Shown here: positions 1-40,845 of the stretch, piece by piece | How positions within the stretch are numbered: position 1 is the stretch's first letter | How the letters are laid out: every line of letters starts with the position of its first letter | Assembly (NCBI GenBank): GCA_030609775.1 | Contig: JAUWTD010000005.1 | Coordinates: 1 to 40,845 of the forward strand | DNA length: 40,845 bases | Direction of reading: 5' to 3' | DNA from: Candidatus Altarchaeota archaeon | GTDB taxonomy: Archaea; Altiarchaeota; Altiarchaeia; IMC4; QMZM01 | Notes under the pieces: model-generated | What the model saw: only the letters and a program-made list of their open reading frames with translations | What the model was told of the DNA's origin: nothing | Database searches by the model: none | Made by a program: the position numbers and the translations under genes

Positions 1-1290
1 GACGAGATAGATACAGATTGCGGCGGATCCTGTCCGCCTTGCGGCTGCTTTAATGAGGTATTGGATGGAGACGAATCCGACATAGACTGCGGAGGAAGCT
101 GCCCAGCCTGCATAAACGAAAAAAGCTGCCAAATAAACGAAGACTGCTTATCAGGGTGGTGTTTTAACGGAGTATGCACGGCCTCAAATTGCTTTGACGG
201 GATAAAGGGCCCCGGAGAAGACAGCGTAGACTGCGGAGGAAGCTGCCTGCCCTGCCACTGCTTCAACAACATATTAGACGAAGACGAATCAGCCATAGAC
301 TGCGGCGGAAGCTGTCCATCTTGCAGAACCATACGGGTAATAACAAACGAAACCACCTCATCCGGAGAAACAGTATCTATGGTATATAATGCCTCCAGTA
401 TCTGCCTCAACAACATGAAAGATAAATGCGAATCCGACGTAGACTGCGGCGGACATTGTCCGCCCTGCAGCAGCGGAGAAACATGTGGAGAGAACATAGA
501 TTGTTTAAGTGGATTCTGTTATGATAACGTATGTAGGATATCTGTCTGCGATGACGGATTACAGGGTCCAGAAGAAAATAAGATTGATTGTGGTGGACCC
601 TGTGGGAGCTGTCCCTGGGTTAAAGTCGAAACCCCGGGGTATAAAGGTGAAGAATTAAGGATTGTGGTGATGAATCCAAGAACCGGGCTTTACCTCATAG
701 TGAAAGGGCCTGATGGAGAAATAACTCAGTTTAACATAACACCGGAAGGATTAAGCACGTATCAGGTAATACCCTACATTCCATCTAAAACCGGATTATA
801 TTTGCTTGAGCTTAAAGGATACGATAAAAGATACACAAACGTGAAAAATAAGCCTATCTTGTATGTGATAGAGGATTTACCCCAAGAAATCCGAAGCCTC
901 CTACTTCCCCTATTGGCTGCCTTCGGCGGCATCCTTTTATGGAAGAGGAGGACAAAGATTGTTTTAGACGACTCAGCAATCAAGAAATTCATTAAAGAAG
1001 ATATGTTAGATAAATTAACCAAAAAATACAGAAAGGTTTACACTGCATCAGACCGAATTTGGAGGGCGGACAAACTCACCTTCATAGAACTAAGTGACTC
1101 AGAGATGGTTGCAGCAGAGGATCTCTCAGACCGGTACGGCATCATGTTAAACGACGCAAAAACATTGATATTATGCAAGAAACTGAAAGCCAAAAAACTT
1201 ATATCCGAAACCGAATTCCCTGAAGAAATCAGGGAAGGGTTCAAAGGAACACATATCGTAAGCACTGAAAAAGAATTAGAGGATTTTTGA
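1..1290 (+). CDS. Cys-rich membrane-anchored surface protein with PIN-like cytosolic tail (5' end outside window)
   Basis: The reading frame is open from base 1, so this is the C-terminal part of a longer protein. It begins with about six cysteine modules built on the pattern DESxxDCGGSCPPC, two of them followed by a CxxxxDCLSGWCFNGVC-type module. A β-rich stretch without cysteines follows (about 625-865), then a hydrophobic helix at 889-942 (IRSLLLPLLAAFGGILLW) and a basic WKRR stop-transfer signal. The last ~113 residues (952-1287) look like a PIN-nuclease fold: TKIVLDDSAIKKF as first strand and acid, LNDAKTLILCKKL as the DA helix, and LISETE as the last acidic strand. It is about 90% similar by eye to the end of the giant gene at 12172-22215 and must be its paralogue. 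The cysteine modules are probably disulfide-bonded outside the cell. The function is unknown and the PIN assignment is my inference from motif order. Confidence 0.85.
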   Translation, partial: DEIDTDCGGSCPPCGCFNEVLDGDESDIDCGGSCPACINEKSCQINEDCLSGWCFNGVCTASNCFDGIKGPGEDSVDCGGSCLPCHCFNNILDEDESAIDCGGSCPSCRTIRVITNETTSSGETVSMVYNASSICLNNMKDKCESDVDCGGHCPPCSSGETCGENIDCLSGFCYDNVCRISVCDDGLQGPEENKIDCGGPCGSCPWVKVETPGYKGEELRIVVMNPRTGLYLIVKGPDGEITQFNITPEGLSTYQVIPYIPSKTGLYLLELKGYDKRYTNVKNKPILYVIEDLPQEIRSLLLPLLAAFGGILLWKRRTKIVLDDSAIKKFIKEDMLDKLTKKYRKVYTASDRIWRADKLTFIELSDSEMVAAEDLSDRYGIMLNDAKTLILCKKLKAKKLISETEFPEEIREGFKGTHIVSTEKELEDF

Positions 1291-1343
1291 ATTGGTTTTT
1301 CAACACATAAAACGATAACTTAATTCTGAATAAAGCAAAAAAC

Positions 1344-3218
1344 ATGGCCGAACCTAATTACTCAGAACTCGGATTTAAGTGTGGTATAGAGATCCATCAA
1401 CAGCTGGATACCCATAAATTGTTTTGTAGTTGTCCTTCAATTATCCGGGATGAAGAACCAGATATTTTTACCAAAAGAAAGATGAGGGCTGTTGCCGGGG
1501 AGGTGGGGGGCGTTGACCCGGCAACCTTATATGAATTTCTGAGAAATCGGGAGATGATATACCAGGCTTACTCTGATACAACCTGTTTGGTGGAGTTGGA
1601 TGAGGAACCCCCGCATCAATTAAATGAGGAAGCCCTTGATATCGCACTTGAGATCTCAACTCTACTGGATGCTAAACCAGTTGACGAACTCCATGTTATG
1701 AGGAAGACCGTAATAGACGGCTCAAACACCTCCGGCTTTCAGAGAACCATCCTGGTTGCAATGGAGGGACACATAGATACAGAAGAGGGTAGAATAGATA
1801 TTCCCTTGATCTGTCTTGAAGAGGATGCTTCACGTAAGATAGAGGAGAAAGAGAATAAGATAACGTATAGGCTGGATAGGTTAGGCATACCTTTAATTGA
1901 GATATGTACTAACCCAGACATAAAAAATCCCGAACATGCTAGAACGGTCGCTGAAAAACTTGGAAGGATCCTAAGGGCAACAGGGAAGGTGAAAAGAGGC
2001 TTGGGAACGATAAGACAGGATCTGAACGTATCTATCCGGGGAGGGGAAAGAATAGAGATTAAGGGAGTGCAGGATCTAAGAATAATAAAGGATATAGTCA
2101 AAAATGAAGTCAACCGGCAGCTGATGTTAATTGAAGTTAAAAATGAGTTAGAGAGGCGGGCAGTGAAAGAAAAAGATCTGGAGACTGAATTCATTGATGT
2201 GACCAGTATCTTTAAAAACACTAAATCAGGTCTTGTATCAGATATGCTAAAAAGAAGGTCAAAGGTTATCGCAGTAAGACTTACGGGCATGAAGGGTCTG
2301 CTTAAGGGAAAACTCGGTCCAGAACTCGCCCAGTATGCAAAAGCATCCGCAGGGGTTAAGGGAATATTCCACTCAGATGAGCTCCCAGGCTATGGAATAG
2401 ATAAAGACGAGGTCAAATCAGTAAACGATTTCCTTGGAGTCAAAAAAGATGATGCATTTGCATTAGTCGTTGAGGAAAAGAATATAGCAAAGAATGCGTT
2501 AACTGAGATAATTAATAGGTGCAAGATTGCATTACAGGGTGTTCCAGAGGAGACACGGAAGGCAAAACAGGAGGGTGGCACAGAGTTTATGCGTCCCCTG
2601 CCGGGTTCGGCAAGGATGTATCCAGAAACAGATGAACCCCCATTGATTATCACAGATAATCGAATGAATAAAATAGTTAAGAATTTGCCTGAATTACCTG
2701 AAGAAAAAATAGAAAGATCTCTGGAGATGGGTTTAGGTAAAGAGCTATCAAATCAGTTAGTTAAAAGCAGGTGGTCTTTTGCATTCGATGGATTAGCAGA
2801 TAAATTTCCAGAGATTAAGAAATCCTTGATTGCAACCACAATCCTCTCAACACCTAAAGAGGTTAAGAAAAAATATGGTGTAGACACAAATAACCTAGAG
2901 GAGAGACACTACATGGATATCTTTAAGGAAATTAGTGAAGGCCGGATAACAAAAGGGGTGATACCTGAAATTATCGCAGGGCTTGCAGAGGAACCCGTAA
3001 AATCCGCAGAAGAGGTTGTTAAAGAGAAACAACTCCAGAGCCTAACACAGGAGGATGTGGAAAAAATAACAGATGAAATAATCAAGGAAAATGCAGACAC
3101 CATAGAGGCGATGGGTAGAAAAGCCCTTGGAGTGCTTCTGGGAAAAGCGATGGCAAAGATTAATGGACGAGCTGATGCATCACAGATAAGAGAGATTATA
3201 CAGAGGAGAATAGGGTAG
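1344..3218 (+). CDS. gatE: Glutamyl-tRNA(Gln) amidotransferase subunit E
   Basis: GatE is the tRNA-binding kinase/transamidase partner in the archaeal GatDE complex. The complex converts Glu-tRNA(Gln) to Gln-tRNA(Gln), with GatD supplying ammonia. The 624 residues match the usual archaeal length of about 620-635. The start reads ELGFKCGIEIHQQLDT, the GatB/GatE family signature, and is followed by LFCSCPS. Residues around 170-260 carry the family motifs RLGIPLIEICTNPDI and RQDLNVSI. A GAD-type insert lies around residues 290-410, and the C-terminus (about 480-624) is the helical YqeY-like tRNA-binding tail. The ATG at 1344 gives the expected N-terminus but has no clear Shine-Dalgarno. The partner gatD is not in the window. 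A short T-run at 3231-3235 lies just downstream. Confidence 0.97.
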   Translation: MAEPNYSELGFKCGIEIHQQLDTHKLFCSCPSIIRDEEPDIFTKRKMRAVAGEVGGVDPATLYEFLRNREMIYQAYSDTTCLVELDEEPPHQLNEEALDIALEISTLLDAKPVDELHVMRKTVIDGSNTSGFQRTILVAMEGHIDTEEGRIDIPLICLEEDASRKIEEKENKITYRLDRLGIPLIEICTNPDIKNPEHARTVAEKLGRILRATGKVKRGLGTIRQDLNVSIRGGERIEIKGVQDLRIIKDIVKNEVNRQLMLIEVKNELERRAVKEKDLETEFIDVTSIFKNTKSGLVSDMLKRRSKVIAVRLTGMKGLLKGKLGPELAQYAKASAGVKGIFHSDELPGYGIDKDEVKSVNDFLGVKKDDAFALVVEEKNIAKNALTEIINRCKIALQGVPEETRKAKQEGGTEFMRPLPGSARMYPETDEPPLIITDNRMNKIVKNLPELPEEKIERSLEMGLGKELSNQLVKSRWSFAFDGLADKFPEIKKSLIATTILSTPKEVKKKYGVDTNNLEERHYMDIFKEISEGRITKGVIPEIIAGLAEEPVKSAEEVVKEKQLQSLTQEDVEKITDEIIKENADTIEAMGRKALGVLLGKAMAKINGRADASQIREIIQRRIG

Positions 3219-3249
3219 ATGTTAAGCGTTTTTATGTATTCACTCTAAT

Positions 3250-3293
3250 GTTTAAAACTACAGGCTAGTAGCCTAAATTCTAAAAGGATTACA
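3250..3293 (+). promoter_or_regulatory. Putative promoter and leader of the S6e operon with a 13-base palindrome
   Basis: A TATA-like GTTTAAAACT lies at 3250-3259, which predicts transcription start near 3280. Between them sits AGGCTAGTAGCCT (3262-3274), a perfect 6+1+6 palindrome. A Shine-Dalgarno-like AAAGGATT (3283-3290) precedes the ATG at 3294. The arms are too close to form a normal hairpin loop, so if functional it is more likely a protein site than an RNA structure. The start site is inferred from TATA spacing only. Confidence 0.4.
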
Positions 3294-3686
3294 ATGGAAT
3301 TTAAGATAGTGATAGCAGATTCTGAGACAGGGAAAAGCTATCAGCAGGAGATAAAGGACAACAAAGCCAAAAAAGTCAATGGTAAGATGATAGGTGACGA
3401 ACTAGATGGAGCTATTTTTGGTCTTGCAGGATACACGCTGAAGATTACAGGAGGAAGCGACAAAGGCGGATTCCCCATGAAGAAAGGTGTCTTAGGAAAA
3501 GGAGCATTAAGAATACTTATGAAAGAGGGAGTAGGATACCGCAAGAAAGGGAAACTCCGGAAGAGGAAAAGGGTCATAGGAGAGATCATCAGTGAGGATA
3601 TAACACAGATAAATATGAAGATCACAGTCAAGGGTAAAAAAAGTATAGATGAGCTTCTTAGTGTAGGTGAGAAAGAAGAAAAATAG
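3294..3686 (+). CDS. rps6e: 30S ribosomal protein S6e
   Basis: S6e is a component of the archaeal/eukaryotic small ribosomal subunit. The 130 residues match the archaeal form, which lacks the long eukaryotic tail. Recognisable blocks are the N-terminal KIVIADSETGKSYQ, the glycine-rich GGSDKGGFPMKKGV near residues 54-67 and the basic RKKGKLRKRKRVIGEIIS near 84-101, all typical of S6e. It is the first gene of a run of information-processing genes: aIF2-gamma starts 16 bases downstream. This S6e/aIF2-gamma pairing is widely conserved in Archaea, which supports both calls. Confidence 0.97.
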   Translation: MEFKIVIADSETGKSYQQEIKDNKAKKVNGKMIGDELDGAIFGLAGYTLKITGGSDKGGFPMKKGVLGKGALRILMKEGVGYRKKGKLRKRKRVIGEIISEDITQINMKITVKGKKSIDELLSVGEKEEK

Positions 3687-3702
3687 GTAGAATAGACAAA
3701 GA

Positions 3703-4926
3703 ATGCATCAGAACATCCAGCCGGAAATAAACATAGGCTTAGTAGGTCATGTAGATCATGGGAAAACAACACTTACAAAGGCATTATCGGGTATATGGAC
3801 AGATAAACACTCAGAGGAGATAAAAAGAGGGATCTCCATACGTTTAGGTTATGCAGATTGTGTATTCTACAAGTGCAGGGAATGTGATGAACCAAGTTGT
3901 TATTGTACGCAAAAGAAGTGCCCGAAATGCGGTTCTGAAACAGATTTTTTAAGGAAGGTGTCGTTTGTAGACTCGCCTGGCCATGAAACCCTTATGGCGA
4001 CGATGCTCTCAGGTGCAGCTATAATGGATGGAGCAGTGCTTGTCGTTGCAGCAAACGAAAAATGCCCGCAGCCTCAGACAGCAGAACACTTGATGGCATT
4101 AAATATTCTTGGAGTTGAGAACATAGTCATAGCACAAAATAAGATAGATTTGATTTCAAAAGAGGATGCCAAAAAAAACCATGATGAAATAAAGGAGTTT
4201 GTGAAAGACACAATAGCCGAAGACTCACTTATAATACCTATAGCAGCACACTACAACGCAAACATTGATTTACTGATAAAAGCAATAGAAGATAGGATTC
4301 AGACACCTGAACGGAATACAGAAAAAACTTCAAGGATGCGTGTTGCAAGATCATTTGATGTTAATCGCCCAGGAACTACACTAGATGAAATAAAAGGAGG
4401 TATTGTCGGAGGCTCAATACTTCAGGGTAAATTCAAGGTAGGGGACAAGATAGAATTCTGTCCAGGAGTTAAGAAAAAGAATACGTATACGCCAATACAG
4501 ACAGAGATAGTTAACTTATCTGTAGGGAATGAGAAGATAGACGAAGCTCGCCCAGGTGGATTGATTGCCATCTGCACCAAACTTGATCCGTCTCTCACAA
4601 AATCAGATAATCTATCAGGGAATGTGATAGGCATACCTGGAACCCTGCCCAAGGCAAAAGATAAGCTGAGATTGAAGATAAAGCTTCTTAAGAGACTTAT
4701 AGGGACCAAAGAGGAGATCAATATAACTGCCGTAGAAAAAAACGAGGCCCTTATGATGTCAGCAGGTAGCGCGATAACAGTGGGCATAGTCACAGACCCA
4801 AAGAAAGGAGAGATAAAATTAAAGCTTCCTGTTTGCGTTGAAGAAGGTGACTTGGTCGCCATAAGCAGACGCTTCGGAGCCAGATGGCGCCTTATAGGGT
4901 ATGGAATCGTCAAAGAAGACGGATAA
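3703..4926 (+). CDS. eif2g: Translation initiation factor aIF2, gamma subunit (GTPase)
   Basis: This is the GTPase core of archaeal initiation factor 2, which delivers Met-tRNAi to the small subunit. The 407 residues fit the family. The G-domain motifs are complete: G1 GHVDHGKT at about residues 15-22, the zinc-knuckle cysteines between 55 and 78 (CRECDEPSCYC then KKCPKC), G3 DSPGHE near 91 and G4 NKID near 144. Domain II begins near residue 205 (RMRVARSFDVNRPG) and domain III ends with RRFGARWRLIGYG. The cysteine knuckle and VNRPG separate it from SelB and EF-Tu. It ends one base before the start of the PIN-domain gene, implying co-translation. Confidence 0.97.
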   Translation: MHQNIQPEINIGLVGHVDHGKTTLTKALSGIWTDKHSEEIKRGISIRLGYADCVFYKCRECDEPSCYCTQKKCPKCGSETDFLRKVSFVDSPGHETLMATMLSGAAIMDGAVLVVAANEKCPQPQTAEHLMALNILGVENIVIAQNKIDLISKEDAKKNHDEIKEFVKDTIAEDSLIIPIAAHYNANIDLLIKAIEDRIQTPERNTEKTSRMRVARSFDVNRPGTTLDEIKGGIVGGSILQGKFKVGDKIEFCPGVKKKNTYTPIQTEIVNLSVGNEKIDEARPGGLIAICTKLDPSLTKSDNLSGNVIGIPGTLPKAKDKLRLKIKLLKRLIGTKEEINITAVEKNEALMMSAGSAITVGIVTDPKKGEIKLKLPVCVEEGDLVAISRRFGARWRLIGYGIVKEDG

Positions 4927-4927
4927 C

Positions 4928-5320
4928 ATGAAAAAAATTATAGTAGATACAAACTTTCTGATGATACCATATGCCCAAAAGATTGATATATTCGAGGAAA
5001 TACATAGACTCATTAAAGAAAAATACGAACTTGTTACACTCAAAGGGGTTATAAAAGAATTGGAGCGGATTATTGACGGACAGGAAAACAAGGGAAGTGA
5101 CAAGATTGCTGCAAAGATTGGCCTCCAGCTAATAGAGAAAAAAGATATAAGAGTGCTTTTAAGCCAGGGAATGGTTGATGAAGAAATAATCAACCTTTCA
5201 AGAAAGGATAAAAAAAACACGATAGTTTGCACAAACGATAAAAAACTAAGAAAACAGCTCAGAGAAGCAGGAATAACATTAATTGGCATGCGAAGTAGAA
5301 ACTATCTGGATTTCGTATAA
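4928..5320 (+). CDS. PIN-domain ribonuclease, FCF1/Utp24-like (archaeal rRNA processing)
   Basis: This is a 130-residue single-domain PIN protein. The first strand is KKIIVDTNFLMIPY with the leading catalytic Asp. A conserved Glu follows in VIKELERII. The third and fourth acidic positions lie in the later helix and in TIVCTNDKKLRKQL. The C-terminal VCTNDKKLRKQLREAG...MRSRNYL is characteristic of the FCF1/Utp23-like group, which acts on pre-rRNA in eukaryotes. An upstream in-frame start at 4901 would overlap aIF2-gamma by 26 bases. I prefer the ATG at 4928 because the fold begins there and the spacing is one base. Its position between aIF2-gamma and polymerase genes is conserved in many archaea. 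The precise RNA target is inferred. Confidence 0.9.
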   Translation: MKKIIVDTNFLMIPYAQKIDIFEEIHRLIKEKYELVTLKGVIKELERIIDGQENKGSDKIAAKIGLQLIEKKDIRVLLSQGMVDEEIINLSRKDKKNTIVCTNDKKLRKQLREAGITLIGMRSRNYLDFV

Positions 5321-5362
5321 TTTATTAAATAAAAACTAAGTTATATTTTCAAAGGTGAAAAC

Positions 5363-7414
5363 GTGGAACTGACAACATTGATTTTTGTATCAGGCTTTTT
5401 GGCTCTGCTGTTTGCAGGGTATATAGTGGTTAATCTGAAGAAGCAGGAGGATGGAACAGATGCAATGATAGAAATAAGCGGCGCCATAAAAGCAGGATCA
5501 ACTGCGTACATGAAGAGACAATTCAGAGCAATTGCCATTTTCACAATCATATTATTTGTAGTCTTGACAGTTGCCATAAACTGGCAGACGGGAGTGACAT
5601 TCATTACAGGCGCCGTATTCTCAGGGCTTGCAGGTTATATTGGAATGACGGTTTCTGTTATGACGAACACAAAAGTTGCGAATGCCGCAAGAACCGGTCT
5701 TGACAACGCCTTCGTGCTGGCCTTCAGGGGAGGAGCCGTAACAGGTTTATTCGTCGTTGGCCTAAGCCTGATTGGAGTTACATTATTCTATCAGTTATTC
5801 AAGGATCCCGGACTCATTATTGGATTTGGTTTTGGTGCAAGCCTCGTCAGCTTATTCGCACGAGTCGGAGGAGGCATATTTACGAAAGCTGCTGATGTGG
5901 GAGCAGACCTTGTTGGAAAGGTAGAGGCAGGCATCCCTGAAGACGACCCAAGAAACCCTGCAGTTATCGCAGACAATGTAGGAGACAACGTAGGAGACTG
6001 CGCAGGCATGGGCGCAGACCTTTTTGAAAGCTACGCAGTGACAGCCATTGCCGCGATGCTTTTAGGTTACCTCATGAATAAAACAGACGTTTTAGTACTC
6101 TATCCGCTGGTTCTCGGAGCAGCAGGAATCATTGCATCAATAATTGGTATCTTGTTTGTTAGAACGGTAAAAGACGGCAGGATAATGAAAGCCATGTACA
6201 AAGGGGTTATTATAGCATACACTGTTGCTGCAATACTTTTCTATTTTATAACAGACTACATGCTAAAGGGAGTTGATTTAGTAGATTCCATGGGAATATT
6301 TTATTCATCCCTTGCAGGGCTCGGTGTTGCCTTTGCAATAATCGTGATTACAGAATATTATACGTCACAAAGTTATCCGCCGGTAAAAGCAATTGCTGAA
6401 GCATCCCAGACAGGACCTGCAACCAATATGATAACAGGTCTTGCAGTAGGCCTAAAAAGTACAGCATTCCCTGTACTAAGCATATGCGCAGCAATATTAG
6501 TATCCTACCACTTTGGAGGAGTATATGGGATAGCAATTGCAGCAATGGCGTTACTTTCAGTAACAGGGTTGATTGTGACAATGGACTCATATGGACCAAT
6601 CACAGACAACGCCGGAGGAATAGCTGAAATGGCAAACCTTGACCCAGAGGTCAGGGAAGTGACAGATGCGCTCGACGCAGTAGGCAACACAACAAAAGCA
6701 GTCACAAAGGGGTTTGCAATCAGCAGCGCAGCCCTAGCAGCATTGGCGTTGTTTGCAGCATACACACAAGAAGTTGAAATAGCAATCATAAACCATGATC
6801 TTATGAACAAATTCGGTCTGGAAGCAGGATCAAGCCTCGTATTCGACATAGGCATGCCTTCAGTCCTCATAGGTTTATTTATCGGAGGACTGCTGCCATT
6901 CCTATTCTCGTCGTTCTGTATGAACGCTGTCGGCAAAGCAGCATTCGAGATAGTAGAAGAGGTTAGAAGACAATTCAAAGAGATACCAGGCATCATGGAA
7001 AAAACAGCCAAACCAGATTATGCCAGCTGCGTAGACATCGTCACAAAAGCAGCATTAAAGGAGATGACGGTTCCTGCACTAATAGCAGTATTCACACCAT
7101 TACTAGTCGGGTTCATACTAGGCCCCCTAGCATTAGGAGGTCTACTAGTAGGCTGCATCGTAACAGGTTTACTATTAGCTATACAAATGACAACAGGTGG
7201 AGGCGCATGGGATAATGCAAAAAAATATATTGAAGATGGAAACTATGGAGGAAAAGGAACACCAACCCATGCAGCAGCAATAGTAGGAGATACAGTAGGA
7301 GACCCATTCAAGGACACCGCAGGACCAGCCCTAAACCCCCTGATAAAAGTAGTGAACATGATAGCACTACTATTCCTTGAATTAATAATCGTATATGGCT
7401 TTGTTATTATCTAA
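5363..7414 (+). CDS. hppA: Membrane-bound proton-pumping pyrophosphatase (K+-independent type)
   Basis: This polytopic enzyme couples pyrophosphate hydrolysis to ion pumping. The 683 residues, about 16 hydrophobic segments and all hallmark loops fit the family: [19 protein letters not shown] near residue 174, then the [19 protein letters not shown] substrate/Mg motif near 203. Further motifs are DNAGGIAEM near 415 and [21 protein letters not shown] near the C-terminus. The potassium-control site reads [10 protein letters not shown], with Lys where K+-dependent enzymes have Ala. This is the known signature of K+-independent proton pumps. The start is GTG at 5363 with AGGTGA five bases upstream. 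It lies between the PIN gene and the Rpo7 gene, a slot where several archaea carry a soluble pyrophosphatase. Confidence 0.96.
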
Positions 7415-7434
7415 CGAAGAGAGAGAGGAAAAAA

Positions 7435-8031
7435 ATGTATAAGATACTGACAGTTGAGGACACGGTAAGACTACCCCCACAAAGATTCAACGAAGAGTTG
7501 GATGCGGCAATAATATCAGAGTTTGAGAACGCAGTTACAGGCAGGATAAACAAGAATATAGGAATTATCCTCGCAGTGACAGATGTCAAAGAATGCGGAG
7601 AGGGAAAAATCATAATGGGTGATGGCGCCGTATACTATAAAGTAACATTAGATATGCTTGTATATCAGCCAATGCTAAATGAAGTCATTGAAGGATCAGT
7701 ATCAGAGATTATAGAATTCGGAGCCTTCATCAACTTTGGACCAATGGATGGATTAGCCCACGTATCGCAGATAACAGAGGACTATATGAGCTACGATCAA
7801 AAAAATTCCATGCTCATTGGAAAAGAAAGCAAGAAAGCACTGAAACTTGGAGACACAGTCAAGGCAAGAATTGTCTCAGTAAGCCTCAAACCCAAGTTCG
7901 CTAACTCAAAACTCGGCCTTACGATGAGGCAACCATATCTAGGGAAACCTGAATGGCTGGAGGATGAGAAAAAAATCCAAAATAAAAAAGACGATAATAA
8001 AAAAAACAGTAATAATAAAAAGAAGGAATAA
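7435..8031 (+). CDS. rpoE1: DNA-directed RNA polymerase subunit E' (Rpo7)
   Basis: This is the archaeal counterpart of Rpb7, part of the polymerase stalk, which binds emerging RNA and aids open-complex formation. The N-terminal tip domain is MYKILTVEDTVRLPP...RFNEELDAAI. An S1-type OB fold follows from about residue 82 (EVIEGSVSEIIEFGAFINFGPMDGLAHVSQI). Length to the end of the S1 domain matches the family, but the protein has an extra ~25-residue Lys/Asn-rich tail (from KKIQNKKDDNKK onward). A purine-rich GAGAGAGGAAAAAA precedes the ATG. It lies 20 bases after hppA and 8 bases before spt4, so it is very probably part of the same transcript. Confidence 0.96.
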   Translation: MYKILTVEDTVRLPPQRFNEELDAAIISEFENAVTGRINKNIGIILAVTDVKECGEGKIIMGDGAVYYKVTLDMLVYQPMLNEVIEGSVSEIIEFGAFINFGPMDGLAHVSQITEDYMSYDQKNSMLIGKESKKALKLGDTVKARIVSVSLKPKFANSKLGLTMRQPYLGKPEWLEDEKKIQNKKDDNKKNSNNKKKE

Positions 8032-8039
8032 AAAAAAAA

Positions 8040-8216
8040 ATGCGAGCCTGCAGAAAATGTCATAAACTAACGGAAAAAGACACATGTTCAGTGTGCGGGG
8101 GCGTAACATCCACACATTGGAGCGGTTACATCAGTATCATAGATTCAGATAACTCAGAAATTGCAAAGAAGATGCAAATAAAGGTCCCAGGAGAGTATGC
8201 ATTAAAGGTTAGATAA
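8040..8216 (+). CDS. spt4: Transcription elongation factor Spt4 (RNA polymerase subunit E'')
   Basis: This is a small 58-residue zinc protein that pairs with Spt5/NusG to keep elongating polymerase processive. The protein begins MRACRKCHKLTEKDTCSVCG, giving the four zinc cysteines as CxxC and CxxC, then SGYISIIDSDNSEIAKKM and PGEYALKVR, both typical of archaeal Spt4. The ATG is at 8040, right after a run of ten A residues that follows the Rpo7 stop. The stop at 8214-8216 is one base before the next ATG. The Rpo7-Spt4 gene pair is conserved across Archaea, which supports the call despite the short length. Confidence 0.95.
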   Translation: MRACRKCHKLTEKDTCSVCGGVTSTHWSGYISIIDSDNSEIAKKMQIKVPGEYALKVR

Positions 8217-8217
8217 T

Positions 8218-8736
8218 ATGTCCTTTTTAAGGTTACCCGAACAACTCAGAAAGGAGCTTAAGAAACCGATAGGTCGTGTGCTAAAAGGGGATGAGGAAAT
8301 AAAAAAAGGAATATATGAAGAAATAGAGATAAACCCGTGTACAGTGATATGTGTTGGAGACAAAACAACAGAAACTGTATTGAACGCAGGCATAAAACCA
8401 AAGATTTGCGTCTATGACGGCAAAGTTGAGAGAAAAAACATTCCGATACCAAGAGAAATCAAGGAACTTGATGCCAAAGAAATAGAACTAGAAAACCCCC
8501 CGGGAAGCCTGAATGAGGAGGCCTTCAAGATAATGGATACAGCATTAAATAGCAGATTAGACTACAAAATCAAAGTCAACGGCGAAGAAGATCTTATAAC
8601 CCTTGCAGCCATAGACCGTGCAGCCATAGGATCACTAGTCCTCTACGGACAGCCTAAAGAAGGTATCGTTGCAGTAAGAGTAGATAATAAAACAAAAAAT
8701 AAAGTTAAAGAAATAATAAAAAGGATGAGAGAATGA
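8218..8736 (+). CDS. GTP-dependent dephospho-CoA kinase (DUF359 family)
   Basis: This is the archaeal replacement for CoaE and makes the last step of coenzyme A synthesis, using GTP to phosphorylate dephospho-CoA. At 172 residues the length is right for the family. Motifs visible are LRKELKKPIGRVLKG near the N-terminus, CTVICVGDKTTETVLNAGIKPKICVYDGKVER (residues about 41-72, with the VGD and YDGK core) and NPPGSLNEEA. The Asp-rich GEEDLITLAAIDRAAIGSLVLYGQP lies near 123-146 and the end is EGIVAVRV. It overlaps the S24e start by four bases (ATGA at 8733). Its position between Spt4 and S24e is conserved in euryarchaea. Confidence 0.93.
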   Translation: MSFLRLPEQLRKELKKPIGRVLKGDEEIKKGIYEEIEINPCTVICVGDKTTETVLNAGIKPKICVYDGKVERKNIPIPREIKELDAKEIELENPPGSLNEEAFKIMDTALNSRLDYKIKVNGEEDLITLAAIDRAAIGSLVLYGQPKEGIVAVRVDNKTKNKVKEIIKRMRE

Positions 8737-9197
8737 AAATAGAGATAACAGATGACCGGAAAAACCCTTTGCTTAACCGAAGGGAGATTAAATTTAAAGT
8801 AGCCTACATAGGAGTTACTCCAAAGCTAATGGATGTTAAAAAGGAACTAGTTTCCACTCTGAAGTTAGACAAAAATCTAACGGTTGTAGACAACATAAAG
8901 TCAGAATACGGCAAACAGTCGGCAACAGGATACGTAAAAATCTATGAAGACAAAGAAAGCATAGATATAGAACAAAAAAACAAGATAAAAAAGAACCTTG
9001 AACCAGAAAAAGAAACAAAAAGCGAAAAAACAGACAAAGAAGAAACAAAAAGCGAAAAAACAGACAAAGAAGAAACAAAAAGCGAAAAAACAGACAAAGA
9101 AAAAACAAAAAGCGAGAAAACACCTAAAGAAGAAACAAAGAGCAAAGAAACACCTAAAGAAAAAACAGAGAAAACAACTGAAGGAGGGGGAAAATGA
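8733..9197 (+). CDS. rps24e: 30S ribosomal protein S24e with an unusual repeat tail
   Basis: This is a small-subunit ribosomal protein. Residues 1-93 form the S24e fold: [21 protein letters not shown], then [20 protein letters not shown], the family signature. Archaeal S24e normally ends near residue 100. Here the chain runs to 154 residues through a hydrophilic tail made of a ten-residue repeat ([10 protein letters not shown] and variants). The tail is rich in Lys, Glu, Thr and Ser and is likely disordered. The first gene overlap is ATGA with the dephospho-CoA kinase, and the stop TGA overlaps the ATG of S27ae at 9194. The tail is probably an extension outside the ribosome core. Confidence 0.95.
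9012..9179 (+). repeat. 30-bp tandem repeat encoding the S24e tail
   Basis: The unit encodes [10 protein letters not shown]. Three copies at 9012-9041, 9042-9071 and 9072-9101 are identical at the DNA level. Two diverged copies follow (9102-9131 and 9132-9161, with Thr-Asp changed to Thr-Pro), then a partial one. Identity of the first three suggests recent expansion, by slippage or unequal crossing over. Confidence 0.93.
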
Positions 9198-9349
9198 GCA
9201 ATAAATGGAAACTCTATGAAATAAAAGAGGATAAACTCATAAGAAAAAATAAGACCTGTCCAAAATGTGGTGACGGCGTATTCCTTGCAGATCATGGAGA
9301 TAGGTTATCCTGCGGGAAATGTGAGTACACCGAATCCAAGAAAAAGTGA
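9194..9349 (+). CDS. rps27ae: 30S ribosomal protein S27ae
   Basis: This is a 51-residue zinc-binding ribosomal protein, the archaeal form without the ubiquitin fusion seen in eukaryotes. The sequence opens [20 protein letters not shown] and carries CPKCG (residues about 22-26) and CGKCEY (about 42-47), the four zinc ligands, with [14 protein letters not shown] as the typical family core. The ATG at 9194 overlaps the S24e stop (ATGA). The TGA at 9347-9349 overlaps the GTG start of the next gene. In many euryarchaea kae1 follows S27ae, but here a DUF429 gene takes that place. Confidence 0.95.
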
Positions 9350-9897
9350 AAGTCGGTGGAATAGACCTCGCCGGAAATCCAAAAAATGATACAGGCTTCT
9401 GTATAATGCAGACGACAGACGACCGAAAACATGTTTCTACAAGCATACTGCATTCTGATTCAGAGATAATTGACATACTCAAAGAGACGAAACCAGATCT
9501 TGTTGCAGTGGATGCTCCCTTAAATTATATAGGCAAAAATAGGGAATGCGACAGCGAACTTCATGACTACGGAGTACTTCCCGTGACCCTCCGGGGAATG
9601 GAGACCCTTGCAATAAGAGGATGCGCACTTGCAAAAAAACTAGAAGAACATAACATAGACTTCATTGAGGTTTCATCCAAATCCACTGCAAAAATCCTTG
9701 GATTACACAACAAAAAAGAAAGAATAATGCAAAAAAACCTGATCACCTCGGGAATAGAAGGCAGCATAGACCAAAGAATGCTTAGCAAAGACGAACTTGA
9801 CGCAATATTCGCTGCAATAACTGCCTACCTCCACATCAACAATAAAACAACCACTGCAGGGAAAGAAGATGAAATCATAATCATACCCAAGATTTAA
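9346..9897 (+). CDS. DUF429 family protein (RNase H-like fold, predicted nuclease)
   Basis: This is a 183-residue protein of the DUF429 group, whose biochemical role is not established. It shows the family layout: [17 protein letters not shown] as first strand with Asp near residue 6, [12 protein letters not shown] near residue 50 with the second Asp, and [16 protein letters not shown]. Next come [15 protein letters not shown] and [18 protein letters not shown] near 143-160 with two more acids, and a final IIIIPKI. These acids match an RNase H-like active site. The GTG start at 9346 overlaps the S27ae stop by three bases. No promoter is visible between them, so it is probably expressed with the ribosomal genes. 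Confidence 0.85.
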
Positions 9898-9920
9898 AAA
9901 AAAACGCGAGGAGAAAAAAA

Positions 9921-11309
9921 ATGGGAAAAAAACACGAGAAAGAATATGAGGGATATGATGTAGTCATAATCGGTGCAGGACCCGCTGGAATGTTTGCAGC
10001 AAATGAGTTAATAGACCAAGACCTGAAGATCATAGTAGTTGACCAAGGCAAAGATGTCGACGAAAGAAACGGAGACATAATGTCAGGTGTCGGAGGAGCA
10101 GGAACCTTCTCAGACGGAACATTAAATCTTAGACCCGATATAGGAGGAGACCTCTCTGAGCTAACAAAAAATCAGAAGATAGCATGGGAGCTTGTTGATG
10201 AAGTAGATAAAATATTTCTGGAATTCGGCGGACCGGATAAACTATATGGGATAGACAAAAAAAAGATAAAGGAGTTGAAGAGAAAGGCCGCCACAGAAGA
10301 CATAAGATTCATAGAGATACCCCAAAGACATATTGGAAGCGACAAAACACCCATACTAATAAAGAAATTTAAAGAACACCTTATAAAAAACAACGTAGAG
10401 TTTCTATTGGATACAAAGGTTGAAGACTTTATCATAGAGGATAACACCTGCAGAGGAATAAAACTATCAGACGGGGGAAAGATTAATGCAAAATATGTTA
10501 TAACCGCCCCAGGACGCATTGGAGCATACTGGATGAGCGGAATCTCAGAGAAACATAATATAGAGAAACAATTTGGTCCAATAGACGTTGGCGTCAGGGT
10601 TGAGGTATCCTCAATCATAATGGATCACATAACCAAGATAAACCGGGACCCTAAATTTCACATACAAACTAAGAGATATGATGATTTCGTGAGGACATTT
10701 TGCACAAACCACAGAGGTTTTGTTGTCAAGGAAAAATACAATGACGTCGTAGGTGTAAACGGACACGCCTTACGTGGGGCGAACTCCGAGAACACAAATT
10801 TCGCATTCCTTGTGAGAGTACAGCTCACAGAACCTGTTGAAAACACAATCAAATACGGAAAATCCATAGCAAAGCTTGCTACAACAATCGGCGGCAAGAA
10901 ACCGATACTTCAGAGATTAGGTGACCTGAGGAGGGGACGTAGATCTCATATGAAAGGCATCCTGCAAAACCTTGTTCAGCCGACACTAGACGACTACACA
11001 CCCGGAGACATATCAATGGCTCTGCCGCATAGGATCGTAACAGACATAATTGAAGGCCTGGAAAAGCTTAATAACGTGATCCCAGGGGTTGCATCAGACT
11101 CTACATTACTCTATGCTCCCGAAATAAAATTTTATGCAACACAACTACAGGTAGACGATAGAATGGAGACAAACATCAAAGGCTTATTCGCTGCAGGAGA
11201 CGGCACCGGCCTTTCCAGAGGGATAATAACTGCTGCAGCAACAGGGATTCTTGCAGCTCGCGGAATCTGTTTTCTTTCAGGGAAAAAACAAAAGAAAAAG
11301 AAACGCTAA
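9921..11309 (+). CDS. FAD-dependent oxidoreductase (NAD(P)/FAD-dependent dehydrogenase)
   Basis: This is a 462-residue flavoprotein. The dinucleotide-binding motif is YDVVIIGAGPAGMFAANEL near residues 12-30, followed by the acidic end of the second strand (VDQGKDVDERN). SGVGGAGTFSDGTLNLRP near 54-71 is characteristic of a family of uncharacterised FAD dehydrogenases (COG2509-like). A second FAD contact, LFAAGDGTGLSRGIITAAATGILAARG, lies near residues 424-450. The substrate is unknown. A clear Shine-Dalgarno GAGGAG precedes the ATG. The gene begins 23 bases after DUF429 and is followed by two hairpins, so it may end the long operon. Confidence 0.9.
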   Translation: MGKKHEKEYEGYDVVIIGAGPAGMFAANELIDQDLKIIVVDQGKDVDERNGDIMSGVGGAGTFSDGTLNLRPDIGGDLSELTKNQKIAWELVDEVDKIFLEFGGPDKLYGIDKKKIKELKRKAATEDIRFIEIPQRHIGSDKTPILIKKFKEHLIKNNVEFLLDTKVEDFIIEDNTCRGIKLSDGGKINAKYVITAPGRIGAYWMSGISEKHNIEKQFGPIDVGVRVEVSSIIMDHITKINRDPKFHIQTKRYDDFVRTFCTNHRGFVVKEKYNDVVGVNGHALRGANSENTNFAFLVRVQLTEPVENTIKYGKSIAKLATTIGGKKPILQRLGDLRRGRRSHMKGILQNLVQPTLDDYTPGDISMALPHRIVTDIIEGLEKLNNVIPGVASDSTLLYAPEIKFYATQLQVDDRMETNIKGLFAAGDGTGLSRGIITAAATGILAARGICFLSGKKQKKKKR

Positions 11310-11313
11310 AAAA

Positions 11314-11331
11314 CAACCTTCAGAAAGGTTG
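11314..11331 (+). terminator. Short hairpin after the FAD oxidoreductase gene
   Basis: CAACCTT (11314-11320) pairs perfectly with AAGGTTG (11325-11331) around a CAGA loop, only 4 bases after the stop. It has no T-run, so a role in ending transcription or protecting the 3' end is only possible. Confidence 0.35.
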
Positions 11332-11349
11332 ACCATCACAACGAGTATC

Positions 11350-11372
11350 TGAGGGGTTTAAAAAACCCCTCA
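11350..11372 (+). terminator. Strong perfect hairpin between the FAD oxidoreductase gene and trm56
   Basis: TGAGGGGTTT (11350-11359) and AAACCCCTCA (11363-11372) form a perfect 10-bp stem with a three-A loop, in a 146-base gene-free gap. It is GC-rich for this genome. It is not followed by T residues on the + strand. It could act as a processing or attenuation structure, or be the remnant of a repeat. Confidence 0.45.
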
Positions 11373-11455
11373 AAACGCATTACAACAAACCCAAAAACAC
11401 CCAGCCAGAACCCTATACTTACCATGCAAACCTATATTTTATAATACAAAAAAGA

Positions 11456-11977
11456 ATGCAAGTAACCGTCCTCCGCCTAGGGCATAGGTATATGAGAGAC
11501 AAGAGAATCAGCACACACATAGGTTTGGTTGCACGGGCTTTTGGAGCCTGCGAACTCGTCATGGACTTAAAGGATCCCCTGGTGGAGGAAAGCATACAGC
11601 AGGTTGTCTCCGAGTGGGGTTCCTCTTTTAAGGTGCATACTACAGAAAACTGGAAAAAATACATAAAAGAATTCAGAGGAGACCGAATCCATCTCACCAT
11701 GTATGGAATAAACATAAACCAATGCATGGATAAGATAAAAGAAACACCCAAAGACAAACTAATCATAATCGGAGGCAAAAAAGTACCTTCAGAGGTTTAC
11801 TCCCTGGTCGACTACAATGTCGCCATCGGAAACCAACCGCACTCAGAGATCTCCGCACTATCCGTATTCCTTGACCGATTCTTTAACGGCACAGGATTAG
11901 ACAAAGATTTTGGAGGAAACAAAAAAATCATTCCACAAAAACACGGCAAAAAAGTGTTAGAAAATCAAAAAACCTAA
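11456..11977 (+). CDS. trm56: tRNA (cytidine(56)-2'-O)-methyltransferase
   Basis: This is the archaea-specific SPOUT enzyme that methylates the ribose of C56 in the T-loop of tRNA, using S-adenosylmethionine. The 173 residues match the family. Visible motifs are VLRLGHRYMRDKRISTHIGLVARAFGA at the N-terminus (arginine-rich tRNA/SAM side), the central RIHLTMYGININQ, then LIIIGGKKVPSEVY near residues 103-116. NVAIGNQPHSEISALSVFLDR near 124-144 forms the SAM-binding trefoil knot. The ATG at 11456 is preceded by an AT-rich TATA-like segment (11431-11446) so close that the message may be nearly leaderless. A T-run follows the stop. Confidence 0.95.
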   Translation: MQVTVLRLGHRYMRDKRISTHIGLVARAFGACELVMDLKDPLVEESIQQVVSEWGSSFKVHTTENWKKYIKEFRGDRIHLTMYGININQCMDKIKETPKDKLIIIGGKKVPSEVYSLVDYNVAIGNQPHSEISALSVFLDRFFNGTGLDKDFGGNKKIIPQKHGKKVLENQKT

Positions 11978-11995
11978 AAATAGAATACAGACCGA

Positions 11996-12007
11996 TTTTC
12001 TTTTTTT
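11996..12007 (+). terminator. T-tract terminator after trm56
   Basis: TTTTCTTTTTTT begins 19 bases after the trm56 stop codon. Archaeal polymerases stop at such oligo-T runs on the coding strand without needing a hairpin. It separates trm56 from the giant gene downstream. Confidence 0.6.
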
Positions 12008-12044
12008 AAAGGAGGAAGCTGTGAACTTCTCAGTTATATAATTT

Positions 12045-12171
12045 TAGGGTATATTTAAACAAGGAGATTCAATAAACTTATGGCGTTTTAGTGGGTGGTT
12101 GAGTATCTCAGCTTGCTTGATTTGGTGAAGCAGGCAAATAGTTTGGCTTGGAAGAAAACAGGTGGTTTGGC
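12045..12171 (+). promoter_or_regulatory. Promoter and leader region of the giant surface-protein gene, with TTG-start ribosome binding site
   Basis: A TATA-like GGTATATTTAAAC lies near 12048-12060, about 112 bases before the chosen start, implying an untranslated leader of around 85 bases. An imperfect hairpin GCTTGCTT / AAGCAGGC (about 12113-12137, one G-T pair) lies in the leader. AGGTGG at 12160-12165 ends six bases before the TTG at 12172 and matches the archaeal anti-Shine-Dalgarno. An in-frame TAG at 12139-12141 excludes any earlier start except TTG 12148. Confidence 0.45.
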
Positions 12172-15100
12172 TTGAAGAATAGAATATTATTAGTAGTGTT
12201 AGCATTCAGCTTAATTTTCTGTGCAGACCTCATCCTCTCCGAATTTTCTAACTCAGGCGATCTATTCTTCGAGCTCTCAACAGATAGACCAATATATCAA
12301 CTGAATGAAACCGTTCGCATACAAGTGACTGCACCCGAAAACACATCAACGAACCTAACAATCCAAAACCCATCTAACATCACGTACACCACCCAGAAAG
12401 AAAAAACCGGCTCCTTCACACACATCTACACCCCAGACTCCACCGGAAACTACTCCATCCAAGCATTCTTTTCTCTCCACAACCAAAGCAGCAACATATC
12501 AACCTATTTTACAGTGACACAATCCCTGGAAGAAACCATAGAACCAGAAAACCAGACAAAATCCCTTCTTAAAACCTCGTCTCTTACAACCAACAAACCC
12601 ATTTATCTTCTAAACGAAACCGTCCGCATCACTATCACAGCACCAGAAAACACCACCACCAACCTAACCATACAAAACCCACTAGGAGAACTCTACTCAA
12701 CCCTGAAAGAAAACTTCGGCAGCTTCACCCACCTCTACATTCCAGAGTTTCTGGGAGATTACCTGATCCACACAAAACTCTCCTTACAAAACGAAACCAA
12801 AGAATTAAACACAAGCTTTGAGGTTATCTCAAACGAGACTAAACCACCTGCAGTAGAAGTGATTCAGAGAACAGCGGAACTATATAAGCCAGTCAGCTGG
12901 GTGAAGAAAATAACCATCAAAAACAACGATTCTCCACTCAAAGTAAGCCTAACCCAAGACCTTCCGCCGGATGCATCAAACATCCAAGTACACAACACAA
13001 AAAACAAAAAAACAGGTGCACAAACAACAGAACAAAATATATCCGGGCTGCTCCAGCCAAACGAAACCAACAAACTTATAATCGAATACACGACACCAGC
13101 CCCCTACAAAGAAGAGCAACTAATAGAAAACAAAACAAGATACCTAAAACAAGTAGATATAAAATCTGACTCATCCGTCCACTACACAAACGTCAAAGCA
13201 TACACAGACATAGAAGAAACCCTCTACAACCTGAGGTTGTATCACCTCATAAACGAAACCAGAATAGACGTAACCGTAAACCCTGTATACAACGTAACCC
13301 TTAGAAAAGATAGAATCTACTGGATCGTACCTCAACTAAGCAACCAATCCTTTGAAGTGGAAGCCGACTTAACAGTAATAAACATCCAATCCTACCCCAC
13401 CCTTAACGGAAACTGGACTGTTCGCTTTGAAACAAAAGAACAGGCAAACCTTAAAATAGCAGCAGTAGACGGAACCTACTTTGGCAGTGACCTAGAATTC
13501 CTTGAAATAAAATGCGGCAACACAACCCTAAGTTATGAATGGATAAACGGCTCCGTCTTCATATCAAACTATTCCTGCAACGAAACAGGATATGAGATCT
13601 CCAAGGTATTGACCACTGGAAGGCACACCCTCCAGTTCAGGTTCGGATCTGACGTAGAGTACGCCCACAACCTGGTAGCAGAGAACATAACCTTCGTACC
13701 CCCAACGCCAGAGAACAACACCTACAGAAATAATGACTGGGTTTACATAAACATCACATCCGACGAAAACCTGAACCAGTCCCTGCTAGAGTGGGGCAAC
13801 TCTACAGGGTATTATAATATCTCTATGACAAACTCCGCCTCAACGAACTGGTACATAAATATATCCAACCTCCCAAACTACGCCTTCAATTATACTCTCT
13901 GGGCACAGAACACAACAAGCAACTGGATCCAGACTGCGAGGAGGTTTGTTACAGTGGATACGGCAAATCCAATAATAAACTTCACCTCCCCGACCCCAGA
14001 CAACGATTCCTACAGAAGCAAGGACTGGGTTTACGTAAATGTATCAGTCAACGATACCTATAACACTACCGCGTTCATTGACTGGAACCACTCTCTGATC
14101 GGGTGGTGGAGGTTCAATGAGGGAAGTGGCAACATTACCTATGATTATTCCACGTATGGGAACAATGGAACCACTTATTTCTATGATCAGACAACCATAA
14201 GTAGTTGTGATTCAACCACGGACTGGCAGGGTACGTCCCTTTCACTGAATACCACCGATAAAATGGAGGGTTCTGCATCACTAGTGGATGCGGTGTCAAA
14301 TCCGAATACAAACCTGGAGTATGAAATCATCTACAATGAAACTGGAACATGGAACTGGACTGGAAAGGATAGGAGATACTATTACATTAAATCAAATGTT
14401 AGCTCCGGAAACTTCACATATAAAAGACTCTACATCTATGACTCAGATGAAAATTATGGATACTGGGATATACCTGATTTTACTCCCAATACATGGTGGA
14501 CGGATATATATTACGCTCTGGATTCTTATACTGGGACGGGTGGAACTGACCCGAATCTGAGTTCAATAGACTACTTGAGGTTTGTGTTCAATTCATCTAC
14601 CGGAGATAGTTACTGGATTAAGTTAGACTGGATTTATGTAACAGAGCAGGGACCTGTAGATTGGGGGGCTGGTAAATTCGGCTCTGCTCTGCAGTTCGAT
14701 GGGTTTAGTGATTACCTGGATTTATCAGACCACAAAAACGATCCAGAGTTTAACATATCCCAGGGCGCTATTGAAATGTGGTTTAACCCAAAGGCAGATA
14801 ACTACTACAGCCAACTGCTTAACTTCAGAAAAACAGGCGTAGATGATATCATTTTCATTAGAGAGTGGAGGGAATCCTACATTAATTTTTACGGTGAAAT
14901 TGCAAACGTCCCACAATTCAATTTAAATACGCCCTCGAGTTCGATTTCTGCAGGCACTTGGAGTCACCTAGTTTTCCAGCAGAATGGTTCAGGAATAGAA
15001 GCCTACATTAACGGGGAAAAACAAAACCTAGGAGGTACAGGGGAAAACTCTACAATGTGGTTTACAGATGTTTTCCCCGCATCAGTAGATTTCAGAATAG

Positions 15101-18100
15101 GTCACTACGGATCCTGGGCTGATGGAGGACAAACATGTTATTTCAACGGCACCATCGATGAAGTCCGCATCTGGAACCGCTCCCTAACACCAGAAGAGAT
15201 CAACGCCTCCTACAACGCCGGAATATGGAAACTGAAGAACAACTACACCAGCCTCGTAGACGGCATATATGAGTATACTGCCTACGCTCAAGACCTCGCA
15301 GGTAACGTCAACCAGACCGAGATACGGACTTTAACAGTGGACACAACCCCTCCAGAAATAAACTTCACAGATCCTACACCAGAAGACGATAATCTCACAT
15401 CAAATAATTGGGCGTATATTAATGTCTCGGTTGTTGATCTCTCCCCGACTTCCTCATTTATTGACTGGAATCGTTCACTGGTCGGATACTGGTCATTCGA
15501 ACACGTATTGTCTAATGGAACCGTCTACGATAACTCAACCTATGGGAATGATGGAGTGATGAAAAATTTCACCTACAATATCACAGTAACAGGAAAATTT
15601 GGAAACGCATTAGAGTTTGATGGAATTGATAGCTACGTTGAAATACAAAATTCTGAATCTTTAAACCTAAATGGAGCCCTGACCTTGGAGACCTGGGTGT
15701 ATCCTCAGAGAAGAGATGATTGGTATGCTTTTATTGCCAAAGATTATGAACCAGGTTCAGGGCAACAATGGAAACTATGTTTCGGAGGTTCCTCACCAGA
15801 TTGGGGCTTTAGTTGGTGGAATGGAACTCTTTGGCGCGATTATGTTGGAGGTAACCTACCGTTGAATGAATGGTCACATATAGCCTGTGCAATTAGTGAT
15901 TCCCAAATAAAATGCTATAGAGACGGGAGTGTATCTCACGAGTTTAGTGGTGTGACAATAGACATACAAAAAACAGTAGGGGGCGTATATCTCTCCGCAG
16001 TAAAAGTTGATGGACCAGAGAAAACAAAAGCTATCCTAGATGAAGTCCGTATATGGAACCGCGCCCTTTCAGCGGAGGAAATCAACGCCTCATACAATTC
16101 TGGAATTTACCAGTTACACCGGAATTTCACAAATCTAACAGATAGCGAACATAGATATTATGCTTATTCGATAGATTTAGCAGGTAATTCAAATAAAACT
16201 GAGACTATGACATTGACTGTTGATACAGTTGCTCCACATATAACATTAAACTCTCCTGAAAATATTACATATAACACGTTAAACATAGATTTAAATTGGA
16301 CTTACAGCGAAGCATTGGTTTGGTGTGCCTATTCTGTTAATCATACAACTAATACTAGCTTTACAGCAGAGGGAGAATATATTGGAGAAAGTTTCAATAC
16401 ACCCGGTAGCCCCTATGGAATAACCCAAAACAAAACCTACTTTTGGATTATTGATGCTCCAGCAGGCACGATCAAAAAATACTGGATGAATGGAACATAC
16501 ACAGGAAACAGCTTCGGGACAAATGGAAGTACGGGAATAACCCAAGACGGAACCTACTTTTGGGTTGTTCATCATAGTAATAAAGATGTTCACAAATACT
16601 GGATGAATGGAACATACACCGGAGAATATTTTAACACAACAGCTGCTAACGACTACCCAAATGGGATAACCCAAAATGGCACCTACTTTTGGATTACTGA
16701 CTGGGGAGATGGAAACGTATATAAATACTGGATGAATGGAACATACACCGGAGACAGTTTCAGTACAGACGGGGGAGCAAGTGGAATAACCCAAGACAGA
16801 ACCTATATTTGGGTAACTCAAAACTCAGCTGATGAAATCGACAAATACTATATGAATGGAACGTATGCAGGTAATTTTGATACCGGACCCGGTGGCAACC
16901 CCGTTGGAGTAACTCAGGATGGAACCTATTTTTGGATTACTAATTGGGATGTTGACAAGGTATACAAATATTATTTCGGGGATTTTAAAAATTGTATCAA
17001 TAAAACAATAACCTGCTCTGAGGGTGCGAATATTGCAACTGTCTGGGGTAGAGATGATGCAGGGAATGTGAATTCTTCCACAATTTATTTCACAATAGAC
17101 CTACCACCCACACCAGTAACCTTATTAACCCCCACAAATAATTCGTATACAAATAACAACACACCAGAATTCGACTGGACAGATTCAACAAATATTTCAA
17201 CAATAATATATCACCTGCAAATAGATGATAGCGCAGACTTTTTAAGTCTGAATCTGAATAAAACAGGAATTCTGGACTCGAATTATACGTTAAGTGGAGG
17301 AGAAGCACTCCCAGACGGAACATATTACTGGAGGGTCAGGGCAAACAATAGTGCAGGCAGCTGGGGCAACTGGTCTGAGAACGGAATCTTTAGAGTTACT
17401 GTGGATACGGTGAAGCCAACAGTTACAATAATTGTACCGGAAAATAATTCTTATACAAACGACAATACCCCTCTCTTGAATGCTGTATCTTCTGATAATT
17501 ATTCAGATTCTATGGAGTATTCTCTTGACTCTGGAATAAATGAATCATGCAACAACGCAACCTCCTGTCTCCTGAATTTATCAAAGAACTGGGTTATCGG
17601 TTCAGGTGGAGGTAATTGGAGTGGGAGTGTTAGTTTTGAAAATACGACTAAAGAGAGTAATGAACAGGTAATCCTTGAACATTTGGATTGGTGGAATTTT
17701 AGGTGGAATTATCGGATAAATGTCACGATAGATACAACAGATTACATTCGGACTGATTATCCAATCGAATACATTATAAACTTCACTAAGAAGTTAAGTG
17801 ATGTAGGCTGTAGCGGCTGCATATTTGATAATAATTCAGTGAGGGTTATTGAATATAATGCAACAGGAAATATTATCTATGAAATATCCTCGCAGTTTGA
17901 TGAGACTTATGGTTATAACAGTCAAACAAATGCCGTTGGCGAGGTAGTCTGGATACTGAACGGAACAACTCCCCCGGATACGAAAAAGTATTTCTATATT
18001 TACTTTGATACAGCCGATAATATTAAGAACGCCATAGATTATTCGCCTTCATTCACGACAGCATATAACCCAGATTCAAACATAACTCTCCGCTACAACG

Positions 18101-21100
18101 GAAACATCATTACAGTAGTCGATATTAAAACAGGAGGAACAAGAAGTGAAGGATGTGCCCGCTCAAATGGCGGTCTACTCCAGCTAAACACATTAAATGG
18201 AACAAATTCTATAGATTCAACACAGGATTGGATTATACCTGACGAATACCTGGCATGGGGTGATTGCGGTACAGGTAGGGTGGAGCCCTATGCGTTATTG
18301 GATTATAAAATCACGACAGGGCCTGTGAGAACCATAATATTTACTCAATTCAATTCAAGCAAACCAACATATGTCAACCACTATAATTTCACATGGACTT
18401 TTTATTCAGGAGAAAACACCGAACTAAAAGGAAGATTTAATTGGACTGTTGCAGTAAATACGTCATTTAGTTTTGGGAATTTCGATTGGCCCAGACAGAT
18501 TGGTGTCGATCAGAGCTCCGGGAGATATGACAGCTACTCAACAGGCAATACAACAGGCGTTATCGGTGCCTGCATTTTTAAAGTAGATGCAAGTGATAGA
18601 TATGATTCGGTTTTTGACAGCAGTGGTTCTTATCCGACAATATCTTTTGTCACAACACAAAATAACTGGTCTAAACTAGACCTAACCAGTTGCATAGGAG
18701 GCCAAAAATATCTGTTAGGGCATGCTATTGATGGGACTACAATGACCTACTCGGGTGTAATGAATAACCTATGGTGGTTCCAGGTTTATCCGGGAATATT
18801 TGACAACACAAAAACTAAGGCATTCTCCGATAGTGTTATGAGTCCACTGAATATAAGCAGCGGAAACATAGATAAAGATAAATTTTATCCGTTATCAGGC
18901 AACCTAACATCCCTCCCCCAAGACGCAGAATCCTTAGAAGGCATAGGATCCGTCTGGAAACAGATCAAATTTGACGGCACAGTCCCTGCAGGAACAAACG
19001 TTTCAGTTTACGTGAACATGTCCACAGACAACACAACATGGAGTAACTGGGTTTTGGTTAAAGAAAACGCCTCACCCCAGGTATTCTATGAACTACCCAC
19101 ATCAAACCAGACAAGGTATGGAAGCTGGAAACTGGTCCTGGAAACGAACGACTCCTCAATAACCCCCGAGATTTCATCTGTGTCATTCGGTGCTTCCTTG
19201 ATTGAGGGACTGCATAACGTAACGGTCTACGCCCAGGATTTAGCAGGGAACCTGAATTACTCCATAGTCTATTTCACAATCGATACACACATAGACCTTA
19301 CACTATCCCCCGGAGACATCATATCCCCAAACACATCACTTATAGGGCAACTCATCACAGTAACCGCAACCATACACAACACAGAAACATGTGGATACGA
19401 CAACTTTGGTGTCTCACTGCTCGTCGACGGAACAACACACAGCAGCAACACCGTATCAGTCGGAGGAAACACAAGCGTTGAGACACACTTTTATTGGACG
19501 GCAGTCGATGGAACACATAACCTAACCGTCATAGCCGACCCAGACAACAGCGTAACAGAAACCAACGAATCAAATAATAACGCCACAAAACAGATCAATG
19601 TCACCGGATCTACCCCACCCTCCCGCAAACACATGACAATATACACAAACGGAGACTGCGTAAACGAAACCGTATCAATCACCTTAATAGACGAAGACAG
19701 CCAAGATGTAGCAGACGCAGACATAGAAGTATATTATGATGGATCAAAAATAGAAGACAAAACAACCAACAGCCAAGGCGAAACCTCCTTCATTCCCAGA
19801 GAAGAAGGAACATACGAAATATTTGCCGAAAAAACAGGATGCTATGACGAACAAAAAGAGATAGATGTAACCGTATGTGAAACATGCAGTGACGGAGTAC
19901 TTAATCAAGATGAATCAGATGTAGACTGCGGCGGAGTATGTCCGCCTTGCGGCGACAACCAAAGCTGCCAAAATGATGCAGACTGCAGTTCAGGGTGGTG
20001 TCTTAGTGGAGAATGCCGGACTTCAACTTGCAGCGACGGATTACTCGGCCCCGGAGAAGAAGACATAGACTGCGGCGGAAGCTGCCCAACCTGTGAAACA
20101 TGCACGGACACAATACAAAACCAAGACGAAACCGACATAGACTGCGGAGGAGTATGTTCTCCTTGCAGTGACGGCAGCGACTGCATAACAGATTCCGATT
20201 GCACCTCTGGATGGTGTCTTAACGGAACCTGCAGTGTTGCGTCATGCACTGACGGAGTAAGGAACCAGGATGAATCAGACGTAGACTGCGGCGGAGGATG
20301 TCCGCCTTGCAGCGACGGCAGCGGATGCAATATAGACGGAGACTGTACCTCTGGGTGGTGTTTTAATGGATCATGTGTATCGGTTTCATGCAGCGACGGA
20401 GTACAAAACCAGGATGAATCTGATATAGACTGCGGCGGATCTTGTCCTCCTTGCGGCGACGGCAGCAACTGTATAACCGATTCTGATTGTACCTCAGGAT
20501 GGTGCCTTAACGGAACCTGCAACGTTGCATCATGTAGTGACGGAGTACAAAACCAGGATGAAACCGATGTAGACTGCGGCGGAGTTTGTTCTCCATGCGG
20601 TGACGGATTGAATTGTTCAATTGACTCCGATTGTGTGAGCAACTGGTGTCTGGTTGGAGTCTGCACTACACAATCCTGCTTTGACGGAGTGATGAATCAG
20701 GATGAGTCAAGCATAGATTGTGGAGGAATTTGTCTGCCTTGCACTCAAGGAGAATCATGTGCAGTAGACGACGACTGCTTAACAGGTTGGTGTTTCAACG
20801 GATCATGTATGATGCCATCCTGTTTTGACGGATTCCAAAACCAGGACGAGAACGGAATAGATTGCGATGGAAGCTGCCTGCCCTGCCATTGTTTCAATGG
20901 ATCATTAGACGGAGACGAGATAAATACAGACTGCGGTGGATCATGTCCGCCTTGCGGCTGCTTTAATGAGGTATTGGATGGAGACGAAAGCGACGTAGAC
21001 TGCGGAGGAAGCTGCCCAGCCTGCGTAAACGAAAAAAGCTGCCAAATAAACGATGACTGCGTATCTGGGTGGTGTTTTAACGGAGTATGCACGGCCTCGA

Positions 21101-22215
21101 ATTGTTTTGACGGGATAAAAGGCCCAGGAGAAGACGACATAGACTGCGGAGGAAGCTGCCTGCCCTGCCACTGCTTCAACAACATATTAGACGGAGACGA
21201 ATCAGCCATAGACTGCGGTGGAAGCTGTCCGCCTTGCAGAACTATAAGAGTAATAACAAACGAAACCACTTCATCAGGAGAAACCGTATCTATGATATAT
21301 AATGCCTCCAGTATCTGTCTCAACAACAGAAAAGACAAAGGCGAATCCGACATAGACTGCGGAGGACATTGTCCGCCCTGTAGCAGCGGAGAAACCTGTG
21401 AAGAGAACATGGATTGTTTAAGCGGATTCTGTTATGAGGGGGTATGCAAGATATCTTCCTGCGACGACGGATTAGAGGGTCCAGAAGAAAATAAGATTGA
21501 TTGCGGTGGACCTTGTGGAAGCTGTCCCTGGATTAAAGTCGAAACTCGAAGCTATTTAGGTGAGGAATTGGGAATCGTTGTAATGAATCCTCGAACCGGC
21601 CTCCTCCTCAGATTAAAAGAACCCAACGGAAAAATCAAGGAATATAATATAACAAAGAAAGGTTTAAGCACCTACCAAACAATACAGTATCAACCCAACA
21701 CAACCGGATTATATCTGCTTGAATTAGAAGGCTACGATGAAAGATACGTTAACGTGAAAAATAAACCAGTTATTCCCGGATTAGAAAAGTTACCCGAGGA
21801 AATCAGGAGTCTTCTGCTCCCCCTATTGGCGGCATTAGGCGGCATATTATTCTGGAAGAATAGGAGAACAAAGGTTGTTGTAGATGAGTCAGCAATCAAG
21901 AAATTCATTAAAGAAGATATGTTAGATAAATTAACCAAAAAATATAGAGAAGTATATACCGTATCCGATGGAATTCAGGGGAGGGGTAAACTCGTATTCA
22001 TAGAACTCAGCGACTCAGAGATGGTTGCAGCAGAAGATCTCTCAGATCAGTATAGTATTATGTTAACTGATGCGAAAACACTAATTTTATGCAAGAAACT
22101 GAAAGCCAAAAAAGTTATATCAGACAAGGAACTACCTGAAGAAATCAGAGACAATTTCAAAGGAACAAAAATTGTAAGCACTGAAAAAGAATTAGAAAAA
22201 TATGTGACAGGATAA
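12172..22215 (+). CDS. Giant modular membrane-anchored surface protein (LamG, propeller-like, DUF2341, CARDB, Cys-rich repeats, PIN-like tail)
   Basis: About 3,347 residues. Order of parts (approximate residues): signal peptide 1-24; two MG2-like repeats 35-117 and 138-222 (each with P-I-Y-x-L-N-E-T-V-R-I); an intact Ig-like domain 507-599; an Ig-like domain split by LamG 643-1018; another split by LamG 1103-1313; one split by five 40-residue propeller-like repeats 1402-1603 (YWMNGTYTG); an FN3-like domain 1644-1743; an Ig-like domain split by DUF2341 and more (1840-2340); CARDB 2371-2478; a carboxypeptidase-regulatory-like domain 2487-2568; 14 DCGG cysteine modules 2571-3118; a β-domain; TM helix 3210-3227 followed by KNRR; PIN-like domain 3233-3347. 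N-glycosylation sequons are dense outside and absent after the TM helix. It probably binds sugars or surfaces. No ATG fits the start; TTG 12172 has the better ribosome site, TTG 12148 is the alternative. Confidence 0.88.
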   Translation: MKNRILLVVLAFSLIFCADLILSEFSNSGDLFFELSTDRPIYQLNETVRIQVTAPENTSTNLTIQNPSNITYTTQKEKTGSFTHIYTPDSTGNYSIQAFFSLHNQSSNISTYFTVTQSLEETIEPENQTKSLLKTSSLTTNKPIYLLNETVRITITAPENTTTNLTIQNPLGELYSTLKENFGSFTHLYIPEFLGDYLIHTKLSLQNETKELNTSFEVISNETKPPAVEVIQRTAELYKPVSWVKKITIKNNDSPLKVSLTQDLPPDASNIQVHNTKNKKTGAQTTEQNISGLLQPNETNKLIIEYTTPAPYKEEQLIENKTRYLKQVDIKSDSSVHYTNVKAYTDIEETLYNLRLYHLINETRIDVTVNPVYNVTLRKDRIYWIVPQLSNQSFEVEADLTVINIQSYPTLNGNWTVRFETKEQANLKIAAVDGTYFGSDLEFLEIKCGNTTLSYEWINGSVFISNYSCNETGYEISKVLTTGRHTLQFRFGSDVEYAHNLVAENITFVPPTPENNTYRNNDWVYINITSDENLNQSLLEWGNSTGYYNISMTNSASTNWYINISNLPNYAFNYTLWAQNTTSNWIQTARRFVTVDTANPIINFTSPTPDNDSYRSKDWVYVNVSVNDTYNTTAFIDWNHSLIGWWRFNEGSGNITYDYSTYGNNGTTYFYDQTTISSCDSTTDWQGTSLSLNTTDKMEGSASLVDAVSNPNTNLEYEIIYNETGTWNWTGKDRRYYYIKSNVSSGNFTYKRLYIYDSDENYGYWDIPDFTPNTWWTDIYYALDSYTGTGGTDPNLSSIDYLRFVFNSSTGDSYWIKLDWIYVTEQGPVDWGAGKFGSALQFDGFSDYLDLSDHKNDPEFNISQGAIEMWFNPKADNYYSQLLNFRKTGVDDIIFIREWRESYINFYGEIANVPQFNLNTPSSSISAGTWSHLVFQQNGSGIEAYINGEKQNLGGTGENSTMWFTDVFPASVDFRIGHYGSWADGGQTCYFNGTIDEVRIWNRSLTPEEINASYNAGIWKLKNNYTSLVDGIYEYTAYAQDLAGNVNQTEIRTLTVDTTPPEINFTDPTPEDDNLTSNNWAYINVSVVDLSPTSSFIDWNRSLVGYWSFEHVLSNGTVYDNSTYGNDGVMKNFTYNITVTGKFGNALEFDGIDSYVEIQNSESLNLNGALTLETWVYPQRRDDWYAFIAKDYEPGSGQQWKLCFGGSSPDWGFSWWNGTLWRDYVGGNLPLNEWSHIACAISDSQIKCYRDGSVSHEFSGVTIDIQKTVGGVYLSAVKVDGPEKTKAILDEVRIWNRALSAEEINASYNSGIYQLHRNFTNLTDSEHRYYAYSIDLAGNSNKTETMTLTVDTVAPHITLNSPENITYNTLNIDLNWTYSEALVWCAYSVNHTTNTSFTAEGEYIGESFNTPGSPYGITQNKTYFWIIDAPAGTIKKYWMNGTYTGNSFGTNGSTGITQDGTYFWVVHHSNKDVHKYWMNGTYTGEYFNTTAANDYPNGITQNGTYFWITDWGDGNVYKYWMNGTYTGDSFSTDGGASGITQDRTYIWVTQNSADEIDKYYMNGTYAGNFDTGPGGNPVGVTQDGTYFWITNWDVDKVYKYYFGDFKNCINKTITCSEGANIATVWGRDDAGNVNSSTIYFTIDLPPTPVTLLTPTNNSYTNNNTPEFDWTDSTNISTIIYHLQIDDSADFLSLNLNKTGILDSNYTLSGGEALPDGTYYWRVRANNSAGSWGNWSENGIFRVTVDTVKPTVTIIVPENNSYTNDNTPLLNAVSSDNYSDSMEYSLDSGINESCNNATSCLLNLSKNWVIGSGGGNWSGSVSFENTTKESNEQVILEHLDWWNFRWNYRINVTIDTTDYIRTDYPIEYIINFTKKLSDVGCSGCIFDNNSVRVIEYNATGNIIYEISSQFDETYGYNSQTNAVGEVVWILNGTTPPDTKKYFYIYFDTADNIKNAIDYSPSFTTAYNPDSNITLRYNGNIITVVDIKTGGTRSEGCARSNGGLLQLNTLNGTNSIDSTQDWIIPDEYLAWGDCGTGRVEPYALLDYKITTGPVRTIIFTQFNSSKPTYVNHYNFTWTFYSGENTELKGRFNWTVAVNTSFSFGNFDWPRQIGVDQSSGRYDSYSTGNTTGVIGACIFKVDASDRYDSVFDSSGSYPTISFVTTQNNWSKLDLTSCIGGQKYLLGHAIDGTTMTYSGVMNNLWWFQVYPGIFDNTKTKAFSDSVMSPLNISSGNIDKDKFYPLSGNLTSLPQDAESLEGIGSVWKQIKFDGTVPAGTNVSVYVNMSTDNTTWSNWVLVKENASPQVFYELPTSNQTRYGSWKLVLETNDSSITPEISSVSFGASLIEGLHNVTVYAQDLAGNLNYSIVYFTIDTHIDLTLSPGDIISPNTSLIGQLITVTATIHNTETCGYDNFGVSLLVDGTTHSSNTVSVGGNTSVETHFYWTAVDGTHNLTVIADPDNSVTETNESNNNATKQINVTGSTPPSRKHMTIYTNGDCVNETVSITLIDEDSQDVADADIEVYYDGSKIEDKTTNSQGETSFIPREEGTYEIFAEKTGCYDEQKEIDVTVCETCSDGVLNQDESDVDCGGVCPPCGDNQSCQNDADCSSGWCLSGECRTSTCSDGLLGPGEEDIDCGGSCPTCETCTDTIQNQDETDIDCGGVCSPCSDGSDCITDSDCTSGWCLNGTCSVASCTDGVRNQDESDVDCGGGCPPCSDGSGCNIDGDCTSGWCFNGSCVSVSCSDGVQNQDESDIDCGGSCPPCGDGSNCITDSDCTSGWCLNGTCNVASCSDGVQNQDETDVDCGGVCSPCGDGLNCSIDSDCVSNWCLVGVCTTQSCFDGVMNQDESSIDCGGICLPCTQGESCAVDDDCLTGWCFNGSCMMPSCFDGFQNQDENGIDCDGSCLPCHCFNGSLDGDEINTDCGGSCPPCGCFNEVLDGDESDVDCGGSCPACVNEKSCQINDDCVSGWCFNGVCTASNCFDGIKGPGEDDIDCGGSCLPCHCFNNILDGDESAIDCGGSCPPCRTIRVITNETTSSGETVSMIYNASSICLNNRKDKGESDIDCGGHCPPCSSGETCEENMDCLSGFCYEGVCKISSCDDGLEGPEENKIDCGGPCGSCPWIKVETRSYLGEELGIVVMNPRTGLLLRLKEPNGKIKEYNITKKGLSTYQTIQYQPNTTGLYLLELEGYDERYVNVKNKPVIPGLEKLPEEIRSLLLPLLAALGGILFWKNRRTKVVVDESAIKKFIKEDMLDKLTKKYREVYTVSDGIQGRGKLVFIELSDSEMVAAEDLSDQYSIMLTDAKTLILCKKLKAKKVISDKELPEEIRDNFKGTKIVSTEKELEKYVTG
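19882..21525 (+). repeat. Cysteine-module repeat array inside the giant gene
   Basis: Fourteen modules of the form NQDESDxDCGGxCPPC, eight of them followed by a second module CxxDxDCxSGWCxxGxC, repeat with a period near 125 bases. The last ones (20918-21525) are the part shared with the gene at window start. Even numbers of cysteines per module suggest internal disulfides. The acidic DE.D..CGG pattern could bind calcium, which is inference. Confidence 0.85.
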
Positions 22216-22280
22216 TATAAGTAATATAGATAACAGGTTGATAGAGATTATTTTAACGCCTACAAATGCATATATTAACA

Positions 22281-23366
22281 ATGGAAGAAGATGCGATATT
22301 GGTTCTGGCTAACGGAGTAGTTGTTAAAGGCAAAGGATTCGGTGCAGAAGGTCAGGTGGAAGGAGAGTTAGTGTTTAATACATCTATGGCAGGATACCAG
22401 GAGGCGTTAACTGATCCATCATATAAACACCAGATAATGATGATGACTTATCCTTTGATCGGGAACTATGGAATCAATGAAGAAGACTTTGAGTCAGATA
22501 AGATACATGCAGAAGGCTTAGTTATCAGGGAACTATGTGAAAGCCCAGGTCATAGCAAATCAAAAAAAACATTATCTGAGTTCCTAAAAGAATACAACAT
22601 ACCCGGAATCTGCGGCGTAGACACACGGTTTCTAACTAGGAAAATCAGGATACTTGGCGCCATGAACGGGATTTTGAAATACCCTTACGAAGAAACAGAA
22701 ATCGATGAACTCATAGAGAAGGCAAAAAAGTTAAGGAACATATCTGAACTAGATCTTGTGAGCCTGGTCTCCATAAAAAAGACAAAAAAATATGATAAAG
22801 GATACGACAAAACCGTTGTCTTAATCGACTGCGGCACAAAAGAAAGTATTGTTCGTTCATTGCTTGAGAGAAAGATTAATGTTATAAAGGTTCCTGCTAA
22901 AACCTCTCCTAAAGAAATCAGGGATTATGAACCAGACGGAATAATCGTATCCAACGGCCCGGGAGACCCTCAAAGAGCAGATTATGTGATAAAAACCATT
23001 GAAAAACTTATGCCACAAAACATTCCAATGTTTGGCATCTGCATAGGTTTACAGACGATTGCATTAGCATGCGGTGCAAAAACATATAAACTGAAATTCG
23101 GGCACAGAGGAGCCAACCAACCGGTAAAAGACCTTAAAACCGGGAGAGTCCATATCACATCACAAAACCATGGTTTCGCAGTTGACATCGAATCAGTTAA
23201 GGACGCAAACCTTGAAATATCTCATATAAACCTCAACGACGGAAGCGTTGAAGGAATCGAACACAAAGAGTTCCCGGTAAGAGCAGTCCAATATCATCCG
23301 GAGGCAAACCCGGGACCCAGATACAATTATTATCTCTTTGATGAATTCGTTGAGTGTATAAAATGA
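22281..23366 (+). CDS. carA: Carbamoyl-phosphate synthase small (glutaminase) subunit
   Basis: CarA hydrolyses glutamine and passes ammonia to CarB for carbamoyl phosphate, which feeds arginine and pyrimidine synthesis. About 361 residues match the family. The N-terminal domain shows DAILVLANG, GELVFNTSMAGYQEALTDPSY and LIGNYGINEEDFES. The C-terminal class I glutaminase has VSNGPGDPQ, the nucleophile region FGICIGLQTIALACG (Cys) and VQYHPEANPGP (His and Glu). An ATG at 22266 would add five residues; I prefer 22281 because family members begin just before the LVL strand. carB is not in the window. The stop overlaps the pdxT start (ATGA). Confidence 0.96.
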   Translation: MEEDAILVLANGVVVKGKGFGAEGQVEGELVFNTSMAGYQEALTDPSYKHQIMMMTYPLIGNYGINEEDFESDKIHAEGLVIRELCESPGHSKSKKTLSEFLKEYNIPGICGVDTRFLTRKIRILGAMNGILKYPYEETEIDELIEKAKKLRNISELDLVSLVSIKKTKKYDKGYDKTVVLIDCGTKESIVRSLLERKINVIKVPAKTSPKEIRDYEPDGIIVSNGPGDPQRADYVIKTIEKLMPQNIPMFGICIGLQTIALACGAKTYKLKFGHRGANQPVKDLKTGRVHITSQNHGFAVDIESVKDANLEISHINLNDGSVEGIEHKEFPVRAVQYHPEANPGPRYNYYLFDEFVECIK

Positions 23367-23947
23367 TTACTGCAGGGGTTCTCAGTCTGCAAGGGGATGT
23401 CTCAGAGCAGGTATCCCATACAAAAGCGGCAATGCATGACTTAAATCTTGACGGATGCGTTCTAGAGGTTAAAGTAAAGAAAGAGTTCAAAGACATTAAT
23501 GCATTAATCATACCCGGAGGAGAAAGCACAACAATAGGGAAACTTTTGAAAGAATATGGTCTCGGCGAGGAAATAAAGAAGCTTGCAAGAAAAAATATTC
23601 CAGTAATGGGAACGTGTGCCGGCCTCATAATGCTTGGAAAAGATACAAACAACGCAAACGCTCTGGGCCTTATGGATATGGAAGCGGAAAGGAATGCATT
23701 TGGACGACAGAAAGAGAGCTTTGAAGTGGACATAAATATACCAAGAATCGGAGAAACCCCATATCATGCAGTCTTCATCAGGGCTCCGGTGATAAAGAAA
23801 CCAAGCGAAAAAATAGAGATTCTTGCAGAATACAAAAACAAGGTAGTAATGGCACAAGAAAACAACCTGCTTGCAGTAGCATTCCACCCGGAACTAACAG
23901 AGGACTTAAGAGTCCATAAATATTTTTTAGAGTTAATTAAGAGATGA
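23363..23947 (+). CDS. pdxT: Pyridoxal 5'-phosphate synthase glutaminase subunit
   Basis: PdxT releases ammonia from glutamine for the PdxS synthase, which builds vitamin B6 from ribose 5-phosphate and glyceraldehyde 3-phosphate. The 194 residues match the usual size. The start ITAGVLSLQGDVSEQ is diagnostic. ALIIPGGESTTIGKLL lies near residue 50, the nucleophile elbow GTCAGLIMLGKD near 78 and the catalytic pair in AFHPELTED near the end. The ATG at 23363 overlaps the carA stop; a GTG at 23354 is less likely. The partner pdxS is not in the window. The stop overlaps hisH by four bases. Confidence 0.95.
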   Translation: MITAGVLSLQGDVSEQVSHTKAAMHDLNLDGCVLEVKVKKEFKDINALIIPGGESTTIGKLLKEYGLGEEIKKLARKNIPVMGTCAGLIMLGKDTNNANALGLMDMEAERNAFGRQKESFEVDINIPRIGETPYHAVFIRAPVIKKPSEKIEILAEYKNKVVMAQENNLLAVAFHPELTEDLRVHKYFLELIKR

Positions 23948-24543
23948 TAGCAATCATAGACTATGGGATGGGCAACATCTACAGCATCAGAAACGCACTA
24001 GAAAACATAGGCTCAAAAACTAAGGTAGTGACAAAACCACATGACCTAAAAGACGCTGATGCCATCATAATCCCTGGAGTCGGCTCCTTTGATAACACAA
24101 TGAAAGGCCTGCAACCCTTCGAAGAAAAAATAACGAACCTAATCGAGGAAGGGATTCTGTTTCTTGGAATCTGCATGGGCATGCAGGCATTATTCAATAA
24201 AAGCGAAGAAGGAATAGGATCAGGGTTTGGAATAATACCAGGGAAGGTTATACGGCTCCCTGATAATGTTCTTGTGCCGCAGATGGGATGGAACGAAATC
24301 AGGATAAGAAAAGAAACTATGCTACTTGAAGGCATAGAAAACAAAGACTTTTTCTATTTTGTACACTCCTACCATTGTGTCCCGGAAAACAGAGACGTAA
24401 TTGCTGCAACTACCGAACATGGCATAGATATTGTTTCAGCAATAACTAGAGACAACATATCAGCTGTACAGTTCCACCCAGAAAAATCCGGAGAGAAAGG
24501 TCTAAGGATACTCAAAAACTTCATAGGGTGCATAAAATGTTAG
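23944..24543 (+). CDS. hisH: Imidazole glycerol phosphate synthase, glutaminase subunit HisH
   Basis: HisH hydrolyses glutamine and channels ammonia to HisF in histidine synthesis. The 199 residues fit. The start [18 protein letters not shown] and [13 protein letters not shown] are family hallmarks. The catalytic Cys lies in [12 protein letters not shown] near residue 78 and the His-Glu pair in [12 protein letters not shown] near 179. VPQMGWNEI and [10 protein letters not shown] form the interface region. It overlaps pdxT before it and hisF after it, so the two subunits are made side by side. Other his genes are not in the window. Confidence 0.96.
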
Positions 24544-25349
24544 CGAAGAGGATCATACCCTGCCTTGACTGCGATCTTGCTGTTCCCGAGGGCAGGGTTG
24601 TTAAAGGTGTTGAATTCAAGCAGATAAGATATGCAGGAATACCCTGGAAGCTATCAGAAAAATATTATAAAGACAAAGCCGACGAAATAATATTTTTAGA
24701 TATCACCGCATCACATGATAGACGAGATACCATGACAAACGTCATAAAAAAGGTCTCAAAAAACGTATTCATACCCCTCACAGTGGGAGGGGGAATACAT
24801 AGCCTCAAAGATGCGAAAACCGTGTTTCACTCAGGTGCAGATAAGGTCACCTTAAACACTGCAGCAATAAAGAACCCGCAACTGATAAAAGAGATAGCAG
24901 AAAACTATGGCAGCCAAGCCTGCGTAGTTGCAATAGATGCAAAAAGAAATTATTCACTATCCAGAGGGAAAGAAATCTATGAAACACCCAAGGGAGAATG
25001 CTGGTTTGAATGCTCAATATACGGCGGAAGAGAGTTCACAGGAATGGATGCAGTAGCCTGGGCGAAAGAAGCACAAGAGCTGGGAGCAGGCGACATAATG
25101 TTGACTTCAATGGACCGGGACGGAACATACAATGGCTTTGATTTAGAGCTTACAAACGCCGTATCAGAAAACATACAGATTCCAGTGATCGCATCAGGCG
25201 GCTGCGGAAACCCAAAGCACATCCTGGAGGTATTCAAAGAAACAAAAGCCCAGGGTGCGTTAGCTGCAAGCATATTCCACTACAATGAATATAGTATACT
25301 AGATGTCAAAAAATACCTAAAAAAGAACGGAATCCATGTAAGATTATGA
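24537..25349 (+). CDS. hisF: Imidazole glycerol phosphate synthase, cyclase subunit HisF
   Basis: This is a (βα)8-barrel enzyme that uses HisH-derived ammonia to make imidazole glycerol phosphate and AICAR. The 270 residues are slightly longer than the usual ~255. [12 protein letters not shown] carries the first catalytic Asp, [12 protein letters not shown] and [11 protein letters not shown] carry phosphate-binding loops, [10 protein letters not shown] carries the second catalytic Asp, and [14 protein letters not shown] the last loop. An extra segment after VVAIDAKRN (about residues 143-170) accounts for part of the length. The ATG at 24537 overlaps the hisH end; a GTG at 24528 would extend it by three residues. 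It overlaps the next gene by four bases. Confidence 0.95.
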
Positions 25350-26203
25350 GAGAATACACTATAGAACTTAAAAGATTGCTAGAAGAGGCTGTCAGAAAAA
25401 ACTGTGAAGCAGAGGTTGGAATCGTATTCTCTGGAGGAATAGATTCTACAATAATCGGGATGCTTGCCTCAAATTTTTCAAAGGTTACAGCATACGCCTG
25501 CGGAATCGAGGGATCACCTGACCTAGATTATGCAAAGGACTGCCGTAATCTTGGATTTGACATAGAATATATTGAACTCAATGAAGAGTTGATAGAAAAC
25601 GCACTCAAAAAAATAATACCTGCAATAAATGACCGAAACCCTGTGAAGGTTGCTGTGGAGGTGCCATTCTATTATGCATCAAAAAAAGCCAGGGAAGACA
25701 ATCTTTGTGTCATGCTCTGTGGGCAGGGCGCAGACGAATTATTCGGAGGATACAACCGCTACCTTGAAGGAATCAAAGCAGGGCATAAAGCGGCTGAAGA
25801 TATGATGCAGTATGACATCGAAAACATGTATGAGCAACAGCTAAACAAAGATATCGCAGTATGTAAATCAAATGATATTGTATTGCGGTCACCTTACATG
25901 GAACAAAAATTCATAGAGTATGCAAAAAAGATTCCAGTAGAATGGAGGATAAGGGAGTCAGAGGAATTTGGATGCGTTGATGAAATAAATGGGAAAGGAT
26001 TTATAAGAAAATATATTCTAAGGAAACTGGGTGAAGACCTGGGTGTGCCTAAGCCAATCCTGAACCGGAGAAAGAAGGCGGCACAGTATGGTTCAGGGAC
26101 ACAGAAAATCATTAAAAAAATCGCAAGACAAAAAGGATTCAAAAAGAAAGCAAACACAGAAGGAAGAAACGACTACGTGAGACTGTTTCTTGAGGAACTG
26201 TGA
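25346..26203 (+). CDS. Asparagine-synthase-like ATP pyrophosphatase lacking a glutaminase domain
   Basis: The 285 residues correspond only to the synthetase half of asparagine synthetase B. The ATP-pyrophosphatase motif [18 protein letters not shown] lies near residues 22-39, and [20 protein letters not shown], the AsnB signature, near 128-147. [16 protein letters not shown] and [19 protein letters not shown] follow. The N-terminal glutaminase domain of about 200 residues with a Cys at position 2 is absent. It may use free ammonia or borrow a glutaminase, and three separate glutaminase subunits are encoded directly upstream. The product could be asparagine or another amidated compound. The start ATG overlaps the hisF stop. 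Confidence 0.9.
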
Positions 26204-26210
26204 ATATGTA

Positions 26211-26224
26211 TTTTACCCTTTTTT
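26211..26224 (+). terminator. T-rich terminator after the asparagine-synthase-like gene
   Basis: TTTTACCCTTTTTT starts seven bases after the stop of the + strand operon. It overlaps the 3' end of the convergent MopE-type gene, whose last codons it also forms on the - strand. Confidence 0.5.
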
Positions 26225-29200
26225 AAGTGGCCATATCTTGAGCTTGTCTATGCACGAATACCCATGCCAGAACGGATCAAGTTCTCCGCGATTCATCTCG
26301 AATGCTATGCAGCAGCTGCCACCTGGATCTTCCCAGAAGTATTTCCAATATCCAAAGATATAATTACTCCATACAGAAGTACATTTACGGCATTCTCTTG
26401 TAAGTTTCAGTTCAGAATCCTCAAAACCTATTCCCTTATATGCACCCATTGTTTCCTGCGTCCAGAAAAGGTTGCGATTGCACATAGTTGGTTGAGCTAG
26501 ACATTCACCATAAGGTATGTTAATGGGTATACCCCCGCTACCTATCCATAGAGTCTGACAAAGATTCTGGACTGAATTACTGCATTCAAGATTGATATCA
26601 TCCACATGAAAGAAGGGATCTCCTTCTCTCCAGTAGCTGTCACCCAGGGAATTTGACAAAGCCGGACCATGAGGAATATCTAACCAACATTTCCCATAAT
26701 AGTCAGGTAAGTAAATCACCTCACAGTTGCAGTTTGCACCATCTGAATAAGCATATGCAAAATCAACAAGCGTCTTCAAGTCTGCTCTCGTGGGGAGCTC
26801 CCAGTCACCTGACTGTGAGCCATCAGAAAGCCCATACATTCCATCTTCCAAGCCTGAGACTATGTCCTTGGCATTATCCCAAGTACCCGGCGGAATCGCC
26901 GTAACATCCTGAAGCCATACATATCCATTTGTGTTGTCACGGACTGTTCCATCACCCATGATGCTGAAACGTTCATCAATCTTACCGTCGCAGTTGTCAT
27001 CTATGCCATTATGCTGTTCGATTTGAGATGGATTGACTGCATCATTTGTGTCATCACAGTCACCCATGTTAGGAGTATATCCATCCAGGTCCCAGTCACA
27101 TACCTCATCAATACCATCTACACAGTTGTCATCTATGTGATTGCATATCTCAGCGGCATCGGGATTGACTTCTGGATCAGAATCATCACAGTCAGGTCCC
27201 TCATTCGTGGTTTCCAGAACAAGGAATCCGTCCCCGTCATTATCAACCAAGGCCTCTCTTACTGGCCAGACATAGAATGAATAATAACCTATCCAGTTGC
27301 GTGACATGCTGAAATAGTCAGTGCACGGGCCAATGGGCATTATCCTGAATAGCTTCTGATTGGTTTCAGAGTAGGGTGTGCTGGTCCAGTATGCTTCATA
27401 CTTGCCTTTTTTCACATTACTGAAGGGATCTCCCTCAGACCACGGCCCAATCCCGGCAGTATTGCTCAAATAACATAAAATGCCGCAGTATCCGCACAGT
27501 GCCATGTTTTCTTCAATGCTTGGGATCCTCCAGGCACCTGGCCACGAACTGTCTGATAAACTGCATTGGCCATCACCTAGACTATTGACTCTGTTTATGG
27601 CCGAATCATAGGACATAAGTCCGCCACCGATGCAACCGGCATTCTTCAGCCAGTACAGTCCTGTTTCTGTATCCAGGATTGTGCCGTCTCCCTGGTCTTC
27701 GAACCTGCAGACCAGACCCTCAGGCTCATCGATTTCACCGTCGCAGTCATTGTCTATTCCGTCGCAACCCTCAACTGCTCCGGGATGAACAGCCCAGTTA
27801 TCATCATCACAATCTTCTGAATTCGCCACATAGCCTGGGCGGGCAGCGCATGTTGAGATACTGGAAGTTCCGCCATAACCATCTCTATCCCGGTCTCTGT
27901 AGATTGTTATCCGTACACCTTCATCAATCATACCGTCACAGTCATTGTCTTTACTGTCACAGACCTCTGTTCCCTCTGGATTGATGTCTGGATTAGAATC
28001 GTCACAGTCTCCTAACATGGTTACATATCCCTCTGGCTGTGAGCAGGCCCAGGTAATCTCAAGAGCACCGTAGGTATCATTGTCCCTGTCCCTGAAGTAG
28101 TAGTTCTTTTTCTCTGGCACGCCGTCGCAGTTATTGTCTATTCCGTCACATATGTCAGCAGCACCAGGATGGATATTTGGATCAGTATCATCACAATCCC
28201 CTGAGTTTGCTACATAACCCTCTGGAGCAGAACAAGCCTGGATGCCTGCTGTGCTGCCATAGGAATCATTGTCTGAGTCCCTGTAGAAGGTGAGCTTAAC
28301 ACCCTCGTCTATCTGGCTGTCGCAGTCATTGTCTATTTCATCACAGAGTTCTGTTGCACCCGGATTGATATACTGGTCAGTATCATCACAATCGCCTTCC
28401 TCAGGTGAATACCCATCAGAATCATAGTCACATGTTTCGTCTATCTGGCTGTCGCAGTTATTGTCTATGCCGTCGCAGACCTCTTCAGCGTCCGGATTAA
28501 CGGCTGGATTAGTGTCGTTACAATCAGGCCCTGCATAATGCCCGTCATTGTCAAGGTCGACAAGCACATCCCTCACTGCCATTGCATAACCTGAATACAT
28601 ATTTAATCTGCATTCGACTGTAAAATACCATCTTGCCTTATATGAAATCATAGAATTGATGTAGAAAGTTCTGACAAGGGAACCCGTATGGACTTCTACT
28701 AGAACAAAACTTATTGTCTTCATTTTACATTCATCTCCTGTGCTTGTCCAGTAATAGTAACCAATAGGGTCATTGTAATGAGGATAATACCAACTGATTA
28801 CATCAACAAAAGGATCTCCAGGCAGCCAGCGGCCGTTACCTTCTGCATTACCCAGGCAGTCAGCCCACAAACCCAGACCCTCACAGTATTCCTGTTTAAA
28901 AAGAGAATTCAACTCATCAAAAGTGGGGATTCTCCAGTTGCCTGGTCCGGAGCCATCGCTGAGCCCGCATTGTCCATGGTGAAGGTTATTTACTTGTGTC
29001 AGCAGCCCTGTTTCAGATGCCTCATCCTCATAATATCCGGGTCCGAGGCAATTAGCATCTCTTAGCCAATAAAGGTCAGTCTCCCTATCGAAAAGCGTGC
29101 CATCTCCCATGTTTTTGAACCGTACAGGGCAACTGTCGCTGCCGTCGCAGTCCTGGTCAATGCTGTCGCAGAGTATTTCAGTTGCACCAGGGTGGATAGA

Positions 29201-31303
29201 TGGATTGGCATCATTGCAGTCTCCGTCACATATGGAATACCCGTCAGAATCACCATCCCCCAGACCATCATCTATTTCACCGTCGCAGTCATTATCTATA
29301 CCATCACAAACTTCTGCTGCTCCGGGATGGCGACCAGCATCTGTATCGTCGCAGTCAGTTGAAAGAGATACATATCCTATTGGAGCTGAGCATGCTTCAG
29401 TGCTCTCTGTGCTTCCGTAACCATCTCCGTCAGAATCTTGATAGAAAATTGTCTTGCCAGCGCCTTCATCAATCTCATCATCACAATCATTGTCTTTATC
29501 ATCGCATACTTCCAGAGCCCCTGGATTTATAAATTGATCAAAATCGTTGCAGTCACCTGAGACCGCCACATAGCCCGAAGGTGTAGTACATGCCTCGATG
29601 CTTTCTGTGCTGCCATAGCCATCTTCGTCAGCATCCCGGTACAAGGTGAGCATGGAGATGCCCTCGTCTATTTCACCATCACAGTCATTATCTATTCCAT
29701 CGCAGACCTCTGTTGCGCCCGGATTTGTATTGGGCTTGGCATCATCACAGTCATCTGAGTTATCTATATAACCAGCCGGGGCTGAACATGCCAGCGTGAC
29801 TTCGGCACCGCCGTAACCATCCCCGTCTCTATCATTATAGAAAAACGATTCCACATCCTCATCTATCTCTCCGTCACAGTTGTTGTCTATTCCATCGCAG
29901 ACCTCGTCTGCTCCAGGGTAATTTGCCGGATTAGCATCATCACAGTCACCTGGATTCTCCACATAGCCTTCTGGAGCAGAACATGCCTCGATGCTCTCTG
30001 AGCTGCCATAGGAATCCCCGTCAGAGTCTTCATAATAAGTGAACATTGTAAGATCCTCATCAATCTCACCATCACAGTCATTATCTATTCCATCGCAGAC
30101 CTCTGACAGACCCGGGTTCCTTGTTGCATCAAAATCATCACAGTCCCCATTATTTACGCTGTAACCTTCGGGAACTGAACATGCTTCAACAGTCTCTGTT
30201 CCACCATAGGAATCCCCGTCAGAATCCTTGTAGAAGACCAGTTTGACACCTTCATCTGTTTGGTTATCACAGTCATTGTCTATGCCATCACAGACCTCAT
30301 CTGCCCCAGGATTTATCATTGGGTTGCTATCATCACAGTCAGAGCCACATGAGCTATACCAGTTATCGTAGCCATCATTGTCAGCATCATAACCATCGTC
30401 CACTATCCCATTACAGTCATTGTCTTTATTGTCGCATATCTCCATTACACCAGGATGGATAAGCGGATCAGTGTCATCACAGTCTCCAGCACAGGTCGTA
30501 TAACCATCAAGATCAGCATCAAAACCCTCGTCAACCATAAGGTCGCAATCATTGTCCACCCCATCGCAGACCTCATCTGCTCCAGGGTGGATTGCAGCAT
30601 CAGTGTCATCGCAGTCACCATCACAGATCCTATACCCGTCACTATCAGCGTCAACTTCGTCGCCTGGAACTACACCATCACAATCATTATCCAGTCCATC
30701 ACATAATTCAGGAGCACCAGGATAGACAGCGCTGTTGCTGTCGTCACAATCACCCTCACAGATACGGTAGCCATCATTATCAACATCAGATTCATCTTCC
30801 GGAACCACCCCATCACAATCATTATCAACACCATCGCACACTTCTATTGCACCCGGATTTATTAAGGGATTATTATCGTCGCAATCACCGTCGCTTATGC
30901 GAAATCCGTCATTATCAAGGTCAATTTCACATTGAGTGTTTACGAAATCATCCATAACACCTATACTGCAGCCGAAAAAATACTGGCCAAACTGCTTGTC
31001 CGCAGAAAATCTAAGAATCTGTTCACACGAACAGCCACATGTTGAAAATCCATCACTACCATCAAGGCTATATGCTTTCTGAGGGCCTTTTCCTTTTGGA
31101 GAATTTGTATCAAAAACAATATCATTGTCTACCAAGGCGAATCTGTTCTTCCCAAGCCATAACACCGGAACAATCTCATCTAACTCTGTATTTTCTGGAC
31201 AGACATCCCAAGCATCTGGAACAGTATCATAATCAGAATCAGTTGTTGCATTTGCAGAAGTAACAGAAAGAAATAACAATATTAAAATAATGGTTTTTTT
31301 CAT
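26213..31303 (-). CDS. Secreted MopE-repeat protein with three DUF1566 (Lcl-like) domains
   Basis: A 1,696-residue exported protein. Residues 1-19 are a signal peptide (MKKTIILILLFLSVTSANA). A thrombospondin-3-like start (DSDYDTVPDAWDVCPEN) and a GFSTCGCSCEQIL...FGCSIGVM domain follow to about residue 118. Next come 18 metal-binding MopE-type repeats (DxDxDGY...GDCDD...NPGAxEVCDGIDNDCDG) arranged 11, 5 and 2, each group followed by a DUF1566 domain (about 727-908, 1198-1352 and 1444-1696). Those domains show MGDGTxxDxxTxLYWLxD, a GNWRIPT-like motif and a final WPVR or equivalent. MopE repeats bind calcium or copper in related proteins; DUF1566 domains are C-lectin-like and adhesive. There is no C-terminal anchor, so it is probably released or bound to the envelope. 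The ribosome site AGGTGG lies about nine bases before the ATG. Confidence 0.93.
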   Translation of the reverse strand: MKKTIILILLFLSVTSANATTDSDYDTVPDAWDVCPENTELDEIVPVLWLGKNRFALVDNDIVFDTNSPKGKGPQKAYSLDGSDGFSTCGCSCEQILRFSADKQFGQYFFGCSIGVMDDFVNTQCEIDLDNDGFRISDGDCDDNNPLINPGAIEVCDGVDNDCDGVVPEDESDVDNDGYRICEGDCDDSNSAVYPGAPELCDGLDNDCDGVVPGDEVDADSDGYRICDGDCDDTDAAIHPGADEVCDGVDNDCDLMVDEGFDADLDGYTTCAGDCDDTDPLIHPGVMEICDNKDNDCNGIVDDGYDADNDGYDNWYSSCGSDCDDSNPMINPGADEVCDGIDNDCDNQTDEGVKLVFYKDSDGDSYGGTETVEACSVPEGYSVNNGDCDDFDATRNPGLSEVCDGIDNDCDGEIDEDLTMFTYYEDSDGDSYGSSESIEACSAPEGYVENPGDCDDANPANYPGADEVCDGIDNNCDGEIDEDVESFFYNDRDGDGYGGAEVTLACSAPAGYIDNSDDCDDAKPNTNPGATEVCDGIDNDCDGEIDEGISMLTLYRDADEDGYGSTESIEACTTPSGYVAVSGDCNDFDQFINPGALEVCDDKDNDCDDEIDEGAGKTIFYQDSDGDGYGSTESTEACSAPIGYVSLSTDCDDTDAGRHPGAAEVCDGIDNDCDGEIDDGLGDGDSDGYSICDGDCNDANPSIHPGATEILCDSIDQDCDGSDSCPVRFKNMGDGTLFDRETDLYWLRDANCLGPGYYEDEASETGLLTQVNNLHHGQCGLSDGSGPGNWRIPTFDELNSLFKQEYCEGLGLWADCLGNAEGNGRWLPGDPFVDVISWYYPHYNDPIGYYYWTSTGDECKMKTISFVLVEVHTGSLVRTFYINSMISYKARWYFTVECRLNMYSGYAMAVRDVLVDLDNDGHYAGPDCNDTNPAVNPDAEEVCDGIDNNCDSQIDETCDYDSDGYSPEEGDCDDTDQYINPGATELCDEIDNDCDSQIDEGVKLTFYRDSDNDSYGSTAGIQACSAPEGYVANSGDCDDTDPNIHPGAADICDGIDNNCDGVPEKKNYYFRDRDNDTYGALEITWACSQPEGYVTMLGDCDDSNPDINPEGTEVCDSKDNDCDGMIDEGVRITIYRDRDRDGYGGTSSISTCAARPGYVANSEDCDDDNWAVHPGAVEGCDGIDNDCDGEIDEPEGLVCRFEDQGDGTILDTETGLYWLKNAGCIGGGLMSYDSAINRVNSLGDGQCSLSDSSWPGAWRIPSIEENMALCGYCGILCYLSNTAGIGPWSEGDPFSNVKKGKYEAYWTSTPYSETNQKLFRIMPIGPCTDYFSMSRNWIGYYSFYVWPVREALVDNDGDGFLVLETTNEGPDCDDSDPEVNPDAAEICNHIDDNCVDGIDEVCDWDLDGYTPNMGDCDDTNDAVNPSQIEQHNGIDDNCDGKIDERFSIMGDGTVRDNTNGYVWLQDVTAIPPGTWDNAKDIVSGLEDGMYGLSDGSQSGDWELPTRADLKTLVDFAYAYSDGANCNCEVIYLPDYYGKCWLDIPHGPALSNSLGDSYWREGDPFFHVDDINLECSNSVQNLCQTLWIGSGGIPINIPYGECLAQPTMCNRNLFWTQETMGAYKGIGFEDSELKLTRECRKCTSVWSNYIFGYWKYFWEDPGGSCCIAFEMNRGELDPFWHGYSCIDKLKIWPLKKG

Positions 31304-31706
31304 TATTTATCCCACCTAAGTGATAGTGACATTTGTTATCTTATCTAGATCTCCTCCAACCTTAGGATAGATTAGAGGATAAAACTTTAACAAGACAGAT
31401 TATATTGTGATGATAAAATGTCTCATCTAAAGCTATCCCATACATACATTAAATTATTAGATTTCAGAGACTATAAAGTTTGTAATGTGATGCAGATCAC
31501 TTGGAAACAGCTTTGTCTTCCTGATAGCAGAAGTCGCAACAGACTACATAGAAATAGGGATTATCAGCATCTACTCGACCATAAGGCAATTTCCTACCTG
31601 CCGCACCCGGGATAATCATAGACTTCATTTCATCTAACAAATTCTCTGTTTTCACCTAGCCTTCACATCAAGATAAACCACATGACCCATTTTTTTCTTC
31701 TCCACC
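31304..31706. other. Sparsely coding stretch of about 400 bases
   Basis: The right part may hold a short - strand cistron (31497-31690, listed separately). The left part, 31304-31496, holds only the probable - strand promoter of the MopE-type gene (a TTTTAT-like box near 31378-31386 and the ribosome site). A + strand open frame at 31418-31615 has no ribosome site and an odd composition; I do not call it a gene. Confidence 0.5.
31497..31655 (-). CDS. Possible small cysteine-containing protein (52 residues), GTG start
   Basis: Read on the - strand from GTG at 31655: it encodes KTENLLDEMKSMIIPG, then RKLPYGRVDADNPYFYVV and CCDFCYQEDKAVSK. The composition looks like a real protein, and the CCxxC group could bind metal. 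Directly upstream an ATG at 31690 with a good ribosome site (GGTGGAG) encodes only 12 residues and stops at 31652, its TGA overlapping this GTG. Either a mini-cistron is coupled to this gene, or the two are one gene broken by a frameshift. I do not recognise a family. Confidence 0.4.
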   Translation of the reverse strand: MKTENLLDEMKSMIIPGAAGRKLPYGRVDADNPYFYVVCCDFCYQEDKAVSK

Positions 31707-31925
31707 TTATTCTGTTGTGTTTTTTGCAAAATCATAGATTGCAGCCAGGATAAAGATTATTTGAAGGATAATGAATATAATATCTCCGATATAGATGCTG
31801 TATGCTTCCAGGCATAATCCCCCGAAGATATAATAAATATCCTGGGTCTTTCTTTTCTTTGCAATTATTCCCGCAGAGATAAGTAGTATCCCCAACGCCC
31901 CGAATATCTTGAAAACCTCAACCAT
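31707..31925 (-). CDS. Small integral membrane protein (72 residues), unknown function
   Basis: Starting at ATG 31925 the protein has three hydrophobic segments: VFKIFGALGILLISAGIIA, a segment around IYYIFGGLCLEAYSIYIG, and DIIFIILQIIFILAAIYDFA, with a basic KKRK loop between the first two. A longer version beginning at 32027 would overlap the radical SAM gene by 88 bases and adds residues read out of that gene's frame, so I reject it. It begins 14 bases after the radical SAM stop and is probably co-transcribed. There is no clear ribosome site and no family that I recognise. Confidence 0.65.
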   Translation of the reverse strand: MVEVFKIFGALGILLISAGIIAKKRKTQDIYYIFGGLCLEAYSIYIGDIIFIILQIIFILAAIYDFAKNTTE

Positions 31926-31939
31926 TGTTTTTTTTAAGC

Positions 31940-32821
31940 TTATATAATTGGTGCTAATTTCCTCATCTCCAAAGGAGACTTTATCAACCCCACGGGGTTT
32001 TGGAGGGATCCGGCCAAACATCCGCAATTAGAGCAGTCAGCATTTGCAAAACATCTGCGCGTATTCCATGAAACATCAAGATGCAATACAGTATCACCCC
32101 AGTAACATGAATTCCTATGATCAGGATACTCATACCATTTTATCATCGCCTTACTCAAAAGAAAATAAGTAGGATACAGTGATTTTATTCGTTTAAGTTC
32201 ATTTATTATGGGTTTTCTCTCCTCTTCTGTTATAAACATCGGACCCCGATAACCGATTGAGGGAGTATATATGTTGCATGCGACACCCCTAAAACCCCTT
32301 TCTTTTGCTATCTTGATAAGGTCTTCAAGCTCTTGGTAATTATCTTTTGTTATTGTTGCATTAATAATAACCCGTTTATCACCTGAATAATTTTCCATTA
32401 CCTTCAAAAAAACCCCGTCTCCCCGTATTGAATCATTTATTTTTTGCATGCCGTCTAAGGAAACAAACAACCGGTGATTAAATTCGTTAGGTATCTTTAT
32501 TGTCCCGTTTGTGATAACATAAATAAAAGGGAAAATCTTGTCAGCGAGCATGAGAACATCACATCTAAGTGCAGGTTCCCCGCCGACTAAGAGAATGAAT
32601 CTTATCCCGGCTTTGTGAAGGTTAATGAATCGTTTCTTCCATTCACTTAAAGGTAATTCCTTTGTTTCGAGATCATCTCTGCCATGGAAATGGTAGCAGT
32701 GCGTACATCGGAGATTACAGTTATCAGTTACGTCAACTTCTGCAACATACTTTACCTTGAAGATGGTTCGCTTTAGTTCAAGCCAAAAAAGGTAAAGTAA
32801 TGAATGGATTTTTTTTAACAT
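31940..32821 (-). CDS. Radical SAM protein with C-terminal cysteine cluster
   Basis: A 293-residue radical SAM enzyme that would cleave S-adenosylmethionine through a 4Fe-4S cluster. The cluster motif CNLRCTHCYHF lies near residues 34-44, the SAM-binding LLVGGEPALR near 77-86 and RLFVSLDGMQ near 116-125. Near the end, CYWGD...RRCFANADCSNCGC (about 240-272) looks like a SPASM/twitch-type auxiliary cluster. An amphipathic N-terminus (LLYLFWLELKR) suggests membrane association. The substrate is unknown. It is divergent from the DUF134 regulator at 32940, so the ORP-like region and this gene share an intergenic promoter region. Confidence 0.88.
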   Translation of the reverse strand: MLKKIHSLLYLFWLELKRTIFKVKYVAEVDVTDNCNLRCTHCYHFHGRDDLETKELPLSEWKKRFINLHKAGIRFILLVGGEPALRCDVLMLADKIFPFIYVITNGTIKIPNEFNHRLFVSLDGMQKINDSIRGDGVFLKVMENYSGDKRVIINATITKDNYQELEDLIKIAKERGFRGVACNIYTPSIGYRGPMFITEEERKPIINELKRIKSLYPTYFLLSKAMIKWYEYPDHRNSCYWGDTVLHLDVSWNTRRCFANADCSNCGCLAGSLQNPVGLIKSPLEMRKLAPII

Positions 32822-32897
32822 ATAAATTATTTAAGGAAGATAAGCTATTTTATTAATTTCTTTGTTTTTACACGCCTTCAAGGTTAGACCAGATATT

Positions 32898-32939
32898 GCC
32901 CATATGGGCATTTATATATGTTTAATCCGTATACCTAAT
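32898..32939 (+). promoter_or_regulatory. Leaderless promoter with operator-like palindrome before the DUF134 gene
   Basis: GCCCATATGGGC (32898-32909) is a perfect 12-base palindrome lying over the BRE position. TTTATATATG (32911-32920) directly follows as a textbook archaeal TATA box. Its centre is 25-26 bases before the A of the ATG at 32940, the usual TATA-to-start distance, so the transcript probably begins at the start codon. Palindrome binding would be expected to block TFB/TBP. Confidence 0.65.
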
Positions 32940-33245
32940 ATGCGCAGACGCGGAAGACCCAGATGCATAAGATTCGTAGAAAACAGGCCTGCAACAGATT
33001 ACTTTAAACCGCGAGGCATACCCCTAATAGACCTTGATGCAGTGCAAGTGAACGCTGAAGAACTTGAAGCAATAAGGCTAGTGGATTATGAGGGACTAGA
33101 TCAGGAGCAATCAGCAGAAAAAATGGGCGTATCAAGAAGAACCCTTGCAAGGGAACTGAAATCAGGAAGACACAAGATTGCTGAAGCACTCCTGCAAGGT
33201 AAGGCAATAGAGATAAAAACTGGCACACTCACTAAAACAGAATAG
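32940..33245 (+). CDS. DUF134 / UPF0251 DNA-binding protein
   Basis: A 101-residue predicted transcription regulator. The start RRRGRPRCIRF and NRPATDYFKPRGIPL are typical of DUF134. Residues about 41-80 form a sigma70-region-4-like helix-turn-helix (EELEAIRLVDYEGLDQEQSA, then MGVSRRTLARELKSGRHKIAEAL). Members of this family usually sit beside NifX-like and ORP-type genes, exactly as here. An in-frame ATG at 32862 would add 26 residues unlike the family and would place the TATA box inside the gene, so I take 32940. It probably regulates the cluster and itself through the upstream palindrome. Confidence 0.9.
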   Translation: MRRRGRPRCIRFVENRPATDYFKPRGIPLIDLDAVQVNAEELEAIRLVDYEGLDQEQSAEKMGVSRRTLARELKSGRHKIAEALLQGKAIEIKTGTLTKTE

Positions 33246-33278
33246 AATAATAATTCAAAAAAAGGAGGATGTAAAAAA

Positions 33279-33902
33279 ATGAGGATATGTGTTGCAACAA
33301 ACAAAGGAGGATTAGACGACCAGGTATCGACAGTATTTGGAAGATGTCAGAAATTCACTATAGTGGATGTAGAAGATAAAGAAATCAAAAACGTTGAAAT
33401 AGAAGATAACAAATCCGCTGATGCAATGGGAGGTGCAGGAATCCAGGCAGCGCAGTTCATAATAGATAAAAAAGCAGATGCAGTTATAGCTGGAAACTAT
33501 GGACCAAACGCATTCCCCATACTGCAACAGGCAGGCGTAGATGCTATTATAGCACAAGGAAACGTAAAAGAGATTGTGATAAAATATGTTAACGGAGAAC
33601 TATCCAAAATAGACCAACCCACCGCCCAACTACATAGAGGCATGGGAATGGGCGGCGGCGGAATGGGCGGCGGCGGAATGGGCGGCGGCGGAATGGGCGG
33701 CGGCGGAATGGGCGGCGGCGGAATGGGACAAGGCAGAGGAAACAGAGGCGGCAGGATGACTGCTATACAACCCCAGGAACAAACCCAGATAATGTCTCCT
33801 GAAAACAAAGAAGAACACATACAGTTACTGCAGAATCAGGCAAACCAGATGGAAAAACAGCTTAAGGAACTAAAAGATAAAATCGATAAACTAAAAAAAT
33901 AA
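33279..33902 (+). CDS. NifX / orange-protein-like (dinitrogenase Fe-Mo cofactor family) protein with Gly-rich linker and coiled coil
   Basis: Residues 1-105 are a complete NifX/NafY-type RNase-H-like domain (MRICVATNKGGLDDQVSTVFGRCQKFTIVD, MGGAGIQAAQFI and AVIAGNYGPNAFPILQQAGV). Members hold metal clusters: FeMo-co precursors in nitrogen fixers, a Mo-Cu cluster in the Desulfovibrio orange protein. Residues about 120-150 are a glycine-methionine linker from five identical 15-bp repeats, followed by GQGRGNRGGR. The end (about 170-207) is a charged coiled coil (LLQNQANQMEKQLKELKDKIDKLKK), an unusual addition that could drive oligomerisation. Strong ribosome site AAAGGAGG; 33 bases after the DUF134 gene. 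No nitrogenase genes are in the window. Confidence 0.9.
   Translation: MRICVATNKGGLDDQVSTVFGRCQKFTIVDVEDKEIKNVEIEDNKSADAMGGAGIQAAQFIIDKKADAVIAGNYGPNAFPILQQAGVDAIIAQGNVKEIVIKYVNGELSKIDQPTAQLHRGMGMGGGGMGGGGMGGGGMGGGGMGGGGMGQGRGNRGGRMTAIQPQEQTQIMSPENKEEHIQLLQNQANQMEKQLKELKDKIDKLKK
33648..33722 (+). repeat. Five perfect 15-bp tandem repeats (Gly-rich linker)
   Basis: ATGGGCGGCGGCGGA is repeated five times without a mismatch (MGGGG). It is far richer in GC than its surroundings. DNA-level identity indicates recent expansion, so copy number probably varies between strains. Confidence 0.95.
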
Positions 33903-33917
33903 TGAGGAAGAAAAAAA

Positions 33918-34103
33918 ATGCCAGGATTTGATGGAACAGGACCCAGGGGATTAGGACCGAAAACAGGTAGACAAAGAGGAATCTGCACAACAGATGGTGC
34001 AACAACAACACCGCAACAGCCCACAGACACACCAACGCCAGTAGGAAGAGGCTTTGGAGGTGGACGAGGCTTAGGTAGAGGCAGAAGACATAGGATGTGG
34101 TAA
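33918..34103 (+). CDS. DUF5320-type small Gly/Arg-rich protein
   Basis: 61 residues opening MPGFDGTGPRGLGPKTGRQRGIC, the typical pattern of DUF5320-like proteins (MPGxDxTGPxGxGPxTGRxxGxC). A Thr/Pro/Gln linker and a Gly/Arg-rich end (GRGFGGGRGLGRGRRHRMW) follow. Such small proteins accompany NifX-like and MinD-like genes in many anaerobes; their function is unknown. It lies 15 bases after the NifX-like gene. Confidence 0.8.
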   Translation: MPGFDGTGPRGLGPKTGRQRGICTTDGATTTPQQPTDTPTPVGRGFGGGRGLGRGRRHRMW

Positions 34104-34244
34104 AAGAGAGAGAAGGAAAAAAATCAAACACTCACTCGGAAAAGAAGGTATTAGGATTTACAAGGTCAGCAATAGATTAGGTATTCTTCCCAGCTTTATA
34201 AGGAATAAACCAACACCAGATGTGATAAAAGAGAGAGAAGGAAA
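34101..34244 (+). repeat. Pair of 19-bp direct repeats flanking the gap before mrp
   Basis: TAAAAGAGAGAGAAGGAAA occurs at 34101-34119 (starting at the DUF5320 stop) and again at 34226-34244, where it serves as the polypurine ribosome site of the Mrp gene. The gap of 149 bases between the genes is otherwise empty. The duplication may mark a lost gene or copied leader. Confidence 0.6.
34194..34203 (+). promoter_or_regulatory. Probable TATA box for the Mrp gene
   Basis: CTTTATAAGG predicts a start near 34224, giving a leader of about 29 bases that would include the ribosome site at 34226-34244. It suggests an internal promoter for the ATPase half of the cluster. Confidence 0.4.
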
Positions 34245-34252
34245 GAGAAAGA

Positions 34253-35074
34253 ATGAATAAAGCGCAAGTAAGTTTTGAGGATAGGAAAGAATTAGTCCAA
34301 AAAAGGATCGGAAGAATAAAGAATAAAATAATGGTCATGAGCGGCAAAGGCGGAGTCGGTAAGAGCACGGTTGCAGTGAATCTTGCCTTTGCATTGCAGA
34401 TGAAGGGATATAATGTAGGTTTAGTGGACGTGGACATACATGGACCGAATGTTCCCAAGATGCTGGGGATAGAGGATAATAAACTAGATACTACAGAGGA
34501 GGGCATCGTCCCTGCCCGGATACCAATAGGGGCAGGAAGGTTCCTTGAAGTCATGTCTCTTGCATTCATGCTTGAAAAAGATACTCCCGTAATCTGGAGA
34601 GGTCCATTGAAGATGACGGCAATCCAACAATTCCTCGCAGATGTGGTATGGGGAGAGTTAGATTACCTGATCTTTGATTTACCCCCGGGAACAGGAGACG
34701 AACCATTAAGCGTCGTCCAACTGGTTCCTGATGTAACCGGATCAATTATTGTGACAACACCCCAGGAGGTGGCATTAATGGATTCACGCAGATCAGTAAA
34801 TTTCTCAGGTAAACTAGGCATCCCAGTTATTGGAGTAGTAGAAAACATGTCCGGACTCAAATGCCCGCATTGCACAAAAGACATAAACCTCTTCAAGACA
34901 GGGGGCGGAGAAAAAGCAGCAAAAGAACTTAAGGTACCGTTTCTTGGCAGGGTGCCGATAGACCCCAGAATAGTTGAAGACTGCGATTCAGGTAAACCCT
35001 TCATTCTCACACACAGGGATTCAGAGGCGGGAAAAGCATTCAACGAGATAGTTGAAAAGATTATAGGATTATAG
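34253..35074 (+). CDS. Mrp/NBP35-family Fe-S carrier ATPase
   Basis: A 273-residue P-loop ATPase that carries and transfers iron-sulfur clusters. The deviant Walker A is [20 protein letters not shown] near residues 24-43, followed by [39 protein letters not shown] is the Walker B region near 135-155, and [14 protein letters not shown] near 194-207 supplies the CxxC that bridges a cluster between two subunits. Together with the two ferredoxin-MinD ATPases that follow, it matches the ATPase set of the ORP gene cluster. Confidence 0.93.
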
Positions 35075-35083
35075 AAAAACAGA

Positions 35084-35917
35084 ATGATTATAGCAATCGC
35101 AAGCGGGAAAGGAGGAACAGGGAAAAGCACGGTAGCTGTGAATTTATCCTTATCCCTTGAAAACGTACAACTCATAGACTGTGATGTTGAGGAACCCAAC
35201 TCCAACCTATTTTTGAATCTTGATCTGGAAAAGGATGAGGAGGTATACCTCAAGATCCCCAAAATAGATGAAGAAAATTGCACGCACTGCAAAAGATGCG
35301 CTGAATTCTGCGAATACAATGCGCTTGCAGTCTTAGAGGATAAGGTAATGGTTTTTGAGCAATTATGCCACGGATGCGGTTTATGCAGTATGGTATGCCC
35401 TACAAATGCGATAACAGAAAAAAACAGATCCCTTGGGGTGATAGAAAAAAGCAGGGACGGAATCGATTTTATCCGGGGTGTACTAAACATTGGGGAGGCT
35501 ATGTCAACTCCAATAATCAGGAGACTCAAAGAAAAAACAGATAAAAAGAAGACGGTGATACTTGATGTTCCGCCAGGGACAGCGTGTCCAGTAATAGAAG
35601 CAATCACGGGATGTGATTACTGCATGCTTGTCACAGAGCCGACACCGTTTGGGTTATATGATCTAAAGATCGCAGTTGAGTTATGCAAAAAACTCAAGGT
35701 AAGATTTGGTGTGATAATAAACAGAGACGGTATAGGGGATGAGAAAACAGAGGAATTCTGCAAAAAAGAGGATATCGACATAATTTTAAGGATACCTTAC
35801 AACAGACGAATTGCGGAACTCTACTCTGAAGGAAAACCATTCATAGATGAGATGCCTGAATGGAAAACAAAACTCCGGGAGGTTTATAGGAGAATACATG
35901 AGGATATAAGAAAATGA
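35084..35917 (+). CDS. MinD-like ATPase with inserted 2[4Fe-4S] ferredoxin domain (first copy)
   Basis: 277 residues. [22 protein letters not shown] is the P-loop. A ferredoxin insert spans about residues 66-108: CTHCKRCAEFCEYNA, then CHGCGLCSMVCPTNAI, eight cysteines for two clusters. DVPPGTACPVIEAI is the switch region near 165-178, and CMLVTEPTPFGLYDL near 182-196. This architecture is the standard ORP-cluster and NifX-associated ATPase. It probably uses ATP to load or reduce a metal cluster on the NifX-like proteins. The stop overlaps the next start (ATGA). Confidence 0.93.
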   Translation: MIIAIASGKGGTGKSTVAVNLSLSLENVQLIDCDVEEPNSNLFLNLDLEKDEEVYLKIPKIDEENCTHCKRCAEFCEYNALAVLEDKVMVFEQLCHGCGLCSMVCPTNAITEKNRSLGVIEKSRDGIDFIRGVLNIGEAMSTPIIRRLKEKTDKKKTVILDVPPGTACPVIEAITGCDYCMLVTEPTPFGLYDLKIAVELCKKLKVRFGVIINRDGIGDEKTEEFCKKEDIDIILRIPYNRRIAELYSEGKPFIDEMPEWKTKLREVYRRIHEDIRK

Positions 35918-36774
35918 AACAGGTTCTCATCATAAGCGGTAAAGGAGGTACAGGTAAGACAACCATTGCCGCAGGTTTTGCATCGCTTGCAGAGAATGTC
36001 GTGCTTGCAGACTGTGACGTGGATGCACCGGATTTGCATATAATCCTTAAACCAGAAATTAAGGAAGAGACACCATTTTATGCGCTCTCAGTCGCAGTCA
36101 AAGACGATGAAAAATGCATAAAATGCGGGAAATGCAGAGAGGTCTGCAGATTCAACGCAATCGACGAATACTTCAACATAGCAGAATACGCGTGTGAGGG
36201 ATGTGCCGCTTGCGTATTCATATGTCCGGCGGATGCAATAGATATGAGAAAAAATGCAGCAGGAAAAATATATGTTTCAGAAACAAGATTCGGACCATTC
36301 ATACACGCAAAACTGGATATTGGACAAGAAGCCTCAGGGAAACTTGTTATAGAGGTAAAGAAGAAAGCCGGGAAAAAAGCTGAAAAAGAAAATAAAAAAC
36401 TGGTGCTCTTAGATGGATCACCCGGCATAGGCTGCCCGGTTATCGCATCACTTGCAGGAGTGGATCTTGCAGTGATTGTAACAGAGCCAACGGTTTCAGG
36501 ACTGCATGATCTTGAAAGGATTGCTAACGTAACAAAACACTTTAACATACCTGCAGTAGTATGCATAAACAAATATGATATAAACAAAAAGAAAACCAGG
36601 GAAATAGAAGAATTCTGTAACAGAAAAAAAATCCCTGTACTTGGAAAGATACACTATAACCAGGATGTGACAGAGGCGATGATAGCATTAGAGAGTGTAA
36701 TAGAATACGGATCAGCTACAAGCGAAGAAATAAAAAAAATGTGGTCAAAGATACTTGAAATCATAAAGGTGTAA
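35914..36774 (+). CDS. MinD-like ATPase with inserted 2[4Fe-4S] ferredoxin domain (second copy)
   Basis: 286 residues, paralogous to the gene just upstream. MKQVLIISGKGGTGKTTIAAGFAS is the P-loop, VLADCDVDAPDLHIIL the next strand. The ferredoxin insert is CIKCGKCREVCRFNAI and CEGCAACVFICPADAI (about residues 68-110). LLDGSPGIGCPVIASL lies near 166-181 and VIVTEPTVSGLHDLERI near 188-204. Pairs of these ATPases are typical and likely form a heterodimer. It ends two bases before the radical SAM gene. Confidence 0.93.
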   Translation: MKQVLIISGKGGTGKTTIAAGFASLAENVVLADCDVDAPDLHIILKPEIKEETPFYALSVAVKDDEKCIKCGKCREVCRFNAIDEYFNIAEYACEGCAACVFICPADAIDMRKNAAGKIYVSETRFGPFIHAKLDIGQEASGKLVIEVKKKAGKKAEKENKKLVLLDGSPGIGCPVIASLAGVDLAVIVTEPTVSGLHDLERIANVTKHFNIPAVVCINKYDINKKKTREIEEFCNRKKIPVLGKIHYNQDVTEAMIALESVIEYGSATSEEIKKMWSKILEIIKV

Positions 36775-36776
36775 GG

Positions 36777-37529
36777 ATGACTAAGATAAAGTTTGCAGGC
36801 ATAGTTGACAACTCAACAATAGATTATCCAGGGAAACTGTGTGCTATTATATACCTTCACGGATGCCCCTACAGGTGCCCGTGGTGCCATAACGCAGAGC
36901 TTGTAACCGGTGAGGGAAACTGGAGTGAAATCAGTATAGATGAGATTATCAGGCAGCTTAAAGATAATTTTCTTATACAGGCCGTCTGTGTTACAGGAGG
37001 TGAGCCGCTGATGCAAGCCGAAACCATTGAGTTACTCAAAAACATAAAAGAAGAAACAGATCTCCTATTGAAGATAGATACAAACGGGTATTTTCCGGAT
37101 AGATTAGATAAGGCGTTAGGGTATCTGGATTTTCTTACAATGGATGTGAAAGCTCCGTTAGATGAGAGATACGGCGAGGTTGTTGGACTCCCAGAGGAAT
37201 GGAAAAAGATTGTAGGAAACGTCAAAAAAAGCTTAGAGAAGATAAAGAGATGGAATAAAGACGCCGAAGCAAGGACAACCATTGTCCCGGGGCTTATAGA
37301 CAAAAAAGAGGAGATTGAAGAGGTAATCGAGGTCGTGAAGGACGCAGGCTTTAAACAATACACACTACAACAGTTCAGAGCCGAAAAAACCCTTGATCAG
37401 GCATATGGAAAAATTATGAGCCCGAGTTTGGAGTCTATGCAAGAATTAGGCAGAATCGCCAAGAAACATATGCCTAAAGAAAGAATCAAGATAGTGACCC
37501 AACAAAACGGTTTTGAGGAGATAGAATAG
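36777..37529 (+). CDS. Radical SAM activating-enzyme-like protein (NrdG/PflA-like)
   Basis: 250 residues resembling anaerobic ribonucleotide reductase activases. IVDNSTIDYPGKLCAIIYLHGC leads into the cluster motif CPYRCPWCHNAELV near residues 26-39, followed by AVCVTGGEPLMQ for SAM binding near 75-86 and LLKIDTNGYFP and FLTMDVKAPLDERYGEVVG. No glycyl-radical enzyme is in the window. Similar proteins recur in clusters with ferredoxin-MinD ATPases, so it may act on cofactor assembly rather than on a reductase; that is inference. The start is two bases after the second ATPase. Confidence 0.88.
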   Translation: MTKIKFAGIVDNSTIDYPGKLCAIIYLHGCPYRCPWCHNAELVTGEGNWSEISIDEIIRQLKDNFLIQAVCVTGGEPLMQAETIELLKNIKEETDLLLKIDTNGYFPDRLDKALGYLDFLTMDVKAPLDERYGEVVGLPEEWKKIVGNVKKSLEKIKRWNKDAEARTTIVPGLIDKKEEIEEVIEVVKDAGFKQYTLQQFRAEKTLDQAYGKIMSPSLESMQELGRIAKKHMPKERIKIVTQQNGFEEIE

Positions 37530-37601
37530 GTATAACATCATTTTTATCCATGGATTCTTAAGGTAACTTGTTAATTTTTATTGTGACAAAGAAAAAAAAA
37601 A

Positions 37602-38054
37602 ATGAAAGTATGTATTCCAAGCATGGGAGATAAGGGATTGGATGAAGAAGTAGGGCATCATTTTGGAAGGGTTCCTGCGTTTACGATAGTTGATACTGAA
37701 AAAAATACAGTTAATGTAATCTCGAACACAAGCCACCATATGGGAGGAATAAAATATCCTGCAGAACTCATAAGAGATGCGGGAGTGGAGGCAGTTATCT
37801 GCTCAAGCCTGGGACACAAGGCAATAACCTTCTTCGAACAATTCGGGATAAGTGTATACATTGGAGCCCACGGCAAGGTAAAGGACGCAATCAGAATGTA
37901 TGAGGATAACATGCTTCAGAAGGCAACAGGTGAGAGCGCATGCCAAGAACACGCATTCAGGGGCGAAGGAAGCGGCCAAGGAAGCGGCCAAGGAAGCGGC
38001 CAAGGAAGCGGCCAAGGAAGCGGCCAAGGACAGGGAAGTAACTGCCAGAAATAA
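37602..38054 (+). CDS. NifX / orange-protein-like protein with GSGQ-repeat tail
   Basis: 150 residues, the second member of this family in the cluster. KVCIPSMGDKGLDEEVGHHFGRVPAFTIVD is the classic start. MGGIKYPAELIRDAGVEAVICSSLGHKAITFFEQFGISVYIG completes the RNase-H-like fold by residue ~90. The tail contains CQEHAF, then five GSGQ units (37968-38027) and ends SNCQK. Conserved His residues (VGHHFGR, NTSHHMGG) and the tail cysteines could bind metal. It lies 72 bases after the radical SAM gene, with a T-rich stretch between, so it may have its own promoter. Confidence 0.9.
   Translation: MKVCIPSMGDKGLDEEVGHHFGRVPAFTIVDTEKNTVNVISNTSHHMGGIKYPAELIRDAGVEAVICSSLGHKAITFFEQFGISVYIGAHGKVKDAIRMYEDNMLQKATGESACQEHAFRGEGSGQGSGQGSGQGSGQGSGQGQGSNCQK
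37968..38027 (+). repeat. Five perfect 12-bp tandem repeats (GSGQ tail)
   Basis: GGAAGCGGCCAA is present five times without a mismatch, encoding Gly-Ser-Gly-Gln. The repeat is unrelated in sequence to the one in the first NifX-like gene, so the two proteins gained repeat tails independently. Confidence 0.95.
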
Positions 38055-38069
38055 GGACATGACTAAATA

Positions 38070-38414
38070 ATGCAAGACTCTTTTGACTTCAAGGAAATAG
38101 ATAAAGCAAGAAAAACGTTGGGATTAGGAAAAACCGCCACTTTAAAAGAGATTAAAGAGGCATACAGGAATCTTGCAAAAGAACATCATCCAGACAAACG
38201 AAGCGAGGAAGCGGATAGATGCGAGAACCGGATGAAGGAGATAAATAAGGCCTATAATATCATAAAAAAATACGCTGAAAGCTACAGGTACTCTTTCATC
38301 AAAGAAAAAATAGAAGACACATATGAAGGATACATGAAGGGATTCAACGAAGACTGGATGTGGGGCCTGGGGAAAGCAGATAACAAAAAAAAGAGACCCT
38401 ACAAAAGTATCTGA
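38070..38414 (+). CDS. J-domain protein (DnaJ-like, J domain plus short tail)
   Basis: 114 residues. The J domain covers about residues 9-68 (KARKTLGLGKTATLKEIKEAYRNLAKEHHPDKR), with the invariant HPD tripeptide that stimulates Hsp70 ATPase, and ends NKAYNIIKKYAESYRY. No Gly/Phe, zinc or substrate domain follows, only KEKIEDTYEGYMKGFNEDWMWGLG. Standalone J proteins of this kind often serve Fe-S cluster or specific assembly tasks. It sits 15 bases after the NifX-like gene and converges with the - strand membrane protein, overlapping its end by 16 bases. Confidence 0.92.
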   Translation: MQDSFDFKEIDKARKTLGLGKTATLKEIKEAYRNLAKEHHPDKRSEEADRCENRMKEINKAYNIIKKYAESYRYSFIKEKIEDTYEGYMKGFNEDWMWGLGKADNKKKRPYKSI

Positions 38415-39223
38415 TCTTTTTGTTCTGAAGCCTTGATATAGAAAAAAGGATTCACCACCAGGACATAGGTATATAGCATCGACTGTATAATCTTTACCAG
38501 AATGAATAATGATGCTGCCATAAAGGTGAGCTTTGTACTCATCTCAGCCACACCATAAAGATTCCCGACCAGAAACGCAGCTAACACAGTGAAGATAATA
38601 GATACATTAATGAATGTAACCTCTCTTGCATGCTCTAAACCAAGTCTTTTGCTTTCTTTGAAGCTTTCTATGATGCCTTTCTTTTCTATTACTGCAACAG
38701 GGATCACAAAGAAAACACTCAACATGAAAAAAATCAACAATATAATGAAGATTAACACACCAAAGAAGAGAAAAATCAGGTTCCCAGACAGAAAAGATGC
38801 GACTGCAAAAAAACCTGTTAGCATGAAAACAAATAACCCAAATAATAGGAAAACCAACCCAAAGGTCATCCAAACCCTCCAAGCAGAAAACGCATCCTTT
38901 GCCGCCTTCCATAAACTGATTTCGATATTTTTATGGTAATCTGAGACCATTGAAGGATACATTGAATAGGTTACAAGATCCACAACATATATAAACGGAA
39001 GAAAAAAAAGAACACCCAAAAAAACAGGCACATAGGATTCCAGAGCCGCCAGATCATGTGCCGAAGGAGAATCAGCTAACACAGTAAGAGAACCAGCAGT
39101 CGCAATTATAAGAATCAATTCAACGAAGGCATAGAGAAGTGAAGCAGAGAGATTAGGGATAAAGAGACGAGGCTTACTAAAGAGAAGCATAAAAGATTCC
39201 TTAAACAAATAAAGGATTCTCAT
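38399..39223 (-). CDS. Polytopic membrane protein, unknown function (DUF4013-like appearance)
   Basis: About 274 residues with six or so hydrophobic segments. These include LSASLLYAFVELILIIATAGSL, VPVFLGVLFFLPFIYVV, MTFGLVFLLFGLFVFMLTGFF, the long FLFFGVLIFIILLIFFMLSVFFVIPVAVI, and two further segments near the C-terminus. The patterns AWRVW and GIIESFKESKRLGLEH after the fourth segment resemble archaeal membrane proteins with glycerophosphoryl-phosphodiesterase-like or DUF4013-like membrane domains, but I cannot assign a family firmly. The ATG at 39223 overlaps the upstream stop by one base, with GAGGGG upstream; GTG codons at 39226 and 39229 are alternatives. Confidence 0.8.
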   Translation of the reverse strand: MRILYLFKESFMLLFSKPRLFIPNLSASLLYAFVELILIIATAGSLTVLADSPSAHDLAALESYVPVFLGVLFFLPFIYVVDLVTYSMYPSMVSDYHKNIEISLWKAAKDAFSAWRVWMTFGLVFLLFGLFVFMLTGFFAVASFLSGNLIFLFFGVLIFIILLIFFMLSVFFVIPVAVIEKKGIIESFKESKRLGLEHAREVTFINVSIIFTVLAAFLVGNLYGVAEMSTKLTFMAASLFILVKIIQSMLYTYVLVVNPFFYIKASEQKDQILL

Positions 39224-39723
39224 CACCACCCCTCTTCCAAGAGCTCAACATAGGATTTTGTGATAGATGCCTCTTTTTTGATCCCGAGTTTTTCAAGAAG
39301 CTCAAAGAGCTCATCCTTTTTGTTATAGTCTTTTGATTCGATTTCGATGAATTCCCCTAAATCTTCCACTATATCAACACATATGGTGAACTCACCAAGC
39401 CTAAACAGCTCCCTTCTTTTCCGGACCACTGCTGCCTCGGTGAAACCTATTTTTTTCAGGACCTCAATTATCTGATCCCCTACAGGAATTTCTAATTCTT
39501 CCCGGGTCTTAGTCTCTGAATCAAACCGGGGGCCTTTATATGTTAAAAAAAAGCCGTCAGAGGTTTTTCTCACCCGCAAAGCCTCATCACTTTTTTTAAA
39601 ATCCCTCCACGGAGAATTAAAGTAGATATCCTCTTGGTCTACTACACCTACTTTCTCTGCGCCAAGATCCAAAAGCTTCTGCCCAGGATCCCTGCACGGC
39701 GCCTTAACCTCAACCTCAAGCAT
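39223..39723 (-). CDS. CYTH-domain protein (CyaB / class IV adenylate cyclase-like or triphosphatase)
   Basis: 166 residues forming a CYTH triphosphate-tunnel domain. MLEVEVKAP gives the ExExK motif. Other tunnel residues are in EALRVRKTSDGFFLTYKGP, KTREELEIP, VRKRRELFRL, ICVDIVEDLGEFIEIE and the final ITKSYVELL. Archaeal members are called CyaB, but the activity could be adenylate cyclase or an inorganic/thiamine triphosphatase. An ATG at 39750 would add nine hydrophobic residues before the ExExK motif; I reject it because the motif should be at the N-terminus. Its stop overlaps the membrane-protein start, so the two are coupled. Confidence 0.9.
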   Translation of the reverse strand: MLEVEVKAPCRDPGQKLLDLGAEKVGVVDQEDIYFNSPWRDFKKSDEALRVRKTSDGFFLTYKGPRFDSETKTREELEIPVGDQIIEVLKKIGFTEAAVVRKRRELFRLGEFTICVDIVEDLGEFIEIESKDYNKKDELFELLEKLGIKKEASITKSYVELLEEGW

Positions 39724-39750
39724 CTTAAAAAAATATATTACAGATCCCAC

Positions 39751-39767
39751 ATATAAGTATATAAAGG
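39751..39767. promoter_or_regulatory. Shared divergent promoter between the CYTH gene and the cell-wall-binding gene
   Basis: ATATAAGTATATAAAGG contains TATA boxes readable on both strands. On + the box TATATAAAGG (39758-39767) predicts a start near 39788, just before the ATG at 39799. On - the box near 39750-39757 predicts a start a few bases before the ATG at 39723, nearly leaderless. Confidence 0.5.
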
Positions 39768-39798
39768 CCCATAGCTTAATAATTTAAGGATTTTGAAG

Positions 39799-40845
39799 AT
39801 GACAAAAAAAATGAAAAAACTTATGGTTGCATTAATTTTAGGGATTTTTTTAGTGAACGGATTTTCTGCACAGGAAATAGATTCAGTTATATTAGCTACA
39901 ACAATAAATTATCCAGACTCGCTTGCGGCAGCATCTGCTGCAAACAAGATAGGTGCAGTGGTTCTTTTAACTGACAAGGACGCTATCCCGCAAGAAACAC
40001 AAGAGCAGCTAGATGAATTAAAGCCAAGCACGGTCTACATCATAGGCGGACCCTCTGTAATAAATGTTCGCGTGGAGAACTCACTAAAAGAAGAAGGATA
40101 CAATGTAGTGAGGCTGTGGGGTATAACCCGGTATGGGACATCTGCAGATGTTGCAGAATATTTCTGGGTTGAAGGCACCAAAAAGGCGGTCTTGGTCGCA
40201 GATAAAACAGGCACCCCAGAAAACGGAAATGATGAGGTAATGGCGATGGCAAAGGATCTGGCACAGGCAAATAATGCCCCATTACTAATATCTTCAGGGG
40301 ATGTTCTTTCAGCAGTAGTTGAAGATACATTAAAAGACATTGAGGTAGATGAGGTATTGCTTGTCGGAGACTTCACAGATGACGTGAAGAACACAATTGA
40401 GGCTTCAGACATAGAGGTAGAAGAAATAGAAGGAGACCAAAACCAGATAAGAGAAAAGATAAAGAATAAGATAAACGAATTTAACAGAGACCAGGCACCG
40501 CTTGTGGTAATAGCATCAGGAAACTGGCAGGATACAATAAAGGCACCGTTCACACCAGGCAACGGGGTTTCAAGACACATAAATAGTGAAGAAATGATAG
40601 GTGAAGTAATTGATGAGATCAATGACGAAGGTTATGATAGGATAAAGGTTGTTGGTAAACCTGATCTCGCACAGACGATATGTGATGCATTGGAGGATGC
40701 AGGTATAGAGCATGAGTGTTTGACAGGGAGTGCAAGCAAGGTTGCAGCCCAGGTTGCTAAAAGCGAGAGGGCACAGATAAAGGAGCTAAAACACGAATTC
40801 GAAGCAAAACAGGATAGCATCCAGGAAAAACTTAAAACAAAGTCC
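39799..40845 (+). CDS. Exported cell-wall-binding repeat 2 (CW_binding_2) family protein, 3' end outside window
   Basis: The frame is open from ATG 39799 to the window end (349 codons). Residues 1-24 are a signal peptide (KKLMVALILGIFLVNGFSA). The repeats follow the CW-binding-2 pattern: ILATTINYPDSLAAASAANK, VVLLTDKDAIPQETQEQLDEL and VYIIGGPSVIN, then GITRYGTSADVAEYFW and, in the second unit, APLLISSGDVLSAVVEDTL and EVLLVGDFTDD. In bacteria these domains bind wall polymers; archaea use them in surface-layer or exported proteins. The last visible part (SKVAAQVAKSERAQIKELKHEFEAKQD) starts a helical, probably coiled-coil region. Confidence 0.9.
   Translation, partial: MTKKMKKLMVALILGIFLVNGFSAQEIDSVILATTINYPDSLAAASAANKIGAVVLLTDKDAIPQETQEQLDELKPSTVYIIGGPSVINVRVENSLKEEGYNVVRLWGITRYGTSADVAEYFWVEGTKKAVLVADKTGTPENGNDEVMAMAKDLAQANNAPLLISSGDVLSAVVEDTLKDIEVDEVLLVGDFTDDVKNTIEASDIEVEEIEGDQNQIREKIKNKINEFNRDQAPLVVIASGNWQDTIKAPFTPGNGVSRHINSEEMIGEVIDEINDEGYDRIKVVGKPDLAQTICDALEDAGIEHECLTGSASKVAAQVAKSERAQIKELKHEFEAKQDSIQEKLKTKS

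Follow-up and report, generated by a model that had tools for sequence, protein, structure and literature searches.

A predicted, degenerate PIN-fold tail at the putatively cytosolic end of giant surface proteins of Altiarchaeota

How the giant surface proteins of archaea communicate with, or attach to, the cell interior is largely unknown, and the locus analyzed here raises this question in a concrete form: what is the 115-residue domain that follows the only C-terminal hydrophobic helix of one such protein, and what might it do there? The gene lies in a 40,845-nucleotide stretch of DNA from Candidatus Altarchaeota archaeon (contig JAUWTD010000005.1, forward strand; hereafter the window), where it is flanked by the housekeeping genes aTrm56 and carA (Table 1). 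Pfam and NCBIfam searches assigned MG2/filamin-like, two Laminin_G_3, Big_13 and CARDB domains to the ectodomain, a long region of which is occupied by Cys-rich CGGxCxPC repeats preceding the transmembrane helix and the PIN-like tail.

Only two hydrophobic segments stand out in the encoded protein, at residues 13-31 and 3218-3236 (Kyte-Doolittle hydropathy of 2.70 and 1.57, the next best segment scoring 1.19). The second of these averages 1.57 over 19 residues and 2.02 over 17, and the helix is short, at ~17 residues; it is seen in all full-length homologues, invariably with basic residues after it. With a signal peptide, one C-terminal helix and a positive-inside tail, the protein has the make-up of a single-pass surface protein. 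The helix and the KNRR run before the last 115 residues (residues 3241-3355) lie where a preliminary description of this DNA had placed them, and the compositional contrast drawn there also held: residues 1-3220 contain 140 N-x-S/T sequons and 111 Cys, and the tail one Cys and no sequon, as against ~5 sequons expected per 115 residues at ectodomain density. The positive-inside KNRR and the sequon-free tail both fit the inside location proposed at the time and, by topology rules, the tail is predicted to lie in the cytosol. Ca. Altiarchaeum has been described as having two membranes (PMC4460559), either of which may carry the helix.

Table 1. Coordinates of the features discussed in the text. 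Positions refer to the window unless a locus (L) is given.
Feature	Position	Strand	Remarks
Giant surface-protein gene	12148..22215	+	3355 aa, TTG start
Hydrophobic core of N-terminal signal peptide	12184..12240	+	residues 13-31, hydropathy 2.70
Reused C-terminal module (juxtamembrane, TM and tail), 152 aa	21757..22212	+	six genome copies
C-terminal transmembrane segment SLLLPLLAALGGILFW	21808..21855	+	hydropathy; kept in homologues
KNRR stop-transfer / positive-inside signal	21856..21867	+	basic run conserved in homologues
Predicted degenerate PIN-fold, putatively cytosolic tail, 115 aa	21868..22212	+	AlphaFold2, Foldseek, hhalign
First PIN acid, D6 (present)	21883..21885	+	acidic in 12/14 homologues
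Catalytic Glu position, Gly38 (lost)	21979..21981	+	alignment with homologues and canonical PINs
Third acid D68 with Ala69-Lys70 (A-[KR] signature)	22069..22077	+	third position acidic in 10/14
Fourth acid, D86	22123..22125	+	acidic in 8/14
Second TM and PIN-like module in the window	844..1290	+	tail 952-1287, stop 1288-1290
C84 and C31 tail copies	L002:1495-1836 and L004:1609-1950		dS comparison
Methanogen giant and helix-PIN-tail gene pair	L138:785-6953, L139:6359-12316, L140:6320-11832, L141:6109-12426		
G331 beta-helix surface protein ending in a helix and PIN-like tail	L109:1506-1850		

The AlphaFold2 model of the window tail, built from 14 homologues (pLDDT 84.3, pTM 0.71), displays the beta-alpha order of PIN domains. 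When this model was compared with the PDB using Foldseek, 15 of the 16 leading matches were VapC, archaeal PIN-family or PIN-like RNase P proteins, some of which are titled hypothetical and are taken by us to be PIN proteins; the PIN entries among these leading matches had probabilities of 0.95-1.00 and query TM-scores of 0.49-0.66, although the E-values were weak (7.7e-3 at best) despite probabilities near 1. In profile-profile comparisons with hhalign, tail profile A1 aligned with 15 canonical Altiarchaeota PINs in the expected register (E 1.2e-4), with LTDAK matched to the motif of the third acid and ISD to that of the fourth. Given that the PIN-dominated Foldseek list and the hhalign comparison agree, the PIN-like order of elements pointed out in the preliminary description is real rather than fortuitous, and a PIN fold of the tail is supported at the level of the model.

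With the short G326 and G256 ORFs set aside, all of the soluble proteins matched by tail profiles in 394 archaeal genomes and inspected were PIN/VapC/DUF3368-like: DUF3368/PIN proteins of G230, G190 and G145, and a VapC-like protein of G381. The best soluble PIN matches of a wider profile, A8, reached E-values of 8.8e-10 (G145) and 6.3e-9 (G230). One tail homologue matches Pfam PIN at E 0.0067; the best homologue scores 17.5 bits against PF01850, below the curated cut-off of 23.6. The window tail itself returned nothing significant from Pfam, NCBIfam or a PDB sequence search, and viral contigs yielded no relative; designed repeat proteins matched by the profile were rejected as repeat artefacts. 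A further profile, A7, is weak against canonical PIN alone (E 0.0054) and is tied to the PIN family by its match to A1 (E 4.2e-8), which covers the N-terminal half only.

Whether the domain could still cut RNA depends on its acidic positions. The preliminary description had correctly located D68 (within LTDAK) and D86 (within ISDKEL), which are the third and fourth acids, and the window copy retains three of the four PIN acids. The placement of the second PIN element at KLVFIELSDSEM needs correction: in PIN domains the catalytic Glu comes immediately behind the second strand (YTVSDGIQGRG), at a position where the window copy carries Gly38; tail residues 35-40 include no Asp or Glu, and a nearby acid could substitute for the lost Glu. 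The Asp-Glu-Asp triad of VapC-type catalytic PINs is thus interrupted by a Gly at its Glu position. Across the 14 tails, positions 1 to 4 are acidic in 12, 5, 10 and 8 copies, respectively, the counts at position 38 hanging on the loop alignment and being the least certain of the four, and no copy has all four acids together. The third position is occupied by D, E, T, M or W in close homologues and mostly by Ser in the methanogen tails described below. Among canonical Altiarchaeota PINs, by comparison, D, E and D occupy the first three positions in 15/15 cases and the fourth acid is present in 10/15, in a set (A4) that was drawn from the best PF01850 matches and is therefore biased towards intact PINs. 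A working nuclease, raised earlier as a possible RNase, does not stand up to this variation of the acidic positions among homologues, an outcome that the preliminary description had itself named as refuting; the signalling role suggested there is likewise unsupported. Judging from the residues at its catalytic positions, part of which have been lost, the window tail is probably non-catalytic, and a role in binding or coupling is more likely than enzymatic activity.

Other positions hardly vary. The Ala after the third-acid position is found in 14/14 Altiarchaeota tail rows and 13/13 methanogen rows, and the Lys/Arg of the A-[KR] signature in 13/14 Altiarchaeota tails and 12/13 methanogen rows (one of them a duplicate) as against 0/15 canonical PINs; A69 and K81 are invariant across the 14 tail rows. 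Since A-[KR] stays fixed while the catalytic acids vary, the tail family is conserved for a role apart from the PIN active site.

The helix and tail form a module present in six copies in the genome, the others being 77-83% identical to the window copy, plus one fragment; one of the six, also in the window, closes a paralogous giant protein that is truncated at the contig start. Purifying selection acts on the tail, dN/dS being 0.11-0.29 in 14 of 15 paralogue pairs. In the remaining, low-dS pair (C84-C31; dN/dS 0.67), the contrast between the dS of the tails (0.21) and that of the ectodomains (0.99) hints at exchange or recombination of tails between the two paralogues. Within the phylum, the tail profile matches 13 of 29 Altiarchaeota genomes; G013 and G010 come in with a second profile, built on the more divergent f7 family. 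Wherever enough sequence is available, the tail of the Altiarchaeota homologues ends a secreted-type ORF right after the helix and basic run. One G013 protein carries two tandem PIN-like tails after a single helix (L112:3047-3706), and each of the two is acidic at every one of the four PIN positions; from their residues, these distant, divergent tails, which are in the minority, would be the best candidates for retained activity.

Profile A1 also matches a protein of ~500 aa, made up of a signal peptide, ectodomain, helix and tail, in 15 of the 36 genomes of a methanogen order (mcrA in 5/5 genomes tested; two families) that we infer to be, most likely, Methanococcales. Its tail is nearer to A1 (E 1.7e-7) than to canonical PIN (E 4.6e-5), and its separate model again finds PIN first, the early matches including Nob1 from the pre-40S ribosome and PIN proteins from P. 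horikoshii. In 4/4 genomes inspected, the PIN-tail gene directly follows a giant secreted-type ORF that is 1331-1586 aa long and lacks a C-terminal helix, the spacing ranging from a 4-bp overlap to a ~64-bp gap. Because the PIN-tail gene follows a helix-less giant ORF, the fused chain of Altiarchaeota may correspond to two neighbouring genes in the methanogens. A weaker match (E 6.9e-5) was found in a third archaeal group (G331) at the end of a beta-helix surface protein that terminates in a helix and PIN-like tail. Two candidate relatives of the latter tail in its own order (L136, L137), weak matches in helical-repeat ORFs, were rejected as chance. These are giant ORFs of two further archaea and carry LLxKGWxxxxVxxxL helical repeats, apparently another kind of repeat domain.

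Archaeal single-pass surface proteins of the S-layer-like or adhesin-like type have a signal peptide, glycosylation-rich repeats, a C-terminal helix and a short basic tail, whereas here a conserved 115-aa domain, predicted to be folded, follows the helix. With soluble PINs of the VapC/DUF3368 type (PF01850, PF11848), the tail shares its predicted fold, strand-helix order, sequence-profile homology and, in most copies, the first and third acid positions; it departs from them in the loss of the catalytic Glu and in a Lys/Arg that sits two positions beyond the third acid. Unlike small soluble VapC toxins, it is tethered to the membrane on a giant secreted protein, and no antitoxin gene adjoins it in the window, where the neighbours are aTrm56 and carA; no binding partner or conserved neighbour was detected for the Altiarchaeota tails. 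Bacterial PIN-TRAM/YacL-type proteins also tie a PIN domain to the membrane, but through several helices, and are not known to carry a giant ectodomain such as the one joined here through a single helix. In MUT7-C, as in the tail, a nuclease-like fold is a proposed binding module (for RNA or protein); that domain, once characterised as a deteriorated PIN-like domain and reported as only distantly related to PIN, is soluble, has a zinc finger and lacks a membrane helix (PMC11347159). A search of the open-access literature, most subscription papers being beyond its reach, returned no published account of PIN-tailed surface proteins. To that extent the architecture appears new for a known fold, and it occurs in two archaeal groups.

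The reading that we favour, with a probability of about 0.6, is that of a degenerate, most likely non-catalytic PIN-fold tail, cytosolic and held by a single helix, which serves as a reusable module of the Altiarchaeota giants, most likely as a binding adaptor. A binding function is suggested by the conservation of the tail without its catalytic set. The large ectodomain would bind or assemble outside the cell, the single helix would cross the membrane, and the tail would dock a partner in the cytosol, be it a protein, a further PIN tail or perhaps RNA, that would then fix, position or report on the surface protein. Against this reading weigh the failure to find a partner or conserved neighbour in Altiarchaeota, the three acids kept by the window copy together with a nearby acid that could replace the Glu, the weak Foldseek E-values and the two membranes described for Ca. 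Altiarchaeum. A tomography paper on Ca. Altiarchaeum hamiconexum describes a faint layer beneath the inner membrane that could be either artefactual or part of an anchoring structure (PMC4460559); this layer concerns a different surface structure and is only a lead.

A folded tail might instead act as a passive anchor, merely preventing the giant from being pulled out or exported, in which case no partner would be needed. Such a role would be consistent with the tail always being the final element after the helix and basic run, and with helix-less methanogen giants preceding the gene for a PIN-tailed membrane protein. A few basic residues suffice for simple anchors, however, and the residue-level conservation of A69, K81 and A-[KR], the latter maintained in a second archaeal group, suggests a specific contact, all of which leaves us to regard the passive anchor as rather unlikely. 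That the PIN likeness itself is convergent, or a chance match of a Rossmann-like or RCK-like alpha/beta domain, seems highly improbable: the missing Pfam/NCBIfam matches of the window tail, Foldseek E-values above 0.001 and the RCK and epimerase folds further down the match list point that way, but structure, profile-profile comparison and a genome search reaching soluble PINs concur, one homologue matches Pfam PIN itself, and the methanogen tail was modeled separately with the same outcome.

Catalysis would re-enter if the tail were a working PIN nuclease controlled through binding by the ectodomain. The three acids retained in the window copy, the prevalence of an acid at the D6 position, the four-acid tandem tails of G013 and the presence of Glu at the third position of a soluble DUF3368-type PIN (L119) speak for such an RNase receptor. 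The Gly at the catalytic Glu position, the lack of any four-acid set among close homologues and the drift of the third acid, set against the intact first three acids of the canonical PINs of the phylum, make it decidedly doubtful for this protein. A broader proposal, speculative and in our view improbable as a whole, would have PIN-fold tails couple giants to the cytosol in at least two archaeal phyla, fused in Altiarchaeota or as an adjoining gene in methanogens, with some of them (the tandem tails of G013, for example) still cutting RNA as receptor-RNases from which pseudo-nuclease adaptors originated.

As a binding adaptor, the tail would clearly illustrate how a nuclease fold can be put to another use once the catalytic set is gone. 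It offers a concrete handle on the inner end of giant surface proteins, its presence in six paralogues and in a cultivable methanogen order opening it to pull-down, structure and deletion work. Elsewhere in the window, a second giant secreted protein of 1696 aa (26213-31303, minus strand) combines 18 stretches of the MopE metal-binding motif with Lcl_C domains and has no C-terminal helix by hydropathy scan, and an ordinary PIN gene encoding a soluble PIN_9 protein (4901-5320, plus strand) lies beside that of eIF2 gamma.
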